From: Hymenobacter cellulosivorans
GTDB taxonomy: Bacteria > Bacteroidota > Bacteroidia > Cytophagales > Hymenobacteraceae
Direction: 5' to 3'
DNA: 64,000 nt
NCBI RefSeq assembly: GCF_022919135.1
Contig: NZ_CP095049.1
Coordinates: 1,488,001 to 1,552,000, forward strand
Below the pieces are notes generated by a model, which ran no database searches, was not told the DNA's origin, and saw nothing but the letters and a program-made list of their open reading frames with translations. The position numbers were made by a program, and so were the translations under genes. This document shows positions 1 through 64,000 of the stretch, in pieces. Each line of letters opens with the position of its first letter. The stretch's first letter is position 1.

Positions 1-903
1 TTGCAAGTGCGGGTCGTTGGCCAGAATCGGGAAGCCCGAAGCTGACTTCTTGCCGTCCACGGCGAAGTTGTTGGAGCCCAACTCCGGGTCGGGTTCGTTG
101 CGCTGTACCTTGTCCGACATGGCCGCCGTAAACGAAGGCGGAGTGGCCGGGGCAGACAGGGGCTTAAAATCCAGCGGCGTACCAACGGGCACGATCGGGT
201 CTTCGCGCTGCGGATAATCGGGAAACAGGTCCTTGACCACCGCCGGGCCGTACTTGTTCAATACATTCGACAGGCGCATATCGTCGGAGCGGCCACTGAG
301 GTCGAAGGCCATGTACTTGAGTAGCAACGAGCTTTTTATCGGCTCCCAGGGCTCAGGCGCGTAATCCAGCAGCTTGTACTCAAACGGGTAGTCGCGCGGG
401 CTCAAGCTCTGGATGTAGGCATTGATACCGTCGGAGTAGGAGGTCAGCACCGTGCGGGTAGTGGGGTTGGCCAGCATGGCCGCCGTCGACTTCTCGGCCC
501 CGAACTTGAGGCCCATGCGGCGAAAAAATCGGTCGGTTTCGAGCCGGGCCGGGCCCACTATTTCCGACAGCCGCCCGGCCGCTACATGGGTCACGAAATC
601 CATCTGCCAGAGCCGGTCCTGGGCCGTGAGGTAGCCCTGGGCAAAGTACAGGTCGTGGTCGTTCTGGGCGAAAATATGAGGCACGCGCTTGTCGTCGAAG
701 CGCACCTGCACCGGCTGCTGCAGGCCGGGCAGCGTCAAGGTCTGGGCCGTGGGAAAGCCGGCAGCAGGCTCGGCGTTGCGCCAGAAACCCTGAAATGGGC
801 TCAGAAACTTGCCGAAGGGCGGAATGTCGCCGTGCTTGGTATTGAGCACCCAGGTCAGGGCCAGGGAAAGAGCAGTAGCTAAGAAGGCTTTAGTCCACTT
901 CAT
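1..903 (-). CDS. Penicillin acylase family protein (S45 N-terminal nucleophile hydrolase), C-terminal part missing
   Basis: The reading frame starts at an ATG on the minus strand at 903 and runs off the left edge, so only the first 301 residues are present. The N-terminus (MKWTKAFLATALSLALTW) is a signal peptide or membrane anchor. The following residues match the A chain of penicillin acylases, with VRFDDKRVPHIFAQND and YLTAQDRLWQMDFV. The motif GSNNFAVDG places Ser277 as the expected N-terminal nucleophile of the B chain, exposed by autocatalytic cleavage before it. Members hydrolyse amide bonds of acylated small molecules such as beta-lactams or acyl-homoserine lactones; the substrate here cannot be told. 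The family is usually about 750-800 residues, so about 500 residues lie outside the window. Family assignment is strong; the actual substrate is unknown. Confidence 0.9.
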   Translation of the reverse strand, partial: MKWTKAFLATALSLALTWVLNTKHGDIPPFGKFLSPFQGFWRNAEPAAGFPTAQTLTLPGLQQPVQVRFDDKRVPHIFAQNDHDLYFAQGYLTAQDRLWQMDFVTHVAAGRLSEIVGPARLETDRFFRRMGLKFGAEKSTAAMLANPTTRTVLTSYSDGINAYIQSLSPRDYPFEYKLLDYAPEPWEPIKSSLLLKYMAFDLSGRSDDMRLSNVLNKYGPAVVKDLFPDYPQREDPIVPVGTPLDFKPLSAPATPPSFTAAMSDKVQRNEPDPELGSNNFAVDGKKSASGFPILANDPHLQ

Positions 904-937
904 AAGCCGGGTGGGCAGAGCGTCGGTGAAAATGAAA

Positions 938-968
938 ACTGGCCGCCGGAAGCATCCGGGCGGCCAGT
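938..968 (-). terminator. Intrinsic terminator of the outer-membrane barrel gene
   Basis: Inverted repeat ACTGGCCGCC / GGCGGCCAGT, extended inward by CGGA/TCCG, followed on the minus strand by a T-rich stretch (TTTTCATTTTC). It lies between the barrel gene stop at 990 and the penicillin acylase start at 903, so the two genes are probably separate transcripts. Confidence 0.7.
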
Positions 969-989
969 ATAATTACTAGTTAAAACTGA

Positions 990-1592
990 TTATTGCGCGG
1001 CAGCTGCCGTTTTCGGGAAGAAAATCTGCAAGCCGACGGATACTCCCCAGTTATTGGTGCGGGCACCTTGCAACTGCGTGCTGTTGCGGAGGTAATAGGG
1101 CTGTACTTCCAAGGCCACCATGGGCGAGATGAAATAGTCGTAGCCCACGCTCACGGCCAGGGTACTGTAACTGCCTTTGCTTTTTCGCTCAAAGCTGTTC
1201 TGTAATTCATCAGTTGTGCGCGTCGAAAAACCAGTAATGCCGTACGAAGCCTGGCCAAAAAATTTGTGCTTATCAGCCTCCACGACGTAGTAGCGGGCAA
1301 AAGGCGCAACCCGGTACTCAAATGCTCTGGCTTTCGAACTGGGGAAGCCACCGTAGCGGAACGTAGAATACGCCAGATTCACCTCCGCTCCTAAGGCTAA
1401 GCGGTCCACGACGAAAAAGCCGACGGTGGGAGTAATGCCAATGGAAAATTGCTTGGAGTATCCGCCTCGGGAGGTGCTGTAGGAAAGTTGGGAAAGGCTA
1501 GTTCCCACCATCAGGCTGCCTTTCTCAGTTTGAGCAGAGGCTCCGGCTGCTGCGGCTAGTACTATGAAACCAGTAGCAAATAGGGTTTTCAT
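990..1592 (-). CDS. Outer membrane beta-barrel protein
   Basis: Encodes 200 residues from the ATG at 1592, chosen because it opens directly into a signal peptide (MKTLFATGFIVLAAAAGASA, cleavage before QTEKG). A longer in-frame start at 1652 would begin inside the terminator hairpin of the upstream gene and is rejected. The mature part alternates aromatic and polar residues in short strands (RLALGAEVNLAYSTFRY, YYVVEADKHKFFGQASYG, WGVSVGLQIFF) typical of eight-stranded barrels of the OmpW/OmpA-like porin family in Bacteroidota. It is expected to sit in the outer membrane. Nothing shows a specific ligand. It could equally be named hypothetical porin family protein. Confidence 0.8.
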   Translation of the reverse strand: MKTLFATGFIVLAAAAGASAQTEKGSLMVGTSLSQLSYSTSRGGYSKQFSIGITPTVGFFVVDRLALGAEVNLAYSTFRYGGFPSSKARAFEYRVAPFARYYVVEADKHKFFGQASYGITGFSTRTTDELQNSFERKSKGSYSTLAVSVGYDYFISPMVALEVQPYYLRNSTQLQGARTNNWGVSVGLQIFFPKTAAAAQ

Positions 1593-1632
1593 GAAAAAAA
1601 GTAGAGTGAAACAGATAAAGTTCGATACAAAC

Positions 1633-1673
1633 AACACACAAAAGGGCCACATATTGTGGCCCTTTTGTGTGTT
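1633..1673 (-). terminator. Strong intrinsic terminator after the RlpA gene
   Basis: Perfect 19-bp inverted repeat with a 3-base loop (arms 1633-1651 and 1655-1673). The stem contains AAAAGGGCCACA / TGTGGCCCTTTT, so it ends in a T-rich tract in both directions. On the minus strand it follows the RlpA stop at 1714. Confidence 0.85.
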
Positions 1674-1713
1674 CCAAGAGAATCGTACTGCCCGACGAAT
1701 AGCCGAGCCGGTA

Positions 1714-2535
1714 CTAGAGGTTTTCGGCCTGCCGAACTAAGCCCGCAATGCCTAGCTCTTTGAGGCGCAGCTTCACAGCTTCCGCCTCGGCCTTGTCGGC
1801 AAACTGGCCCACGATAACCCGGTTGTAGGGCTTACCATTCTGGGTGCTTTCAGCAATAGTCACGGTCAGTTTCTCGTCCAGGGCCTGAATCTTGGCCTGC
1901 ACGTTCTGGGCGTTGCGTGGGTCGCCGAAGGTACCGGCCTGTACCACGAAGGTGGGAGCCGGAGCGGGCACTACGACTACGTCGGCCGCTTCAGTGGCAC
2001 CGGCAATGATGTCGGTCAGGGTGGAAGCTTCCATGGTGGCAACGGAGTCGGTAGCCAGGGCAGCCAGGTTTTCGGGAGCGTCCGTCGGCCCCAGGGGCGT
2101 GTCGCTGGGTACTACCTCAGCCACGACCGATACGGCGCCGCGGCGCACGATGTCGAGCGGGCGGGCTGCTACCTCCGACAAGTCCAGAATCCGCTCGTGG
2201 CGGAAGGGGCCCCGGTCCGATACGCGTACTACTACCGATTTACCGTTGGTAGGGTTGGTTACGCGGAGCTTGGTGCCGAAAGGCAAAGTCTTGTGTGCGC
2301 AGGTATACTTAAAGCGGTCAAACCGTTCGCCGTTGCTGGTCCGGTGACCCTGATGCTCGCGTCCGTACCACGAGGCCCGGCCGCGCATCACTACGGAGCG
2401 GGAAGCCGAGGCCGAAGCCGGTTTTTCTTCTTCAAAGCGCGTAGCCCGAGCTGCTTGAGGGAGGGCCGTGAACAATGCAAAAAGCAGGGCCATCATCAAG
2501 CCGGAAACATGCAGTCGTGTCGGTATCAACTTCAT
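1714..2535 (-). CDS. rlpA: Septal ring lytic transglycosylase RlpA family protein with SPOR domain
   Basis: 273 residues from the ATG at 2535; the upstream in-frame ATG (2562) adds residues before the signal peptide and is less likely. Residues 1-31 are a signal peptide ending PQAARA. Residues 51-142 form the double-psi beta-barrel RlpA domain, with ASWYG (54-58), HRTSNGERFD, AHKTLPFGTKLRVTN and VRVSDRGPF. His81 and Asp108 correspond to the conserved catalytic pair of the family. Residues about 190-273 are a SPOR domain (FVVQAGTFGDPRNAQ, NRVIVGQFADKAEAE) that binds denuded septal peptidoglycan. RlpA cleaves naked glycan strands during cell separation. No lipobox cysteine is visible, so it is probably a soluble periplasmic form. 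Confidence 0.9.
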   Translation of the reverse strand: MKLIPTRLHVSGLMMALLFALFTALPQAARATRFEEEKPASASASRSVVMRGRASWYGREHQGHRTSNGERFDRFKYTCAHKTLPFGTKLRVTNPTNGKSVVVRVSDRGPFRHERILDLSEVAARPLDIVRRGAVSVVAEVVPSDTPLGPTDAPENLAALATDSVATMEASTLTDIIAGATEAADVVVVPAPAPTFVVQAGTFGDPRNAQNVQAKIQALDEKLTVTIAESTQNGKPYNRVIVGQFADKAEAEAVKLRLKELGIAGLVRQAENL

Positions 2536-2882
2536 TCGTTTACTGGTTGGTGAGCAGAACAAATCTAGAAGAGGTTTCCAAACTGCCTAGCTGATTCCAA
2601 TGGTATTAGCCAAGCTGTAAGCTAGTAAATTGTCTTTTTTCTACAAAATTTGCATTTAATTAATTGTTGTGAAAGAGTGAAAATAGCCGATTGTGTTTCA
2701 TTAAGCTGGATTTTGCACTATTAATGGAGGCTTGGCGAATACCGTTGGAAATAAGACTATGCGCCGGTAAAAAAATTTTGGCATTCACTGCCGAGCTATC
2801 TTCGGAGCCAGGTTGCAGATGTCGTGGAATTTTACTAAGGCTATAACCCGCCCGGCTGGCCGGTTTTGCCGTACTTTGCCCT
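2536..2882. other. Divergent intergenic region, AT-rich
   Basis: 347 bp between the divergent rlpA and DUF72 genes, clearly more AT-rich than its surroundings (2620-2730). It should carry both promoters. A minus-strand TAGATTTG at 2560-2567 fits the Bacteroidota -7 consensus 25 bp before the rlpA ATG. A plus-strand TACTTTGC at 2872-2879 is too close to the ATG at 2883 to be a convincing promoter. No gene or RNA structure was recognised. Confidence 0.5.
2560..2567 (-). promoter_or_regulatory. Candidate -7 element of rlpA
   Basis: TAGATTTG on the minus strand matches TAnnTTTG and lies 25 bp upstream of the chosen start. I could not find a TTG at the expected -33 spacing, so support is partial. 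Confidence 0.4.
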
Positions 2883-3797
2883 ATGGATTTTGGCCGTCTT
2901 TCCGACCTGCGCTACGTTGATTTTCGCCTCCCGCCCGACCACCCCGAAACGGCCGCCGTGCTTGCCCGGGCCCAGGCCGCCGGCCCGGTTTCGCCTCGTA
3001 TATATATAGGGTGTCCTATCTGGACGAATAAGGCCTGGCTAGGCTCCTATTTTCCGGCTGGTATCAAGGACTCGGACTACCTGCACCACTACGCCCGGCA
3101 GTTCAACAGTATTGAGTTGAACACGACTCACTACCGGATTCCGGACGCGCCCACCGTGCGCAAGTGGCGCGACGCGGTGCCTAGTAGCTTCCGCTTCTGC
3201 CCCAAGCTGCCCCAGAGCATTAGTCACGACCGGGAACTATACAACGCCGACGAGCTAACGACCACTTTCTGCCGCTCTATCAGCGGGCTGGATGAACGCC
3301 TGGGTATGGCGTTTTTGCAGCTGCCGCCCACGTTTGGCCCCGAGCACCTGCCGCGGCTGGAGCGTTACCTGCTCGATTTCCCCGACTACGTACCTCTGGC
3401 CGTAGAGCTGCGCCATCCGGCCTGGTACACCAATGCCACCGTGCGCGACTCCGTGTTTGCCATGCTTGAAGCGCTGGGCAAAACCCTGGTGCTGACCGAC
3501 GTGGCCGGCCGCCGCGACGTGCTGCACCAGCGCCTGACGACGCCCACGGCGTTTATTCGCTTCAACGGCCATGGCCTGATTGGCAGCGACTACGAGCGGG
3601 CCACGGCCTGGGCCGAGCGGATTGCGGGCTGGCTGCAGGCCGGGCTGCATACGGTGTATTTCTTTATTCACCAGAAAGACATCATGCACTCCCCGCTCTG
3701 GGCGCAGTTTTTCATTGAGAAGCTGCATGCCCTGACCGGCCTGGAGGTGGCACCACCCCGCATTATTCCGCAGCCTGTGCAGGGCAGCTTATTCTGA
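2883..3797 (+). CDS. DUF72 domain-containing protein (YecE family)
   Basis: 304 residues. The core motifs of the DUF72 TIM-barrel family are visible: IYIGCPIWTNKAWLGSYFP near residue 42, FNSIELNTTHYRIPDAPTVR, FRFCPKLPQSISHDREL, LGMAFLQLPPTFGPEHLPRL, VELRHPAWY and YFFIHQKDIMHSP. Members are cytoplasmic and resemble xylose-isomerase-fold enzymes, but their reaction is not established. The length is usual for the Bacteroidota branch, which carries an extra N-terminal segment of about 35 residues ahead of the barrel. It stands alone between the rlpA promoter region and a secreted protease gene. Confidence 0.9.
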   Translation: MDFGRLSDLRYVDFRLPPDHPETAAVLARAQAAGPVSPRIYIGCPIWTNKAWLGSYFPAGIKDSDYLHHYARQFNSIELNTTHYRIPDAPTVRKWRDAVPSSFRFCPKLPQSISHDRELYNADELTTTFCRSISGLDERLGMAFLQLPPTFGPEHLPRLERYLLDFPDYVPLAVELRHPAWYTNATVRDSVFAMLEALGKTLVLTDVAGRRDVLHQRLTTPTAFIRFNGHGLIGSDYERATAWAERIAGWLQAGLHTVYFFIHQKDIMHSPLWAQFFIEKLHALTGLEVAPPRIIPQPVQGSLF

Positions 3798-3909
3798 GCC
3801 GCCGTTGGCCGGAGTCGCGCTAGAATTCCTGGGAGAGGCCGCCGTCCGGACTTCGTGAATTAACGTACCTTGGCATAAGACGTCTGTTCTGCTGCCTTTA
3901 CGCTGGTTT

Positions 3910-6018
3910 ATGAAGCTTTGGAGTACTCTTCGCCGGTGGGCTGCCGGCCTGCTGGTATTGTCGTGTCTGCCCGCCGTCCCGGCGCGGGCGCAAGTAGAGG
4001 AATCAGAAGGGCACTGCCTGATGCTGCCCGTGGAGCCCGCCGAGCGGGCCCGGCAGTCGAGGCTGGTGGTGGAGGGCGAGGTGTTGGATGCCCGCAGCTT
4101 CTGGGATGCCAGTCACCGGCGCATCTTCACCGCCCACCAGATTCGGGTGTATAGTGTGCTCAAAGGAACGGCCCCTACCACGCTTACCCTCCTGACCGAA
4201 GGAGGCCAGGTAGAACTAGACGAGCAGCGCCTAACCAATACGCTCCAACTGCAGCCCGGCGAGCAGGGTGTGTTTTTTCTGCGCCCCGCCACTTTCGCCG
4301 GTACGGCCCCCGGCGGCGCCCTATGGACGCCCTACGCCAGTGCGCAGGGCTTTATTCGCTACGACCTCACCGATGCGTCGGCCACCGAGCCGTTTCGTCG
4401 CTACCCGCTTATCGGGGCCGGTTTCTACGCCGAGCTGACAGCGGCCCTCGGTCAGCCGCGGCGCGTGATGCAGCCCAACCCCACGCTGCGGCAGGCCCAG
4501 TTGCGGCGCAGTCAGCCCGTGGTGGCGGCCAAAGGCCAGGCCCCGGTAATCAGCACGCTGAGTCCAACCACGGTACCAGCCGGCATAGACGGTGTACTGA
4601 CCATTAGCGGCTCGGGCTTTGAGGCGGTCCGGGGCGCGGGCAAAGTGGAGTTCCGCAATGCCGACGATGGGGGCGCATCTTTTGTGCAGCCTCAGCCTAC
4701 CGATTACCTGAGCTGGACGGATACCCAGATTCGGGTGCGCGTGCCTTCCTACAGTACCACGGGAAATCCGGCGGGTACGGGCACGCTGCGGGTAACGACG
4801 GCCTCGGGCCTGCAGGTACAGAGCAGCACCACGCTGATCGTGCCCTATGCGCTTACCAACGTACAAGCCCAGAATAGCTCGACCATCGTGCGGCCCAACC
4901 ACGTCAACCAGAATGGGGAAGGTGGCTACACGTTCCGGTTTGAGCCAAACTTCGTGAGCAACCAGCCCGCCGCGGCGGCCTTCGAACGGGCTTTGGTAAC
5001 GGGCTGGCGCTGCCGAACCGGAATCAACTGGATCATTGGTGCCCCGCGTACCACCACTACCACCGGCTCCGACGGGGAGAATTCGGTGGGCTTCGACAAA
5101 GGCAACGAGCTGCCCGAACGGGTGCTGGGCCGCACAACCAGCTACTATAAGGGCTGTACCAATGGCAACGGCACCATCAGCTTTCAGGTCAGCGAAATCG
5201 ACATGCAGTTTGATGATGGGGTAAGCTGGCAATACGGCTCCGGCCTGCCCAGCCTGACGCAGTTCGACTTCGAAACCGTGGTGCTGCATGAACTGGGCCA
5301 CGCCCAGCAGCTCAACCACGTCATCACGGCCGCGGCCGTCATGTATTTTGGCGTAGGGCAGGGCCGTACCAACCGCACGCTGACGGCCAACGACCAGACC
5401 GGGGCCCGGCGAGTGCTGCGTACCCGCAGCTTTCCCGCGGCGGGCTGCGGTCCTTCGCCCATGCTGCCAGCTCCGCTGACCAAAGTCGCCGCGGCGGTTG
5501 TGAGTGGCTTGGGTGCGGAAGTAACCTGGACGACGCGGGCTGAGTGCCTAGTGAGCGGCTTCGTGGTAGAGCGGGCCGCCGATACCACGGCCTGGCAAGC
5601 CGTAGCTACCGTGGCCGCCGGCGCGGCCGGCAACAGCTACCGCGTCGTTGATGCCCAGCCGCTGCCGGGCCTGAGCTACTACCGCCTGCGGGTGCGCCGC
5701 CCCGATGGCAACCTCGACAACGTGGCCCCGCTCCTGGTGCAAGATGGCACCGGCAGCCGCGAGGCGCTCCAGATTTACCCCAACCCGGTGACCGGTAATC
5801 AGCTGCAATTCCTGTTTACGGGCACCGTAGAAAGCACATTATCCTTATTCATCTACGATGCTGTCGGGCGCCGCTACGTGCCCCAGGGCGTCACCAGCCG
5901 GGCCGGCACCAATTCGCTGTCTATCAATGTAGCCAGTCTGCGGCCGGGCTGGTACGTGCTGCGCTGGCGCGACCAGGGCGGCAACTCCGGCAGCGCCAAC
6001 TTTGTGAAGCTCAACTAG
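3910..6018 (+). CDS. Secreted matrixin-like zinc metalloprotease with IPT/TIG domain and T9SS type A sorting domain
   Basis: 702 residues, starting with a signal peptide (LLVLSCLPAVPARA). Residues about 212-305 look like an IPT/TIG immunoglobulin-like domain (ISTLSPTTVPAGIDGVLTIS). The zinc motif HELGHAQQLNH gives His460, Glu461, His464 and His470, the HExxHxxxxxH pattern of metzincins; FETVVLHE before it and a Met-containing stretch after it (AAVMYFG) fit a matrixin-like fold. Residues about 535-615 are a fibronectin-like segment (VTWTTRAECLVSGFVVERA, YYRLRVRRPDG). The C-terminus (IYPNPVTGNQLQF to GWYVLRWRDQGG) is a T9SS type A sorting domain, so the protein should cross the outer membrane through T9SS and be released or surface-attached. 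The true substrate is unknown. Confidence 0.85.
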   Translation: MKLWSTLRRWAAGLLVLSCLPAVPARAQVEESEGHCLMLPVEPAERARQSRLVVEGEVLDARSFWDASHRRIFTAHQIRVYSVLKGTAPTTLTLLTEGGQVELDEQRLTNTLQLQPGEQGVFFLRPATFAGTAPGGALWTPYASAQGFIRYDLTDASATEPFRRYPLIGAGFYAELTAALGQPRRVMQPNPTLRQAQLRRSQPVVAAKGQAPVISTLSPTTVPAGIDGVLTISGSGFEAVRGAGKVEFRNADDGGASFVQPQPTDYLSWTDTQIRVRVPSYSTTGNPAGTGTLRVTTASGLQVQSSTTLIVPYALTNVQAQNSSTIVRPNHVNQNGEGGYTFRFEPNFVSNQPAAAAFERALVTGWRCRTGINWIIGAPRTTTTTGSDGENSVGFDKGNELPERVLGRTTSYYKGCTNGNGTISFQVSEIDMQFDDGVSWQYGSGLPSLTQFDFETVVLHELGHAQQLNHVITAAAVMYFGVGQGRTNRTLTANDQTGARRVLRTRSFPAAGCGPSPMLPAPLTKVAAAVVSGLGAEVTWTTRAECLVSGFVVERAADTTAWQAVATVAAGAAGNSYRVVDAQPLPGLSYYRLRVRRPDGNLDNVAPLLVQDGTGSREALQIYPNPVTGNQLQFLFTGTVESTLSLFIYDAVGRRYVPQGVTSRAGTNSLSINVASLRPGWYVLRWRDQGGNSGSANFVKLN

Positions 6019-6027
6019 CCGTGGGCC

Positions 6028-6975
6028 TTAGCGTTCCAGCAGCATAGCCCCGTAGGAGTAGCCACCACCAAACACGGTAACAACGACTCGTTCCCCGGCT
6101 TTGATCTGGTCCAGCTGCTCCGACAAGGCAATGGCGGCCCCGGCGCAGCCCGTATTGCCCAGCCGGTCGATGTTGGACACGGCACGCTCCTCGGGCAAGC
6201 CCAGAGTCTGGAGCACGTTGCGGGTGATGCGCAGGTTGGCCTGGTGCGGAATCAGCCAGTTCAGGTCGTCGGTGGTCAGGCGGTTGCGCTCCAGAATCTG
6301 CTGGGTTACGCGGGCCATGTACTGGCAGGCATGGATAAACACGTCTTTGCCGTAGGGCATGATGATGCCCTTGGCTACCGGCGTCAGGGTCACGGCCTCG
6401 TTGGCTTTGCCAATACCGCCGGCCCCGGCCGTAATCAAGTCCCGTACCAGCAAATCAGCAGGGGAGAGACGCTCCTTGCTGATGAGCAAGGCCGAAGCTC
6501 CGTCGCCCCAGAGGTGGCCCGCTACGGTGTCCTGCTCGTTGTTATAGGCCGTGTTGTGCTCCGATACTACTACCAGGGCGCGGCTGGCTTTGCCCATGGC
6601 AAAATAGCCTTCCACGATTTCAATGGCGTTGAGCAAGGAAGAGCAGGCCGATGAAATGCTGACCACCGGAATATCAGTCACGCCAATGGCACGCTGCACG
6701 GCGTGGGCCAGGGTAAAAATCGTGTCGTGGGGCGTGTACGTAGCCCCCACGATAAGGTCGACGGCGGCGGCCGGAAACAGCGGAGCGTCGGTCAGCACCC
6801 GCTCGGTGGCCTCAATGGCCATGGTGTTGGTGTTTTCGCCGGGGGCTGCTTTGCGCCGTTCCCGGATTCCCGTGCGTTCAATAATCCACTCGTGCGACAA
6901 GCCGTTGAGGCGGGTGAAATGCTCGTTGGTAATAACTTGGGCGGGCAGATAGGCCGCCACCTGATGAATGTACAC
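6028..6975 (-). CDS. 3-oxoacyl-ACP synthase III family protein (FabH-like ketosynthase)
   Basis: 315 residues from a GTG at 6975. This start is preferred over the ATG at 7077 because it begins right at VYIHQVAAYLP and places the catalytic triad at Cys111 (SISSACSSLL), His244 (WLIPHQANLRI) and Asn274 (RLGNTGCAGA), almost the same numbering as E. coli FabH. The frame ends with VVTVFGGGYSYGAMLLER. Such enzymes condense acyl-CoA with malonyl-ACP or act in lipid and secondary-metabolite routes. It is not next to other fatty-acid genes, so it could be a paralogue rather than the housekeeping enzyme. It converges on the protease gene with only 9 bp between stops and is divergent from the 7139 gene. 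Confidence 0.88.
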   Translation of the reverse strand: MYIHQVAAYLPAQVITNEHFTRLNGLSHEWIIERTGIRERRKAAPGENTNTMAIEATERVLTDAPLFPAAAVDLIVGATYTPHDTIFTLAHAVQRAIGVTDIPVVSISSACSSLLNAIEIVEGYFAMGKASRALVVVSEHNTAYNNEQDTVAGHLWGDGASALLISKERLSPADLLVRDLITAGAGGIGKANEAVTLTPVAKGIIMPYGKDVFIHACQYMARVTQQILERNRLTTDDLNWLIPHQANLRITRNVLQTLGLPEERAVSNIDRLGNTGCAGAAIALSEQLDQIKAGERVVVTVFGGGYSYGAMLLER

Positions 6976-7138
6976 GGGTGGAAAAAGAAACGTAGGAAGA
7001 CAGGTGAAAGAGGCGGCAAGGTACGCTAAGCAGGGTGAAAAATGGACCATTTGCCCGGTGGGCGCGTACTTTGGCAAACCTCTGCGCGTTCAAACGCTTA
7101 ATGGTCGACCTGAGTTTGTAGTAGTTCCCATAAAGATT

Positions 7139-7717
7139 ATGACTTTTTTATCTGCCTTTCCGCGCTGCCTCGGTGGCGCAGCCCTGGTTACCGGTCTGTT
7201 GCTCGCTCCTGCGGCCCAGGCTCAGAAATACCGGACCGCAGCGGGCTTGCGCCTGGGAGCCGGCAACTACGGCATAACGGTACAGCAGAAAATCCTGGAC
7301 AAGGTGACGCTGGAAGGCATTGGCATTGTGGGCAACCGTGAGTTTTCGGGTACGGTGCTGGCCGAGCGGCACTTCGGCATCCTGGGGCCCAGCCTCAACT
7401 ATTACCTCGGAGCCGGCGGCCACCTCGGCAACCACAAAGACGACGGCGCATTCGGTGGCTTCGACGGCATCATCGGCGCCGAGTATAAGGTGGCCTTTGT
7501 CCCGGTGGTGCTGTCCTTCGATTTCAAGCCCAGCGTGGAGTTCAACTCCGCCGACTGGGCGCGGTTTCCCACGGCCTTTTCCGTGCGCTACGTGTTTGTG
7601 AAAGAAAAGAAAACCGGCCTCTTCGACGGTATTCTGGGTGGAGACAAGGACAAGAAGAAAGACAAGCCCAAGAAAAAGGCCAAGACCACCGAGCGCCGGG
7701 GCCTGTTCGACTTCTAG
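7139..7717 (+). CDS. Outer-membrane beta-barrel-like protein with Lys-rich tail
   Basis: 192 residues from the ATG at 7139, chosen because a signal peptide follows (FPRCLGGAALVTGLLLAPAAQA, mature start QKYRTAAG). The middle is made of short amphipathic strands (LRLGAGNYGITVQQKI, VLAERHFGILGPSLNYYLG, VPVVLSFDFKPSVEFN, PTAFSVRYVFVKEKK), as in small outer-membrane barrels. The last 35 residues are unusually rich in lysine and aspartate (DKDKKKDKPKKKAKTT) and end in GLFDF. I do not recognise a named family. It is convergent with the DUF3667 gene with a single base between stops, so no separate terminator fits there. Confidence 0.75.
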   Translation: MTFLSAFPRCLGGAALVTGLLLAPAAQAQKYRTAAGLRLGAGNYGITVQQKILDKVTLEGIGIVGNREFSGTVLAERHFGILGPSLNYYLGAGGHLGNHKDDGAFGGFDGIIGAEYKVAFVPVVLSFDFKPSVEFNSADWARFPTAFSVRYVFVKEKKTGLFDGILGGDKDKKKDKPKKKAKTTERRGLFDF

Positions 7718-7718
7718 C

Positions 7719-8717
7719 CTACAGCAGCAGCACGCTGGCCAGCACCGAGAGCATCATACCAGCCATGAGTACCAGGCCGTAGCTAACCATCATGAGCAGC
7801 ACTTTGGCCAGGGTTTTTCCTACTGGCTGGCCAAAGTTGTTGCGCAGGGCCAGGAAGAAATACACCGCCGGCAGCACCATCAGCACCAGGTCAAACGAGT
7901 CTTCGCTGCTGAACCGGGTTATGCCCAGGTTCAGGATAAACAGCACAAAGATGAAGCAGTGGAAGTGGATGGAAAAAATAAGGTGGGAAAGGTAGTACTG
8001 GCGCTGGCGCATGTATAATCCCTTGAGCAGTAGGGCGAACAGTGGCATCAGGAAAAACATCAGGATGGGCAGGTTCTTAAGCCACTTGCGCGTCAGGTCT
8101 TCAGGCGAAACGTTCAACGTGCGTACCGTTTGGCGCAGCACAGTCCGGCGCAGAAACGTCGGCTCCAGCTTCTTGCTCCGGATGGCCGAGTCGAGGCGGG
8201 CCGGCGTGGGGTCCTGACTAAGCTTGAGCAGCTCAGCCTGGTTAAAGGTCATGCCCATGCTCGCCGTGAGCGGACTGTCGCCGTCGGTAACCACAATCAT
8301 ACCCTGCCGTTCCGTGTTGCGGCGCACCGAATCGGCCGAGGCCCGCAGGCGGGCATCCTGAATTAGCTCCTTGGCCGGACGCGTGGAGCTAGGCTTGATG
8401 CTGATGGAAAGCAGAAAAAAGAAGACGAAGCTGATAAACACGTACAGCCGGATGGGCGGCACGTAGGGCATGCGGTGGCCCTGCAAAAACTGCTTGGTTA
8501 GCTCCCCGGGCTTGAACAAGAGCAGTTTAGCCGTGCGGAATACTTTGCTGTCGAAGTGGAAGATGCCTTCTAGAAACTCCTCCAGCACATGCCCGAAGGA
8601 GAGGCTGACTTCGTGGTTCTGCTGCCCGCACCGGGGACAGAATTCGTCGGGCTGCTCGGCCGAAAATGAGTAGCCGCAGTTGGCGCAGGCGGGCAGCTTA
8701 GAATGCGAATGGTCCAT
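7719..8717 (-). CDS. DUF3667 domain-containing membrane protein
   Basis: 332 residues from the ATG at 8717; an ATG at 8747 would add ten residues. The N-terminus holds a zinc-ribbon-like pair, Cys11-x2-Cys14 and Cys27-x2-Cys30, followed by the DUF3667 signature (SFGHVLEEFLEGIFHFDSK, KLLLFKPGELTKQFLQGHR, VPPIRLYVFISFVFFF). One membrane segment lies at residues 89-106, and four more occupy the C-terminal third. The function of the family is unknown. It is likely an inner-membrane protein with a cytoplasmic zinc ribbon. Confidence 0.88.
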   Translation of the reverse strand: MDHSHSKLPACANCGYSFSAEQPDEFCPRCGQQNHEVSLSFGHVLEEFLEGIFHFDSKVFRTAKLLLFKPGELTKQFLQGHRMPYVPPIRLYVFISFVFFFLLSISIKPSSTRPAKELIQDARLRASADSVRRNTERQGMIVVTDGDSPLTASMGMTFNQAELLKLSQDPTPARLDSAIRSKKLEPTFLRRTVLRQTVRTLNVSPEDLTRKWLKNLPILMFFLMPLFALLLKGLYMRQRQYYLSHLIFSIHFHCFIFVLFILNLGITRFSSEDSFDLVLMVLPAVYFFLALRNNFGQPVGKTLAKVLLMMVSYGLVLMAGMMLSVLASVLLL

Positions 8718-9105
8718 AAACAGATAGGGCCGCGCAACTGGCGGCATATAGGTCTTTACAAATAAACACCGGAGTTCTGGAATAGCCCAACGTCGGGTAG
8801 CAGCGTTTGCAACAAGCTCTGCCCTAAGCTCCATCCCATGTTGGACAAGACCGAGCCCAGCCAGAGCCTAAGCTCATGCTGGAATAATAGCATTGTTATA
8901 TATATAAAAGTCAATACTGCTGGCTTTAAGGTGGCTGGGAAGTAGACTAACCGGAAAAATCGGGTACTCAAACCAGCTAACAGGATGCATAAAACCAATC
9001 GTTTATAATTTATTTAATCCAAATAAAAATTAAAAACTTGCAAATAATTACAAAATCAGTAGCTTTGGTAGGTAGCTCTTTTGTTGTACTATATAAAGCT
9101 AAAGT
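8718..9105. other. AT-rich divergent intergenic region
   Basis: 388 bp between the divergent DUF3667 and PA14 genes. Bases 8885-9060 are strikingly AT-rich compared with the coding DNA. It contains the well-formed plus-strand promoter at 9038-9067. An 80-codon minus-strand frame at 8756-8998 lies here but looks like chance. No RNA or repeat was recognised. Confidence 0.55.
9038..9067 (+). promoter_or_regulatory. Bacteroidota-type promoter of the PA14 adhesin gene
   Basis: TTG at 9038-9040, a 19-base spacer, then TAGCTTTG at 9060-9067, matching the -33 TTTG / -7 TAnnTTTG consensus. The predicted transcript start near 9074 leaves a leader of about 30 bases before the ATG at 9106. Confidence 0.7.
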
Positions 9106-11973
9106 ATGAACTTGTCAACTACTCTCATTCCTGCTTCTCGCTGGTGCTTGGGCATTGTGTTGCTGTTGACCCTGTTGCCGGGCAGGTCAGGCTGGGCGCA
9201 GTCGGCGGGGTGCTCGGGCACTGACCCCGGCGGGCAACCGGCCGCGGCCGGCCTGTATGCTGAGTTCTACCCCGGCTTCTTCAGCGACAACAATTCCTTC
9301 TTCACCGACAACGCCGCCCCGCCCCGGCTCACCCGCATTGAGCCCCAGGTCAACTTTGCCGATAACCTGAGTTTCGGCAATCTGAGCACCGTGGCTACCG
9401 GCCCCGTCGATGACCCCGATAACTTCACCCTGCGCCTGCGTGGCAGCATCAGTATTCCGACCACGGGCCAGTACACGTTCTACCTGACTTCTGACGACGC
9501 CTCTTTCCTGTGGCTCGACGGTGCTGCCGTAGCCTTGCCCGCCGATACCGCCGCAGCAACCATCAAAAACGGCGGCTACCACCCGCGGCAGGAAAAGGCC
9601 CAGACCGTGACGCTCACCTCCGGTGCCCACAGCCTGCTCATTCACTACGGCGAGGCTACCGGCGACAATATCCTCGTGCTCGAATACGAAGGCCCCGGTA
9701 TTACGCGGCAGCCCGTACCAGCTAGCCTGTTTTGCACGGCCACCCAGCCGCCCCGCCCGCCCCAGGCCCTGGCCTATTTCCCAACCACGTTGCAGGCCTT
9801 CGTCGGGAGCACAAAGTCGTCGGCGGCCCCCACCGTAACCGACGGTGGCTCGGCCGTGACCAACTACGCCCTGATGGGCCCGAGCGTAGCCGGCATCGCC
9901 ATTGAGCCCACGACCGGGGTGATTTCCATGGCTGCCAGCACGCCGCTGGGTACCTATAATGTGGCCGTAGCCGTGACGAATGCCAACGGTACCAGTACGT
10001 TTCGCAATGTGCTGACGGTAGACGTCATCGTGGGTACACCGCCCGGCTGCAACGGCCTCGACCCGGCCGGCAACAGTGCCACCTCGGGCCTGTACGCGGA
10101 GTATTACTCGGGCTATTTCAACAACTCAGTGAGCTTCTTCGGCGCTGCTGCCGGCTTGGCCCGTATTGAGCCCCTGGTAAATTTTGCGGCTGATGGCAGC
10201 TTCGGCGACCTGACCGGCGTGGCTGCGGCCGGCACCCCCACCGACCCCGACGAATTTAGCGCCCAGCTGCGCGGGAGTCTGCGCATTGCTACGCCGGGCT
10301 TCTATACCTTTTACCTGACCTCCGACGATGCGTCCTACCTCTGGCTCGATAACGCCGCCCTGGGTTCCCCGCTAAGCCTGTCCAACGTGACCATCGACAA
10401 CGGCGGGCTGCACGCGCCCCAAACCCGGGCGGCCAACGTGTATCTGGCCGCGGGCCTGCACAACGTGCGCCTGCTGTATGGCGACGCCACGGGCGGCAGC
10501 ACGCTGGTACTGGAATATGAAGGGCCGGGCGTAACGAGGCAGGTGGTGCCCACGGGTGTATTGTGTTCGGGTATTCAGCCGCTGCGGGACGTGGTTTCCA
10601 ATCTGTCATACTCGCCCAAAATGGCGGCCCGGGTGGTAGGCACTACCGGCGTGTCGCCGCTGCCAGGGCTGACTTCCTCCAGCGCCGTTGCCGTCTTCGT
10701 TCTGGCTAATGCTGCCGCCTTGCCCGCTGGTATTACCATCGACGCCGACAATGGCCGGCTAGCCGTGGATGGCACCGTGCCGCTGGGTAGCTATAGCATT
10801 GATGTGGCCGTGACTAATGCCGCGGGCAACGCTACTTTCCAGGATGCCTTTGTCTTTACCGTGGCGCCGGCCCCGCCAGCGGGCTGCAACCAGAGTGCCC
10901 CTAATGGCAGTCCGCCCACGGCCGGGCTCTACGGGGAGTACTACACGGGCTATTTCGACGACGACCCGGCCTTTTTCGAAACGAACACGCCCCTCATTAC
11001 GCGCCTGGAATCGGGGTTGAACTACGGCACTGACGACAGCTGGGGCAACGTATTGCCGCCCGCCGACAACACCCTGCTCGACCCGGACCATTACAGTGCC
11101 CGCTACCGGGGCAGCCTCGCCCTGCCCACAGCTGGTGAATACACGTTCTACCTGACTTCCGATGATGCCTCTTACCTGTGGCTGGATAATGCCGCCCGGG
11201 TTTCGCCGCCGCGGCTGCCCCAGGCCGCCATCAACAACGGCGGCCGCCACGGGCCTACCACGCAGTCGGTGACGCTGACGCTGGCCGCCGGCCTGCACGA
11301 CTTCGTGGTGTTGTTCGGGGAGGATACCGGGGCCAACCGGCTGGTGCTGGAATACGAAGGGCCCGGCATAGCCCGACAAGTGGTGCCCGGCGGCAATACC
11401 TGCACCGCTGCCACTGGCGTACCCTTGCCCGTACAGCTGGTCCGCTTTGAGGCCACGGCTGCCGGCGGCTCCGTAACCGTTGATTGGGCCTCGGCTCAGG
11501 AAGTCAATAGCCTAAAGTATGTGGTGGAACGTTCCCGCAATGGGGTGGTCTTTGAGCTAGTGGAAAGCCGCCCGGCCATCGGCAGCAGCAGCCAGCTGCA
11601 GCGGTACCGGCTCACTGACCGGGCCCCGCTGCCCGGCCTGAGCTACTACCGGCTGCGCCAGGTTGACAAAGACGGCAAAGAGTCTGTTTCGCCCGTTGCG
11701 GTGGTGCAGGTAACGAAGCCTAATGCGCTAACCGCGGCTGTCTTTCCCAACCCGAACCACGGCAGCTTTGCGGTGCGGGTGCAGCAAACGACCGCCGAAC
11801 CTGCCCGGCTGGAGCTGGTAAACCTGCAGGGGCAAGTGGTGTACCGGCAGCAGCTGCCGGCCGCCGCCATTGCCGAATACGACCTGCGCATACCTGGCCT
11901 GGCTACGGGCCTGTATCAGCTGCGGCTGACGGCAGCTACCGGCGTGGTTACGCAGAAGGTCGTAATCGAATAA
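9106..11973 (+). CDS. Secreted adhesin with three PA14 domains, Ig-like domains and T9SS type A sorting domain
   Basis: 955 residues with a signal peptide (LLLTLLPGRSGWA). Three PA14-type domains, often carbohydrate-binding, lie at about 33-210, 314-487 and 594-765. Each opens with GC-x-x-x-x-P and GLYaEyY and contains YTFYLTSDDAS-x-LWLD and LVLEYEGPGITRQ-like ends. Between them sit two Ig-like putative domains (about 219-308 and 495-587) with GTYNVAVAVTNANG and GSYSIDVAVTNAAG. A fibronectin-like segment (about 775-865) precedes the T9SS type A domain (VFPNPNHGSFAV to QKVVIE). It is therefore expected to be exported by T9SS and to act outside the cell, probably on glycans. The Asp-Asp pair of calcium-dependent PA14 lectins (SDDAS) is kept in all three. 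Confidence 0.88.
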   Translation: MNLSTTLIPASRWCLGIVLLLTLLPGRSGWAQSAGCSGTDPGGQPAAAGLYAEFYPGFFSDNNSFFTDNAAPPRLTRIEPQVNFADNLSFGNLSTVATGPVDDPDNFTLRLRGSISIPTTGQYTFYLTSDDASFLWLDGAAVALPADTAAATIKNGGYHPRQEKAQTVTLTSGAHSLLIHYGEATGDNILVLEYEGPGITRQPVPASLFCTATQPPRPPQALAYFPTTLQAFVGSTKSSAAPTVTDGGSAVTNYALMGPSVAGIAIEPTTGVISMAASTPLGTYNVAVAVTNANGTSTFRNVLTVDVIVGTPPGCNGLDPAGNSATSGLYAEYYSGYFNNSVSFFGAAAGLARIEPLVNFAADGSFGDLTGVAAAGTPTDPDEFSAQLRGSLRIATPGFYTFYLTSDDASYLWLDNAALGSPLSLSNVTIDNGGLHAPQTRAANVYLAAGLHNVRLLYGDATGGSTLVLEYEGPGVTRQVVPTGVLCSGIQPLRDVVSNLSYSPKMAARVVGTTGVSPLPGLTSSSAVAVFVLANAAALPAGITIDADNGRLAVDGTVPLGSYSIDVAVTNAAGNATFQDAFVFTVAPAPPAGCNQSAPNGSPPTAGLYGEYYTGYFDDDPAFFETNTPLITRLESGLNYGTDDSWGNVLPPADNTLLDPDHYSARYRGSLALPTAGEYTFYLTSDDASYLWLDNAARVSPPRLPQAAINNGGRHGPTTQSVTLTLAAGLHDFVVLFGEDTGANRLVLEYEGPGIARQVVPGGNTCTAATGVPLPVQLVRFEATAAGGSVTVDWASAQEVNSLKYVVERSRNGVVFELVESRPAIGSSSQLQRYRLTDRAPLPGLSYYRLRQVDKDGKESVSPVAVVQVTKPNALTAAVFPNPNHGSFAVRVQQTTAEPARLELVNLQGQVVYRQQLPAAAIAEYDLRIPGLATGLYQLRLTAATGVVTQKVVIE
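9208..11400 (+). repeat. Three in-gene direct repeats encoding PA14-Ig modules
   Basis: Units start near 9208, 10048 and 10888, about 840 bp apart, with conserved nucleotide blocks such as TACCTGACTTCTGACGACGC / TACCTGACCTCCGACGATGC. They are diverged copies of one module, a likely site for domain gain or loss by recombination. Confidence 0.7.
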
Positions 11974-11991
11974 CAACGCCTCACTTACAGC

Positions 11992-12027
11992 AAAAGGCCG
12001 GTTCTCATGGAGAGCAACCGGTCTTTT
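11992..12027. terminator. Bidirectional terminator between convergent genes
   Basis: AAAAGGCCGGTT at 11992-12003 pairs with AACCGGTCTTTT at 12016-12027. A-tract and T-tract flank both sides, so it can serve the PA14 gene (plus) and the DUF2807 gene (minus). Confidence 0.75.
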
Positions 12028-12048
12028 GTTGTACGTAGGCGAGTGGCT

Positions 12049-12750
12049 TTAGCCCCGCCGGACCCGCCCGCTGCCCAGGGTTTTGCTGTTGATAGTTGGG
12101 TTGCCGGTCACGACCACGTTGCCCGAGCCACGCAGGCTAGCATCGAGGCTGCCGGTTACGTTCAAATGGCAGTTGCCCGAGCCGCTGATACTGACCTTGC
12201 CGCTCTCGGAGCGTAGGTCGTTGGCCTTGACCGAGCCCGAGCCGTTGATGTCAACGAAGTGCGTAGGGCTGGTGCCGGCCGCGCTGATAGTGCCCGAACC
12301 CGAAACACTGGAGTGCAGTTCGGTAGCTTGCAAGGTGCTAACCTCCAGTCGCCCCGAGCCGCTGACCGCCAGCTGCAGCTTGCTGGCTTGAATGCTGCCC
12401 GCACGCAGTGTGCCCGAGCCATTTACGGTCAAACTGTTGATAGTCGGTACGGTGATGTACACCGTTATCTTGCCGAAAGTAGGGTTTTTGAGTCCTGGCG
12501 TGGTGCCAATCCGTAGCTTGCTATTGCTCACGGTCGTTTCCAGGCGGCTTAGGTCTTCGGGGGAGCCTTCCACTTCCACTTTTTGCGGGCTGCCTTGGGT
12601 AACAATTACCGTAGCTGAGTTAGCCAAACTGATTTCGGTAAAGGCTGCTACTTCTCGTACTTCCCGGCCGGCGGCCCGGGCCGGCACTACGTGAAATAAA
12701 ACGGCAACGGCGACTAATAAGCCCGATAATAAGCGGCGAAACGTTTTCAT
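12049..12750 (-). CDS. Head GIN domain-containing protein (DUF2807)
   Basis: 233 residues from the ATG at 12750, followed by a signal peptide (RRLLSGLLVAVAVLFHVVPARA). An ATG two codons upstream is also possible. The mature protein shows the DUF2807 pattern: FTEISLANSATVIVTQGSP, then repeated SGSG/NGSG turns (LTVNGSGTLRAG, LAVSGSGRLEVS, SSVSGSGTISAAG, INGSGSVKAND, SISGSGNCHLNV, LRGSGNVVV) of a right-handed beta-helix. It is probably periplasmic or cell-surface; the role of the family is unclear, although related domains occur in putative adhesins and envelope-stress proteins. It ends in the shared terminator with the PA14 gene. Confidence 0.9.
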   Translation of the reverse strand: MKTFRRLLSGLLVAVAVLFHVVPARAAGREVREVAAFTEISLANSATVIVTQGSPQKVEVEGSPEDLSRLETTVSNSKLRIGTTPGLKNPTFGKITVYITVPTINSLTVNGSGTLRAGSIQASKLQLAVSGSGRLEVSTLQATELHSSVSGSGTISAAGTSPTHFVDINGSGSVKANDLRSESGKVSISGSGNCHLNVTGSLDASLRGSGNVVVTGNPTINSKTLGSGRVRRG

Positions 12751-12917
12751 TGGCATTGATTGCGGGGTGAAATAGTAGGTATGATTGGCAAGATGCACCG
12801 AGCACGGTAGTCGTTGCCTGCGCCGGGTAGAGAGCAGGCCGACGTTGGGGAAAGGTAGCAGAGAGTTGACGTAAAATTTCCACCTTTAGGACCTTCCTTT
12901 TTTGCTACTAGGCCACT

Positions 12918-13388
12918 ATGCACCCGCACGAAGAACTGCTACACCGTTTCTACCAGGGCTTTCAGCGCCGCGACCATGCGGCTATGGCTGCCTGCTACCA
13001 CCCCGAAGCCACCTTCGACGATGCTGCCTTTTCTCTGCGGGGTGCTGATATCGGGCTGATGTGGCGCATGCTCATCGAGCGTGGTAAGGATATGCAGCTG
13101 ACCTACAACCATCTGCAGGCTGACGAAAACGGGGGGCGGGCCGTGTGGGATGCCTACTACTCTTTCTCTCAAACCAAGCGGCGCGTGCACAACCACATCA
13201 ACGCCCGCTTCACCTTCAAGGATGGCAAAATCCTGACGCACCACGACCATTTCAACTTCTGGCGTTGGAGTCGGCAGGCCCTGGGGCCCATCGGCTGGCT
13301 GCTGGGCTGGACGCCTTTTTTGCAGCAGAAAGTGCGGAAGTCGGCTGCCGAAGGACTAGCGCAGTTCAAAGCCTCCCGAGGGGTTTAG
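12918..13388 (+). CDS. Nuclear transport factor 2 (NTF2)-like / SnoaL-like family protein
   Basis: 156 residues. The cone-shaped NTF2 fold is indicated by HEELLHRFYQGFQRRDHAAM, CYHPEATFDDAAF, WDAYYSFSQTKRRVHNHI and FTFKDGKILTHHDHFNFWRW. Members of this subgroup bind or transform small hydrophobic ligands; the ligand here is unknown. It has no signal peptide, so it is cytoplasmic. It stands alone, divergent from the DUF2807 gene and convergent with the M13 peptidase gene, sharing a terminator with the latter. Confidence 0.88.
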   Translation: MHPHEELLHRFYQGFQRRDHAAMAACYHPEATFDDAAFSLRGADIGLMWRMLIERGKDMQLTYNHLQADENGGRAVWDAYYSFSQTKRRVHNHINARFTFKDGKILTHHDHFNFWRWSRQALGPIGWLLGWTPFLQQKVRKSAAEGLAQFKASRGV

Positions 13389-13450
13389 AGTTTGTTATTG
13401 CGTGGGCCGAAGCCATCCGTCCTCTGGAATGTGCTGAGTTCTCCTAATGT

Positions 13451-13488
13451 GAAAAGCCCTTTACCGCGCGAGCAGTAAAGGGCTTTTC
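13451..13488. terminator. Bidirectional terminator between convergent genes
   Basis: Perfect 14-bp arms GAAAAGCCCTTTAC (13451-13464) and GTAAAGGGCTTTTC (13475-13488). It serves the NTF2-like gene on plus and the M13 peptidase gene on minus. Confidence 0.85.
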
Positions 13489-13573
13489 TGGTAAAAGAAC
13501 GTTTGTTACTAGCAGAGGACGGATTGCTTCGGGCTGCTCGCAAGGACTGGTAAACCCCAATAGCTCGGGAACC

Positions 13574-15631
13574 CTACCAGATTTTCACCCGGGCGCTGTC
13601 GGGGCGCCAAAGCTTCTGGCCTTCCTTTACCTGGAAGGCTTCGTAGAACTCGGGCACGTCGGCGAAGGGGCCGTTAACGCGGTACTGGGCGGGGGAGTGC
13701 ACGTCGGTGAGGATGCGCTGGGCCAATACCTCGTTGCGCTGGTGGTTTTGCCAGCCCAGGGCATAACCCAGGAAATAACGCTGGGTGGGCGTCAGGCCGC
13801 CGATTTTCTCGCCTTTCTTATACTGCTCGGTCTTTTTGAAAGCATCGAAGGCAATGACGATGCCGCCCAGGTCGGCAATGTTCTCGCCGGCCGTAGCCTT
13901 GCCGTTGATGTGTAAGGAGTCCAGTACGGTGTAGCCGTTGAACTGGCGCACGATGCCGTTGACGCGCTGCTGGAAGGCGGCCCGGTCCTTTTTGCTCCAC
14001 CAGTTGCGCAGGTTGCCTTTTTCATCAAACTGGCTGCCTTCGTCGTCGAAGCCGTGGGTGAGCTCGTGGCCGATGGTGCTGGCCCCGGCGTAGCCGTAGA
14101 TAATGGCGTCGTCGGCGTTTTTATCCTCGAGGCCGGGAATGGCGAAGATGGCGGCCGGCAACACGATTTCGTTATTGCTGGGGTTGTAGTAGGCGTTGTA
14201 GGTCTGGGGCGTCATGTCCCACTCGGTACGGTCCACGGGCTTGCCCAGCTTGTTGATATTGTAACGGTACTGCCACTCATTGGCGCGCATCACGTTGGCC
14301 AGGTAAGAGTCGCGCTTGATTTCCAGGGTCGAATAGTCGCGCCACTTGTCGGGGTAGCCTACCTTGGGCGTAATCTTGGTGAGCTTCACTAGAGCTTTCT
14401 GCTTGGTTGAGTCGCTCATCCAGTCCAGGGCCTGAATATGCTCCCGGAAGGAGGCCACCACGTTTTCCGTGATTTTGGCGTAGCGCTCCTTGGTTTCGGG
14501 CGTGAAGTACTCTTTCACGAACAGCTGGCCCAGGATTTCACCCATGCCGCTTTCCTCTTCGTCGAGCACCCGTTTCCAGCGGGCCCGCTGCTGCTTGCTG
14601 CCTTGCAAAACTGTGCCGTAAAAGCGGAAATGCTCGTCGTCGATGGGGCGGCTGAGCTGGCCGGCAAAAGCATTGACCAAGTGCCACTGCAAGTACGCCT
14701 GCCACTGCTCCAGCGGCACCGATTTGAGCAGCTGCCCGGCTTTCTGGTAAAACTCGGGCTGGCCGACAATCACCGTATCGGTCTTGAGCTCCATCTGGGC
14801 CAGCCAGGGTTTCCAGTCGAGGCCGGGCGTGATTTTGCCCAGGTCGGCTACGCTGCGCTTGTTGTAGTTGGCGTACGGGTCGCGCAAATCTTCCAGCTTG
14901 CGCGAGGAGCCGGCCAGCTGGGTTTCGAGCTGCATGATCTGAGCGGCATGGCGCTGGGCCGTGACGGAGTCCTGGCCAGTGAGCTGCAGCATACGGGCCA
15001 CGTGGCGCACGTACTCCTTGCGGATATTGCTGGTGCGGGTATCCTTGTTGAAGTAATAGTCGCGGTTGGGCAGGCCAAGGCCGGCCTGATACAGGTGCAG
15101 GGCCATTTTGTCGCTGTTCTTGGCGTCCTGCCCTACGTAAAGGCCGATGAGGGAATTCACTCCCAGTACCTTGTGGCGGGCCACCACGCTCTGCACATCG
15201 GCCACCGACTTGATGGCGGCAATCCGGTTCAGTTCGGGCTTCAGAGGCGCAATGCCTTGCTTGTCGATAGTCACGGAGTCGAGGCCGGTGGCCCAGAAGT
15301 CCCCGATTTTCTGCTGACTCGTACCGGCCGTGGCGTTGGCCTTGGCGGCTTCCTCGTTGAGGGCGCGCAGGCGGGCGTACACCTCGTTCTGCACTTCCTT
15401 GCCGATGCCCCAGGAGCTTTCGGAGGCCGGAATGGGGTGCTTTTTGAGCCAGCCGCCGTTGGCGTAGGTGAAAAAGTCGTCGCCGGGGCGCACGGTGGTG
15501 TCGAGGTTGGCTTGCAATAGGTCGGGCTGGCCAGTGCTGCCAGAGTTGGCGCCGGAGTTACAACCGGCCAAGGCCAGACCCAGCAAGGGAGCCGCCAGCC
15601 GCCAGGGCCGGAGCAAGGAAAAAGAGCGCAT
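13574..15631 (-). CDS. M13 family metallopeptidase (PepO/neprilysin-like) lipoprotein
   Basis: 685 residues from the ATG at 15631. The frame is open for another 107 codons upstream, but that part is low-complexity without a signal; the chosen start gives a lipoprotein signal with lipobox ALAGC. The N-terminal region (RPGDDFFTYANGGWLKKHPIP) and the catalytic C-terminal region match peptidase family M13. The zinc site is His522-Glu523-Leu-Thr-His526 (GHELTHGFDDEG) plus Glu583 in GENIADLGG. NAYYNPSNNEIVLPAAIF is the usual substrate-cleft strand. It cleaves short peptides in the periplasm or at the outer membrane. It ends at the shared terminator at 13451-13488. Confidence 0.93.
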   Translation of the reverse strand: MRSFSLLRPWRLAAPLLGLALAGCNSGANSGSTGQPDLLQANLDTTVRPGDDFFTYANGGWLKKHPIPASESSWGIGKEVQNEVYARLRALNEEAAKANATAGTSQQKIGDFWATGLDSVTIDKQGIAPLKPELNRIAAIKSVADVQSVVARHKVLGVNSLIGLYVGQDAKNSDKMALHLYQAGLGLPNRDYYFNKDTRTSNIRKEYVRHVARMLQLTGQDSVTAQRHAAQIMQLETQLAGSSRKLEDLRDPYANYNKRSVADLGKITPGLDWKPWLAQMELKTDTVIVGQPEFYQKAGQLLKSVPLEQWQAYLQWHLVNAFAGQLSRPIDDEHFRFYGTVLQGSKQQRARWKRVLDEEESGMGEILGQLFVKEYFTPETKERYAKITENVVASFREHIQALDWMSDSTKQKALVKLTKITPKVGYPDKWRDYSTLEIKRDSYLANVMRANEWQYRYNINKLGKPVDRTEWDMTPQTYNAYYNPSNNEIVLPAAIFAIPGLEDKNADDAIIYGYAGASTIGHELTHGFDDEGSQFDEKGNLRNWWSKKDRAAFQQRVNGIVRQFNGYTVLDSLHINGKATAGENIADLGGIVIAFDAFKKTEQYKKGEKIGGLTPTQRYFLGYALGWQNHQRNEVLAQRILTDVHSPAQYRVNGPFADVPEFYEAFQVKEGQKLWRPDSARVKIW

Positions 15632-15905
15632 AGGGGAAGGGTGAGTAAAGAAAGAATAGGGAAAGCAATATACTGCGCCGCCCGCACTCCTGCGCCGGTA
15701 AGTTCTCATCTTTCGGGCTTCAGAGTCAGGCAGTGGGGCGCTACCGGCCACGGGCCGCAAGTTGGCCCTTGGCAGTAGCCGGTATAAGGGTCGCGCCGGG
15801 TAGGGGGGAGGTTGCTCAACGGGAACGTCAGCGGGCCGTATTTGCTGGGTAACCCTTGCGCCCGGATCGGTTCCTATGGTCCCGTTCCGGCAATTTGCCT
15901 TGTGT

Positions 15906-16334
15906 ATGCTCAAACTGCTCCTGCTCAACTTTGCCCTGGCCGCGTACCTCACCGGCGTTATCTGGATGGTACAGCTCGTGCATTACCCAGGCTTTGCCCA
16001 GGTATCAGCGGCGGGCTTCGGGGCGTTTCATCAGGCCCACCTGCGGCGCATGGGCTGGGTGGTCATGGGCCCGATGGTGGCTGAGCTGCTGCTGAGCGGC
16101 TGGCTGGCCTGGAGTGGGCAGGCACTGGGGCCGGCCGTGTGGTGGAGCCTGGCGCTGGTCATCGTTATCTGGCTGGTGACCTTTTTTATTTCGGTGCCGT
16201 TTCATAACCGCCTAGCCCAGGACGGCTACAACTACATTACCATCGACGGGCTGGTGCGCACCAACTGGCTGCGGACCCTGGCCTGGACGATTCGGGCCGT
16301 GGTGCTGGGCGCGTTGCTCTGGCAGCAGCTGTAG
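15906..16334 (+). CDS. Small integral membrane protein, four predicted helices
   Basis: 142 residues from the ATG at 15906; an ATG at 15876 would add ten polar residues ahead of the first helix. Four hydrophobic stretches are visible: LKLLLLNFALAAYLTGVIWM, WVVMGPMVAELLLSGWLAW, VWWSLALVIVIWLVTFFISV and TLAWTIRAVVLGALLW. Conserved-looking polar residues (QLVHYPGF, FHQAHLRRMG, VPFHNRLAQDGY, NWLRT) resemble those of DUF1772/anthrone-oxygenase-like membrane proteins, but I am not certain of the family. It is 16 bp upstream of the promoter-like element of arfB and divergent from the M13 peptidase gene. Confidence 0.75.
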   Translation: MLKLLLLNFALAAYLTGVIWMVQLVHYPGFAQVSAAGFGAFHQAHLRRMGWVVMGPMVAELLLSGWLAWSGQALGPAVWWSLALVIVIWLVTFFISVPFHNRLAQDGYNYITIDGLVRTNWLRTLAWTIRAVVLGALLWQQL

Positions 16335-16350
16335 CCCGCTGTCATTCTTC

Positions 16351-16358
16351 TACCTTTG
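16351..16358 (+). promoter_or_regulatory. Candidate -7 element of arfB
   Basis: TACCTTTG fits TAnnTTTG and lies 25 bp before the arfB ATG. No TTG is seen at the -33 position, so this is a partial match. Confidence 0.45.
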
Positions 16359-16383
16359 CCGTTATTCCCGCCGTTTCTGCCCC

Positions 16384-16791
16384 ATGCTTCCTCCCGTCGC
16401 CGCCTTTTTGCCCGAACTCCAGTTTCAGACCAGCCGCAGCAGCGGGCCGGGCGGGCAGAACGTGAACAAGGTCGAGTCCAGGGTCGAGCTGCGCTACCAT
16501 ATCAGTGGCTCCCAGTTGCTCACCGACGAGCAAAAGCAGACCCTGCTGGAAAAGCTGGCCTCCAAGCTTACCACCGAGGGCGAATTGCTGCTCTCGGCCC
16601 AGGAAGACCGGAGCCAGCTACGCAACAAGGAAATCGTGGTGCAGAAGTTCTACGAAACCCTGCGCAAAGCTCTGCACAAGCCCAAGGCTCGTAAGGCGAC
16701 CAAGCCCAGCAAGGGTGCCGTGCGGGCCCGTCTCGAGTCCAAGAAAAAGCACAGCGAAAAGAAAGCCGGCCGCGGCAAGCTGGACTTCTAA
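16384..16791 (+). CDS. arfB: Alternative ribosome-rescue aminoacyl-tRNA hydrolase ArfB
   Basis: 135 residues. The release-factor catalytic loop SSGPGGQNVNKVESRVELRY carries the Gly-Gly-Gln motif at residues 23-25, followed by the helical segment and a long basic C-terminal tail (from about residue 98: KPKARKATKPSKG, ARLESKKKHSEKKAGRGK). The tail of ArfB enters the empty mRNA channel of a stalled ribosome, and the GGQ motif hydrolyses peptidyl-tRNA. The length matches E. coli ArfB (140 residues) and it lacks the codon-recognition domain of true release factors. Only 3 bp separate its stop from the stop of the convergent gene. Confidence 0.93.
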   Translation: MLPPVAAFLPELQFQTSRSSGPGGQNVNKVESRVELRYHISGSQLLTDEQKQTLLEKLASKLTTEGELLLSAQEDRSQLRNKEIVVQKFYETLRKALHKPKARKATKPSKGAVRARLESKKKHSEKKAGRGKLDF

Positions 16792-16794
16792 TTT

Positions 16795-17552
16795 CTAGTT
16801 TAAATCAAGGCCGAAGAGCACGCCGAACCAGGGCTTGCGCTGGTAGAGCCACTGGCTGCCATCGGGACCCAGGAGCTGGTCGAAGCCCACGGCCAGACCC
16901 AGGTTGAAAATGCGCGCGTCGTAGATGGTAGCTGCCCCGGCGTGAACCACGAAGCCTTCGTACTCAACGCCGGTGCCGGTCTGACGCAGCACGTCGGCAC
17001 TGACGGCCGTGGAGCCTAGGCCGGTAAACAAACCGTAGCCCAAACCCACCGTTCGAATCTGGGGAACGTGGTGCCCATCAAGCAGCTGCCGGCCGTTGAC
17101 GTGGTAGAAGTCGAGGCGGCGACCGAAGTACAACGCTGCGTTGAAGTTGGTATTGAGCTGTACCGGCACCGGACCCTGGGCGGGCGGGCCTTGAAGGGAA
17201 TCGTAAACACGTCGAGGTCGAACTTGCGCTGCACCAGGATGACGTGCCGGCCGCGGCGCACGGCGTAGCTAAAGCGGTGCGGCCCGACGTCGGTCTTGGA
17301 TTGGGCAAAAAACCGGAGCGAGTCCTGGTTTTGCTCCACGTACAGCGCCCGGTCAGCGCCCACGGCGGTGGTCAGAGCTGGGTCGTTGGTTCGCAAGAAC
17401 TGATAGTCGCCGGGCTCCAGGGTGGGCACCCGCCCCACGGCGGCACAACCCGCCACGAGCCCGCCCATACCGGCCAGCAAGCCGCCGTGCAGCAGCCGGA
17501 TCAGCAGCGGGCGGCGCAACTTGTAACCCAACATGTAGTGATGCAAAGCCAT
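16795..17552 (-). pseudogene. Lipoprotein gene of unknown function interrupted by a frameshift
   Basis: Two overlapping minus-strand frames look like one gene. The upstream part (17552 down to about 17185) encodes a lipoprotein signal with lipobox LVAGC and residues to FDLDVFTIPFKARPP. Beyond a CCCGCCCGCCC run near 17180, that frame gives Ser/Thr/Arg-rich nonsense, while the adjacent frame continues sensibly (VPVQLNTNFNAALYFGRRLD to FGVLFGLDLN, stop at 16795). One extra base in the run would restore about 250 residues. The second half has beta-barrel-like strands (RTVGLGYGLFTGLG, FVVHAGAATIYDARIFNLGL). It may be a real inactivating mutation or a sequencing indel at a GC run. I do not recognise the family. 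Confidence 0.7.
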
Positions 17553-17614
17553 ACCGGCCGCGAGTAAAAGAAGAAAGAAACCTACCGAGAGGCCGCGAAG
17601 CTACGCCGGGTTCG

Positions 17615-18553
17615 TCAAATCCAGCCTTTGCGCTTAAACCACCAGTAGATACCCACCGAAATCAGCAGCATAGCCCCTATGGCACCGGGGTAGCCAAGCT
17701 GCCAAGTCAGCTCGGGCATGTACTGAAAGTTCATGCCATAGACCCCGGCAATAAAGGTCAGGGGCAGGAAAAAGGCCGAAAACACGGTCAGCACCCGCAT
17801 CGTCTCGTTGGTGCGCTGCGAGGCCAACGACAAATACAGGTTCACCAGGTTGGTAGCCCCGTTGTCGAGCTGCTGGTAGAGCGTTTCTACTTTCACCAGC
17901 AAATCCTGGGTGTCTTGCAGCAGGATGGCGTCGGCTTCATTGAGCTCATGACCCGCCGCGGCCCGCAGACTTTGGCGGCGCAGCATGGTCAGAATGTCGC
18001 GGGTGAGGAGCAGCAGCTGCCGGGCCGCGGAGGCTTTGCGCTTCAGAAAATACAAACCCTGCAAAGCATCGGGCACTTCACGCTTGAGAAAGATTTCTGC
18101 CTCGTAGGCATCGAGCTGCCGGGTCAAAACCAGGGCGGGCTGCACGTAGCTGTTCAGGGCGTAGCGCACCAGGTGAATGGCCACTTCCACCGGCGAGTTG
18201 CATTCCCCGCCGGGCGTGCGGGCCACGCTTTTCAGCTCATTCAGCACCGGGTGGGGCCGCCGGTGTACCGTAATGAGGTAGTCGGGCGTGTAGAAAATGG
18301 CAATTTTGGTGCTCAGCTCCTGAATGGTATCCGCCTGCGGGTTGTCGGGCACGCTGAACACGCGTAGTATCACGAAGTTCAGCCCGTGCGTGGCTTCGAA
18401 CTTGGGCAGGTGCGTTGGTTCTAGGCAGTCGATTACCAGCGAATCGGGCAGGTCGTATTGAGCTGCCACGGCCTGCAGTTCAGCCACGGTAGGGCCAGTT
18501 AGGTCGAGCCAGCCGAAGTGGCAATCCTGCCGGGTGAGAAGATCTTCCGTCAT
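17615..18553 (-). CDS. corA: CorA family magnesium/cobalt transporter
   Basis: 312 residues. The C-terminal end carries two transmembrane helices joined by the selectivity motif YGMNF (Gly-Met-Asn at 273-275), with a short acidic loop (MPELTW) and a basic tail (WWFKRKGWI). The long cytoplasmic funnel domain (residues 1-250) includes VIDCLEPTHLPKFEATHG and LVNLYLSLASQRTNETMRVLTVFSAFFLPLTFIAGVYG, the CorA stalk helix. CorA forms a pentameric inner-membrane channel for Mg2+. It lies directly downstream of mgtE on the same strand but beyond a strong terminator, so it is probably transcribed separately or at lower level by read-through. Confidence 0.93.
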   Translation of the reverse strand: MTEDLLTRQDCHFGWLDLTGPTVAELQAVAAQYDLPDSLVIDCLEPTHLPKFEATHGLNFVILRVFSVPDNPQADTIQELSTKIAIFYTPDYLITVHRRPHPVLNELKSVARTPGGECNSPVEVAIHLVRYALNSYVQPALVLTRQLDAYEAEIFLKREVPDALQGLYFLKRKASAARQLLLLTRDILTMLRRQSLRAAAGHELNEADAILLQDTQDLLVKVETLYQQLDNGATNLVNLYLSLASQRTNETMRVLTVFSAFFLPLTFIAGVYGMNFQYMPELTWQLGYPGAIGAMLLISVGIYWWFKRKGWI

Positions 18554-18567
18554 AAGCTAGAGGGCAT

Positions 18568-18610
18568 AAAAAAAGCAGCTGCCCGCTCCGGGCCCGGAGC
18601 GGGCGGCTGC
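18568..18610 (-). terminator. Intrinsic terminator of mgtE
   Basis: GC-rich hairpin 18575-18610 with arms GCAGCTGCCCGCTCCGG and its near-perfect complement, followed on the minus strand by a run of seven T (18568-18574). It lies between mgtE and corA. Confidence 0.88.
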
Positions 18611-18630
18611 CCCCTTCATACGGCTGCCGC

Positions 18631-20016
18631 TTAGAGCAAGGTGCCGCGCAGCACCATCGTTGCCACCGAGAAGTAGATAATCAGCCCGGTCACGTCTACC
18701 AGCGTTGCCACGAAAGGGGCGGACGAGGTGGCCGGATCCAGGCCCACGCGCTTGAGCAACATCGGCAGCATAGCGCCCGATAAGGCCCCCCACAGCACGA
18801 TGCCCAACAGGGAAAAGCCCACTGTCACGGCAATCAGCAGCCAGTAGGGGCCAAAGTAGCCGGGGTCAATGTAGTTGGCCCAGAGAATGATGCGCAGCGA
18901 GCCGACTACGCCCAGAATACTGCCTAGTAGCAGGCCCGAAATGATTTCGCGCCGCATCACCTGCCACCAGTCCGAAAGCGTGAATTCGCCCAGACTCATG
19001 GCCCGGATGATAAGGGAAGTGGCCTGGGAGCCGGCATTGCCGCCGGCCGAAATGATGAGCGGAATAAATAAGCCCAGCACGGCGGCCTTCTGCAAGTCGT
19101 CCTCGAAGTGGTGCATGGCCGAAGTGGTCAGCATCTCGCCGATGAGCAGAATCACGAGCCAGCCGGCCCGCTTCTTCACCATGCTCCAGATGGACGTCGC
19201 CAGGTAGGGCTCGTCCAGGGCCTCCGAGCCCCCGAGTTTCTGAATGTCCTCGGTGTCTTCCTCTTCCCGGATATCGAGAATGTCGTCAATCGTGACGATG
19301 CCGAACAGTACGCCCTCGTCGTTGACCACGGGCAGCGCCACCCGGTCGTTTTTGCGGAACACGTCGATGGCCGCTTCCTGGTCCTGCATGGCGTTCAGGC
19401 TCACGTAGCGGCGGTCCATGAGCTCACTCACGCGCTTGTCGGGGTCGGCCAGCAGAAACTCCCGGATGCGGATGTCGTCGATGAGCACGCCGCGGTTATC
19501 GGTTACGTAGAGCATACTCAGGGTTTCCGACTGACCGCCGTGGCGGCGGATGTAGTCGAGCACCTGCTGCACGGTCCAGTTTTCGCGAATAGCAATGTAG
19601 TCGGGCGTCATCAGGCGGCCTACCGAGTACTCGGGGTAGCCCAGCAGCTCCAGCGTCACCTTGCGCTCGGGCTCCGACAAAGTCTGGATCAGCTCCTTTA
19701 CGAAGTCGTCGGGCAGAAACTCCAACAGGGCCGTCCGGTCATCGGGCGACATCTCGTTGAGAATGTCCGAAATCTTGTCCTGGGAAAGGTTGGCCAGAAA
19801 GTGGCGCTGAATGTCCAGGTCCAGGTATTCAAATACCTCGGTGGCCAGCTTGAGCGGCAGCAGCCGGAACACGATAAGCTGCTCCCGCTCCTCCTCATTC
19901 TCAATCAGCTCGACCAGCTCCGAGGGTTCAAATGACTTGAGAGCTTCCTTTAATTTAAAAAACTCGCCCTCCTGAATCAGGGACGTAATCTGGTCAGTAG
20001 TTGGATGCTGATTCAT
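18631..20016 (-). CDS. mgtE: Magnesium transporter MgtE
   Basis: 461 residues. The domain order is that of MgtE: N-terminal superhelical domain (residues about 10-135, LIEFLPDDFVKELIQTLSEPER-like repeats), tandem CBS domains (about 140-260, VGRLMTPDYIAIRENWTV, VSELMDRRYVSLNAMQDQ, VVNDEGVLFGIVTIDD), then a plug helix and five membrane helices (about 285-461). GGNAGSQATSLIIRAMSLGE is the conserved pore segment. It forms a dimeric, Mg2+-gated channel in the inner membrane. A candidate minus-strand -7 element (TACTTTTG) lies at 20077-20084. Sitting next to corA, it gives the cell two unrelated Mg2+ uptake routes. Confidence 0.95.
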   Translation of the reverse strand: MNQHPTTDQITSLIQEGEFFKLKEALKSFEPSELVELIENEEEREQLIVFRLLPLKLATEVFEYLDLDIQRHFLANLSQDKISDILNEMSPDDRTALLEFLPDDFVKELIQTLSEPERKVTLELLGYPEYSVGRLMTPDYIAIRENWTVQQVLDYIRRHGGQSETLSMLYVTDNRGVLIDDIRIREFLLADPDKRVSELMDRRYVSLNAMQDQEAAIDVFRKNDRVALPVVNDEGVLFGIVTIDDILDIREEEDTEDIQKLGGSEALDEPYLATSIWSMVKKRAGWLVILLIGEMLTTSAMHHFEDDLQKAAVLGLFIPLIISAGGNAGSQATSLIIRAMSLGEFTLSDWWQVMRREIISGLLLGSILGVVGSLRIILWANYIDPGYFGPYWLLIAVTVGFSLLGIVLWGALSGAMLPMLLKRVGLDPATSSAPFVATLVDVTGLIIYFSVATMVLRGTLL

Positions 20017-20076
20017 GGAATAAGTCAGGAGGGAGGTGCTTCGCTAGGCAGCAGATTGAGTGAATAATTCGGCGCG

Positions 20077-20084
20077 CAAAAGTA
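20077..20084 (-). promoter_or_regulatory. Candidate -7 element of mgtE
   Basis: TACTTTTG on the minus strand matches TAnnTTTG. It is 61 bp before the mgtE ATG. No clear -33 TTG was found. Confidence 0.4.
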
Positions 20085-20417
20085 GGCCAAAAAAATGGGC
20101 CGGCCGCGCCGGTTTCCGTCATTTTTCCTAACCCCAAACACCCCGCCGCAATTCCCAAGCTGCCCGCTAACGGTTGGATTTATCCGCGGTAAGCGCCGCC
20201 GTAGCTGCTGCCCAGCCTGGTGCGGCTGGCTACGCTTGCACGGGCGCCCGGCCGGCCTCCAGGGCCCCCTACGGGGCTGTCAAGCGGAATTATAAGCCGG
20301 GTCGGCGCCAAAAAATGCGGCGTGGTAAAGTTCGCGGCCTCAGCCAACTAGGCCGCCCCAGCGCGGTTCGGCGAAAGTCCCGAGCTCAACGGTCGTAACT
20401 CCGGGCCTTACCCGCCG

Positions 20418-20446
20418 TTGGGATTTTAATATCCCCTGTACATTTG
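20418..20446 (+). promoter_or_regulatory. Promoter of the cyanophycinase gene
   Basis: TTG at 20418-20420, an 18-base spacer, then TACATTTG at 20439-20446. Transcription would start near 20453, giving a leader of about 15 bases to the ATG at 20468. This also argues against translation from the TTG at 20444. Confidence 0.65.
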
Positions 20447-20467
20447 AACCCGTTAGCCCTGCTCGTT

Positions 20468-21280
20468 ATGCCCCAGTCATCTGCGTCACCCCTCGGAACG
20501 CTCGTTGCCCTCGGTGGCGGCGACGATGATGCCCTGCTGGCCCTGCTCGTCGATATGCTAGCTGACCCCGAGGCCTCCATCCTGATCCTGGCCATGGCCG
20601 CCAGCGACGCTACGGCTACGGCCCACAACTATGCCAAAGCCCTGCGCGAGCTAGGCGCCACCAACGTGTGCCATGTCAAAATTGATGAGCGCCACTCCGC
20701 CGACAAGCCCGCTTACCTGCGCCGGCTCAAGGAAGCTCGCCTGGTATTCTTCACCGGCGGCGACCAGGAGATGATAACTGAATTTTTGCGCGACACCGAA
20801 TTTTTGCGCGAGCTTACCCACCGCTACCACACCCAGGATGGCTTTATCGTGGCCGGTACCAGTGCTGGCGCTTCCGTGATGCCCGAGCACATGCTCGTGT
20901 CGGGCTACGGCTGGCGGGCCCTACGCAAGGGCGGAATCCGCACCGACCACGGCCTGGGCTTGCTCAGCAACGTGCTGATTGATCAGCACTTTGTGGAGCG
21001 TGGCCGCTTCGGACGGCTGGCGCACGCCATGCTCACGCACTCCATGTGCCTGGGGCTGGGGCTGGCCGAGGAAACCGGAATTATTATCCGGCACGGGCAG
21101 GAAGCCGAGGTGTTTGGCGACGGCGTCGTGATGGTTGTTGATGGCAAACACATGCACGGCAACAACCTGGGCCGTATCGGCCGCGGGGAGCCCGTGGCCG
21201 CGCAGGATTTTCGGGTGCACCTGCTCGTAAGCGGACAGCGGCTTAACTTGAAGACCCGACAAGTAGTGAACCAAGAATAA
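20468..21280 (+). CDS. cphB: Cyanophycinase (peptidase family S51)
   Basis: 270 residues from the ATG at 20468. The upstream alternative is a TTG inside the -7 box and is rejected. The nucleophile motif AGTSAGASVMPEHM puts the catalytic serine at residue 132, the position known in cyanobacterial CphB. Other S51 features are VALGGGDDDALL at the start, LVFFTGGDQEMITEFL, GLGLLSNVLIDQHFVERGRFGRL and GLGLAEETGIIIR. The enzyme hydrolyses cyanophycin (multi-L-arginyl-poly-L-aspartate) to beta-Asp-Arg dipeptides. No cyanophycin synthetase or isoaspartyl dipeptidase gene is in the window. It has no signal peptide, so it is cytoplasmic. Confidence 0.93.
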   Translation: MPQSSASPLGTLVALGGGDDDALLALLVDMLADPEASILILAMAASDATATAHNYAKALRELGATNVCHVKIDERHSADKPAYLRRLKEARLVFFTGGDQEMITEFLRDTEFLRELTHRYHTQDGFIVAGTSAGASVMPEHMLVSGYGWRALRKGGIRTDHGLGLLSNVLIDQHFVERGRFGRLAHAMLTHSMCLGLGLAEETGIIIRHGQEAEVFGDGVVMVVDGKHMHGNNLGRIGRGEPVAAQDFRVHLLVSGQRLNLKTRQVVNQE

Positions 21281-21411
21281 TAGCTGCATTTTTGAGACGT
21301 TTTACTGCCAATTCGCCGGTAGTAGAAATAGTCGGCACGCCTACTACTTAATTCTTTTTTCTCGCTACATTTAGTCCCACAACCCGTCATTCTCACCCTT
21401 TTTTCTGTGTT

Positions 21412-22662
21412 ATGAATCTAAAAACTCTACTCCTCGCGGGTGGTGCGCTACTCTCGGGTACGGCAGCCTCGGCAGGTGGCTATCAAGTGTCGCTGGCCGG
21501 GATAAAGAACAACGGCATGGGCGGCGTAGGTGTAGGTCTTTCTCTGGACCAGGCCGCTATGTTCTACAACCCTGGCGCCCTGGCAATGGTCCGGGAGCGA
21601 GGCGTACAGCTCGGTGGCAACCTCACGTTTGCTCGCAACGCCTTCGTGGCGGAAGGCAGCAGCACGCAGCGCGAGCTGCGCAACTCGGTTGTTACTCCCT
21701 TCAGCCTGTTTGCCGGCTACGGCCCGGCCGAAGGCAAATTTCGCGCGGGTATTGCCGTCTACACGCCTTTCGGCAGCAAGCTCCAGTACGCCGAGGGCTG
21801 GGAAGGTCGCACTTCCCTGACCGACATCGACCTGAAGTCCGTGTTTGTGCAGCCTACTTTCAGCTACGCCCTGACCGACCAGCTGAGCGTGGGTGCGGGC
21901 CTGGTGGTGCTGGCCTATGGCGCCGTAAACCTGCAGCGTGATGTACCCTTGCCGGACTCCTACGGGCACATTGAGCTTGATGGCAAGGCCAAAACCAAGC
22001 TCGGCTACAATGCGGGTATCTTCTTCAAGCCCTCGTCCAAGCTGACGCTGGGTATTAGCTACCGCTCCAAGATTGATGCTCAGGTTGAGGATGGCGACGT
22101 GACGTTTACCAATATCTCGCCCACGTTTGCTTCGCGCTTCCAGGCTACCAAATTTGCCGCTACGCTGCCTTTGCCCGCTACCACCAGCCTGGGGATAGGC
22201 CTGATGCCCACGGAGAAGCTGACCTTCGGCGTCGACATCAACTACGTGAACTGGAGCGCCTACCGCACCCTGGAATTCAGGTTCGACCAGCAAATCAACG
22301 GCTCGACGGTTTCGAGCTCCAAGCGTTTCTACCAGGATGCCTTTACGTTCCGCGTGGGTGGCCAGTACAAAGTAACCGACGCCTTCACGGCCCGCATTGG
22401 TGGTGCCTACGACAACTCGCCGGTGAAAGATGGCTACGTAACGCCCGAAACCCCCGATGCTGACCGTATCAGCGGTACGGCTGGCGTGTCTTACGCCTTT
22501 GGCGAGCATTTCAGCGTGGATGCTTCCACGCAGTTTGTGAGCCTGAAAAAGCGCACCCAGACGGCCCAAGACCTGCAGAACAACCAGACCACGGACCGCG
22601 TGGCCGGTACCTACAAAACCAACATCGTGATTCCGGGCCTGGGCCTGAATTACACCTTCTAA
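21412..22662 (+). CDS. OmpP1/FadL/TodX family outer membrane transporter
   Basis: 416 residues with a signal peptide (LKTLLLAGGALLSGTAASAGG). The FadL plug/hatch region is visible (AGIKNNGMGGVGVGLSLDQAAMFYNPGALAM), followed by barrel strands (FRAGIAVYTPFGSKLQYAEGW, FVQPTFSYALTDQLSVGAGL, LTLGISYRSKIDAQVEDGD, LTFGVDINYVNWSAYRTLEF) and a C-terminal strand ending in aromatic residues (LGLNYTF). FadL-type 14-stranded barrels take up long-chain fatty acids or hydrocarbons by lateral diffusion. A gap of 21 bp leads to the SGNH hydrolase gene, so the two are probably one operon handling lipid or ester substrates. Confidence 0.92.
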   Translation: MNLKTLLLAGGALLSGTAASAGGYQVSLAGIKNNGMGGVGVGLSLDQAAMFYNPGALAMVRERGVQLGGNLTFARNAFVAEGSSTQRELRNSVVTPFSLFAGYGPAEGKFRAGIAVYTPFGSKLQYAEGWEGRTSLTDIDLKSVFVQPTFSYALTDQLSVGAGLVVLAYGAVNLQRDVPLPDSYGHIELDGKAKTKLGYNAGIFFKPSSKLTLGISYRSKIDAQVEDGDVTFTNISPTFASRFQATKFAATLPLPATTSLGIGLMPTEKLTFGVDINYVNWSAYRTLEFRFDQQINGSTVSSSKRFYQDAFTFRVGGQYKVTDAFTARIGGAYDNSPVKDGYVTPETPDADRISGTAGVSYAFGEHFSVDASTQFVSLKKRTQTAQDLQNNQTTDRVAGTYKTNIVIPGLGLNYTF

Positions 22663-22683
22663 TCATCCTTCGCCTCTCGACTC

Positions 22684-24162
22684 ATGAATACGATACTGTT
22701 TCGCAAGTATGTGCCCTTCGTGGCACTGCTGGGGCTGGGCTTAACGGCATGCCAGCCCGATCTGGAAGACGATTTCAAGGCCAGTGCCGGTACGGCCGAC
22801 TTCAGCCGCTACATCGCCGTGGGCAACTCCCTGACGGCGGGCTACTCGGATAATGGTCTGTACCTGGAAGGTCAGCAAAGCTCTTACCCGAATCTGCTGG
22901 CCATGCAGTTTAAGCAGGTTGGGGGCGGCGACTTTGTGCAGCCTTTGTTCAAGGCGGCCAACGGTAGTGGCTATCTGACAATAACCGGGTTTAATGCCGA
23001 CGGAACGCCTCAGATTAACCCCGAAGCCAAAGACAATAATGGCACTTATGTAGCCCCTGGGCAGTTTGCCACCGGCCGGGCCTATACTGCTGCGGGTGTG
23101 CCACTGCTAGAGCGCTACGGTGCTACTGACAACCAGAACCTGGGCGTTCCGGGCATCCGCATTGCGGATATCACGACGGCAAGCTACGGCCGCCTCACCG
23201 GTACCAGCAACCCTTTGACGTTCAACTCCTACTTTGAGCGTCTGCTGCCTTCGGCCACCGATACCCGTTCGTACCTCGACTACGTAAAGAGCCAGGTAAG
23301 CGCGGTAAACCCGACTTTCTTCACTAACTGGTTGGGCAATAACGACGTGCTCGGTTTTGCCAGCACTGGTGGTACTGGTGCTCCTTTGACAGCCGTACCG
23401 GAGTTTACGACCAAGTACGGACAGATGCTGGATGCACTGACTACTGGGGGCGCGAAGGGCTTGGTAGCTACGATTCCAAACGTAACCAACGTGCCACTGT
23501 TTACGACCGTCCCAACTGCGGCCGTAATTGCCCAGGTTAGCGCTACGCCAATTCCTCCGGCCTTGGTTCCGGTAATTGCAAACCTACTGAAACTGCCTGC
23601 TGGCTCGCCGTTGCCGTCCGGTACCCGCTTTGGCCTCTATATCCGCACAGGTGCAGGTACTAATCGGGAAGCTACCGCCAACGATTTGCTGCTGCTGCCT
23701 GCACGTGGCGTAATCAACACGCCTTCGACCACCAGCCCATTCCCCAATGGTATTGGTTTAGTGATTCCTAACGCCGACGCGCCTACCACAGCAGCATTGG
23801 CTGCTTCGGCTAATGCTCTGGCCAGCAGCCTGGTATTGGATGCTGCCGAGACGAAAGCAGTTGTCGACCGTACCACGGAGTTGAACAACGTCATCATGAC
23901 GGCTGCCAAGGCTAAAAACCTGGCCGTATTTGATGCCAATGCCTACTTTACCAGCATTGCCCGGACCGGGGTTATTACCAACGGTATCAACAACACGGCG
24001 GCCTTTGTAAGCGGCAACCTGTTTTCGCTGGACGGGGTGCATCCTACGCCTCGCGGCTATGCTTTGGTCGCTAACGAGATGATTAAGGTCATCAATGCTA
24101 CCTATGGCGCCAGCGTGCCCCAACTGAATGCTGCGGCGTATCGGGGGGTGGAGTTCCCGTAA
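22684..24162 (+). CDS. SGNH/GDSL hydrolase family lipoprotein
   Basis: 492 residues. A lipoprotein signal with lipobox LTAC (Cys23) anchors it to the membrane. SGNH blocks are visible: block I IAVGNSLTAGYSDNGL with Ser49 as nucleophile, block III NWLGNNDVLGF, and block V LDGVHPTPRGYALVA with Asp450 and His453. Such enzymes are esterases, lipases or deacylases. The insert between blocks III and V is long (about 220 residues). It follows a FadL porin gene by 21 bp and a strong terminator comes right after, so the two genes form a closed two-gene operon. A likely role is release of fatty acids that FadL then imports. Confidence 0.92.
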   Translation: MNTILFRKYVPFVALLGLGLTACQPDLEDDFKASAGTADFSRYIAVGNSLTAGYSDNGLYLEGQQSSYPNLLAMQFKQVGGGDFVQPLFKAANGSGYLTITGFNADGTPQINPEAKDNNGTYVAPGQFATGRAYTAAGVPLLERYGATDNQNLGVPGIRIADITTASYGRLTGTSNPLTFNSYFERLLPSATDTRSYLDYVKSQVSAVNPTFFTNWLGNNDVLGFASTGGTGAPLTAVPEFTTKYGQMLDALTTGGAKGLVATIPNVTNVPLFTTVPTAAVIAQVSATPIPPALVPVIANLLKLPAGSPLPSGTRFGLYIRTGAGTNREATANDLLLLPARGVINTPSTTSPFPNGIGLVIPNADAPTTAALAASANALASSLVLDAAETKAVVDRTTELNNVIMTAAKAKNLAVFDANAYFTSIARTGVITNGINNTAAFVSGNLFSLDGVHPTPRGYALVANEMIKVINATYGASVPQLNAAAYRGVEFP

Positions 24163-24188
24163 CCCCTACACGGCCAAGCTAAGTTTGG

Positions 24189-24224
24189 AAAAGCTCCTTC
24201 CCGGTACCGGGAAGGAGCTTTTTT
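24189..24224 (+). terminator. Terminator of the fadL-SGNH operon
   Basis: Perfect palindrome AAAAGCTCCTTCCCGGT / ACCGGGAAGGAGCTTTT (24189-24222), followed by further T residues. Confidence 0.9.
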
Positions 24225-24253
24225 GCTATTGCTAAACAGCCAAAAACGCCAGC

Positions 24254-24283
24254 TTGGCTGCCTGCTCAATTAGGCTACCTTTG
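24254..24283 (+). promoter_or_regulatory. Promoter of the first lipocalin-like lipoprotein gene
   Basis: TTG at 24254-24256, a 19-base spacer, then TACCTTTG at 24276-24283, an exact Bacteroidota -33/-7 pair. It implies a leader of about 98 bases before the ATG at 24388. Confidence 0.7.
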
Positions 24284-24387
24284 TACGCTGCTAGTTGTGT
24301 ACCGTGAGAAAATGGGATTAGGAAAGTGTTTTTAACATTTTTCACCGGCTGGCGCAAAGAGCTCGTTTACCCTTTATCTACTTTTCT

Positions 24388-24864
24388 ATGAAACGTTTAC
24401 CTATTGCCATTCTGGCGTTGGCCTGTGCTTTTACGGCCTGTAAAAAAGAGGAGGACGCGGCCCCCTCCAGAGACACCCTGCTCACGGCCCGCAACTGGCG
24501 GCTAATTGCTCATGTCAGTAGTACTACCACCGGCGGCAAAACCACGACCTACGATGAGTTTGCCGACTACGACGCTTGTGAGAAAGACAACTTCACCAAA
24601 TTCAGCCCTAACAAGACGCTGGTAGCAGACCAAGGGGCCATCAAGTGCGACCCGGATACCGACCAGCAGAGCAACGGCACCTGGGATTTTAACTCCGACC
24701 AGACCAAGCTCCTGCTGGATTCGCCCGACCTGGGCGGGTTGATTATCCCCTTCGAGCTGCTAGAGCTGAACTCGACAATGATGAAGCTGCGCATCACGCA
24801 AACCTACGGCACGGCTCCAAACACCGTGGTTGATACAGAAACCTACACATTCAATGCTTTCTAA
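24388..24864 (+). CDS. Lipocalin-like family lipoprotein, paralogue of the 26113 gene
   Basis: 158 residues with a lipoprotein signal (RLPIAILALACAFTAC, lipobox FTAC, Cys18). The mature part follows the Bacteroidota lipocalin-like pattern: LLTARNWRLIAHV at the N-terminus, DACEKDNFTKFSPNKTLV, the QQSNGTWDFNSDQTKL strand, and alternating beta strands to the C-terminus. Cys59 (ACEKDN) and a second cysteine (KCDPDT) may form a disulfide. Ligand and role are unknown. A related gene with the same CEKDN and Cys-Pro/Asp-Asp-Thr pattern lies at 26113 on the far side of ypdA. It is flanked by clear terminators on both sides, so it is monocistronic. Confidence 0.82.
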   Translation: MKRLPIAILALACAFTACKKEEDAAPSRDTLLTARNWRLIAHVSSTTTGGKTTTYDEFADYDACEKDNFTKFSPNKTLVADQGAIKCDPDTDQQSNGTWDFNSDQTKLLLDSPDLGGLIIPFELLELNSTMMKLRITQTYGTAPNTVVDTETYTFNAF

Positions 24865-24894
24865 GGTCAGATGTAGGGTTAGACCCTAATGCCC

Positions 24895-24930
24895 AAAAAA
24901 GCCCGTACTGCTAGCAGTACGGGCTTTTTT
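24895..24930. terminator. Bidirectional terminator
   Basis: Perfect inverted repeat AAAAAAGCCCGTACTGCTA with its complement (24895-24930, centre GCTAGC). It separates the convergent lipoprotein and ypdA genes. Confidence 0.9.
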
Positions 24931-24946
24931 GCTTTTAACTTGCTGG

Positions 24947-25942
24947 CTATTTAACCCCCAATTGACTAGCAATGACGGCCGCGTGGTGGCGGCCATTTTC
25001 AATAAACCAGCGGCTGGTATTGAGGCCTCCGCAGACGGTACCGGCCAGAAACACCCCGGGTCGGTTAGTTTCGAACGTTTCAGGGTTGTGGGTTGGCGTG
25101 CGGGCCGCGTCGTCCTGAAACGATACGCCCAGGGCTTCGAGCAGACTGTAATCGGGGCGGTAGCCAGTCAGGGCGTATACGTAGTCGGCGGGCAGCAGCA
25201 ACTCTCCCTCGGGCGTAGACACCGCAACGCCAGCCGCCGAAATGCCCAGGACCGTCGTGTTGTACAAGGCTTTGATCCGGCCTTCGGCAATGCGGTTGAG
25301 CAGATCGGGCCGAATCCAGTACTTGACCGACTCCGAGACGGCCGCGCCACGCACGACCAGCGTTACGTGCGCACCAGCCCGCACGAGCTGCAGCGCCGCT
25401 TTGGCCGCCGAGTTCTTGGCCCCAATCACCACTACCGACTGACCCATGTGGAGGTAGGGCTCCTTGTAGTAATAGCTCACGTGGGGCGCATCGGCGCCGG
25501 GTACGGGCAGGCGGTTGGGTACGTCGAAGAAGCCGGTGGCTACAATGACGTAGCGCGCGACCAGGCGGCCTTTCTCGGTCACGACTTCGTAGGCCCCGGG
25601 CTGACCTTCCAGGCCTAATACCCGCTCGTAGAGGCGTAGCGGCAGCTTTTCGGAAACGGCCACGCGGCGGTAATAGTCGAGGGCATCTTCGCGCAGCGGT
25701 TTGTAGTGGGCCGTAGGGAAGGGGTAGCCACCGATTTCGAGCAACTCGGGCGTGGAGAAAAACTCCATGTTGGTAGGGTAGCCCACCACGGAATTGACCA
25801 GCGCGCCCTTGTCCACCACGCAGACGGTGAGGCCCCGGCGCTGTACTTCCAGGGCACAGGCCAGGCCCACGGGGCCGGCCCCGATAACCACGGCATCGTA
25901 GGCAGCCGGCGTGGCTCCGGCAGAATTAGCATTTTCAAGCAT
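24947..25942 (-). CDS. ypdA: YpdA family bacillithiol disulfide reductase (Bdr)
   Basis: 331 residues. The N-terminal FAD-binding Rossmann motif is YDAVVIGAGPVGLACALE (residues 15-32), and the second nucleotide-binding motif is SVVVIGAKNSAAKAALQLV. The YpdA branch is marked by VVGYPTNMEFFSTPELLEIGGYPF and ATGFFDVPNRLPVPGAD instead of the CxxC of thioredoxin reductase. YpdA reduces oxidised bacillithiol with NADPH, which predicts that this organism makes bacillithiol; no biosynthesis gene is in the window. The C-terminal VFLAGTVCGGLNTSRWFIENGRHHA is the flavin-contacting region. It is cytoplasmic. Confidence 0.9.
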   Translation of the reverse strand: MLENANSAGATPAAYDAVVIGAGPVGLACALEVQRRGLTVCVVDKGALVNSVVGYPTNMEFFSTPELLEIGGYPFPTAHYKPLREDALDYYRRVAVSEKLPLRLYERVLGLEGQPGAYEVVTEKGRLVARYVIVATGFFDVPNRLPVPGADAPHVSYYYKEPYLHMGQSVVVIGAKNSAAKAALQLVRAGAHVTLVVRGAAVSESVKYWIRPDLLNRIAEGRIKALYNTTVLGISAAGVAVSTPEGELLLPADYVYALTGYRPDYSLLEALGVSFQDDAARTPTHNPETFETNRPGVFLAGTVCGGLNTSRWFIENGRHHAAVIASQLGVK

Positions 25943-26112
25943 ATCAGGTCTAATACCAGTTGCCGGGGCTTCTGGTTTACAGAAAAACGAACCGTGGCAG
26001 CCTAAGCCCGACCGTCGGAGCTAGGCGGAAGCCCGGCCGCGCGTAACTCGGTCCACTCTTAGTTCCAGCTGAAACTGCGTAACTTGGCTGTTCATTCCGC
26101 AGTTGGCCTGTT

Positions 26113-26574
26113 ATGCACCGTCTACGTCTGTTTTTGCTCGTGTTCGTGGTTTTGGGTCTGGGAGCGGGCTGCAAAAAGGAAAAGACCGATTTGAAAGCCG
26201 CCCTGCTGACCGGCAAAAACTGGCAGATAACGGCCATTGCCATTACCTCGACGGGCTCCCAGACTGGCACCGTCGACGGCTACGCGCTGCTGCAGCCCTG
26301 CGAAAAAGACAATTACCTGCGCTTCAGCTCCGACAAAACCCTGGTCCTAAACGAGGGCGCCAGCCGTTGCCCCGATACTGAACAGCAGTCGGCCGGCAGC
26401 TGGGATGCCCGCTCCGACTACAGCACACTAACTATTCAGCTGAACCGCTACAGTCGCATTGCAGGCATCCAGATGGACATCGTGACGCTGGAAGAAAACC
26501 AACTCGTGCTGAAAAGCACCGTAGTGCAGCCCGACCAGACGGTGGTTACCACGACTACGTTCAGCGGGCAATAA
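26113..26574 (+). CDS. Lipocalin-like family lipoprotein, paralogue of the 24388 gene
   Basis: 153 residues with a lipoprotein signal (LFLLVFVVLGLGAGC, lipobox LGAGC, then KKEKTD). Like its neighbour at 24388, it has LLTGKNWQITAIAI, PCEKDNYLRFSSDKTLVLNEGASRCPDTEQQSAGSWD and a run of beta strands. The two cysteines of the paralogue are kept. It stands alone, divergent from ypdA, with no terminator seen directly after it. Function unknown; probably an outer-membrane or periplasmic ligand-binding lipoprotein. Confidence 0.82.
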   Translation: MHRLRLFLLVFVVLGLGAGCKKEKTDLKAALLTGKNWQITAIAITSTGSQTGTVDGYALLQPCEKDNYLRFSSDKTLVLNEGASRCPDTEQQSAGSWDARSDYSTLTIQLNRYSRIAGIQMDIVTLEENQLVLKSTVVQPDQTVVTTTTFSGQ

Positions 26575-26672
26575 GCAAGCTGTTATGTAACCCAGGCCAG
26601 GGCCAGAATCCGCGCGGGTTCCGGCTTTGAGCTGAGCATTGCCGGATAGCCGCTTAGGGGCGTACGTCTGAA

Positions 26673-27092
26673 TTATAACTTCCGCTTCTTCCCTTGCAGG
26701 GCCCCTGTCGACCACAAAGCCGTGCCGATGAGCACGGGTTGGAAAAATAACCGGCCCAGCCGCTTGGCGTCGGTATCGAGGCCGAAGGCGGAAAGGTGGT
26801 GCGTGTATTGGTGAATGTTGCCGGGAAATACTGCCGCGTAGAAAGCTCCTAAGCCCAGGCCCATTTCCCGGCGCCGCCGCTTCCAGAGCAGCAGGGCCAG
26901 CCCGAGGCCAATTTCAACCACGCCCGATTGCAGTACCACAGTGTCCTTGTCGAACGGGACAAAGTCTGGAACTTGGGCCTGAAACTCGCGGCGGGCAACG
27001 GTGAGGTGGCTGACACCGGCCACGACCATGAAGGAGCCCAGCAGGACGCGGGCCAGGTTTTGAGCGGTGGAAGTAGAAGTCTGCTGAGGCAT
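26673..27092 (-). CDS. DoxX-like family membrane protein
   Basis: 139 residues from the ATG at 27092; an upstream ATG at 27152 would add twenty residues and overlap the polA terminator side. Four hydrophobic helices are visible: LARVLLGSFMVVAGVSHLTV, VVLQSGVVEIGLGLALLLW, MGLGLGAFYAAVFPGNIHQY and LFFQPVLIGTALWSTGAL. The motif AGVSHL in helix 1 and PGNIHQY are typical of the DoxX/MauE-like group found in Bacteroidota. The role of these small inner-membrane proteins is not settled; some act with thiol/redox enzymes. It lies downstream of polA but beyond a terminator. Confidence 0.85.
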   Translation of the reverse strand: MPQQTSTSTAQNLARVLLGSFMVVAGVSHLTVARREFQAQVPDFVPFDKDTVVLQSGVVEIGLGLALLLWKRRRREMGLGLGAFYAAVFPGNIHQYTHHLSAFGLDTDAKRLGRLFFQPVLIGTALWSTGALQGKKRKL

Positions 27093-27169
27093 AGGATTTT
27101 CAGGTCGACAGTGGAAACGTGGTGTTCGGCTATACGCGGCCTTGTGGTGCATCGGGTAGAATGCAGGCG

Positions 27170-27214
27170 AAAAAAGCCCGCTCCGCGGCGCTTGCTGCTA
27201 CGGAACGGGCTTTT
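27170..27214 (-). terminator. Terminator of polA
   Basis: AAAAGCCCGCTCCG (27172-27185) pairs with CGGAACGGGCTTTT (27201-27214) with one mismatch. A T run follows on the minus strand. Confidence 0.8.
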
Positions 27215-27251
27215 CATTTCACCCAGGCCTCAGGGTAAGGTTGGGCTACTG

Positions 27252-30116
27252 CTAGTGGGCCTGCAGCCAGTTCTGGCCCGTGCCCACTTCTACTTCCATC
27301 GGCACGCTCAGGGGCAGGGCCCCAATCATGAGCTCCTTGATGCGCGGAATGATGTAGTCGACCTCCGACTTGGGCGCGTCGAACACCAATTCGTCGTGTA
27401 CCTGCAGAATCATCTTGGTGCCCAGGTTTTCCTTGTCCAGCCACTCATGGATGCGGATCATGGCAATCTTGATGATGTCGGCGGCGGTACCCTGGATGGG
27501 GGCGTTAATGGCGTTGCGCTCGGTAAAGCCGCGCAGCGTGGCGTTGCGGGAGTTGATGTCGCGCAGGTAGCGGCGGCGGCCCAGCAGGGTTTCGGCGTAT
27601 TCCTGCTCCCGGGCCTTATTGATGCTGGCATCCATGAACTGCTTCACGGCCGGGAACTCCTGGAAGTAAGCGTCGATGATGTCCACGGCTTCCTTGCGGC
27701 CGATACCCAGGCGCTGGGCCAGGCCAAAGGCCGAAATACCGTAGATGATGCCGAAGTTGACGGTCTTGGCCTTGCGGCGCATTTCCGAGTCAACCTGCTC
27801 CAGCGGCACCTTGAATACCTTGCTGGCCGTGCTGCTGTGGATGTCGATGCCCTGGCGGAAGGCCTCAATCATGGTGGCGTCCTTGGAGAAGTCGGCCATG
27901 ATGCGCAGCTCAATCTGGGAGTAGTCGGCCGCTACCAGCGTGTGCTCATCATCCCGCGGCACGAAAGCCTTGCGGATTTCCCGGCCTTTCTCGGTCCGAA
28001 TCGGAATGTTCTGCAAGTTGGGGTTGGTGCTGCTCAGGCGGCCGGTGGCCGTAACGGCCTGGTTGAAGCTTGTATGCACCCGACCGTCGGCCTCGCACAC
28101 CAGCTGAGGCAAGGCCTCTACGTAGGTACTGCGGAGTTTGGTAAGCTGGCGGTGCTCCAAAATCAGGGCGGCCACGGGGTTTTCGGCGGCCAGCACGCTG
28201 AGTACTTCCTCACCGGTAGCGTACTGGCCGGTCTTGGTTTTCTTGATTTTACCGCCGCCGAGCTGGAGCTTGTCGAACAGGATTTCACCGAGCTGCTTGG
28301 GCGAGCCAATGTTGAACTCCTGGCCGGCGGCGGCAAAAATCTGCTTCTCGATGTCGGTGATGTAGCCCTGGAGCTGGGCCGAGTACTCGCCCATGGCGCT
28401 GGAGTCAATCCGGACGCCTTCGTACTCCACGTCGGCCAGCACCGGCACCAGCGGGTTTTCTACTTCGTTGAGCAGCTTGAGCAAGCCCAGGGCCGCCAGC
28501 TTGGGCTCGAAGACATGCTTGAGCTGCAACGTCACGTCGGCATCTTCGCAGGCGTAGTCAGCCACCTCGGCGGGCGGTAGGTCGGCCATGGTTTTCTGCT
28601 TTTTGCCCTTGGGTCCAATCAGCTCGATGATGGAAACTGGGGTGTAGTGCAGGTAGGTTTCGGCCAGCACGTCCATGTTGTGGCGCATGTCGGGCTCCAG
28701 CAGGTAATGAGCCAGCATGGTGTCAAACAGTGGCCCGCCGATACGGATGCCGTAGTGCTTGAGAATGGTCAGGTCGTACTTAATGTTCTGGCCAATCTTG
28801 GTGATGCCCTCGTGCTCCAGGAAAGGCCGGAACTCGTCGACCAGGGCCTGGGCCGCGTCCTGGTCGACGTGGGGCACGGGCACGTAGTAGGCCTCGCCGG
28901 GCAGCCAGCAAAAGGATAGGCCTACCAGGCGCGCCGTCATCGTGTCGAGGCCGGTAGTCTCGGTGTCGAAGCTGACTTCCTTTTGCAGCAGCAGAAACTT
29001 GAGCAGGTCCTGGCGCAGCGCAGGCGTGTCGATGAGGTGGTAGTTGTGGGGTACTTCGGCCAGGGTGCGGCGCACGATAGGGCCAGTGTCCTCGTCTTCC
29101 TCAATAAACTCAGTGATGCCTACGGGCGCGGCAAACAGATTGGCCTGGTGCCCAGCGCCGGTCGGCACGAGGCTTTTCTTGCCTTTGGCCGGGCTGATGG
29201 GCGTGGCTGAGGTGCGGGCCGGGCCGGTTTTGAGCACCCGGGCAGCCAGCTGGCGGAATTCGAGCTCATCAAACAGGGCAGTGAGCTTTTCCTCGTCGGG
29301 CACGGAGCAGCACAGCTCCTCGGGCTCGAAGGGAATGGGCACGTTGACGTGAATCGTCGCCAGATCCTTGCTCAGCAGGCCCTGCTCGGCGAAGTTGCGC
29401 ACATTTTCCTGTTGCTTGCCCTTGAGCTGGTCCACGTTGGCAATCAGGTTTTCGACCGAGCCGTACTGCTTGATCAGGGCCTTGGCCGTCTTCTCGCCAA
29501 TGCCGGGAATGCCGGGAATGTTGTCGGAGGCGTCGCCCTGCAAGCCCAGGATGTCGGTAACTTGGTCAACTCGGTCTATTTCGAAGCGCTGCAGCACGTG
29601 GTCCAGGTCCAGCACCTCGGCCGAGTTGCCCATGAAAGCGGGCCGGTAAATCTTGATTTTCTCGGTGACGAGCTGGCAGTAGTCCTTGTCGGGCGTCATC
29701 ATATACACCTCCTCGAAGCCGTGTTCCTCGGCGCGCTGGGCCAAGGTGCCAATCACGTCGTCGGCCTCGAAGCCATCCACCATCAGAATTGGGATGTTGA
29801 AGGCCTGGATAATCTTTTTGATGTAGGGAATGGCTGTGCCGATGTCCTCGGGCATGGCCTGGCGCTGGGCCTTGTACTCGGCAAACTGCTCGTGGCGGAA
29901 GGTCTTCTTGGCCGCGTCGAAGGCTACGCCGATGTGGGTGGGCTTTTCCTTTTGCAGCACTTCCACCAGCGTGTTGGTAAAGCCCAGCACGGCGCCGGTA
30001 TTCATGCCCTTGGAGTTGATGCGCGGGTTCTTGCTAAAGGCAAAGTGGGCCCGGTAAATCAGGGCAAAGGCGTCGAGCAGGAAGAGCTTTTTGCGGGGTT
30101 GGGTGGCGTCGGTCAT
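27252..30116 (-). CDS. polA: DNA polymerase I
   Basis: 954 residues with all three domains. Residues 1-300 are the 5'-3' exonuclease (LLDAFALIYRAHFAFS, GFEADDVIGTLA, TPDKDYCQLV, GIPGIGEKTAKALI). Residues about 370-560 are the 3'-5' proofreading exonuclease with its acidic residues kept (SFDTETTGLD, NIKYDLTILKHYG, DYACEDADVTLQL). The rest is the family A polymerase: motif A VAADYSQIELRIMADFS, motif B RRKAKTVNFGIIYGISAFGL, and motif C LQVHDELVFDAP. It fills gaps and removes RNA primers in replication and repair. Upstream, a weak -7-like TACCTTCG lies at 30128-30135 on the minus strand. Confidence 0.97.
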   Translation of the reverse strand: MTDATQPRKKLFLLDAFALIYRAHFAFSKNPRINSKGMNTGAVLGFTNTLVEVLQKEKPTHIGVAFDAAKKTFRHEQFAEYKAQRQAMPEDIGTAIPYIKKIIQAFNIPILMVDGFEADDVIGTLAQRAEEHGFEEVYMMTPDKDYCQLVTEKIKIYRPAFMGNSAEVLDLDHVLQRFEIDRVDQVTDILGLQGDASDNIPGIPGIGEKTAKALIKQYGSVENLIANVDQLKGKQQENVRNFAEQGLLSKDLATIHVNVPIPFEPEELCCSVPDEEKLTALFDELEFRQLAARVLKTGPARTSATPISPAKGKKSLVPTGAGHQANLFAAPVGITEFIEEDEDTGPIVRRTLAEVPHNYHLIDTPALRQDLLKFLLLQKEVSFDTETTGLDTMTARLVGLSFCWLPGEAYYVPVPHVDQDAAQALVDEFRPFLEHEGITKIGQNIKYDLTILKHYGIRIGGPLFDTMLAHYLLEPDMRHNMDVLAETYLHYTPVSIIELIGPKGKKQKTMADLPPAEVADYACEDADVTLQLKHVFEPKLAALGLLKLLNEVENPLVPVLADVEYEGVRIDSSAMGEYSAQLQGYITDIEKQIFAAAGQEFNIGSPKQLGEILFDKLQLGGGKIKKTKTGQYATGEEVLSVLAAENPVAALILEHRQLTKLRSTYVEALPQLVCEADGRVHTSFNQAVTATGRLSSTNPNLQNIPIRTEKGREIRKAFVPRDDEHTLVAADYSQIELRIMADFSKDATMIEAFRQGIDIHSSTASKVFKVPLEQVDSEMRRKAKTVNFGIIYGISAFGLAQRLGIGRKEAVDIIDAYFQEFPAVKQFMDASINKAREQEYAETLLGRRRYLRDINSRNATLRGFTERNAINAPIQGTAADIIKIAMIRIHEWLDKENLGTKMILQVHDELVFDAPKSEVDYIIPRIKELMIGALPLSVPMEVEVGTGQNWLQAH

Positions 30117-30349
30117 AGTAGGAGCGAAGGTAGGGAAGGCAGCCGGAGAAGGAAAACCAGCCGCCCGAAGGATGGTTTGCCAAGCTGCTTTACGCAGAAT
30201 AAGGCTGAACCGCCGCCGCCGGCTTAACTTGCTGAAAACCCAAGCTGTTTTTACCGCCTATTGCTGAAAATACCTTGACTCCTGCTTGTCTGCGCGTTTC
30301 TAGGAAGCTCAGCCGGTAGTACCCGTCAGCAAGCAGCGGTACCCTAAAT

Positions 30350-30382
30350 AAAAGCGTCGTGGTATTCTGCCACGGCGCTTTT
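30350..30382 (+). terminator. Orphan intrinsic terminator-like hairpin
   Basis: AAAAGCGTCGTGG (30350-30362), loop TATTCTG, CCACGGCGCTTTT (30370-30382), with one G-T pair. No gene ends upstream on either strand, as the flanking genes are divergent. Confidence 0.7.
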
Positions 30383-30406
30383 CAGTAGGTACGTCCTGCT
30401 TTTCGC

Positions 30407-30414
30407 TAGCTTTG
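30407..30414 (+). promoter_or_regulatory. Candidate -7 element of the first delta-60 repeat gene
   Basis: TAGCTTTG matches TAnnTTTG and lies 23 bp before the ATG at 30438. No clear TTG at -33. Confidence 0.45.
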
Positions 30415-30437
30415 CTAATAAATTAATTGTCAATTAT

Positions 30438-33005
30438 ATGAGGAAACTACTACAAGCAGGCCTTATTCTGGCGTGCAGCCTTCTGGGAGCTACACAGGGT
30501 AGTGCGCAAGCCCTTGATGGAACATTCATCCGGCCCACCGTATTGCAATCGGCTACGGTAGACAATGCGGTGCAGCAAGCCGATGGCAAGTTCATCGTGG
30601 CCGGCAACTTTACCCGGGTAAACGGCGACGAGGTAGCCGGCCTGGCCCGGCTGAACGCCGATGGCACGGCCGATACCGACTTCAACAACACGACCTACAG
30701 CCGCTCCACTATCACCAAGGTCCGGCTTCTGACCAACGGGCAAATTATTCTGCAAGGCTACGGTAACCTTACCGTAGCTGGGCGGACCACCCATACGCTG
30801 GCTAAGATCAATGCCAATGGTACACCGGTGGCAGACTTCATGCCGGGCAGCGGCCCCGCCGGCTCAGGTCCGGCGGCACTCGACGTAGCGGCGGTGGCTG
30901 TGCAAGCCGACAACAAGATTGTGGTCGGCGGCAGCTTTGTCAGCTACAGCGGCGTGGTAGCCAAAGGCCTGGTCCGGCTGAATGCCAACGGCAGCGTCGA
31001 TCAGGCATTCGCCACGGCCCTGGGTGCCGGCTTCACGCGCTCTGATGCCGTGGCGCCCATCGTGCGGGGCGTAGTGGTGCAGCCCGATGGCAAACTTCTG
31101 GTGTGCGGCAACTTCATGAATTACAACGGCTCGGGCCGGAGCGGGCTGCTTCGCCTCAACCCCGACGGTTCCCTGGATACCACTTTCAACCCGGTATCCA
31201 GCACCATGACCAGCGGCTTCGATATGCTGGCCGTAGCCCTCGATCCGCGCACCAATAACATCGTGGCCGCCACGACAAACTTTTCCAAGCAGCTGGTGCG
31301 GCTCACGCCCACCGGTCAGGAAGATGCCTCTTTTGCCCTAACCTCTAACCCGGGCTGCATAAGCTATGGCACCAGCAACAGCGATGAGCTGGCCGTAGAT
31401 GCCAGCGGCCGGGTACTTCTGAGCAGTTGCTTTGGCAACTACGGTGGAGCCAATAACTCTTATCTGACGCGCTTTTTAGCCAACGGGCAGCCGGATACGC
31501 AGTTTGCCATTGGCAATAAGCTTGATGGCCGGGTGCTCAGTGTGCGGCCCTTAGCCAACGGCCAGGTGTTAATTGGCGGCAGCTTCAGCCGCTACGGCAG
31601 CCTCCACAATGTGAATATGCTGGTGCTCGATGCCAATGGCCAGGCACAATCTACCCCACTGCCCCGGCTGATGCAGACAGGTACCGTGCTGGCCATCAAG
31701 CAGCAAGCCGACGGCAAGTTGGTCGTTGGGGGCCGTTTCTGGGAGATTAACGGGCAAGCGGCCGCCAACGTAGCTCGCCTCAACTCCGACGGCACGCTCG
31801 ACCCAGCCTTTGATCTGACGGGCGTAAACGGGCAGGTGCGCCAGGTGGCCATTGCCACGGATGGTCGCATCGTGGTCGGCGGTGTGTTTACCGCCACGGG
31901 TTCGGTGGCCAGCAATCAGGTAGCTCGTTTGCTGAGCGACGGTCGGCCGGATGCTACATTTACAGCTCCAGCACCCGATCCGCGGGGAGCAGCTACTGTT
32001 TTTGGGGTGTATGCTATGGCCCTGCAAACGGATGGCAAAGTGCTCAGAGGCGGCTCTAGCTTGAGCATCGGAGGGTATACCAGCACCATTCACCGATTGC
32101 TGCCCAATGGCGCTATTGATGCGGCTTATGCCACGCAGGCAGGTAGCATCGTGCCGGCTTCGACGGTATACGCCATCGAGAATCTGCCCGACAACAAGCA
32201 CTACATAGCCGGGGCCGGCCAGGCAAACCAACCCAGCTTGGTTCGACTCAATGCTGACGGCAGCCGGGACAATAGCTTTGCGGCGGGTGTAGCGCCATCC
32301 AATGCCCCCATGACTATTCAAGTACTACAGTCCATGCCGAATGGTAAGCTGCTGGCGGGCGGCTCGTTTACCAGCTACAATGGCGCCTCAGCGGCGCAGT
32401 TGGTCCAGCTTAACGCCGACGGCACAGTCGATACGAACTATACCTTGCCCACCCTGACGGGCTCCGCAGTAGTGGCCCTGGCGCGTTATGCCAACGGCCG
32501 GGTGCTGGCCGGCAGCAGCTTTTTGAACGTGAACGGTGTGGCCCGCGGCTCTCTGGTGCGCTTTAACCCGGATGGCTCCTACGATGCTTCCTTCGCCAAT
32601 GTGCTTACTAATGGTTTCCTGGGCTTCCCCTCACCCGGCGCGCTGGTACTGCAGGCCGATGAGAAAATTCTGCTCAGTGGCCTTAACCTGCTAATTGACG
32701 GGCAGAGCCGGGCGCCGCTCACGCGCCTGACGGCATCGAACGTGCTGGCTGTAAGCAGCCGGCAGAGCACGGCCCGTACCGAGGCCTGGCCCAACCCCGC
32801 TCATGCCGCGCTGCACCTGAGCCTGGAGGCTACAGCGAAGCCCAGCCAGGTAGTGCTGCTCGATGCGCTAGGCAAAACCGTGCTGAGCCAGCCCGTAGCC
32901 AGCCCCGAGCTAACCTTGCCCGTGCAGGAGTTGCGGGCGGGCATCTATCTGCTGCGCGTGCATTACGCCGATGGCCCTGTGACACGCCGTGTGGTATTGG
33001 AATAG
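30438..33005 (+). CDS. Delta-60 repeat (DUF5122) beta-propeller protein with T9SS type A sorting domain
   Basis: 855 residues with a signal peptide (GLILACSLLGATQGSAQA). The body is built of at least eleven delta-60 repeats with the core QxDGKhhVGGxFxxhNG...LARLNxDGxhDxxF (for example QADGKFIVAGNFTRVNG near residue 46, QADGKLVVGGRFWEING, YANGRVLAGSSFLNVNG), predicted to form beta-propellers. The C-terminal 80 residues (AWPNPAHAALHLSL to GPVTRRVVLE) are a T9SS type A domain, so it is exported to the cell surface or medium. It is a paralogue of the 33902 gene; the C-termini are nearly the same. Function unknown. Confidence 0.88.
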   Translation: MRKLLQAGLILACSLLGATQGSAQALDGTFIRPTVLQSATVDNAVQQADGKFIVAGNFTRVNGDEVAGLARLNADGTADTDFNNTTYSRSTITKVRLLTNGQIILQGYGNLTVAGRTTHTLAKINANGTPVADFMPGSGPAGSGPAALDVAAVAVQADNKIVVGGSFVSYSGVVAKGLVRLNANGSVDQAFATALGAGFTRSDAVAPIVRGVVVQPDGKLLVCGNFMNYNGSGRSGLLRLNPDGSLDTTFNPVSSTMTSGFDMLAVALDPRTNNIVAATTNFSKQLVRLTPTGQEDASFALTSNPGCISYGTSNSDELAVDASGRVLLSSCFGNYGGANNSYLTRFLANGQPDTQFAIGNKLDGRVLSVRPLANGQVLIGGSFSRYGSLHNVNMLVLDANGQAQSTPLPRLMQTGTVLAIKQQADGKLVVGGRFWEINGQAAANVARLNSDGTLDPAFDLTGVNGQVRQVAIATDGRIVVGGVFTATGSVASNQVARLLSDGRPDATFTAPAPDPRGAATVFGVYAMALQTDGKVLRGGSSLSIGGYTSTIHRLLPNGAIDAAYATQAGSIVPASTVYAIENLPDNKHYIAGAGQANQPSLVRLNADGSRDNSFAAGVAPSNAPMTIQVLQSMPNGKLLAGGSFTSYNGASAAQLVQLNADGTVDTNYTLPTLTGSAVVALARYANGRVLAGSSFLNVNGVARGSLVRFNPDGSYDASFANVLTNGFLGFPSPGALVLQADEKILLSGLNLLIDGQSRAPLTRLTASNVLAVSSRQSTARTEAWPNPAHAALHLSLEATAKPSQVVLLDALGKTVLSQPVASPELTLPVQELRAGIYLLRVHYADGPVTRRVVLE

Positions 33006-33025
33006 CTCTGTTTTCTGTGCTACCT

Positions 33026-33061
33026 AAAAAGCCGCCGCTCTACACATGGGGCGGCTTTTTT
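33026..33061 (+). terminator. Terminator after the first delta-60 gene
   Basis: AAAAAGCCGCC (33026-33036) pairs with GGCGGCTTTTT (33050-33060), followed by further T residues. Confidence 0.85.
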
Positions 33062-33216
33062 GTGTCGTTTAGAATTGGAGTTGGCTGCCGCAAGAAGTCC
33101 TTATTGCAGAGCCGGGCCCGGTGCCAACTTATTTGCCTGGATAACCAGCGGCTGGAGCCGCTCGACGCAAGCCGAAGCGCTCAACACTGACCGGCCGGGC
33201 CCCGTACTGAGAGTAC

Positions 33217-33831
33217 ATGCGCTACATTTCTCTTGACCTCGAAACCACCGGCGGTAACCCCGCCCGCCACCAGATTTTGGAGCTGGCGGCCGTGGTAGAA
33301 GACACCAAGCACCTGCGGCCCTTAGCGGAGCTGCCGGCTTTTCGCCGGGTGGTGCGCCACCCCGAATACACGGGCACGGCCGGGGCCCTGGCCCTGAATG
33401 CCCGCCTGCTGGAAGAGCTGGCCCGCAAGGAGCCCAACCCCGAGCTGTGCCTGCCCGACGAGCTGCTACCCCAGCTGCGCGAGTTTCTGCTGCTCCACGG
33501 CTTCCGGCCCGACAAGAAAGACTGCGTGGCCGTGACAATGGCCGGTAAGAATATTGCCTCCTTCGACCTGGGCTTCCTGCGCTTGCTGCCCGGTTATGGT
33601 ACCTTGGTGCGGGCTGAGCCGGCGATGCTCGACCCCGCCGCCTTTTACCTGAACTGGCGTAAAGACTCCCGCCTGCCCACGATGACTATCTGCAAGGCTC
33701 GGGCCCACTTCGAGGACAATACCGTGGCCCACCAGGCCCTAGCCGATGCCCTGGACGTAGTGCAGCTGCTGCGGCCGTTTTATGAGCTGCCGCTATATAA
33801 GCAGGTAGCCCCGGAGCAAGAAGGGGAGTAG
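33217..33831 (+). CDS. DnaQ-like (DEDD) 3'-5' exonuclease
   Basis: 204 residues. The exonuclease motifs are Exo I LDLETTGGNP (Asp7, Glu9), Exo II AGKNIASFDLGFL, and Exo III AHQALADALDVVQLL with the His and Asp five residues apart (DEDDh type). It is single-domain and has no signal peptide, so it is a cytoplasmic nuclease acting on DNA or RNA ends; whether it serves repair, RNA turnover or proofreading cannot be told. It sits between two T9SS-exported paralogues on the same strand, with a terminator before it and 70 bp to the next gene, so the neighbours say little about its role. Confidence 0.88.
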   Translation: MRYISLDLETTGGNPARHQILELAAVVEDTKHLRPLAELPAFRRVVRHPEYTGTAGALALNARLLEELARKEPNPELCLPDELLPQLREFLLLHGFRPDKKDCVAVTMAGKNIASFDLGFLRLLPGYGTLVRAEPAMLDPAAFYLNWRKDSRLPTMTICKARAHFEDNTVAHQALADALDVVQLLRPFYELPLYKQVAPEQEGE

Positions 33832-33901
33832 GGAAGAGCAGTCGGTAGGTCAGGCTTTAAAGGTATATTGCGGGCCTTTTTACCTAACCTCATACTATCT
33901 G

Positions 33902-36415
33902 ATGAGAATACGCTTACTCGCTCTGTTAACTTGTGGGATAATGAGTTGGACTACTGGCAGTGCTAGTGGTCAGACGGTGGATGCTAGCTTTCAGCCAACC
34001 ACGCTCTACTCGCCTTCTGATGCGCGGGCGGCCGTTACCCAGCCCGATGGCAAACGCCTAGTAGTAGGCCAGTACACCCGCACCGATGCTGGTGTGGGTA
34101 CGCAGCTGCTGGTGCGTTACAATGCCGATAATACCGTGGACCAGGCATTTGCGGCTAATGTAGCTTCGCTCCGCGGCTATATCTACAATGTGCGGGTACT
34201 GACTTCCGGCAAGCTCCTGCTCGTCGGTGATGGTACTATTACGCTCAACGGCCTGACGCGCCAGGACCTGATGCGGCTCAATGCTGATGGTACCGCCGAT
34301 GCCAGCTTCAATGCAGGTTTGGCCAGTGGGAACAGCTCCAGCAATTGTTCGGCCGTGCAGCCTGATGGTAAACTGCTGATAGGAGGCGACTTTACCAGCT
34401 ATAATGGCGTAGCAGTGAAATCCATTGTGCGTTTACAAGCCGATGGCGCGGTTGACCCAACCTTCAACGCAGATACGCCTTCTGGAAGTTACGCGCTGGA
34501 AATAACCCTGCAGCCTGATGGGAAAATTCTGGTTGGGTTTTATTACGGTGGCATAGTTCGGCTGTTACCGAACGGCGCTACGGATACTGGTTTTACCCCA
34601 CCTGCTGATGTAAGAAGGGTGACCACGATTGGGGTGCAGCCTGATGGTCGTATCCTGATCGGCTACAAGGGGCCTGGACGTAGTACCTTAATTCGGGTGA
34701 TGCCTTCTGGGGCACTGGATCCGACCTTTACCGCGCCTGGCAGAATGCTCTGGTACACGTACGAATCGGACTTGTTTGATGGGGAAAAACTAGTGGTAGA
34801 GCCTGATGGTCATATTCTTGTTGCGCTGGAAGGCCCCAATAACGGCACTACGCTGCAAACGTTGGTACGGCTCAATACCGACGGCACCCTTGCTACCTCC
34901 TTTAATTCGCCACTGCTTTCTTTGGCGGAGAAGCCCGAATATAACCATGACGACTTTGGCTACAAGATCAACTCAATACAACTGCAGGCCAATGGACAGG
35001 TTCTGGTAGCCGGGAGAAGTTTCCGACTTCCAGGGCGGCGCAATGCTGTAGTACTGCTCAATGCCAACGGTACCCTTGACTCGGCCTTCAACCCCGTACT
35101 GCTGGAGCAGGGTAGCGTGAGTAGCGTGGCGCAGCAAACAGATGGTAAGCTAATCGTTGGAGGTTACTTCGATGAGGTGAACGGGGTGCGGGCTACCAAC
35201 TTAGCCCGTTTCAATGCTGATGGGAGCGTGGATGCTGCTTTTACCGGCTTGGCATCCCCACGGTTTACGGTGAGCAAGGTGAAGCTTCAGCCCGACGGCA
35301 AAATCCTGCTCCAAGGAATAAACCCCGTCACGACCAGCAATACGGATCGGCAACTTGACCGCCTGCTGACTACGGGAGCCCCAGATAATACCTTTCAGCC
35401 CGTGGCAAATACGAGTGTTTACACGTTTTGCCTGCTCTCCGACGGCCGTATTGTCATCAACGATAATTATCCTGGCCGGGTGAGTTGTCTGCTGGCTACC
35501 GGGCAGCCTGACCCCACTTTTACACCGCTCACCTTAACTGAGGCAGCACAACCAGTAATTACTGAATTGCCGAACGGTAAGATCTTAGTGTCCGGGTATT
35601 TCTACGAGGTGATGCAGAACGGTTACCGTCAACCTCTGAAATCTATAATACGGCTACAGCCCAATGGCCTGATTGACCCCTCTTTTTCCTCTCCGGTTCA
35701 GCAACTGCTGGAATTGTATACGCTGGCAATGGTAGTCCAGCCCGACGGCAAGATCGTGCTGGGAACTTACTTCCGGTCTAGTGAGCCGGCAACTGTACCG
35801 TATGGCCTATTCCGGCTGCTACCCGATGGGGCCAACGACCCTACCTTCACGGCAACCCCACCCATAGCGAATGGTTACGGTGCGATATGGGCCTTCGCCT
35901 TACAACCCAACGGCCGTATTTTGTTCAGCGCTAATGGGCAGGAGCTGGGTAGACTGCTGCCTAATGGACAAGCGGATCCATCTTTTGGAGCTGTCACCTT
36001 TGGTAGCGTGAATTTTTTCACTACTCCTGGTTATGGCGGAGGCCTGAATGATATCCTGATGCAGTCTGATGGCAACATTGTCGTCGGTGGGTACTTCAAC
36101 ACCGTAAATGGCCAGCCGACAGTGAGTCTAGCCCGCCTCACAGCCCCGAACGTGCTGCACGTAGCCAGCGCCCAACTCGAAGCCCGCACCCAGGCCTGGC
36201 CCGTGCCCGCCCACGAAACGCTGAACCTCTCGCTCGATGCCGCTGCCCAGCCCGAGTCGGTGCAGCTGCTCGACAACCTAGGCCGCACGGTGCTGCGTCA
36301 GTCCGTCGCGCAAGCCGAGTTGAGCGTACCGCTGCGGCAGGTGAAAGCCGGCGTGTATCTGCTGCGTGTGAACTACGCCAATGGGCCAGTAACCCGCCGT
36401 GTAGTGGTTGAGTAA
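33902..36415 (+). CDS. Delta-60 repeat (DUF5122) beta-propeller protein with T9SS type A sorting domain
   Basis: 837 residues with a signal peptide (LLALLTCGIMSWTTGSASG). Repeats of QPDGKhLhGG..N..VhRLxxDGxhDxxF run through the whole body (QPDGKLLIGGDFTSYNG, QTDGKLIVGGYFDEVNG, QSDGNIVVGGYFNTVNG). The last 80 residues (AWPVPAHETLNLSL to GPVTRRVVVE) form a T9SS type A domain nearly the same as that of the 30438 protein. The middle of the gene is less GC-rich than its ends and than its paralogue, suggesting that the conserved C-terminal part and the body have had different histories. Exported; function unknown. Confidence 0.88.
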   Translation: MRIRLLALLTCGIMSWTTGSASGQTVDASFQPTTLYSPSDARAAVTQPDGKRLVVGQYTRTDAGVGTQLLVRYNADNTVDQAFAANVASLRGYIYNVRVLTSGKLLLVGDGTITLNGLTRQDLMRLNADGTADASFNAGLASGNSSSNCSAVQPDGKLLIGGDFTSYNGVAVKSIVRLQADGAVDPTFNADTPSGSYALEITLQPDGKILVGFYYGGIVRLLPNGATDTGFTPPADVRRVTTIGVQPDGRILIGYKGPGRSTLIRVMPSGALDPTFTAPGRMLWYTYESDLFDGEKLVVEPDGHILVALEGPNNGTTLQTLVRLNTDGTLATSFNSPLLSLAEKPEYNHDDFGYKINSIQLQANGQVLVAGRSFRLPGRRNAVVLLNANGTLDSAFNPVLLEQGSVSSVAQQTDGKLIVGGYFDEVNGVRATNLARFNADGSVDAAFTGLASPRFTVSKVKLQPDGKILLQGINPVTTSNTDRQLDRLLTTGAPDNTFQPVANTSVYTFCLLSDGRIVINDNYPGRVSCLLATGQPDPTFTPLTLTEAAQPVITELPNGKILVSGYFYEVMQNGYRQPLKSIIRLQPNGLIDPSFSSPVQQLLELYTLAMVVQPDGKIVLGTYFRSSEPATVPYGLFRLLPDGANDPTFTATPPIANGYGAIWAFALQPNGRILFSANGQELGRLLPNGQADPSFGAVTFGSVNFFTTPGYGGGLNDILMQSDGNIVVGGYFNTVNGQPTVSLARLTAPNVLHVASAQLEARTQAWPVPAHETLNLSLDAAAQPESVQLLDNLGRTVLRQSVAQAELSVPLRQVKAGVYLLRVNYANGPVTRRVVVE

Positions 36416-36434
36416 ACGAACTACTTAGCAAAGC

Positions 36435-36469
36435 AAAAAGGCCTGAACCACGTTGGTTCAGGCCTTTTT
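36435..36469. terminator. Bidirectional terminator
   Basis: Perfect arms AAAAAGGCCTGAACCA (36435-36450) and TGGTTCAGGCCTTTTT (36454-36469) between convergent genes. Confidence 0.9.
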
Positions 36470-36488
36470 AGTTGGAATAGGAAGGAAG

Positions 36489-37322
36489 CTACCAGCTGCC
36501 GCTGGCGCCGCCGCCGCCGGAGGAGCCGCCGCCGAAACCGCCGAAACCACCGCCTCCGCCACCTCCAAATCCACCGCCGAAGCCGCCTCCGCCGCCAAAC
36601 ACGCCGCGGCCGCCGCTGAAGTCGCCGAAGATGATGGGCGGAATCATGCCGCCGCGAAATCCACCGCCCCGGCCACCTCGTCCACCGCCGCGGCTGCTGA
36701 GCAGGATGAAGAGCACGATGCCGCCGATGACCAGCCAGAACATCCAGCCCGAGCCGCTGGAATCTTGGCGCCGCTGTTGTTGCGGCGGGGTTTGGTCGGC
36801 CTGGTACTCACCCTTAGCTAGGGCAATGAGCTGGTCGGTGGCCCGGTCGAGACCTTCGTAGTAGCGCTCCTCTTTGAACGCCGGTACGATGGTGTTGGAA
36901 ATGATGCGCTTGGCCAGGGCATCCGGAATGGCGCCCTCCAGGCCGTAGCCGGTCTGAATGCGTGCAAGGTGCTCCTGCTGGGCCACCAGTACCAGCACAC
37001 CGTTGTTTTTGCCCTTCTGCCCGATCCCCCAGCCTTCGTAGAGGTTTTGGGAGTAGTTGGCAATGTCGTCGTCGCCGAGGCTAGGCACGGTTACTACCGC
37101 AATCTGCGAGGACGTAGAATCGTTGTAGGCCACCAGCTTCCGCTCCAGCGCGGCTTCCTCATCGGGCTGCAGCATGTTGGCCAGGTCATTGACCAGCCGG
37201 GGCGGATTGGGGCGGGGTGGTATTTGCTGGGCTCGGCTGGCTACGCTCAGCGTGAGGCCAACCAGCAGCAGCAGAAAACGGAACCAGTGCCGCAGCACGG
37301 GCGCGGGGGAGAGGTTGCTCAT
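36489..37322 (-). CDS. TPM domain-containing protein with Gly-rich tail (YgcG family)
   Basis: 277 residues: signal peptide (FLLLLVGLTLSVASRAQQ), TPM domain (about residues 40-165, VNDLANMLQPDEEAALERKL, QIAVVTVPSLGDDDIANYS, KNNGVLVLVAQQEHLARIQT, GYGLEGAIPDALAKRI), one membrane helix (WMFWLVIGGIVLFILL), and a long Gly-rich C-terminus. This is the YgcG architecture: a TPM domain outside the inner membrane. TPM domains have been linked to photosystem II repair in plants and to phosphatase-like activity, but bacterial function is unclear. It overlaps the upstream TPM gene by four bases (ATGA), showing translational coupling, and belongs to a lemA-TPM-TPM operon. Confidence 0.9.
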   Translation of the reverse strand: MSNLSPAPVLRHWFRFLLLLVGLTLSVASRAQQIPPRPNPPRLVNDLANMLQPDEEAALERKLVAYNDSTSSQIAVVTVPSLGDDDIANYSQNLYEGWGIGQKGKNNGVLVLVAQQEHLARIQTGYGLEGAIPDALAKRIISNTIVPAFKEERYYEGLDRATDQLIALAKGEYQADQTPPQQQRRQDSSGSGWMFWLVIGGIVLFILLSSRGGGRGGRGGGFRGGMIPPIIFGDFSGGRGVFGGGGGFGGGFGGGGGGGFGGFGGGSSGGGGASGSW

Positions 37323-37774
37323 ACGTGAGGCGGCGCAGGGTCGCCGTAGGAAATAGAATCGTCGAGCTCGTTTTTATCGGTCTTGGCGTTGTAGGGGAAG
37401 TAACGCTTGAGCTGCTCGCCCACCATGCGCACCCCCCGTTCCAGGCCCACTACGTACTTGCCGGCCCGAAAATGGTCGAGCACGGTTTCCTTGGTGGTTT
37501 CCCAGAAGTCGTCGGATACGGCTGCGTTGATGCCAGAGTCGCCGATGACGGCGAACTGCCGGGTTTGCCAGGCCAGGTAAAACAGCACGCCGTTGCGCTG
37601 GGCAGTCTTGTGCATACCCAGCTCGGCAAACACCTGGGCGGCGCGGTCCAGGGGTTCAGGCGTGGGGCAGGTATCTTCCAGATGCACCCGAATTTCCCCG
37701 GAAGTGGTGATTTCGGCTTGCCGGATGGCGGCCACCAACGCGGCTTCCTGCTCCGGGGTAATAGGATTGGTCAT
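37319..37774 (-). CDS. TPM domain-containing protein
   Basis: 151 residues from the ATG at 37774; an ATG at 37798 would add eight residues. A TPM domain covers most of it (PEQEAALVAAIRQAEITTSGEIRVHLE, MHKTAQRNGVLFYLAWQTRQ, FAVIGDSGINAAVSDDFWE, GLERGVRMVGEQLKRYFPY). No signal peptide or helix is visible, so this copy faces the cytoplasm. Its stop overlaps the start of the exported TPM gene (TGA/ATG), and lemA lies 87 bp upstream. Such trios are common in Bacteroidota and may form one envelope-linked complex. Confidence 0.9.
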   Translation of the reverse strand: MTNPITPEQEAALVAAIRQAEITTSGEIRVHLEDTCPTPEPLDRAAQVFAELGMHKTAQRNGVLFYLAWQTRQFAVIGDSGINAAVSDDFWETTKETVLDHFRAGKYVVGLERGVRMVGEQLKRYFPYNAKTDKNELDDSISYGDPAPPHV

Positions 37775-37861
37775 GGTGTGCGGTTTTTGGTGATTCATTT
37801 GCGGTTTTTGACTTCGGCCAATAAAAGGGCCAAAACCAAAAACCAGAAGCCAAAAACGACC

Positions 37862-38440
37862 TTAAAACTGTACCGTAGGTGCTTTCTGCGAAGCGGCGTC
37901 GGCCTCGAAGTACGGTTTTTCCTTGAAGCCGAACATCCCGGCGAATATGTTGTTGGGGAAGGACTTCACCGTGCCGTTGTAGTCATTGGTGACGGTGTTA
38001 AACTTGTTGCGCTCCACGTTGATGCGGTTTTCAGTGCCCTCAATCTGGGCCTGCAGCTCCTGGAAGTTGGCGTTGGCCTTCAGCTCGGGGTAGTTTTCCG
38101 ACACGGCCAGCAGGCGGCCCAGGCCGGAGCTCACCTGGCTTTGGGCTTCCTGAAACTGCTTGATGTTTTCGGGCGTCAGGTTTTCGGCCGATAGCTGCAC
38201 GCTGGTGGCCTTGGCGCGGGCGTTGATTACATCGGTCAGCGTCGTTTTTTCAAAGTTGGCGGCACCTTTTACGGTGTTCACCAGGTTCGGAATCAGGTCG
38301 GAGCGGCGCTGATAGGCACTCTGCACGTTAGCCCACTGGGCTTTCACGGCCTGGTCCTTCGACACCATGGTGTTGTAGCCACAGGACGACTGGCTCAGCA
38401 GCACGACCAATCCGATTAAGTACAGAAGAAGACGTTTCAT
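37862..38440 (-). CDS. lemA: LemA family protein
   Basis: 192 residues from the ATG at 38440; the longer frame to 38530 adds a proline-rich stretch without function. The N-terminus is a lipoprotein-like signal (LYLIGLVVLLSQSSCGYN). The LemA fold of long helices follows: DQAVKAQWANVQSAYQRRSD, LIPNLVNTVKGAANFEK, LGRLLAVSENYPELKANANF, TENRINVERNKFNTVTNDYN and the end motif FPNNIFAGMFGFKEKPYF. It is the first gene of the lemA-TPM-TPM operon. The LemA role is unknown; envelope location is inferred. Confidence 0.93.
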   Translation of the reverse strand: MKRLLLYLIGLVVLLSQSSCGYNTMVSKDQAVKAQWANVQSAYQRRSDLIPNLVNTVKGAANFEKTTLTDVINARAKATSVQLSAENLTPENIKQFQEAQSQVSSGLGRLLAVSENYPELKANANFQELQAQIEGTENRINVERNKFNTVTNDYNGTVKSFPNNIFAGMFGFKEKPYFEADAASQKAPTVQF

Positions 38441-38635
38441 AGGAAAAGGAAATAAGGGAGTTGGAAGAAAAAGAAGAAAGAAGGGTGTCAGACAAATAGG
38501 GCAGATAGCCAAACCGGGTGCCCAGGGCACGGTTGCTGTCGGGTTCCCAGTACGAATTCAGGTCATTGCGGTTGTATTATGGTCCGCTCCCGCAATGATT
38601 CACTATTTTGCGGACTTACGCATGTTTCATACCAC

Positions 38636-39634
38636 ATGAAAGCTGTTATCCCCGTCGCTGGTATCGGGTCCCGGTTGCGCCCTCACACCCACACCCAGCC
38701 CAAGTCGCTGGTACCGGTGGCCGGCAATACCATTCTGGGCCACATCATTGACCGCCTGCAGGACGCCGGAATCGAAGAGTTCGTGTTCATCATCGGTTAC
38801 CTGGGCGAAAAAATCGAGAGCTACGTGCGGCGCTACTACCCGCAGCTGCGCTCTACCTTCGTCATTCAGGAGCCCCGCGAAGGCATCGGGCACGCGCTGT
38901 GGCTGGCTCGCGACACCTTCCGCCACGACCAGGACGGCGTGCTCATCATGCTCGGCGACACCATCGTGGATGTGGACCTGCGCGAGCTGCTACGTACGGA
39001 GGGCAACGTGCTGGCCATCAAGGAGGTCAAGACCCCGTCGATATTCGGGGTGGTCGAAACCAGCAACAGCGGCCGGGTAACCAAAGTCATTGAGAAGCCC
39101 CGGATTCCGAAGTCGAACTACGCCTTGGTGGGGTTGTACAAGATTGCCGACCCCGCCTGGCTGGCCTCGGCCCTGGAGCGCATCATCGAGCAGGACCTGC
39201 GCACCCACAACGAGTTTCAGCTTACCGACGCCCTGATGCTCATGATTCAGGACGGGGCCCAGATGACCACCGCGCCCGTGGACCACTGGTTTGACTGCGG
39301 CCGCAAGGACTCCTTGCTCGAAGCCAATGCCAAGCTGCTGAACCGGCCCGAATTCCTGGGCAACAAGTACCCCGAGTTCCCCGACACCATCATCATTCCA
39401 CCGGTCAGCATCGGCAAGGACTGCCAGATTTCCCACTCCATCATCGGGCCCAACGTAGCCATTGGCGACCGGACCATCGTGAAAAACACCATCCTGAGCG
39501 ACTCCATTATCGGTTCCTACTCCGAGCTGCGCCAGGCTGTGATGCACGACTGTATCGTGGGCTCCGACGCGTCGTTTCGCGGTTTGAACCACAGCCTGAA
39601 CATCGGCGACAACACCGAAATTGACTACAGCTAA
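38636..39634 (+). CDS. Sugar-phosphate nucleotidyltransferase (glucose-1-phosphate thymidylyltransferase-like)
   Basis: 332 residues from the ATG at 38636, which opens directly into the nucleotide-binding strand KAVIPVAGIGSRLRPHT followed by QPKSLVPVAGNTILGH. Further family features are IMLGDTIVDVDLRELL, VTKVIEKPRIPKSNYALVGLY and WFDCGRKDSLLEANA. The C-terminal 90 residues form a left-handed beta-helix of hexapeptide repeats (VSIGKDCQISHSIIGPNVAI, SIIGSYSELRQAV). It activates a sugar phosphate with UTP, dTTP or CTP for cell-surface polysaccharide; the exact sugar is not clear. It is divergent from the lemA operon and followed by its own terminator. Confidence 0.9.
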   Translation: MKAVIPVAGIGSRLRPHTHTQPKSLVPVAGNTILGHIIDRLQDAGIEEFVFIIGYLGEKIESYVRRYYPQLRSTFVIQEPREGIGHALWLARDTFRHDQDGVLIMLGDTIVDVDLRELLRTEGNVLAIKEVKTPSIFGVVETSNSGRVTKVIEKPRIPKSNYALVGLYKIADPAWLASALERIIEQDLRTHNEFQLTDALMLMIQDGAQMTTAPVDHWFDCGRKDSLLEANAKLLNRPEFLGNKYPEFPDTIIIPPVSIGKDCQISHSIIGPNVAIGDRTIVKNTILSDSIIGSYSELRQAVMHDCIVGSDASFRGLNHSLNIGDNTEIDYS

Positions 39635-39657
39635 AGCAGCCCGAGGCTGCGCCTGTT

Positions 39658-39700
39658 GCCGCCGCTACTTGGGTGAAACTCCAGGTGGCGGCGTTTTTTT
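39658..39700 (+). terminator. Terminator of the nucleotidyltransferase gene
   Basis: TGCCGCCG (39657-39664) pairs with GGCGGCG near 39687, followed by seven T. Confidence 0.65.
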
Positions 39701-39726
39701 AGCCCACAATCCATTCCAAAGGGAAT

Positions 39727-40368
39727 ATGAGCGAGGAATTCAAGTTTCAAACTAAAACCGAATCGGAAGGCAAAGTGCTGATGCTGGGCGGCCGCATCTG
39801 CGACTGGCTCCCGATTCTGGATACGCCGGCCGTGCGCTCGGCCGCGGAAGTGCAGGGCCGCATGAGCGTGCTGAACGCGCTGATTAATATATCTTTCCAG
39901 GCCCCCGTCGATATTATCCGCGACTGGCTAACCCAGTACGATTTGTTGGTCTTTCTTTCGGCGGAAGAAGAAGCGCTGCTGCAAAAGGATAACGACGAAC
40001 TAACCGAGCAGGAGCTGATCAACCTGCGCTGGAGTTTGGAAAGCCTTTGGGCCCTGATGTGGGCTACTGGAATGACCGACGAGCTGCAACCCACCGAGTG
40101 GTGCGGCGACAATATGGCTTCGCTGCTGCCTAATTTGGAGCAGAATGAGGACAACAGCAAACTAACTCAGGTGCGGCAGTTGCGGCCCACGGAGGACCTC
40201 TACCGCATGCTCGACTACTACTACCGCCTACACTGGTACTGCGTGGATGAGCGCCTGCACGGTCGCGAGGCGGTGATATCCGAAAGCTTGGTCTATGAGC
40301 GGCGCAAAGCCTTGGAGTGGGTTTTCAACCGCGCCCTGGATTGGGACAACGTGGAGATGAGTACCTAG
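39727..40368 (+). CDS. DUF4272 domain-containing protein
   Basis: 213 residues. The DUF4272 signature is visible: RSAAEVQGRMSVLNALINIS, LTQYDLLVFLSAEEEALL, NLRWSLESLWALMWATGMTD, the RPTEDLYRMLDYYYRLHWYC segment, ESLVYERRKALEWVFNRALDWDNVEMST at the end. It is a soluble cytoplasmic protein without a known reaction; the family is often encoded near toxin-immunity or envelope genes but is also common as a single gene, as here. It is followed by a terminator-like hairpin. Confidence 0.88.
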   Translation: MSEEFKFQTKTESEGKVLMLGGRICDWLPILDTPAVRSAAEVQGRMSVLNALINISFQAPVDIIRDWLTQYDLLVFLSAEEEALLQKDNDELTEQELINLRWSLESLWALMWATGMTDELQPTEWCGDNMASLLPNLEQNEDNSKLTQVRQLRPTEDLYRMLDYYYRLHWYCVDERLHGREAVISESLVYERRKALEWVFNRALDWDNVEMST

Positions 40369-40752
40369 CAGGTCATTCCAGCTGGCTGCTTAGCACTTAA
40401 GTTGTTGCCTAAATGGCCTGAAGCCCTGACTTCGTTGCTATTGCTGCAACAAGCCAGGGCTTTTGGCTTGCCTTCTGCGGAAGCGGAGATACTGCTGGGG
40501 TGGTTCTACCAAGGTTTCGTAAGCAGTAGTAGCTGGCCCGCGTTGGGTAGATAAGGTAGTAATAACGGCAGGGTGGGCCTTTTGGCACAGTTTTAAGCAC
40601 CTGAGGCGCACCATATTGCTGGCTTCGCCTGGACTATATGCGGTTTTTGCCGTAAAATTTTATAGCCTTACGTACGTTCCACCCACAACCTGCCGGCCGC
40701 GCTGGCAGTACGCAGAGGGCGGCGCTCCGTCGACGGCTCTTAATTTGTTCGA
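40369..40752. other. Intergenic region ahead of the stator/cytomotive cluster
   Basis: 384 bp. It holds the terminator of the DUF4272 gene (40421-40464) and, from about 40640, an AT-rich stretch (TTTTTGCCGTAAAATTTTATAG) likely to contain the promoter of the following cluster. I could not define a clean -33/-7 pair. No gene was recognised. Confidence 0.5.
40421..40464 (+). terminator. Terminator of the DUF4272 gene
   Basis: AAGCCCTGACTTCGTTGC (40421-40438) pairs with GCAACAAGCCAGGGCTT with one bulge and one mismatch, followed by TTTT. Confidence 0.7.
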
Positions 40753-42132
40753 ATGCATTTGACCAGTTCTTTCCGTCTGCTTCCGGCTCTGGCCCTGGGC
40801 CTGCTATTATTACCCGGCTGCTACTCCCGCAAGGATATCAAGGAGGAAGCCGGGACCGAAACGCCCACTGAAGTGCCCCCTGCCGAAGCCCCCGGGGCAG
40901 TAGCGCCCAAAGAAACTACGGCGGCAGAAGTTGCTCCCGCCGCGGCTAGCTCCGGCCCCTTAACTCAGGTCAACGTGTTTCTGGAAGTGTCGGGCTCGAT
41001 GGAAGGCTTCATGCCCAAAACGGGCGCCAGTGGCTCCAATACCCGGTTTCAGCAGCATGTGGCGCAGTTTCTGTCGGAAGTAAACCGTAGCTCGGCGGCC
41101 CGCAAAACCTTCCTGCGCATCAAGGAGAAACCCTACCGCGACTCTTACCAGCAACTCTCCCAGACCGTGCGCGGCGGGATTCAGCAGCCGGCCAGCAGCA
41201 CCGACATTCCCACGGTGCTTGATACGCTGGTGGCCAACTACTACGCGCCTAACTCGGTGAGCGTGCTGATTTCGGACTTTATCTACTCCCCGAAAAACGC
41301 CGGTGCCATTCCCTACATCAGCACCGACATTACCGACGCCCTCAACCGGGCCCAGCAGCAAGATCTGGCCGTGTCGGTGTACGGCTACACCTCCGACTTC
41401 CGCGGCACCTACTATCCGGCCCTGACCTCGAGCGTGAAGCGCATCAACAGCTGCTGCGACACGGATATTCCCTACTACTTCTGGGTAATCGGGCCCGCCG
41501 ATGCCGTGCGCCGCTTCGATAATGCCCTGCTCGAAAAGCAGCCCGCCCAGCAGGCCCACTTTGGGGTAAAATACCCCGTGCCGGCTTCGTCCCTGCTGAG
41601 CCGCTTCCAGAACGTAGGCTCCTGGTACTACGGCGAGAAAGACGCCAGCAAACGGGCCGCCGGGGCTTCTTACCACACGGTAGCCGTGAGCAGCGTGTCG
41701 GCCAAGGAGCCGGTGGAGTTCGTGGTCGGCCTGGATTTGAAACAGCTGCCCGGCCTGTACCGTGACGTGAAGTACCTCAAGCCCAACCTGAAACTCCAGG
41801 CCCAGGACACCGACGCGAAGATTATCGACGTGTTTGCCGCCAACGACCAGACGAAAAATAGCAGCGGGGCCGAAAACCAGTACACGCATTTCGTGAAAGT
41901 GCGCGTTACCAAGCTCGGCAAGGCTGCCCGCCCACTCCAGCTCGTGCTCCAGAACCAGCGCCCGGCCTGGATAGGGCAGTGGACCACCAAAAACGACAGC
42001 AATATCAACCAGGCTGGCGCCAAGACCTTTGCCCTGAGCTCCTTGCTCGATGGGGTGGAGGCCGTAACCACTTCTGAGCAGGACAAAGCCCCGGTTTTCA
42101 CCATTCCGCTCACCCTGCAGCCCGCCGACTAG
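40753..42132 (+). CDS. Lipoprotein with von Willebrand A-like domain, first gene of the stator/cytomotive cluster
   Basis: 459 residues with a lipoprotein signal (LALGLLLLPGC, Cys23) and a Pro/Glu/Ala-rich spacer (30-68). The domain from about residue 70 resembles a vWA fold: strand TQVNVFLEVSGSMEGF, then DIPTVLDTLVANY, SVSVLISDFIYSP and LAVSVYGYTSDFRG. The metal-site motif DxSxS appears as Glu78-x-Ser80-x-Ser82, with Glu in place of Asp. The C-terminal half (about 300-459) is beta-rich and unrecognised. Its location, from the lipobox, is periplasmic face of the inner or outer membrane. It leads a run of co-directional genes and would be the envelope sensor or anchor of that system (inference). 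Confidence 0.75.
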   Translation: MHLTSSFRLLPALALGLLLLPGCYSRKDIKEEAGTETPTEVPPAEAPGAVAPKETTAAEVAPAAASSGPLTQVNVFLEVSGSMEGFMPKTGASGSNTRFQQHVAQFLSEVNRSSAARKTFLRIKEKPYRDSYQQLSQTVRGGIQQPASSTDIPTVLDTLVANYYAPNSVSVLISDFIYSPKNAGAIPYISTDITDALNRAQQQDLAVSVYGYTSDFRGTYYPALTSSVKRINSCCDTDIPYYFWVIGPADAVRRFDNALLEKQPAQQAHFGVKYPVPASSLLSRFQNVGSWYYGEKDASKRAAGASYHTVAVSSVSAKEPVEFVVGLDLKQLPGLYRDVKYLKPNLKLQAQDTDAKIIDVFAANDQTKNSSGAENQYTHFVKVRVTKLGKAARPLQLVLQNQRPAWIGQWTTKNDSNINQAGAKTFALSSLLDGVEAVTTSEQDKAPVFTIPLTLQPAD

Positions 42133-42238
42133 TCTCAGTAACGCCCTCCGTAGATTCCCGTATCATCGGCACCCACACTACCGCTTCTCACCCTCGTTTC
42201 ACGCTCCGCAAACCACCGTTTGCCCTACATTCTGCTCT

Positions 42239-42630
42239 ATGAAAGGCTTCTTCCGCTTTATCTACGAACTCATCGGCTCCCCCAGCCCCCGTCCGAAACG
42301 CCGGTGTACCGGGAGGTGATTTTTCCCAACGTGGGTCTGCTCACTATTGGCCTGTCGTTGGCCATGGTGCTGATTTTCTACTACCTGATTAACCGGGCCA
42401 TGGGTGTGGCCACCTTCAATAAAGTGCGGCACTGGGTAACCTTCCTGGTTATCAACGCTCTGCTGGCCTTCATCATCGGTATCTGGCAGGCCAATTCCCA
42501 GGCCGTGGCCTCGCACAGCTACATCTACTGGATGTCGACCTGGAACGCTATTCTGGGCTTGTTCTGGTTTTTTCTGTTCTCGGTCATCCTCAAGCGCGGC
42601 TCGACCAACGCCAGCACGACTCCTTTTTAA
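42239..42630 (+). CDS. Small membrane protein of the cluster, apparent frameshift near its N-terminus
   Basis: From the ATG at 42239 the sequence MKGFFRFIYELIGSPSPRP reads like a good start but soon stops. The adjacent frame (open from a TTG at 42220) continues with ETPVYREVIFPNVGLL and three helices: LLTIGLSLAMVLIFYYLI, WVTFLVINALLAFIIGIW and WNAILGLFWFFLFSVIL. One extra C in the run CCCCC around 42285-42295 would join them into about 130 residues. Translation from the TTG (42220) or a GTG (42304) would also yield the three-helix protein without a shift. Inner-membrane, unknown function; conserved position between the vWA lipoprotein and the tubulin-like gene suggests a membrane subunit. Confidence 0.6.
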
Positions 42631-42642
42631 GTAGAACGTCAA

Positions 42643-42688
42643 CTCCCCTCCTTATCTAAGAAGGGGTACCCGAAGGGCGGGGTGGTTG
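42643..42688. repeat. Intergenic repeat element, family A
   Basis: The block CTCCCCTCCTTATCTAAG through AAGGGGTACCCGAAGGGCGGGGTGGTT resembles a short palindromic repeat that recurs between genes in many GC-rich bacteria (CCCCTCC..AAGGAGGGG, GGGCGGGGTGGTT). It lies just upstream of the tubulin-like gene. Confidence 0.55.
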
Positions 42689-42793
42689 AACCCTCAGAAC
42701 GATTGTCGTTCAACAAACTCCGCCGAGCCTACCCAATCAGCATCATCCCCGCATCATCTACGCCGGGGAGATTCGCCAAACATCAGACTACAC

Positions 42794-44242
42794 ATGGCTA
42801 AACTGTTCATTTTCGGCATTGGCGGCACTGGTTCCCGCGTTATCCGGTCCCTGACCATGCTGCTGGCCTCGGGCGTGAAGCTCGCCAACTGCGACCGGGT
42901 GGTGCCCATCATCATCGACCCCGACGCCCACAACGGCGACATGAACCGCACGGTCGACATGCTCAAGAGCTACCAGCAGATCTACCAGCGCCTGGGCAAG
43001 CGCGACGAAGGTTTCTTCCAGACTGATATCAGCACGCTCAGCAGCATTTCGGCCGACAACAACGGCGGCGTGAAAGATACCTTCGTGTTCGACTTCGGCG
43101 GCATCAACCAGAGCTTCCGCCAGTACCTGAGCTACGACCAGCTGTCCGTCGATTCCAAGGGCCTCGTGGAACTGCTCTTCACTCAGGACAACCTGGAAAG
43201 CCCGCTCACCATCGGTTTCCGCGGCTCGCCCAACGTGGGCAGCATCGTGCTGAACAAAGTGGTGGAGTCGCCAGAAATCCGCTTTTTCGCCGACAACTTC
43301 CAGGCCGGCGACCGGGTGTTCTTCATTTCCAGCATCTTCGGCGGTACCGGCGCGGCCGGCTTCCCGCTGCTGCTCAAGAACCTCAAGGACCAGAACACCC
43401 GCCTGAGCAACGCCCGCTACCTGCGCGACGCCCTCACCGGGGCCGTGACGGTGATGCCCTACTTCGCCCTGCAGAGCGAGGACAACTCCATCATCGACTC
43501 CAACTCCTTCCTGACCAAAACCAAGGCGGCGCTCAGCTACTACGAGCACAACTTGCAAGGCCTCGACGCGCTGTACTACTTGGCCGATACGCCCGACACG
43601 CCCTACGAAAACCAGCCCGGCGGCACGGCCCAGCGCAACAAGGCCCACCTTATCGAGCTGCTGGCCGCCTTGAGCGTGGTCGACTTCATGCAGTACACCG
43701 ATGCTGAGCTACGCAACGGCGGCCCGCACTTCCACGAGTACGGCCTCGGCGTCGACACCCAGGAGCTCAACTTCAGCCACCTGCCCGATGAGTCGCGGGA
43801 GCTGGTAGCCAAGAACCTGACCCAGTTGCTCTACTTCTCGCGCTACCACAAGCAGCATCTGCCCACCGACAAGGCACCCTACTTCGACAACCTGAACCTG
43901 GACCACGCCCTGCGCAACGAGCCCATCTTCAAGGAGCTCAACAACTTCCTGCACAGCCCCGAGTACGGCGTGGACGAGTGGCTGAAGGAGCTGGCCCAAA
44001 ACCGCCGCGCCTTCCGCCCCTTCGACTTAACCACCGACGACTTCAACGCCATGATTGCCGGCAAGCCCGTGGAAAAGAAGTGGAACGACTTCTTTAACAA
44101 AGGTCTCAGCCAGAACTACTTCCTCAATCAGCTTAACGACGCAGCTAAGTCCGTGCAGGAGCCCGACAACTTCAAGAAACTCGTGGCCCTGTTCGACCGA
44201 GTAACCGACAAAGCCTTTGAGGAAAAGGTGAAAGTGGTGTAA
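42794..44242 (+). CDS. Tubulin/FtsZ-like protein
   Basis: 482 residues from the ATG at 42794, which opens into the nucleotide-binding strand. AKLFIFGIGGTGSRVIRSL (Gly8-Ile-Gly10-Gly-Thr-Gly13) resembles the T1 loop of FtsZ/tubulin. FFISSIFGGTGAAGFPLLL (Gly183-Gly-Thr-Gly186) resembles the tubulin signature GGGTG(T/S)G that binds phosphates (T4 loop). Around it are PIIIDPDAHNGDM and AVTVMPYFAL. The protein lacks signal and membrane segments, so it is cytoplasmic. It is much longer than FtsZ's GTPase core, with an insert between the two loops and about 250 extra C-terminal residues. It best fits the non-division Tubulin_2-type families, whose roles are not established. It may also be a Rossmann-like NTPase that only resembles tubulin. 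Confidence 0.75.
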   Translation: MAKLFIFGIGGTGSRVIRSLTMLLASGVKLANCDRVVPIIIDPDAHNGDMNRTVDMLKSYQQIYQRLGKRDEGFFQTDISTLSSISADNNGGVKDTFVFDFGGINQSFRQYLSYDQLSVDSKGLVELLFTQDNLESPLTIGFRGSPNVGSIVLNKVVESPEIRFFADNFQAGDRVFFISSIFGGTGAAGFPLLLKNLKDQNTRLSNARYLRDALTGAVTVMPYFALQSEDNSIIDSNSFLTKTKAALSYYEHNLQGLDALYYLADTPDTPYENQPGGTAQRNKAHLIELLAALSVVDFMQYTDAELRNGGPHFHEYGLGVDTQELNFSHLPDESRELVAKNLTQLLYFSRYHKQHLPTDKAPYFDNLNLDHALRNEPIFKELNNFLHSPEYGVDEWLKELAQNRRAFRPFDLTTDDFNAMIAGKPVEKKWNDFFNKGLSQNYFLNQLNDAAKSVQEPDNFKKLVALFDRVTDKAFEEKVKVV

Positions 44243-44295
44243 CCCCACCCCAATCCTCTCTCCTTGATGCGGAAAATCCGCTGGGAGAGGGGCTC
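44243..44295. repeat. Intergenic repeat element, family B first half
   Basis: CCCCACCCCAATCCTCTC to GGGAGAGGGGCTC, an imperfect inverted repeat right after the tubulin-like stop. It is followed by tandem TAGTTTC units (44303-44330). Confidence 0.5.
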
Positions 44296-44360
44296 TAGCA
44301 GTAGTTTCTAGTTTCTAGTTTTTAGTCTAAAAACAAACTCCCCGAATACCTTGTCTGGCA

Positions 44361-44396
44361 CCCCTCTCCCCGAGGGGAGGGGCCGGGGGTGGGGTC
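44361..44396. repeat. Intergenic repeat element, family B second half
   Basis: CCCCTCTCCCCGAGGGGAGG followed by GGCCGGGGGTGGGG, an inverted repeat of a type scattered between genes in many bacteria; on the minus strand it encodes the familiar spurious peptide TPGPSPRGEG. It ends 6 bp before the ATG of the actin-like gene. Confidence 0.6.
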
Positions 44397-44402
44397 CATG
44401 CA

Positions 44403-47400
44403 ATGCCCAAAGTTCTTCGTCTTCATAACAACGGTTCCCAGCAGGTGCAGGGCTGGCAGAAAACCGCCCCCATCACCAGCACCGAAATCAATACCGTAAC
44501 CGACCCTACGGGTGGGCGGGCCAAGAACGTGGCGGTCAGCATCCCGACGCCCTTTGCGCGGATGCACCTCTTCGAAACGGCCTTCGACTTCCTCGCGAGG
44601 GAAGGGCAGCGCAACCCCGGCTCGGTCTACCACGAGCTGGTGTCGCACTTCTGGGACCTGTTCGAAATCCTTTACAACTACAACCTCTACACCCAGGCTG
44701 GCCGCAAAATCACGCTGCGCCGCTGGAACGTGGAGTCGGAGCTGCGGCGGATGCAGGGCGACGAGGGTACCCGCCTGCTGGGCGAAACCCTGCGCCTATT
44801 CCTGCAGGACGACCGGTTCCGCGACTTTTCGGACATGTACCTCGTGTTCTACGAGTCGCCAAACCTGCCCGGCGGGCCCCAGCTGCTCGGTGGCACGTCG
44901 CCGCTGACGATGTTCTTCACGGCCCCGGCCGTGCGTCAGCTTGACTTAGAACGCGCCCAAGCCCGCGGCCACTACTTCGACAACCAGGTGGTACTGCTCG
45001 AGGACCGGTCCCCGGCTTTCCGGGAGTTTGTTTACGAGCTGTTTTTGGCTTATCCGCAGCTGCAGCGCCGCGATTTTGCCGGCAGCGTATTTGCCGGCCT
45101 CGACCGCAGCATCATCAACCAGATGCAGATGCGGGGCGACCATACAGCCCAGCAGTTTGCCACCAAGTACCCCGCCATTGCCGACTTCCAGGGTAACCTG
45201 GCCAGCGTGAAGCACGTGCCCCTGCCAAGCCGCGCCGACCAGTCGGCCGTGACCAGCTCGGACCTGTTCATTGCGCCCACCCGCCAGACCAACCAAAGCC
45301 GGCCCACGCCGCTGGTGCTGCGCCCCAACCTGACCATGCAGGGGGCCAACTACCTCAACGGCCAGCCCTGGGACGACCGCACGCCGGTGCCCTACGCCGA
45401 CGAGCTGACCCTGGAAAACCGCGTGCTGCCCGGCAAAGGCTTTAAGTACCCGTACCTGACCGTCGGCGACTTCCTGGAAGATGCCCTGGTAGAGCTGCCC
45501 TACGAGCTGAATTCCCAGCGCTTCCACACCGGTAAGGTCACGTTCCAGTACGGGGCCGACACCCAGGGCCGGGCGCGGTTTCCGTACTTGCTGCCCCTGC
45601 GTCAGACCTTCTTCGAGTACTTCTCCGACCACGACCTGGCCGAGCTGCTCACCTTTACCATCGACCTGAACCACGTGCGCATCGCGCTGCGGATTCCGGT
45701 GCAGGGCGGCCGCTTCATCACCTTCGAGCGGAGCTACTACCAGAACCCCCAGAACCCCAAGGACGCGCAGGGTCGCGAAATCCCGGAGAAGGGCCGTATC
45801 GTGAAGGCCAACATCGGGATGGGCGTGTTTCCGTTCTACAAGATGCGGGCCCAGCCCGAGTACAACGACTTTTACAAAGTCATGCTCGTGGACGCCGACA
45901 ACTCGCCCACGATGCTGCAACGCCGCTACGACCTCACGTTCTTCGTGAACGGGGAGCGGCTCACCGACCAAGGCGCGGCTAAGAAAGCTACTAAGTTTGA
46001 GCGCACCCAGAAGAGCGTTTCCACGGCTGGCAGCACCTACTACGAAATCACCGGGACGCACTTCGACCTGGCCGAGCTGACCTGCCCGCCGGCCTTCCAC
46101 GGGGCGCCGCCGGCCCGGGGCCTCATCGTGCCGCGCTGGCGGGAGCTGGACCGCGGCACCCGCCGCTTCACCTTCGCCGTCGACTTTGGCACCAGCAACA
46201 CCCACGTGGCCTATGCGGATGGCCCCTCGGCCCACCCGCGTCCGTTTACCATTGGCGAGAATGATTTGCAGATGGAGCTGCTCAACGCCCCGCTGCCCGA
46301 CACCGGCTACTCGGCCTTCCAGCGCTACATGCGCGGCCCCGGCCAGCTGTTCGACATTCCGCTGATTCAGAACCGCGAATTCGTGCCCAGCATCATCGGC
46401 GAGGCCGGCTCGGTGTATGAATTCCCGATTCGAACGGCTGTGTGCGAGACGAACTCCTACGCCAACGAGCCGAGCAAAGTGCTCAGCAACATCAACATCG
46501 GCTTTAGCATCAACACCGAAACCGGGCAGCCGCCCCAGAACCGCTTCGTGACCAACCTGAAGTGGAGCGCCGAGCTGGACCCCCAGGGCGTAAACCGGAT
46601 TGCGGCCTTCTTCAAGGAAATCTTGCTGCTGATGAAGCACAAGGCGGCCATGCAGGGCGGCATTCTGGAAGACACCCGCGTGGTGTGGTTTGCCCCGCTG
46701 AGCTTCGACATGTTTTTGCGCAACCAGTTCCAGCAGGTCTGGGACGAGGCCTTCCAGCAAATTTTCCGGGCCCGCCGCCCCACTCAGTGCATTTCGGAAT
46801 CGGTGGCCCCGTACTACTACCTCACGGCTACGAACCAGGTAGTGCCCAACCGCGACGAAAACGTCATCAACATCGACATTGGCGGCGGCACCACTGACCT
46901 CCTGATTTTCGCCGAGCAGAAGCCCGCTTTCAGCTCGTCGTTTCGCTTTGCCGGCGACGACCTGTGGGGTGACGGCTACGCCCGGGTGCAGGGTGCACCC
47001 AAGCAGAATGGTCTGTTGCGCCTCGGCGTGCAGTACGTGGAAAGTCTGCCGGACTCGGAGGAAAATCAGGAGTACAAGGGCTACCTGCGGGCGGCCCTGC
47101 AAAACCCTGACTTCGGCTCAGCCGACGTGACTAGCCTGCTGTTTACCTACAACGACGCGCTGCGCTTCACCCAGAGCCTGGGCCTGGGCAAAGGGCGGCA
47201 GCTGCGGGTGCTGTTTTACCTGCACTACACGGCCATCGTCTACCACGTGGCTCAGCTTGTGCAGCACCTCGGCCTCAAGCCCCCGCGCTACCTGTGCTTC
47301 TCGGGTAAGGGCAGTTTGTACCTGCGTCTGCTCAGCGGCGGAGCTAGCATGGCCGCCATTGAGAAAATCAGCAAAGCTGTGTTCAAGGCCGCTACGGGCC

Positions 47401-47873
47401 AGGAAGCGCCCCAGAACTTCCGCGTTATTCTGGCCGACAACCCTAAGGAAGCCACTACCAACGGCGGCGTGCTCTTCGAGGAAAGCGCCACCAGTGCCGC
47501 CGACTTCGACCAGATCCGGACCGTGAAGCTTAACGGCGCTACCGAAGGCCAGGACATCGACACGGCCCGCCTGAAAATGCCGCAAGTAGATGCCGACCTT
47601 AAGCAGAGCGTCATCGACAACACCCGGCGCTTCCTGGAAATCGTGCTCGACAACGACGACGTGGCCCCGCTCATGCGCGAGGTGGGCGTGGACGTGGACC
47701 GCACCCGCATCAAGGAAATCCTGCTGCGCGAAATTGAGGACAGCCTCAACCTGGGCCTGCACCAGATTGGCCGCAACCTCGGCCAGGGCGAAACCCTGCC
47801 CGAAACGCTGTTCTTCTACCCGATGAAGCAGGCCTTGTACAACCTGAGCCGGGAGCTGATTTCGAACGGGTAG
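44403..47873 (+). CDS. Large actin/Hsp70-like (ASKHA) ATPase-domain protein
   Basis: 1156 residues, cytoplasmic. An ASKHA nucleotide-binding core is visible in the second half: phosphate-1 motif FAVDFGTSNTHVAYADG (Asp594), phosphate-2 motif NIDIGGGTTDLLIF (Asp825), and an adenosine-like motif YLCFSGKGSLYLRLL near residue 965. The order and spacing match DnaK/MreB-type ATPases. The first 590 residues are unusual for the superfamily: they contain WDLFEILYNYNLYTQ, FLQDDRFRDFSDMYLVFYESPN and TPVPYADELTLENRVLPGKG, none of which I recognise. The last 130 residues are helical and charged. A distant link to SrfB-like proteins is possible. It is preceded by repeat elements rather than a clean leader. 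It probably works with the tubulin-like protein encoded just upstream. Confidence 0.78.
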   Translation: MPKVLRLHNNGSQQVQGWQKTAPITSTEINTVTDPTGGRAKNVAVSIPTPFARMHLFETAFDFLAREGQRNPGSVYHELVSHFWDLFEILYNYNLYTQAGRKITLRRWNVESELRRMQGDEGTRLLGETLRLFLQDDRFRDFSDMYLVFYESPNLPGGPQLLGGTSPLTMFFTAPAVRQLDLERAQARGHYFDNQVVLLEDRSPAFREFVYELFLAYPQLQRRDFAGSVFAGLDRSIINQMQMRGDHTAQQFATKYPAIADFQGNLASVKHVPLPSRADQSAVTSSDLFIAPTRQTNQSRPTPLVLRPNLTMQGANYLNGQPWDDRTPVPYADELTLENRVLPGKGFKYPYLTVGDFLEDALVELPYELNSQRFHTGKVTFQYGADTQGRARFPYLLPLRQTFFEYFSDHDLAELLTFTIDLNHVRIALRIPVQGGRFITFERSYYQNPQNPKDAQGREIPEKGRIVKANIGMGVFPFYKMRAQPEYNDFYKVMLVDADNSPTMLQRRYDLTFFVNGERLTDQGAAKKATKFERTQKSVSTAGSTYYEITGTHFDLAELTCPPAFHGAPPARGLIVPRWRELDRGTRRFTFAVDFGTSNTHVAYADGPSAHPRPFTIGENDLQMELLNAPLPDTGYSAFQRYMRGPGQLFDIPLIQNREFVPSIIGEAGSVYEFPIRTAVCETNSYANEPSKVLSNINIGFSINTETGQPPQNRFVTNLKWSAELDPQGVNRIAAFFKEILLLMKHKAAMQGGILEDTRVVWFAPLSFDMFLRNQFQQVWDEAFQQIFRARRPTQCISESVAPYYYLTATNQVVPNRDENVINIDIGGGTTDLLIFAEQKPAFSSSFRFAGDDLWGDGYARVQGAPKQNGLLRLGVQYVESLPDSEENQEYKGYLRAALQNPDFGSADVTSLLFTYNDALRFTQSLGLGKGRQLRVLFYLHYTAIVYHVAQLVQHLGLKPPRYLCFSGKGSLYLRLLSGGASMAAIEKISKAVFKAATGQEAPQNFRVILADNPKEATTNGGVLFEESATSAADFDQIRTVKLNGATEGQDIDTARLKMPQVDADLKQSVIDNTRRFLEIVLDNDDVAPLMREVGVDVDRTRIKEILLREIEDSLNLGLHQIGRNLGQGETLPETLFFYPMKQALYNLSRELISNG

Positions 47874-47907
47874 GAATCAAATCAGTAGTTGCTAGTGCTG
47901 CTGACTT

Positions 47908-48321
47908 ATGAAATACATCTGCAAGTTGTTTCTGCTTCTTCTCCTGCCCCTGAGCTCTTGCTTTTGGGGCAGTGAGTTTGAAGAGGAACACATTACTGGC
48001 AAGTATTACACTTCAGGGTATGAGCATTGGCAACAGCCTATGAGTGCAGTTTATCTGTATTTCAAGGAAACTGATGATGAGGTGTCGGAAGCGTTAATCC
48101 CGGAGATGCTTGAAGCAGTAGGAGCCAATGAGAGGTATGTAGTCTTGAAAGGCTTTGGTGAAGACCATTACTACATTGCTAGAGTAGTATCTGGTGCCGA
48201 CCGAAATACCGCACGCAAGAATATACTTGGCCCGCTTGATAAGAGTACCTTTTATCAAAAACTGCAACAGATGAATGGTGATACGGCCCTACGTTTCACG
48301 CACCATTATCAGATGTTGTAG
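47908..48321 (+). CDS. Small lipoprotein of unknown function, low GC
   Basis: 137 residues with a lipoprotein signal (YICKLFLLLLLPLSSC, lipobox LSSC, Cys18). The mature part (FEEEHITGKYYTSGYEHW, YVVLKGFGEDHYYIARVV, LDKSTFYQKLQQMNG) is not a family I know. Its base composition is clearly more AT-rich than the flanking genes. It sits 34 bp after the actin-like gene and 26 bp before the next, so it is probably co-transcribed. It resembles an accessory or immunity-type gene inserted into the cluster (inference). Confidence 0.7.
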   Translation: MKYICKLFLLLLLPLSSCFWGSEFEEEHITGKYYTSGYEHWQQPMSAVYLYFKETDDEVSEALIPEMLEAVGANERYVVLKGFGEDHYYIARVVSGADRNTARKNILGPLDKSTFYQKLQQMNGDTALRFTHHYQML

Positions 48322-48347
48322 CCCGTCTACTTTCCTTTCCCTTCCAT

Positions 48348-49937
48348 ATGACTTTTCCCCGCCGCCTTGTTTCCCTCCTTAGTGCTCTGCTGCTAACGGC
48401 TACCAGCGTGTCCGCTCAAACGCCCCTCGGCCAACCCACACTTGACGAGCAGAAGGTACAGATCTGGTGCGCTACGGTGCGCTACGTGTACGACGACAAC
48501 AACCGCCCCAACCTAAAGAGCAGCCTGAACTGCGGCGGGTCGTTGCCGGAATTCGTGACCAGCATCAAGGCCGACAGCCAGAAGGTGTACAGCATGCTGT
48601 ATCAGCCGCTCGAAGGCAAGGGCACGATGTACAAAGGCCTGGGCTCGGATAAGTCGCGCCTGCAGAAGCTAACCACCGAAATCATCAACAAGCTGCAGGC
48701 CTCACCCGCCCGCAAAGCCGACGCGGCTCGGATGGCTAAGCTCAACACGCTGAAAGAGCAGCTCGATACGTATCTGGCGAACGGAACCCCTCCCGCTGAT
48801 CTGAACAGCGACGTAACTGCCGGTGGGGCCGATACCGAAGACACTTCCGTAGCCGACGAAGCCACGCTAGCTGCTGCGGATGCTGGAGCAGGGCAGGGGA
48901 CCGTAGAAGCTAATACGATGGCACCTCGCCCGGCTGCGGCCAGTGAAAGCCTGATGAATAAGCTTTTCGCTCCGCTGGCTCTGATTCTGTCTTTGCTGAG
49001 CATCTTTCTCTACGTGATGCTGCGGCGCAGCATTAGCGCCCTAGGCACCCGCGCCGACCGACACCGTAGTGAACTGGAATCGGTGAAGGCGGCAGCTATG
49101 AGCGGTAGTGCGCCCTCAGCTGGGGTAATAGCGGCAGCCGGTGTGCCTAAGCGTATGACGCCGGAGTTGCAGCGCGAAATTGAGCGAATTGTGCAGCAGC
49201 GCGTGGCGGAAGAGCTTGCCAAGCAGCAACCAACAGCGCAGCCAGCCAAGGTGGAGAAACCCGCTCCGCAGCCAGCCGCTCAACCTCGTCCGGCCACGGG
49301 CCCGGCCCGGCCGGTTACTGCGGCCCCAGCGCAAGCTCCTGCGCCGGCTCGTCCGGTAGCTTCCGCGCCGGCTCCTGTAGCTTCCGCACCTCCCGCCCCG
49401 GCGCAAAACCAGTTTCAGAATATTGAATCGGCACCGACAACGTATGCGCCACCAATGCCGATGCAGGAAACGGCCCATACGCCGCAGCCAATTCCATCCG
49501 GCTCCCCAGCCTCAGCCCCGCGCGACGAATTCGACAGCCTCGTGCCACCGGTACAGCTGCCCGGCCCCGAAACCTGGGAAACTCCGGCCCCCGTGGCTGC
49601 AGCGCCCATTACGCCTGCCCCGACACGCTACTATGTGAAGGTGCCCGTGAATGGGGGATTTAGCGACTACGACCTACAGGATCAGCCCCAGCACGACAGT
49701 ATCTACGAAATTACGCCTGACCCGAAAGTGCCCGAGCGGGCCACGTTCCGGGTGACTTCCAACACCAGCGTCCACGCCTACGCTATTCAAAGTGCCCAGT
49801 ATTCGTTGCGTGAGGCTTGTGCCTACCAGCAGCCGAATGGCCCGGTGTCGCGCATCGTGACCGACAAGGCCGGGACGCTGATTAAAGGCAACGGAGCCTG
49901 GCAGATTGAGCTAAAAGCTGCTATCCACTTTGAATGA
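48348..49937 (+). CDS. One-TM protein with periplasmic domain and Pro/Ala-rich cytoplasmic linker
   Basis: 529 residues. Residues 1-23 are a signal peptide (LLSALLLTATSVSA); residues 24-200 form an exported domain with Cys41 and Cys62, which could pair. A membrane helix lies at 205-226 (KLFAPLALILSLLSIFLYVML), followed by basic residues (RRS), so the C-terminal part faces the cytoplasm. Residues 230-295 are a coiled coil (PELQREIERIVQQRVAEELAKQQ); 295-430 are Pro/Ala-rich; and 434-529 are a compact domain (RYYVKVPVNGGFSDYDLQDQ, ATFRVTSNTSVHAYAIQS). It overlaps the next start by four bases (ATGA). It could link the cytoplasmic filament-like proteins to the envelope stator. Not a recognised family. 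Confidence 0.72.
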   Translation: MTFPRRLVSLLSALLLTATSVSAQTPLGQPTLDEQKVQIWCATVRYVYDDNNRPNLKSSLNCGGSLPEFVTSIKADSQKVYSMLYQPLEGKGTMYKGLGSDKSRLQKLTTEIINKLQASPARKADAARMAKLNTLKEQLDTYLANGTPPADLNSDVTAGGADTEDTSVADEATLAAADAGAGQGTVEANTMAPRPAAASESLMNKLFAPLALILSLLSIFLYVMLRRSISALGTRADRHRSELESVKAAAMSGSAPSAGVIAAAGVPKRMTPELQREIERIVQQRVAEELAKQQPTAQPAKVEKPAPQPAAQPRPATGPARPVTAAPAQAPAPARPVASAPAPVASAPPAPAQNQFQNIESAPTTYAPPMPMQETAHTPQPIPSGSPASAPRDEFDSLVPPVQLPGPETWETPAPVAAAPITPAPTRYYVKVPVNGGFSDYDLQDQPQHDSIYEITPDPKVPERATFRVTSNTSVHAYAIQSAQYSLREACAYQQPNGPVSRIVTDKAGTLIKGNGAWQIELKAAIHFE

Positions 49938-50332
49938 GCTACCGGGGAAGTCTGAACCGGGCCCGGCGTACTGATTTGCCTCTGGCATGGCGAATAAGCT
50001 CGTTCCGCTCCTGTCTGGTTTGTTGTTGTCGGCTGATAGGCCAACACCAGCCGCTCCCCCCGGACTGGTATAAAACGCAACTGCTGAAGTTTTACCAACT
50101 TCGGTTTGGAATAGGCCTTCAGCCAATGCCGACTGCCGATACGTTGCTGGCGGCTATTCAGGATTTGGAAAGTCGGCGTAACCAGTATTTAGCACGTATT
50201 CAGCTCTATCAAAAACGACGTATTCGGGAGAAAGCCCGGGCCTGCCGCCAAATTAGCCGCGTAGCGTGGCCCTATAATGGCTTTTTGCCCGATGATTGGC
50301 TGTTATCAAACGATACCTTTTTTGCATATTGA
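49934..50332 (+). CDS. Hypothetical protein of the cluster
   Basis: 132 residues, start overlapping the preceding stop (ATGA), which suggests translational coupling. The C-terminal part (PDWYKTQLLKFYQLRFGIGL, LESRRNQYLARIQLYQKRRI) looks like a real helical, charged protein; the first 35 residues (RSCLVCCCRLIG) are less convincing, so a later start is possible. A cysteine cluster at about 28-32 could be functional or chance. Lower GC than its neighbours. No family recognised. Confidence 0.5.
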   Translation: MSYRGSLNRARRTDLPLAWRISSFRSCLVCCCRLIGQHQPLPPDWYKTQLLKFYQLRFGIGLQPMPTADTLLAAIQDLESRRNQYLARIQLYQKRRIREKARACRQISRVAWPYNGFLPDDWLLSNDTFFAY

Positions 50333-50338
50333 CTCGCT

Positions 50339-50360
50339 GGTCAGCGCATTTGCGCTGACC
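50339..50360 (+). promoter_or_regulatory. Hairpin ahead of the stator A gene
   Basis: Perfect 9-bp arms GGTCAGCGC and GCGCTGACC with loop ATTT, followed by TTTG. It lies between the stop at 50332 and the ATG at 50389. It may attenuate transcription or shape translation of the stator genes. Confidence 0.55.
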
Positions 50361-50388
50361 TTTGCATTTCGCTCCCGTTCAAGTATTC

Positions 50389-51846
50389 ATGCTCGAAATC
50401 ATCCTCGAAGTCGTCGTCGTCGCCATCGTCGTGGGCCTGCAGATTCGCACGTTTCTGCAAACCCGTGCCCAGGCGCTACGACTCAGCCAACTCTACCCGG
50501 CCCGTGACGCCTTGCGTGTGGAGCGTCGCCTCGTAACGCCGGCTGGAATAGATTTGCCCGATTACGCCGCCGACGCGCCAGCCGATTCGTTTCTGGTTGA
50601 CATTATCAAGGTTGATAACGTATCGGAGGGTTTCCGCGAAATTGTCGACGACACCAACGGCTACCTGCGCTACAACAAGGGCGCGGCCGACTTCAGCATC
50701 CTCAAAGACATTTCCGAGCGCCAGAGTCAGGTGCTGGAAAACGCGGTGCAGGCCAACGTGGCTACCCCGCTCTACCTGGGTTTGCTGGGTACGTTTCTGG
50801 GCGTAATTCTGGGTCTCGTAGGTATTGCCCGCAACGGCGTATCGGACGACGAAGCCCTGACGCCCTTCCTGACCGGGGTGCTGATTGCCATGACCGGCTC
50901 CTTCGTAGGCCTGCTGCTTACGCTGCTCGGCAATGGCCTCGTGCGCAACGCCCACCAGCAGCTCGACCAGGCCCAGAACAACTACTACACCTTCCTGCAG
51001 GCCCGGCTGCTACCCATTCTGCACTCGGATATGGCCGGCAGTCTGTCGAACCTGAAGGCGGTGCTCGACGCTTTCAACCAGGATTTTGTCAGCAAAGTCA
51101 CGGTGTTCGAGCCCGTCATTGGCACGCTCACGGAAAACGTGAAGGTGCAGCGCGACTTTCTGATGCGGCTCAACGAAATCGGGTTCGATAAGATGGCCTC
51201 CGCCAACGTAGCCGTATTCGAGAAGGTAAGCCAGTCGGCCGAGATGTTTGGGCAGTTTGTGGGCTACCAGGAGCGGCTCAACCAGATGCTGGAAGACGGC
51301 ACCGAAACGGCCCGGGCCGTGAGCAGCATTCTGGACCGGCTCGTGGGCTTCGAGCGAGGCATCAACAACGTGGGCCAGTACATTGGACAGCACGACAATT
51401 TAGTGCAGGCCCAGCTCGACTTCTTCCAGCGCCACCAGAAGGAAATGGGCAACCTGGCGGCCCGCACCGAGCAATACTTCGACGAAGCCACCGGCCGCCT
51501 CACCGACCTGATGCAGCAGCGCCTGAGCTTCCACGAACGGGACGCCCAGCAGGCCTACGAAAAGTGGCAGCAGCACTTCCAGAAGCTCAACGAAGACAAC
51601 GTTTTCGACCGAATCCGCCAGTACCTGGAGCCCTTCAAGAACCTCAACGGCCAGCAAGAAGCCCTGAACCGTGACGTAACGGCCACTCAGCGGGAGCTGC
51701 TGCGCAAAATCGAGCTGGACTCCCAGATTCAGGCTAAGCTCTTGTCCGAGCTGTCGAACCTGAACACGGTGCTGGTCAAGGCCACGTCCAAGAACCGGTT
51801 TCAGCGGTTTATGGATAGTCTGTTTGGTGGCGTGCGGCCGCAGTGA
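50389..51846 (+). CDS. MotA/TolQ/ExbB-like stator protein with long cytoplasmic tail
   Basis: 485 residues from the ATG at 50389. Three helices are visible: 3-19 (EIILEVVVVAIVVGLQI), 127-147 (LYLGLLGTFLGVILGLVGIA) and 160-182 (LTGVLIAMTGSFVGLLLTLL). The GLLGTFLGV and TGSFVGLLLTLLGN segments match the conserved pore region of the MotA/TolQ/ExbB proton channel family. A tail of about 290 residues (190-485) is helical and coiled-coil-like (RQYLEPFKNLNGQQEALNRD), longer than in MotA or TolQ and recalling ZorA of the Zorya defence system. It is expected to form a pentamer in the inner membrane with the OmpA-type partner at 52444. Confidence 0.82.
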   Translation: MLEIILEVVVVAIVVGLQIRTFLQTRAQALRLSQLYPARDALRVERRLVTPAGIDLPDYAADAPADSFLVDIIKVDNVSEGFREIVDDTNGYLRYNKGAADFSILKDISERQSQVLENAVQANVATPLYLGLLGTFLGVILGLVGIARNGVSDDEALTPFLTGVLIAMTGSFVGLLLTLLGNGLVRNAHQQLDQAQNNYYTFLQARLLPILHSDMAGSLSNLKAVLDAFNQDFVSKVTVFEPVIGTLTENVKVQRDFLMRLNEIGFDKMASANVAVFEKVSQSAEMFGQFVGYQERLNQMLEDGTETARAVSSILDRLVGFERGINNVGQYIGQHDNLVQAQLDFFQRHQKEMGNLAARTEQYFDEATGRLTDLMQQRLSFHERDAQQAYEKWQQHFQKLNEDNVFDRIRQYLEPFKNLNGQQEALNRDVTATQRELLRKIELDSQIQAKLLSELSNLNTVLVKATSKNRFQRFMDSLFGGVRPQ

Positions 51847-51849
51847 GCA

Positions 51850-52422
51850 ATGCAAATCAGTTCTCGTATTCAGCAAGCAATAGTCTGTTTGCAAACGGTG
51901 GGCTCTATTACGACGGATCAGCCGGAAACCTTCTTGACAGAGCTAAAGAGCTGCATTAGAAATCACGTTCAGGGTATACTTGACCATTATAGCCAGAATA
52001 GGCTTCAGCCGGAGCACACAACATTTATTCGGCTTTTTCAGGAAGCGCAAACAGCGGATTTACCAGTTTCGGCCTACGCCCTGGCCGAATGCAAGCGTAA
52101 AATCAATGAGTTGGTCATGGTTTGGACCGCAAGTGCGGAGCTACTATGGCATGCTGGTCGTGATTTGCACACCTTTATTAAATGCGTGAACGATGCGCTC
52201 TACGAGTTGGTAGTGTATAAAGTAGGCTGGTCGGAGGAAATTCAGCTTGAGCCGCTGGAAGCTTGGTATTCGGAACCGGAAGGCGAAGTAGTTATCAGTG
52301 ATGTGCATCAGTGCCGGCGCGTAAATGGGGACACATATATGGGTTCAGCTACCTTGCGCCCTGCTACGAAAACTGAGGTAATAGCCGCCAAGCTGTATGA
52401 CTACTATCAGAATTTAGATTAG
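51850..52422 (+). CDS. Hypothetical protein inserted between the two stator genes
   Basis: 190 residues, cytoplasmic, lower GC than both neighbours. Helical segments (LTELKSCIRNHVQGILDHYS, ALAECKRKINELVMVWTASA, LLWHAGRDLHTFIKCVNDAL) followed by a beta-like C-terminal part with tandem tyrosines. Only 3 bp after the stator A stop and 21 bp before the stator B start, so it must be in the same transcript. Separating the usually adjacent stator pair is unusual. No family recognised. Confidence 0.6.
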   Translation: MQISSRIQQAIVCLQTVGSITTDQPETFLTELKSCIRNHVQGILDHYSQNRLQPEHTTFIRLFQEAQTADLPVSAYALAECKRKINELVMVWTASAELLWHAGRDLHTFIKCVNDALYELVVYKVGWSEEIQLEPLEAWYSEPEGEVVISDVHQCRRVNGDTYMGSATLRPATKTEVIAAKLYDYYQNLD

Positions 52423-52443
52423 CTGCCCACCTAATAACCCACC

Positions 52444-53121
52444 ATGAACGACTCGCAAAACCGCTCTTCCAACGACTTCTTCTGGCCCAGCTACGTGGAC
52501 CTGATGACGTCGCTTTTCGTGGTGATGCTGGTCTTGTTCGTGTATAGCTTCAAGCTGTTCAAGGACCGGGAGCACGACCTGAAAACGGCCAACGGGGAGC
52601 TCAAAGCCAAGGCCGAGGAACTAGAGCAGATTACCAAGATTCGCAACTCCCTGAAGCGCCTCGAGGGCCGCTACTTCAAATACGACCCGGCCCTGGAGCG
52701 GCACGAACTGCTGGTGCCGGTGCAGTTCAAGTCGGGCCGCGACGAAATTCAGGAAGCCTACAAGCCCGCCCTGCTGCAGGCCGGCCGCACGCTGCGCTCG
52801 GTGCTCAAAACCATCAAAACCGAGCAGCCGGTGCGCTACTTGGTTATTGTGGAAGGCATGGCTGCCCGCTACGCCGGCAATGATGCCCGCAACCGCGCCG
52901 AAGAGCAGCTCACCTACCAGCTTAGCTACCGCCGGGCCCTGAATCTGCTCAACTTCTGGAAACAGAATGGCCTCGACTTCAGCCAGGACAGCGGCGTCGA
53001 GCTCATCATCGGCGGCAGCGGTTTCTTCGGCACCGGCCGCTACCGGGGCGCTCAGGAGGGCCAGAACAAGCGCTTCCTGATTCAGGTGATTCCGAAGATT
53101 GGGCGCATAACGCGGCAGTAG
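52444..53121 (+). CDS. MotB/OmpA-like stator protein
   Basis: 225 residues. One N-terminal helix (PSYVDLMTSLFVVMLVLFVYSF) contains Asp19 in the position of the ion-binding aspartate of MotB (YVDLMTSL). A coiled coil follows (residues 40-72, KTANGELKAKAEELEQITKI). The rest resembles an OmpA peptidoglycan-binding domain: VPVQFKSGRDEIQEAYKPAL, TLRSVLKTIKTEQPVRYLVIVEGMA and QLSYRRALNLLNFWKQNGLD. It should anchor to the cell wall and form the ion channel with the protein at 50389. The start is ATG in the usual place with no alternative. Confidence 0.85.
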   Translation: MNDSQNRSSNDFFWPSYVDLMTSLFVVMLVLFVYSFKLFKDREHDLKTANGELKAKAEELEQITKIRNSLKRLEGRYFKYDPALERHELLVPVQFKSGRDEIQEAYKPALLQAGRTLRSVLKTIKTEQPVRYLVIVEGMAARYAGNDARNRAEEQLTYQLSYRRALNLLNFWKQNGLDFSQDSGVELIIGGSGFFGTGRYRGAQEGQNKRFLIQVIPKIGRITRQ

Positions 53122-53146
53122 CGCAAAGCGGAGCTTCGCGCTACTG
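53116..53146 (+). terminator. Terminator-like hairpin at the end of the cluster
   Basis: CAGTAGCGC (53116-53124) pairs with GCGCTACTG (53138-53146). It overlaps the stop codon of the stator B gene but has no T run, so it may be a weak or factor-dependent end. Confidence 0.4.
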
Positions 53147-53235
53147 CTTGGCCGAAACAAAAAGCCTAAATCTGCGTGCATTGCGGGTTCCGGGTTTATA
53201 TTCGGGCCCATCCTCCTTTCTACGCTTCGTATCGT

Positions 53236-55473
<2,238 letters not shown>

Positions 55474-55552
55474 GCCGTAGGTAGGTTTCGCGGGAGTCGC
55501 TTCGTATCTTGCGGCCCCAAAGTCCCAAACGCCTGTCTTATTTCGGCTTACT

Positions 55553-55792
55553 ATGAACAAAAAGTTCCTGCTCGGTCTGCTGACCGGCGCTTCGCTGCTG
55601 ACGCTGTCCGTTACCTCGTGCAAAAACCCCGATAACGAAACCAATGAGGATGTAACCACCCAAGCGTTGCCTCCCATTCCGGCAGCTCCCGACACGACGG
55701 GCGGCAAAACGGCTCCTCAAAACGCTGCTACCCGCGAAATCAACTCGGTAAACGCTACCGAGGACATCAAGAAAATGCAGCCTCAGATGTAA
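55553..55792 (+). CDS. Small lipoprotein
   Basis: 79 residues: lipoprotein signal (FLLGLLTGASLLTLSVTSC, Cys23) and a disordered, polar mature part rich in Asn, Asp, Pro and Thr (NPDNETNEDVTTQALPPIP). No domain is visible. It lies between the peptidase and acetyltransferase genes, with a possible promoter element TATCTTGC at 55505-55512. Probably an outer-membrane lipoprotein of unknown role. Confidence 0.75.
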   Translation: MNKKFLLGLLTGASLLTLSVTSCKNPDNETNEDVTTQALPPIPAAPDTTGGKTAPQNAATREINSVNATEDIKKMQPQM

Positions 55793-55814
55793 TTTCAGCC
55801 TTCGGGCTTTTCAG

Positions 55815-55856
55815 CCAACGCCCACTTGCCCTTTCGTCTGAGCAGGTGGGCGTTGG
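55815..55856 (+). terminator. Terminator-like hairpin after the small lipoprotein gene
   Basis: CCAACGCCCACTTGC (55815-55829) pairs with GCAGGTGGGCGTTGG (55842-55856) with one G-T pair. No strong T run. Confidence 0.5.
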
Positions 55857-55955
55857 TGTGTAAAGGGCTTTTGCTTTACAGTTGCCCGTCATTCCTCGGC
55901 AAGCTCGGAATGACGTTCTTTTATAATTCCACTCCAGTTCACCCTCTTCTGATTC

Positions 55956-56483
55956 ATGGCAAACATCACCATTCGGCGCGGTACGCCCGACGACCTGGCC
56001 CGCGTGCACGAGCTTATCGTGGAGCTGGCTATTTATGAGCGGGCCCCCGAGGAAGTCACCAACACGCTGGTCGATATGCACCGCGACGGGTTCGGGCCCG
56101 AGTCCATCTTCGGTTTTTTCGTGGCCGAAACTCCCGAGCAGGGCATTCTGGGCATAGCGTTGTTTTACACCGCCTACTCAACCTGGAAAGGACGGATGCT
56201 GTTCCTAGAAGACCTCGTCGTGACTGAGGCGGCCCGCGGTACGGGCATCGGCAAGAAGCTCTTTGATGCCGTGGTGGCCGAAGCCCGGCGCACCGGGGCC
56301 CACCGCCTGAAGTGGCAGGTGCTGGAGTGGAACGAGCCCGCCATTGGCTTCTACAAGCACATCGGGGCCAACCTCGACCCGGAGTGGTTCAACGGCAACC
56401 TCTCGGCCGAGCAGCTTCAGGCATACGCGTGCGACGCGGCTGTGGTAGCAGCCGTGGAGGCAAACACCTTGCGGAACGAGTAA
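55956..56483 (+). CDS. GNAT family N-acetyltransferase (diamine-acetyltransferase-like)
   Basis: 175 residues. The GNAT fold is seen: TIRRGTPDDLARVHELI at the start, the acetyl-CoA loop TEAARGTGIGKKLFDAVVAE, and WNEPAIGFYKHIGANL. TWKGRMLFLEDLVV resembles spermidine/spermine acetyltransferases, so an amine substrate is likely but not proven. The reading frame runs 67 bp into the end of the convergent hydroxylase gene. Confidence 0.88.
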   Translation: MANITIRRGTPDDLARVHELIVELAIYERAPEEVTNTLVDMHRDGFGPESIFGFFVAETPEQGILGIALFYTAYSTWKGRMLFLEDLVVTEAARGTGIGKKLFDAVVAEARRTGAHRLKWQVLEWNEPAIGFYKHIGANLDPEWFNGNLSAEQLQAYACDAAVVAAVEANTLRNE

Positions 56484-57670
56484 GCCCAGAGCAGTGAAAC
56501 TGCCAGCCAGGCCGTGCCGACGGCTGCGGCGGACATGAATAAGGCCGAGCTGCGCAACGCAAACAACAGCAAAGCCAACGAAACAACAACACGAACCGGC
56601 TCCAGCAAGTAGCCGGTTCGTTTGGCTTCGAAGAGGGCTCCGCAGGCTACGGCCGTCCACATGCACCAAGCGGCTACCGAGTAGCGCACGGCGGGCTCCA
56701 TATCTTTCTGGGTGAACATGAACACGGCTGCCACACCCAGCAGCACTACGTACTGGAGCAGCACGTAGAAATTGACGGTGCGGGGCGCGCTGGTAGTGTA
56801 CTTCTGCACCGTGGCCGCATCGACTTCCGGAATCTGGTAGGGGCCGCCCAACGCGGCAGGACGCCAGCCGGGCCGGCCAAACATGACGCGCACCTTATTC
56901 CAGAAGCCAGGCGTTTCGCGCAGCTGCTCCCGCATCTGGAAATAGTGGTTGAAATTAACCCACAGCGGGTTCCAGGACCGGGCCGGCGTAGTGATGCCGT
57001 AGACCGGCGTTTCCTCCTCCTGCTGAAAGGTGCCAAACATCCGGTCCCAGACAATGAAGGTGCCCGCGTAGTTTTTGTCGATGTACTTGGGGTTGCGGCC
57101 GTGATGGACGCGGTGGTGAGAGGGAGTGTTGAAAACCCATTCCAGCGGGCCCAGCTTGCCGATAAACTCGGTGTGAATCCAGAACTGATAGAGTGTAACC
57201 AGGGCCGAAACGTAGACAAAAAACTCAGTTTCGAAGCCCAGCACGGCCAGGGGCAGGTAAAACAAGAAGGTGAAAAAGCCCTGCAACGAGCTTTGGCGCA
57301 GGGCTACCGATAGGTTATAATCTTCACTCTGGTGGTGCACCACGTGGCCGCCCCAGAAGAAGTTGATTTCGTGGGAGTAGCGGTGGGCAAAGTAGTAGCA
57401 CAAATCGGCCAAGATGAAGAGCACGATGCCCCAGACCCAGGTCTGCGGAATGTGAAACAGGGCAAAGTGAGTGTAGAGCAGCTCGTACATGCCGATGACC
57501 CCGACCTTGAGCAGCACGCCCGTAATCTGGGAGGTCATCCCGCAGCTGATGTTGGTAATGGCGTCGTGAAACCGGTACCGCTCGGTGTGCTGCAGCCGCT
57601 CGACGAGCAGTTCTACCCCGATTAGCGTGAAATAAATGGGAATGGATAAGACGATAGGGTTGATACTCAT
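56417..57670 (-). CDS. Sterol desaturase / fatty acid hydroxylase family protein
   Basis: 417 residues, membrane protein. Eight or more histidines in three boxes bind a di-iron centre: HRYSH (His96, His100), HVVHH (His109, His112, His113) and HHRVHH (His175, His176, His179, His180), with His156 between. Helices flank them (FTLIGVELLVERL, IVLFILADLCYYFA). The C-terminal 150 residues add extra helices, as in alkylglycerol-monooxygenase-like members. It hydroxylates or desaturates a membrane lipid; which one is not clear. It overlaps the convergent GNAT gene by 67 bp at the 3' ends. Confidence 0.92.
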   Translation of the reverse strand: MSINPIVLSIPIYFTLIGVELLVERLQHTERYRFHDAITNISCGMTSQITGVLLKVGVIGMYELLYTHFALFHIPQTWVWGIVLFILADLCYYFAHRYSHEINFFWGGHVVHHQSEDYNLSVALRQSSLQGFFTFLFYLPLAVLGFETEFFVYVSALVTLYQFWIHTEFIGKLGPLEWVFNTPSHHRVHHGRNPKYIDKNYAGTFIVWDRMFGTFQQEEETPVYGITTPARSWNPLWVNFNHYFQMREQLRETPGFWNKVRVMFGRPGWRPAALGGPYQIPEVDAATVQKYTTSAPRTVNFYVLLQYVVLLGVAAVFMFTQKDMEPAVRYSVAAWCMWTAVACGALFEAKRTGYLLEPVRVVVSLALLLFALRSSALFMSAAAVGTAWLAVSLLWAYSFRKVFASTAATTAASHAYA

Positions 57671-57719
57671 GGGTGGGAATAGTTAGGGTGGGAGGAAGCA
57701 GGTTGGAAAAGAAATATAC

Positions 57720-57756
57720 TAAAAAGGGGCCGCTCCTGACAGGAACGGCCCCTTTC
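57720..57756 (-). terminator. Terminator of the DUF4286 gene
   Basis: AAAGGGGCCG pairs with CGGCCCCTTT (57746-57755), extended by GCTCCT/AGGAAC, with A residues (T on the minus strand) on its left. Confidence 0.8.
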
Positions 57757-57783
57757 ACTAGGCTGATTAGCAGCAAGCTGGAC

Positions 57784-58086
57784 TTAATCTACTATTTCCA
57801 GCATGGTGCGGAAAGACGCGTAACGACCTCCGAAGTGCTTTTCCATCTCCCGAATCAGGGCCGGAGCAGCTACCTGCTGGTATTCTTCGAGCTGTTCCAT
57901 GCTAACGCAGTAGTACTGGGAAGCATACGTGACGCCGTTGTCTTCTTCGTTGAGCATGCGGCACAGCTGACTTCTCAGGAAAAAGCCGGTGGCCATTACT
58001 TCGGGCATGTGCGTGTCGCGCATGTATACCAGCCACTCCTCGGCAATTTCCGGGTCCAGGCTGGTCGTGACGTTGTAAAGAATCAT
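57784..58086 (-). CDS. DUF4286 family protein
   Basis: 100 residues. The family start MILYNVTTSLDPEIAEEW is kept, followed by HMPEVMATGFFLRSQLCRML, TYASQYYCVSMEQLEEYQQV and ALIREMEKHFGGRYASFRT. Such dimeric alpha/beta-barrel-like proteins are common single genes in Bacteroidota; function is unknown. It is monocistronic with its own terminator. Confidence 0.9.
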   Translation of the reverse strand: MILYNVTTSLDPEIAEEWLVYMRDTHMPEVMATGFFLRSQLCRMLNEEDNGVTYASQYYCVSMEQLEEYQQVAAPALIREMEKHFGGRYASFRTMLEIVD

Positions 58087-58231
58087 ATGAGTTATTGGGG
58101 TACTAAGAAGCGCAGATTCGGAGGTTCAGGCAATGGGAAGCCGCAGCCGGAGCCACGGCGAAACAGACTAACACAAAAGTCGGCGGAAAAATCCAACTGC
58201 TTGAATATTTACCCCACCAGCTTCCCCGAAA

Positions 58232-58681
58232 TCACACCCGTAGGTAGTCGAACTGGAAGTCCTGAATCCGGGCCTGAATGTCTTTTGGGCTCAGGTTTTC
58301 CTGGGCTGCGGCGGCTACCAGAGCCGGAAGCTCGGCGTCGCCGGCAAAGCGCAGAGACAGAATCTGCTTTATCTGGAGCCGAGCTTCGTAGGGGCGCAGG
58401 CTCTGACCGGTCAGCTCAAAGTAGCGCTGCCGCACTTCGAGCCGAATCAGGCGGTCTTGCAAACTCAGCGCATAATGCTGGCGCAGCATGATGAGCCCGC
58501 CCAGTGTAACGACGCCCAGCAGCATGACCGTAAACCACAGACGGGAAATTTCGTCGTCGTTGCCGGCCACGTTCAGATAGCGCCGAATCCCGTAGCCGGC
58601 CAGTACCAGGGCGGCCGGCACCAGCACGAAATGGTGCCAGGAGTAATACATGGGCTTGTTTTTGGTAGGCTTATCGGCCAT
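58232..58681 (-). CDS. DUF6526 family membrane protein
   Basis: 149 residues. Two helices are visible (HHFVLVPAALVLAGYGIRRY, RLWFTVMLLGVVTLGGLIML), then a cytoplasmic helical domain (RQHYALSLQDRLIRLEVRQR, YFELTGQSLRPYEARLQIKQ, ILSLRFAGDAELPALVAAAA). The pattern fits DUF6526, a Bacteroidota inner-membrane family of unknown role. It begins 35 bp after the MFS terminator. Confidence 0.82.
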   Translation of the reverse strand: MADKPTKNKPMYYSWHHFVLVPAALVLAGYGIRRYLNVAGNDDEISRLWFTVMLLGVVTLGGLIMLRQHYALSLQDRLIRLEVRQRYFELTGQSLRPYEARLQIKQILSLRFAGDAELPALVAAAAQENLSPKDIQARIQDFQFDYLRV

Positions 58682-58715
58682 GATGCAGAAGAATAGAGGT
58701 TAGAGAAAGGGTTAT

Positions 58716-58746
58716 AAAAAACACTCCGGCCAGAAAGCCGGAGTGT
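58716..58746 (-). terminator. Terminator of the MFS gene
   Basis: Perfect arms ACACTCCGGC (58721-58730) and GCCGGAGTGT (58737-58746), followed on the minus strand by five T. Confidence 0.85.
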
Positions 58747-58796
58747 AGTACTGACTTGCTTAACGGCCCGCCCCGCTCTGGGTTAGCGCCGGCAGG

Positions 58797-60065
58797 TTAT
58801 TCTTCCAGGTAGTCCAGGTCTTTGCCGTAGCTCTCGGGCAGGGTGCTGACGGCCCAGAAAGCCACCAGCAACGAAATGACCCCGATAATAGCCGCGCTGC
58901 CAATAATGCCCAGCGGCTGCCCACCTACCTGCAGCCCCGAAAGAGCCTTAAAGATGGGCACCAGCAACACCACCGAGCCCCGAGCAAAGTTAGGGGCCGT
59001 GGTAGCCACCGTGGCCCGCAGGTTGGTGCCAAACTGCTCGGCGGCTACCGTCACAAACAACGCCCAGAAGCCTACGGTGAAGCCCAGCACGAAGCACACC
59101 CCGTAAAAAGCCGTAGGCGAAGCGCCGCGGATGGCAAATAGATATACCGCGCAAAGCAGCCCGCAAAGCACTAGAAACACTTGTAGCGCTCGGTTGCGGC
59201 TATGCAGCACCTGGCTGAGCGTGCCGCTGGCAAAGTCGCCGAAGACCAAGCCAAAGTAGCACCAGAACACGCCCAGACCGGCCGTCACCTCGCCCGTAAT
59301 GCCCAGGGCCTTGCCAAACTCGGGAGCCAGGGTAATCAGAATCCCGACTACAAACCATAGCGGCACGCCGATGAGCAGGCACTTGAGGTAGCGGGCCAGG
59401 CGCGGACCGTTGGTAAACAAACTCAGGAAGTTGCCCCGCGAGGCTTCAGACTGCTTGACCTGCTCAAACATGCCCGACTCGTACACGCCCACCCGCAGCG
59501 CCAGCAAGGCCAAGCCCAGGCCGCCGCCCACGAAATAAGCCGGGCGCCAACCGTAGGTGGCTACCCAGTAGGCCAGCATGGCGCCGGATACACCCACGGT
59601 GGCCACTATCATGGTGCCGTAGCCGCGCTTTTCCTTGGGCAGGGTTTCGGACACCAGCGTGATACCCGCGCCGAGCTCCCCGGCCAAACCTATGCCGGCA
59701 ATAAGGCGCAGCCAGGCATACTGGTCGATGGTCTGGACGAAGCCGTTGGCTAGGTTGGCCAGGGAGTATAGCAAAATTGAGCCGAAGAGCACCGAGAGCC
59801 GGCCCCTTTTGTCGCCCAGGATACCCCACAGGATGCCGCCGAGCAGCATGCCGCCCATCTGCATGTTAATCAGAAACAGGCCCTGGTTGGTAACATCGGC
59901 GGCTTTGGTGATGCCCAGCTCGTTGAGGCTCTGCACCCGCACGATGCTGAACAAAATCAGGTCGTAGATATCGACGAAGTAACCCAGCGAGGCCACGATG
60001 ACAATGGCGCTGAATAGAGAAGCTGTTTTGGGGGCCGAATCGGGGCGGGGGGACGTAATGGCCAT
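58797..60065 (-). CDS. MFS transporter
   Basis: 422 residues with twelve predicted helices. MFS signatures are visible: GILGDKRGRLSVLFGS between helices 2 and 3, AGIGLAGELGAGITLVSETL in helix 4, and PKEKRGYGTMIVATVG. The overall pattern resembles sialate/aromatic-acid-type symporters of the family. The substrate cannot be told from sequence. It has its own terminator and stands alone. Confidence 0.9.
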   Translation of the reverse strand: MAITSPRPDSAPKTASLFSAIVIVASLGYFVDIYDLILFSIVRVQSLNELGITKAADVTNQGLFLINMQMGGMLLGGILWGILGDKRGRLSVLFGSILLYSLANLANGFVQTIDQYAWLRLIAGIGLAGELGAGITLVSETLPKEKRGYGTMIVATVGVSGAMLAYWVATYGWRPAYFVGGGLGLALLALRVGVYESGMFEQVKQSEASRGNFLSLFTNGPRLARYLKCLLIGVPLWFVVGILITLAPEFGKALGITGEVTAGLGVFWCYFGLVFGDFASGTLSQVLHSRNRALQVFLVLCGLLCAVYLFAIRGASPTAFYGVCFVLGFTVGFWALFVTVAAEQFGTNLRATVATTAPNFARGSVVLLVPIFKALSGLQVGGQPLGIIGSAAIIGVISLLVAFWAVSTLPESYGKDLDYLEE

Positions 60066-60114
60066 GCAGGAACGGGGCGGAGTGAGCAGGATTGGAAATG
60101 CAGATTACAAAGAT

Positions 60115-60447
60115 TTACGCGCTCCGCAACTCATGATACTGGCGGCAACAGTCTTTGATTATGGCTTCGGCTACGTCGTAATCCATCCAACTGGCATCGT
60201 ACTTACCTGGAACCAAGCCAGAAACTAGGAAGCCATAATCTTCACCACCCTCGAAAGACTGCATGTCTACGACGTCCATAAGACTAGTTTCCGCAATGGA
60301 AAAAGCCCATTCCTCCCAGCGGGCCCGGAAGTAAAACGGATAAGTATTTACTGTGCCTTCCGCCTGTACCGGGCAGTACCCCTCAATTGCGCCCACAAGC
60401 TTTAGCGCGACGGCGTCAATTTGGCGGAAGTGCTCTTTGGGTATCAC
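60115..60447 (-). CDS. Hypothetical protein, translationally coupled to the CDF exporter gene
   Basis: 110 residues starting with a GTG whose last bases overlap the stop of the CDF gene (GTGA). MIPKEHFRQIDAVALKLVGA, FYFRARWEEWAFSIAETSLM and DYGFLVSGLVPGKYDASWMD suggest a small mixed alpha/beta cytoplasmic protein. I do not recognise it. The overlap suggests that it is made together with the zinc exporter, but a functional link is unproven. Confidence 0.65.
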   Translation of the reverse strand: MIPKEHFRQIDAVALKLVGAIEGYCPVQAEGTVNTYPFYFRARWEEWAFSIAETSLMDVVDMQSFEGGEDYGFLVSGLVPGKYDASWMDYDVAEAIIKDCCRQYHELRSA

Positions 60448-61406
60448 GCGGATTGTTTTGTGGTGACGATGCTGTCTTCCTCGGCGTCGCAGCAGCCGTG
60501 GTGACCGGCTACGGCTGTGTCCTGTTCAATCTGGACGGTGCAGTGGCCGATGTTGAACTCGTGAATTAGGTCGTGCTGCAGGTTTTTGAGAAAAAGGTTA
60601 GCGTCGGAGCTGCCGGTGGGCCGCACTACGTGGGCTGTCAGGGCGGTGTCTTGGGTGCTCAGGGGCCATACGTGCAGGTCGTGGACTTCCGTGACGCCGG
60701 GCTGGGCCAGCAGAAACGTGCGCACCTGATTCAGGTCGATGCCGGCGGGTACGGCCTGCAGGCTGAGCTGTACCGTTTCGCGCAACAACCCCCAGGAGCT
60801 GTAGGCAATCAAGCCCAGGATAACGAAGCTGATGGCCGGGTCGAGCCAGAGCCAGCCGGTCCAGAACACTAGGCCGCCGCCCACCACTACCCCCGCCGAT
60901 ACCAGCGCGTCGGTGAGCATGTGCAGGTAGGCCCCGCGCACGTTTACGTCGCCCTTTTGCCCGCTGCTGAACAGCCAAGCCGTAAAACCATTGACGACAA
61001 TACCCAGGCCGGCCAGCAGCATGACCAGTTTGCCATTCACGGGCTCCGGGTGGCGCAAATGTTCAATAGTTTCCCACAGAATAGCGCCCAGGGCCCCGTA
61101 CAGCAAGGCCGCATTGATTAGAGCAGCCTGAATAGTGGCGCCCTTGTAGCCGTAAGTGTAACGGGCTGAGCTGCGCCGCTTGGCCAGCGTGGCCGCGCCC
61201 CAAGCCAGTGCCAGACTCAGCACGTCGCTCAGGTTGTGGCCCGCGTCGGAGAGCAGCGCCGAAGAATTGGCCCAGAGCCCACCGATAACCTCGGCGACGA
61301 CGAATACAATATTGAGCGCAATGCCCACTGCGAAGGCCCGGCCAAACTCTGCCGGCGCGTGCGAGTGGTGATGGTCGTGGCTGTGGTGGTCGTGCGAGTG
61401 AGCCAT
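60444..61406 (-). CDS. Cation diffusion facilitator (CDF) zinc exporter, CzcD-like
   Basis: 320 residues. A His-rich N-terminus (HSHDHHSHDHHHSH) is typical of zinc CDF exporters. Six helices carry the metal-site residues: LLSDAGHNLSDVL (Asp54, His57, Asp61) in helix 2 and HMLTDALVS in helix 5. The C-terminal cytoplasmic domain (QPGVTEVHDLHVWPLSTQD) ends with Cys-rich GHHGCCDAEED. It exports Zn2+ or related divalent metals by proton exchange. A perfect terminator lies upstream, at the end of the TonB receptor gene, and its stop overlaps the next gene. Confidence 0.92.
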   Translation of the reverse strand: MAHSHDHHSHDHHHSHAPAEFGRAFAVGIALNIVFVVAEVIGGLWANSSALLSDAGHNLSDVLSLALAWGAATLAKRRSSARYTYGYKGATIQAALINAALLYGALGAILWETIEHLRHPEPVNGKLVMLLAGLGIVVNGFTAWLFSSGQKGDVNVRGAYLHMLTDALVSAGVVVGGGLVFWTGWLWLDPAISFVILGLIAYSSWGLLRETVQLSLQAVPAGIDLNQVRTFLLAQPGVTEVHDLHVWPLSTQDTALTAHVVRPTGSSDANLFLKNLQHDLIHEFNIGHCTVQIEQDTAVAGHHGCCDAEEDSIVTTKQSA

Positions 61407-61423
61407 ACAGTGCGGGAAGTCTT

Positions 61424-61464
61424 AAAAGCAGTTGGCAGCAAGTTACCTGCTTGCTGCCAACTGC
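61424..61464 (-). terminator. Terminator of the TonB receptor gene
   Basis: Perfect 15-bp arms GCAGTTGGCAGCAAG (61428-61442) and CTTGCTGCCAACTGC (61450-61464), followed on the minus strand by TTTT. Confidence 0.85.
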
Positions 61465-61534
61465 GGGGTATTCGGGAAAGTGCCTTTCAGAGCCGGATTC
61501 AAAGTTATCCGACGCTTAAAGCCAGCGGCGGGCT

Positions 61535-64000
61535 TTAGTTAAACGCCAGCGGTACCACCAGCTTCAGGCTCACGTTGCGGCCCATGTTGAACACGCCCCG
61601 GCGGCCGTTGCTCACGTTGTAAGCCGCGTACTTCAGGCGGCTCAGGTGGCTTTGGTAACCCACGTCGAAGAGGTTATTGGCCGTCAGGTAGAGCGAAAAC
61701 AGGGTTTTCGCCTGGGCATTCACCACGTCGGAGCCCAGACCCAGGTTGACGAGCGTGTAGCCCGGCGTGCGGGTTTCGGTTTCGAAGGCGGAGAAAAAGC
61801 GGTTTTGGGCGAAGGTGTGCTCCACGCCGGCCCGGGCGTAGAGGTTGCCCAGCCGGGAATTGCCCACCTTGCGAAAATTCACCCGCACGGTTGACTGAAG
61901 CCGGTCGGCGGGAATAAAGGGCAGATACTGCTGACCTTCAGGCTGGTTGAGTTGCTGGGCTCGTACCATGGAAAACGAGTTTTCGAAGTGCAGCCAGTCG
62001 AGCGGGTGGGGGTGAATGTCGAGCGTGGCCTCGCCGCCAGCCAGCCGGGCCGTGCCTTGGGTATACTTGAATATCGGGTCACCTTCCTCACTCACGGCGT
62101 CTTCCAGCCGCTCGGGAAACACGTAGTTCTGAATCTGGTTGCGGAAGGCGTCCAGGCTCAGGCTGATGTGGTCGGTGCTGTAGCTTACACCGCCGTCGAA
62201 CTGTAGGCTGGTCTCGGCCTTGAGGCCCGGGTCGCCGAGCTCGTAGCGGATGGTGCCTTCGTGAATGCCATTGGAGCCCAGCTCGGCAATATTAGGGGCC
62301 CGAAACCCGCGCGACACGTTGGCCTTGAGTAGCAGCTTCTCGGTCAGGTTGTAAGCCCCGCCCAGGCTGCCCGATACGTTGCGGAAGTTGCTGGTAAAGC
62401 CCCCAAATTTCTGCTCGCCTTCCCCGCTGCCTACTGGTTGCTCGGTGTCAGGGTCCAGGTAAAGCGCGTCGGCCGTGATGCGGCGCAGGTCGTAGCGCAG
62501 ACCGCCGCTGAGGTCGAGGTTGCCGAAGGTTTTCTTGGTCACAGCAAACACGCCGCCGTCGAACAATCGGTAGGCCGGAATCAGAAATTCGACGCCCTTG
62601 TTCACGTTTTCCTGCCGCATGCCGCTCAGGCCAAACGTGGTGCTCCAGCCGCTCATCTCAGGCAGAAAGTAGCGGGCGGCGTAGTCCAGGGTGCGGAGCT
62701 GAAAAAACAACGAGGGGTCCTTGGGAGCCAGCACGTCGCCAAACTCCCGGCGCAGGTTCTGCTGCCAACCCACGTTCACCGTCAGCCGGCTCTGGCCCAG
62801 GATGAAGTTGTTGTCGGTACCGATGCGCAAGTGGTTAACCTGCTGCTGGGGCACGTCCAGGTCATAGCCGCGCAGGTCCTGGTCGGTTACAGGGACTTCG
62901 GCCACCGCGTCGCCGCCCACGTTCACCAGCTTCAGAAACTGGCCGGTTTCCTCGTCCCGTTCCCCTTCCACCAAACCCAGCTGCTGATTAAACGAGTTAA
63001 ACGTCAGGTGGGAATAGCCCCAGCTTTTGTTCAGGCCTACGTAGCCGTTGCCATCCAGCTCCCGAAAACCGGAGTTGTAAACGCGGCCATCGTAGCGGTT
63101 GCGGTAGCTGCCGGCTATTTTGCCGCTGCCCCGCACCAGCCAGTTGAAGCCATTTAGGTTGCCGGCGTTCATCAATGAATAGCCCTGTAGGTGGTTGTTT
63201 GTTTGGTAATTAGCTGCCACAGAGCCCAATACTTTGCCTTCCTCCACCGGGTCGGGCGCCAGGAAGTTGACCACTCCGGCCATACCGTCGGAGCCATAGA
63301 GCAAGCTGCCCGGCCCCTTGATAATCTCTGCCCGGTCAATGGCGTACTCGTCGATTTCGATGCCGTGCTCGTCGCCCCACTGCTGGCCTTCCTGCTTGGC
63401 CCCATTGTTCAGGGTAATGACGCGGTTGGAGCCCAGGCCCCGGATAACGGGCTTGCTGATGGCCGCCCCAGTGGTAATTTGGGCCAGGCCAGGCGTGTGG
63501 GCAATGGCGTCAATGGCGTTGGTGGAAGCGGCCTGGTTGAGTTGGTTATGGTCCACGACGGACGTAGGGACTGGGGAACGGCGCATTTCGGTAGACGCCG
63601 ATACACCCGTTACCACCACCTGTCCAATTTCGGTAGCGGCCGTAGCCAGCGCTACTTCTAGCGGCTGCCCGGTGCCGGTATCCACGGTTTTGACGAAGGT
63701 ATTATAGCCGATAAAGCGTACCTGCATCAGAAAGCGGCCCTGAGGCAGATTGGCAAATCGGAAAGAGCCGTCGGGGCCGCTGGTGGTGGCCTGGCGCAGG
63801 TCCGGAAATACGATGGTGGCCCCGGGCAGCGGCTCTTTAGTCGTGGCATCGAGTATCCGGCCGGTGGTGGGCACGGCCGCCACGCGGGCGGTGCGGGGAG
63901 CAGGAGTAGATAGGGTAGGAGCGGGCGGCTGGGGTGTTTGGGCCAATACGGTGCCCGAAACAGCAAACAGGAGCAGGCCGGGGGCCCAGGAGGAAGGATG
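61535..64000 (-). CDS. TonB-dependent receptor with carboxypeptidase-regulatory-like domain (start outside window)
   Basis: The frame is open to the right edge, where it reads PSSWAPGLLLFAVSGTVLAQ, part of a signal peptide; the start codon lies beyond 64000. A carboxypeptidase-regulatory-like domain (GRILDATTKEPLPGATIVFP) is followed by the plug (IGQVVVTGVSASTEMRRSPV, AIDAIAHTPGLAQI, VIRGLGSNRVITLNNGAKQ, IIKGPGSLLYGSDGMAGVVN) and the barrel, ending in VSLKLVVPLAFN. DEHGIEIDEYAIDRAEIIKG and the neighbouring CDF zinc exporter suggest a metal (zinc-type, ZnuD-like) receptor, which is an inference. It takes up its ligand through the outer membrane with TonB energy. Confidence 0.92.
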   Translation of the reverse strand, partial: HPSSWAPGLLLFAVSGTVLAQTPQPPAPTLSTPAPRTARVAAVPTTGRILDATTKEPLPGATIVFPDLRQATTSGPDGSFRFANLPQGRFLMQVRFIGYNTFVKTVDTGTGQPLEVALATAATEIGQVVVTGVSASTEMRRSPVPTSVVDHNQLNQAASTNAIDAIAHTPGLAQITTGAAISKPVIRGLGSNRVITLNNGAKQEGQQWGDEHGIEIDEYAIDRAEIIKGPGSLLYGSDGMAGVVNFLAPDPVEEGKVLGSVAANYQTNNHLQGYSLMNAGNLNGFNWLVRGSGKIAGSYRNRYDGRVYNSGFRELDGNGYVGLNKSWGYSHLTFNSFNQQLGLVEGERDEETGQFLKLVNVGGDAVAEVPVTDQDLRGYDLDVPQQQVNHLRIGTDNNFILGQSRLTVNVGWQQNLRREFGDVLAPKDPSLFFQLRTLDYAARYFLPEMSGWSTTFGLSGMRQENVNKGVEFLIPAYRLFDGGVFAVTKKTFGNLDLSGGLRYDLRRITADALYLDPDTEQPVGSGEGEQKFGGFTSNFRNVSGSLGGAYNLTEKLLLKANVSRGFRAPNIAELGSNGIHEGTIRYELGDPGLKAETSLQFDGGVSYSTDHISLSLDAFRNQIQNYVFPERLEDAVSEEGDPIFKYTQGTARLAGGEATLDIHPHPLDWLHFENSFSMVRAQQLNQPEGQQYLPFIPADRLQSTVRVNFRKVGNSRLGNLYARAGVEHTFAQNRFFSAFETETRTPGYTLVNLGLGSDVVNAQAKTLFSLYLTANNLFDVGYQSHLSRLKYAAYNVSNGRRGVFNMGRNVSLKLVVPLAFN

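Follow-up and report, generated by a model that had tools for sequence, protein, structure and literature searches.

Do a tubulin-like protein, a giant actin/Hsp70-like protein and an ion-driven stator encoded side by side in Hymenobacter cellulosivorans form a single machine? The question arises from ten genes in the window (the 64,000-nucleotide stretch of DNA analyzed here), which a preliminary description took to be co-directional, closely spaced and joint parts of one undescribed system at 40753..53121. The ORF list bears out this layout: all ORFs lie on one strand, each separated from the next by -4 to 163 bases (Table 1), and the motifs quoted in that description are found in the ORF translations and kept across relatives. 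Joint membership does not hold for the ORFs starting at 47908, 49934 and 51850, which have few tblastn matches at related loci; the 137- and 190-aa ORFs also have no Pfam or PADLOC match.

Table 1. Features of the gene cluster, in order along the window
Feature	Position	Strand	Remarks
vWA-like lipoprotein, 459 aa	40753..42132	+	Lipobox Cys23; MIDAS-like E78-x-S80-x-S82-M83, T150, D175
TM3, small three-helix inner-membrane protein, about 130 aa	42239..42630	+	Window copy shifts frame near 42280
TUB, tubulin/FtsZ-like GTPase-fold protein, 482 aa	42794..44242	+	
Giant ASKHA protein, 1156 aa	44403..47873	+	Domain of actin/MreB/Hsp70 type at about 586-1036; C-terminus helical
Small putative lipoprotein, 137 aa	47908..48321	+	Variable, non-core; tblastn matches at 7/46 near loci
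Linker protein, 529 aa	48348..49937	+	Homologs at most loci
132-aa ORF	49934..50332	+	Variable; tblastn matches at 2/46 near loci
MotA/TolQ/ExbB/ZorA-type channel subunit, 485 aa	50389..51846	+	MotA_ExbB and ZorA2 matches
190-aa ORF between MotA and MotB	51850..52422	+	Variable; tblastn matches at 2/46 near loci
MotB/ZorB-type subunit, 225 aa	52444..53121	+	ZorB1 match; TM helix with Asp19; OmpA-like domain

The joint-system idea had been made to depend on the folds of the 42794 and 44403 products. Both assignments, tubulin for TUB and actin/Hsp70-type for the ASKHA protein, were supported, with Foldseek TM-scores that are low over the whole chains. TUB has an N-terminal FtsZ-like domain with a glycine-rich GTP loop, as in the FtsZ-like 1 family. 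Proteins of that family continue into an extended coiled coil and then a helical C-terminal domain; TUB is only 482 aa long, with a C-terminus that is helical in the model. Its loop G10-G11-T12-G13 is invariant in 43 sequences apart from T12 (42/43), and the loop F182-G-G-T-G186 is present in all 43. Residue D297, aligned to the catalytic acid of the FtsZ T7 loop by eye only, is Asp in 33/43; because the T7-type acid is not clear, GTP-driven polymerization of TUB is putative. Identity with plain FtsZ was rejected, the only TIGR00065 match of the genome lying elsewhere (C1:2893748-2894704). The ASKHA protein combines its fold with phosphate-1 and phosphate-2 motifs in which D594, G596, D825, G827 and G828 are conserved in 94/94 sequences and G829 in 90/94, and a stretch of about 585 residues precedes the actin-type domain. 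Membership in the SrfB family was also rejected (11.5 bits against a cut-off of 27.1, with 2/21 members matching at E<=0.5).

Three further proteins are a lipoprotein and two membrane proteins. The vWA assignment of the lipoprotein draws on profile-profile comparison: hhalign of the family against vWA domains gave a probability of 88%, an E of 2.9e-6 (only one profile being compared) and a score of 43.9, where six pieces of the cluster's own proteins, used as controls, scored 10.5-16.4. The reference comprised 19 domains of eight genomes, one of 20 pieces (from L168) having been dropped as empty. The assignment gains nothing from Pfam, with vWA-family matches in 0/23 members, or from the PDB, where no sequence-profile match was found. 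Among 71 sequences of the family, Cys23 is kept in 70, S80 in 70, S82 in 65, M83 in 71, T150 in 63 and D175 in 71, and the first MIDAS position (E78) holds Glu in 67 sequences and Asp in the other 4. A three-helix gene had been placed at 42239; a start does lie near there, but the window copy carries four stops and is not open. Compared with the open copy at locus L001, it shifts frame at a C-rich run, either through a mistake in the assembly or because the gene is truly damaged. TM3 homologs occur at 46/46 near loci and 24/25 divergent loci of the genus. The linker, whose topology was assigned by eye, has a signal peptide, a periplasmic part, one TM helix, a Pro/Ala-rich cytoplasmic part and a conserved C-terminal domain, and has homologs at 44/46 near, 24/25 divergent same-genus and 17/30 other Cytophagales loci.

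The stator pair had been said to recall ZorAB of Zorya, and profile matches do put it nearer to ZorAB than to flagellar MotAB. The MotB protein matches ZorB1 of PADLOC at E 1.6e-13, and 14/14 family members match ZorB1 models; a profile search of the PDB returned 8vvn_B at E 1.9e-11 and the "Chemotaxis motB protein" 6ysf at E 0.029, and the Pfam OmpA match reaches only E 0.0059. Its channel Asp19 and OmpA-motif Arg164 are present in 71/71 sequences. The MotA protein scores 22.5 bits against a cut-off of 22.9 for Pfam MotA_ExbB (25.2 bits when read from the genome) and matches ZorA2 of PADLOC weakly (E 9.6e-5); T135 is kept in 75/76 sequences, with one gap, and S171 and T178 in 76/76. Scores against the NCBIfam models are far below the cut-offs (19.5 bits against 700 for ZorA2, 23.5 against 400 for ZorB1). 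The cluster thus shares with Zorya a MotA/MotB-like pair with a B-subunit Asp, A-subunit Ser/Thr residues, a peptidoglycan-binding B subunit and a cytoplasmic A-subunit tail; ion flow, peptidoglycan binding and the ZorA tail all matter in Zorya (PMC11890865). The tail after the last TM helix of our MotA protein is about 290 aa (by eye), compared with 460 residues removed in the tail mutant of ZorA I. Unlike Zorya, the cluster, as judged by its TUB gene, occurs in all searched genomes of the genus and has tubulin-like and giant ASKHA proteins, with no match to ZorC, ZorD or ZorE in nine of its ten proteins.

Within Hymenobacter, the cassette is inherited as one unit. The full order vWA-3TM-tubulin-ASKHA-linker-MotA-MotB occurs at 43/46 near loci and 21/25 divergent loci of the genus, in several chromosomal neighborhoods, and a TUB gene was found in 120/120 Hymenobacter genomes searched, mostly as a single match; carriers include named strains. 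Pairwise distances over 68 loci, compared with no housekeeping-gene control, correlate at r=0.992 for TUB and ASKHA and 0.978 for TUB and MotA. A distance comparison with site labels of our own suggests that, between sites, MotB has come partly uncoupled from TUB. TUB and ASKHA are fused in a single ORF in one contig. The TUB profile includes the fused ORF of L103, and many ASKHA ORFs were therefore labeled TUB+ASKHA; this fused ORF was kept in the family counts, from which, as from site assignment, other TUB matches longer than 900 aa were dropped. A far relative (L132) carries the order MotB-vWA-3TM-TUB-ASKHA-linker-like-MotA.

The preliminary description also required that the genes co-occur in other genomes, and they do, with exceptions. 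Among 395 Bacteroidota sampled, 11/11 genomes with a clear ASKHA match (E <1e-6, a line set after a gap from 2.0e-8 to 3.5e-5 had been seen) also have a TUB match. Counting all 140 genomes with a match to the ASKHA profile was rejected, since in 129 the match spans a short segment about the phosphate-2 motif, as seen in FtsA, and scores <22 bits. TUB without ASKHA was seen at 8/30 other Cytophagales loci: at L078, L081 and L086 the sequence ends <=3.2 kb after TUB, and at L079, L082, L085, L087 and L096 no ASKHA gene lies in the 8.7-9.2 kb downstream. L096 still carries vWA and 3-TM genes, and L133 has pieces of TUB and a stator but no ASKHA.

Within the genus the stator is almost always present: among loci with enough flank it is retained at all but L158, a same-genus version with a true Hsp70 instead. 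It is not constant beyond: MotA was found at 5/30 and MotB at 4/30 other Cytophagales loci and neither at 25/30, some of them cut by contig ends, which rules the stator out as the defining part. Outside the genus, proteases, L,D-transpeptidase or TerD proteins can lie near the core. The VIA lists give best families only, and a family missing there means nothing. A 192-aa protein at L131 was dropped as a TerD-like candidate, and the 467- and 482-aa proteins at L131 and L134 as actin-like candidates, as none has a Pfam match. The original framing as "tubulin plus MotAB" is therefore too narrow, as the core mostly lacks the stator outside the genus and has other neighbors: the core is vWA-3TM-tubulin-ASKHA, and the stator is a module.

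The absence of the stator from many loci fits an alternative in which TUB and ASKHA filaments shape or pinch the membrane in the manner proposed for FtsZ-like 1 (Tubulin_2) proteins, with the stator a mere side module. Makarova and Koonin predicted such neighborhoods with vWA and OmpA partners in 2010 (PMC2875224), and the cluster resembles them in joining a divergent FtsZ-like protein to membrane proteins and to partners with vWA-like and OmpA domains. The Tubulin_2 profile, moreover, matches 22/23 members of the TUB family at E<=0.5, and 7/120 listed proteins bear its label. We nonetheless consider this alternative unlikely. TUB of the window scores 16 bits, below the curated cut-off of 27, the profile finds no match across the whole genome, and the protein is about half as long as the founding 1051-aa protein; the stator is also kept at all loci of the genus with enough flank save L158. 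The P-loop GTPase and kinases of FtsZ-like 1 are not seen here: among nine of the ten cluster proteins (all but the 132-aa ORF), Pfam, which may hold no GAP1 model, gave no clear kinase match and no P-loop GTPase or GAP1 match apart from a chance-level row on MotA (E 0.048). Conversely, ASKHA and MotA partners are not mentioned in the portion of the FtsZ-like 1 account available (PMC2875224).

Defense as the leading idea was not supported. As an anti-phage or conflict system, the cluster would be a sensor akin to Zorya, with TUB and ASKHA standing in for ZorC and ZorD, or a Bacteroidota cousin of the predicted GTPase/tubulin/Hsp70/vWA systems. Its B subunit is closest to ZorB, differing versions occupy differing sites in one genus (at L097 one apparently replaces another, and that at L158 has the true Hsp70), and both the small genes between core genes and the downstream modules vary. 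Neighborhoods that combine vWA and TM proteins with a tubulin-domain or an Hsp70 protein have also been predicted in GTPase-centric conflict systems (PMC7159879). In that account, however, the tubulin and Hsp70 themes of the DO-GTPase/GAP1-N2 systems of Kaur et al. (2020) are non-overlapping and tied to a TRAFAC GTPase and GAP1, and the tubulin theme is restricted to firmicutes and actinobacteria; in our cluster, tubulin and ASKHA are adjacent or fused, a stator is present and no such GTPase is seen. The absence of ZorC, ZorD and ZorE noted at the outset was confirmed for the same nine proteins, which also gave no match to type III Zorya effectors and no nuclease match (Pfam, PADLOC). The neighbors at the canonical site are ordinary (LemA, TPM, NTP transferase, prolyl oligopeptidase); ten flanking proteins had no match to ZorC/D/E or type III effectors and no PADLOC match at E<=0.001, and no phage record matched. 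Presence of TUB throughout the genus, unlike the patchy occurrence of defense systems, argues against ordinary phage defense, and we judge a conflict role improbable.

A compact adhesion or gliding machine would account for a similar parts list. Myxococcus Agl-Glt combines an ion-driven stator with the actin homolog MreB and the vWA surface protein CglB (PMC13104615), and by analogy our stator would run on an actin-like track with the vWA lipoprotein as putative adhesin. The proteins differ, no tubulin-like part is named for Agl-Glt, and the Bacteroidota gliding described in the same paper is driven by GldLM/T9SS (PMC13104615). Pfam scans of nine of the ten cluster proteins gave no match to a motility family. 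Hymenobacter are mostly non-motile, with some gliding. We find this reading very unlikely. Motor-coupled vWA force transducers, in which vWA adjoins a 5:2-type motor, occur in Bacteroidetes too (PMC12204202); as described there, these have a TM helix and TolQ(R)-like motors, unlike the vWA lipoprotein, ZorB/MotB-type partner, tubulin and ASKHA of our cluster. On the best reading, the cluster would work like ZorAB or the myxobacterial Agl-MreB, as a member of neither. The label "undescribed" thus stands in part: the link of tubulin and ASKHA to a stator was not found in the literature searched, with preprints and most subscription journals outside its reach, but FtsZ-like/vWA/OmpA (2010) and tubulin-or-Hsp70/vWA (2020) neighborhoods had been predicted.

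We put at about even odds (roughly 0.5) the reading that the cluster is one multi-protein envelope machine, ion-driven, anchored to peptidoglycan and coupled to a nucleotide-driven scaffold. It draws on the folds and conserved motifs, the ordered cassette and distance correlations, the genus-wide presence of TUB, its co-occurrence and fusion with ASKHA, L132, and the Zorya and Agl precedents; it is weakened by the stator missing from most other Cytophagales loci, by TUB occurring without ASKHA, by the unclear T7-type acid and by the partial uncoupling of MotB. In such a machine, MotA and MotB would assemble into a rotary unit of 5:2 stoichiometry, powered by ions, which the OmpA-like domain of MotB would fix to peptidoglycan. 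TUB and the giant actin-like ATPase may be docked at the inner membrane by the long cytoplasmic tail of MotA together with the bitopic linker and the 3-TM protein, and would there build a scaffold or short filament switched by nucleotides. On the outer side, in the periplasm or at the outer membrane, the vWA lipoprotein would bind a surface or ligand as partner, and ion flow through the stator would move the trans-envelope assembly or signal the state of the envelope to the scaffold. We propose a role in envelope upkeep or repair, or in holding the cell to surfaces; this would be a standing function of the Hymenobacter cell, no optional defense island, with the same core perhaps fitted with other output modules in other Bacteroidota.

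More tentatively, and as a possibility well short of even, the cluster may be the first known member of a novel kind of trans-envelope machine. Here an ion-driven 5:2 rotary unit, anchored to peptidoglycan, would drive or be driven by a composite filament of tubulin and actin through a mechanical link, as a standing organ across the genus that has been re-fitted with other output modules across Bacteroidota. We know of no earlier system that joins the two cytomotive folds into a single working unit with an ion motor. If true, this would be the first such case, with the two folds fused in one lineage. Any joint machine of this kind would link tubulin and actin/Hsp70 folds, usually studied apart, with an ion motor within a single inherited unit and would widen the roles of ZorAB-type stators past defense. 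With named Hymenobacter strains among the carriers and TUB in every genome of the genus searched, the function is open to direct deletion tests.

ORF reading of the window (C1:1488001-1552000 of a one-contig, 6.1 Mb genome) confirmed the coordinates assigned to ten co-directional genes in the preliminary description. Seven encode the parts compared here: a vWA-like lipoprotein, a small three-helix membrane protein (TM3), a tubulin/FtsZ-like protein (TUB), a giant actin/Hsp70-like protein (ASKHA), a one-TM bitopic linker and MotA- and MotB-type stator subunits. The position described for the TM3 gene, 42239, stood, but its frame changes relative to the L001 copy; this is either an assembly error or a real lesion. 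Small variable genes lie between the core genes, as if genes accumulate in the gaps of the operon. Profile scans covered nine of the ten cluster proteins (the 132-aa ORF at 49934 was left out) and the upstream DUF4272 gene. The window TUB is 100% identical to TUB at the H. metallicola and H. nitidus loci, on which basis "the genus" below is taken to be Hymenobacter.

Features of the window and of homologous loci (L numbers)
Feature	Location	Strand	Remarks
Ten ORFs	window 40753 to 53121	+	gaps between ORFs -4 to 163 bases
TM3 gene	window 42239-42630	+	frame shift at C-rich run near 42280; L001 copy open
Small variable genes	window 47908-48321, 49934-50332, 51850-52422		tblastn matches at 7/46, 2/46 and 2/46 loci
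DUF4272 gene	window 39727-40368		directly upstream of cluster; Pfam E 1.4e-38; matches at 5/46 near loci; PADLOC PDC-S32 at E 0.026 only
DUF5122 beta-propeller protein	window 33902-36415		type 9 secretion sorting tail
Trypsin-like protease	L077:15565-16623	+	Pfam; adjoins core, stator missing
YkuD L,D-transpeptidase	L128:16502-17113	+	Pfam; adjoins core, stator missing
Aspartyl protease (retropepsin-like) lipoprotein, F7 family	L110:1367-1984	-	Pfam on L110 copy
Three TerD-like genes	L134:1672-3563	-	two scanned, both Pfam-confirmed; adjoin TUB-ASKHA and a 482-aa unknown, stator missing
Hsp70	L158:3460-4998	-	E 7.5e-70; follows same-genus vWA-TM3-TUB-ASKHA, with two unknown proteins, in place of stator
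Second linker gene	L097:5576-7189	-	beside inverted divergent cassette, between canonical flanks
ORF start resembling contractile tail sheath protein	L079:19475-19900	+	by eye; ~8 kb from lone TUB
Four tandem ORFs, 445-583 aa	L108:94-6416	+	by eye; common GWD motif; upstream of cluster

The 46 near loci (45 Hymenobacter, one Solirubrum) all encode vWA, TM3 and TUB, with ASKHA in 45, linker and MotA in 44 each, and MotB in 43; the order of whichever parts were found agrees across 46/46, and the full set of seven is present in 43. The three remaining loci (L007, L011, L035) are short and at contig ends. Among 25 divergent loci of the genus, 20 picked from a genus sample of 120 genomes and five from an order-level search, vWA, TUB and ASKHA occur in 25, TM3, linker and MotA in 24, and MotB in 22, with all seven in order at 21. 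MotB is absent at L098 and L144, both with contig ends; of the two linkers at L097, the one that scores best is inverted. The divergent cassettes occupy several different chromosomal neighbourhoods. At L097 the cassette is inverted; next to it lie the canonical flanking genes and a linker relative of full length (44% over 519 aa), an arrangement that suggests that one cassette version was replaced by another; L158 is yet another version in the same genus. Pairwise distances across 68 loci correlated at 0.992 for TUB-ASKHA, 0.978 for TUB-MotA, 0.968 for TUB-vWA and 0.943 for TUB-MotB, values that stem partly from shared ancestry and are uncorrected by any control gene. MotB behaves as if less tightly tied to TUB than the other parts, and perhaps swapped alone at L148 and L150 ('Dd' sites), where it is 76% identical to MotB of site-B cassettes, versus 45% for TUB. 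At one of 108 TUB loci (L103), one open frame of 1630 aa spans both TUB and ASKHA and is truncated at the contig end; this fusion may be an assembly artefact.

TUB was present in 120/120 genus genomes (weakest best E 9.8e-60), in two pieces in G087, G540, G552, G583, G603 and G612, and in 40/148 genomes at order level and 13/395 at phylum level. ASKHA was detected at E<1e-6 in 11 of the 395, all within the 13 with TUB. G325, with TUB and without ASKHA at this threshold, has an ASKHA ORF at its locus (L134) by iterated profile; G523 has a stop inside TUB, and its locus (L133) has the stator and lacks ASKHA. Searching with five distant ASKHA proteins brought up one named Thermoanaerobaculia MAG; that match concerns ASKHA alone. 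TUB matches came from six plasmid records, one of them a 1.77 Mb Prevotella replicon carrying vWA-TUB-ASKHA-short linker, on which no stator was found; phage records searched with TUB gave no match.

Thirty other Cytophagales loci encode TUB (30), ASKHA (22), vWA (19), TM3 (18), linker (17), MotA (5) and MotB (4), with all seven in order at four and neither stator gene at 25, several loci being cut by contig ends. Eight lack ASKHA; in five of these (L079, L082, L085, L087, L096) the downstream sequence available after TUB is 8.7-9.2 kb long. Of a further seven Bacteroidota loci, two (L129 and L133) carry both stator genes as judged by profile; at L132 the gene order differs, with MotB (OmpA E 1.2e-16) and a MotA-like protein that scores 22.3 bits, just below cut-off. 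Because the stator is missing at most outside loci, where other neighbours are found, vWA-TM3-TUB-ASKHA is the usual core, TUB being its most widespread part, and the stator is a module, near-fixed in the genus. The F7 lipoprotein is near the core at stator-less L101 and L102; L110 itself has a stator. The L,D-transpeptidase, trypsin-like protease and retropepsin-like lipoprotein beside the core in other genera point to peptidoglycan or periplasmic outputs, and the TerD-like genes at L134 make a link to Ter stress systems possible.

The lipobox Cys of the lipoprotein is kept in 70/71, and the protein also keeps a MIDAS-like pattern. Neither Pfam on 23 family members nor a PDB sequence search with the lipoprotein gave a vWA match; in hhalign, comparison with 19 vWA domains from eight genomes gave a probability of 88% (E 2.9e-6) and a score of 43.9, versus 10.5-16.4 for six control pieces. 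The 485-aa A subunit scored 25.2 bits for MotA_ExbB read from the genome and 22.5 from the start used (cut-off 22.9). Its T135 is kept in 75/76 (one gap) and S171 and T178 in 76/76; Asp19 and Arg164 of the 225-aa B subunit are conserved in 71/71. Conservation of the channel residues and the OmpA Arg argues for a working, peptidoglycan-anchored 5:2 motor. ZorB1 models were matched by 14/14 B-subunit family members, and the cluster stator scored far under the NCBIfam ZorA2 and ZorB1 cut-offs. Against PDB, the B-subunit profile matched 8vvn_B at E 1.9e-11 and 6ysf ('Chemotaxis motB protein') at E 0.029; 8vvn and 8qyd are Zorya structures. The B-subunit family is closer to ZorB than to flagellar MotB.

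As far as the available portions of these sources go, FtsZ-like/vWA/OmpA membrane systems were foreseen by Makarova and Koonin in 2010 (PMC2875224), a 2023 FtsZ/tubulin family paper treated the Tubulin_2 proteins as a separate, sparse and divergent group (PMC9871819), tubulin and Hsp70 themes accompanied by vWA and a special GTPase were presented as non-overlapping by Kaur et al. in 2020 (PMC7159879), and vWA force transducers adjoining motors were reported in 2025 (PMC12204202). Tubulin does not occur in the available part of a MotAB survey (PMC12505986), and pairing of tubulin, an ASKHA protein and a stator is absent from the examined text of these five sources and of PMC5898192 and PMC7824862.

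In the mechanism we propose, the ion motor's MotA tail would be a natural arm toward cytoplasmic TUB and ASKHA, since ZorAB function depends on its tail as well as on ion flow and binding to peptidoglycan (PMC11890865). The bitopic linker and TM3 would hold TUB and ASKHA at the membrane, with the lipoprotein as outer contact. The Agl stator, which operates together with MreB and CglB, a vWA protein (PMC13104615), shows that a union of stator, actin homologue and vWA protein would be possible. That every genus genome sampled carries TUB speaks for a standing role in the envelope rather than for defence; movement, sensing or repair are all conceivable.
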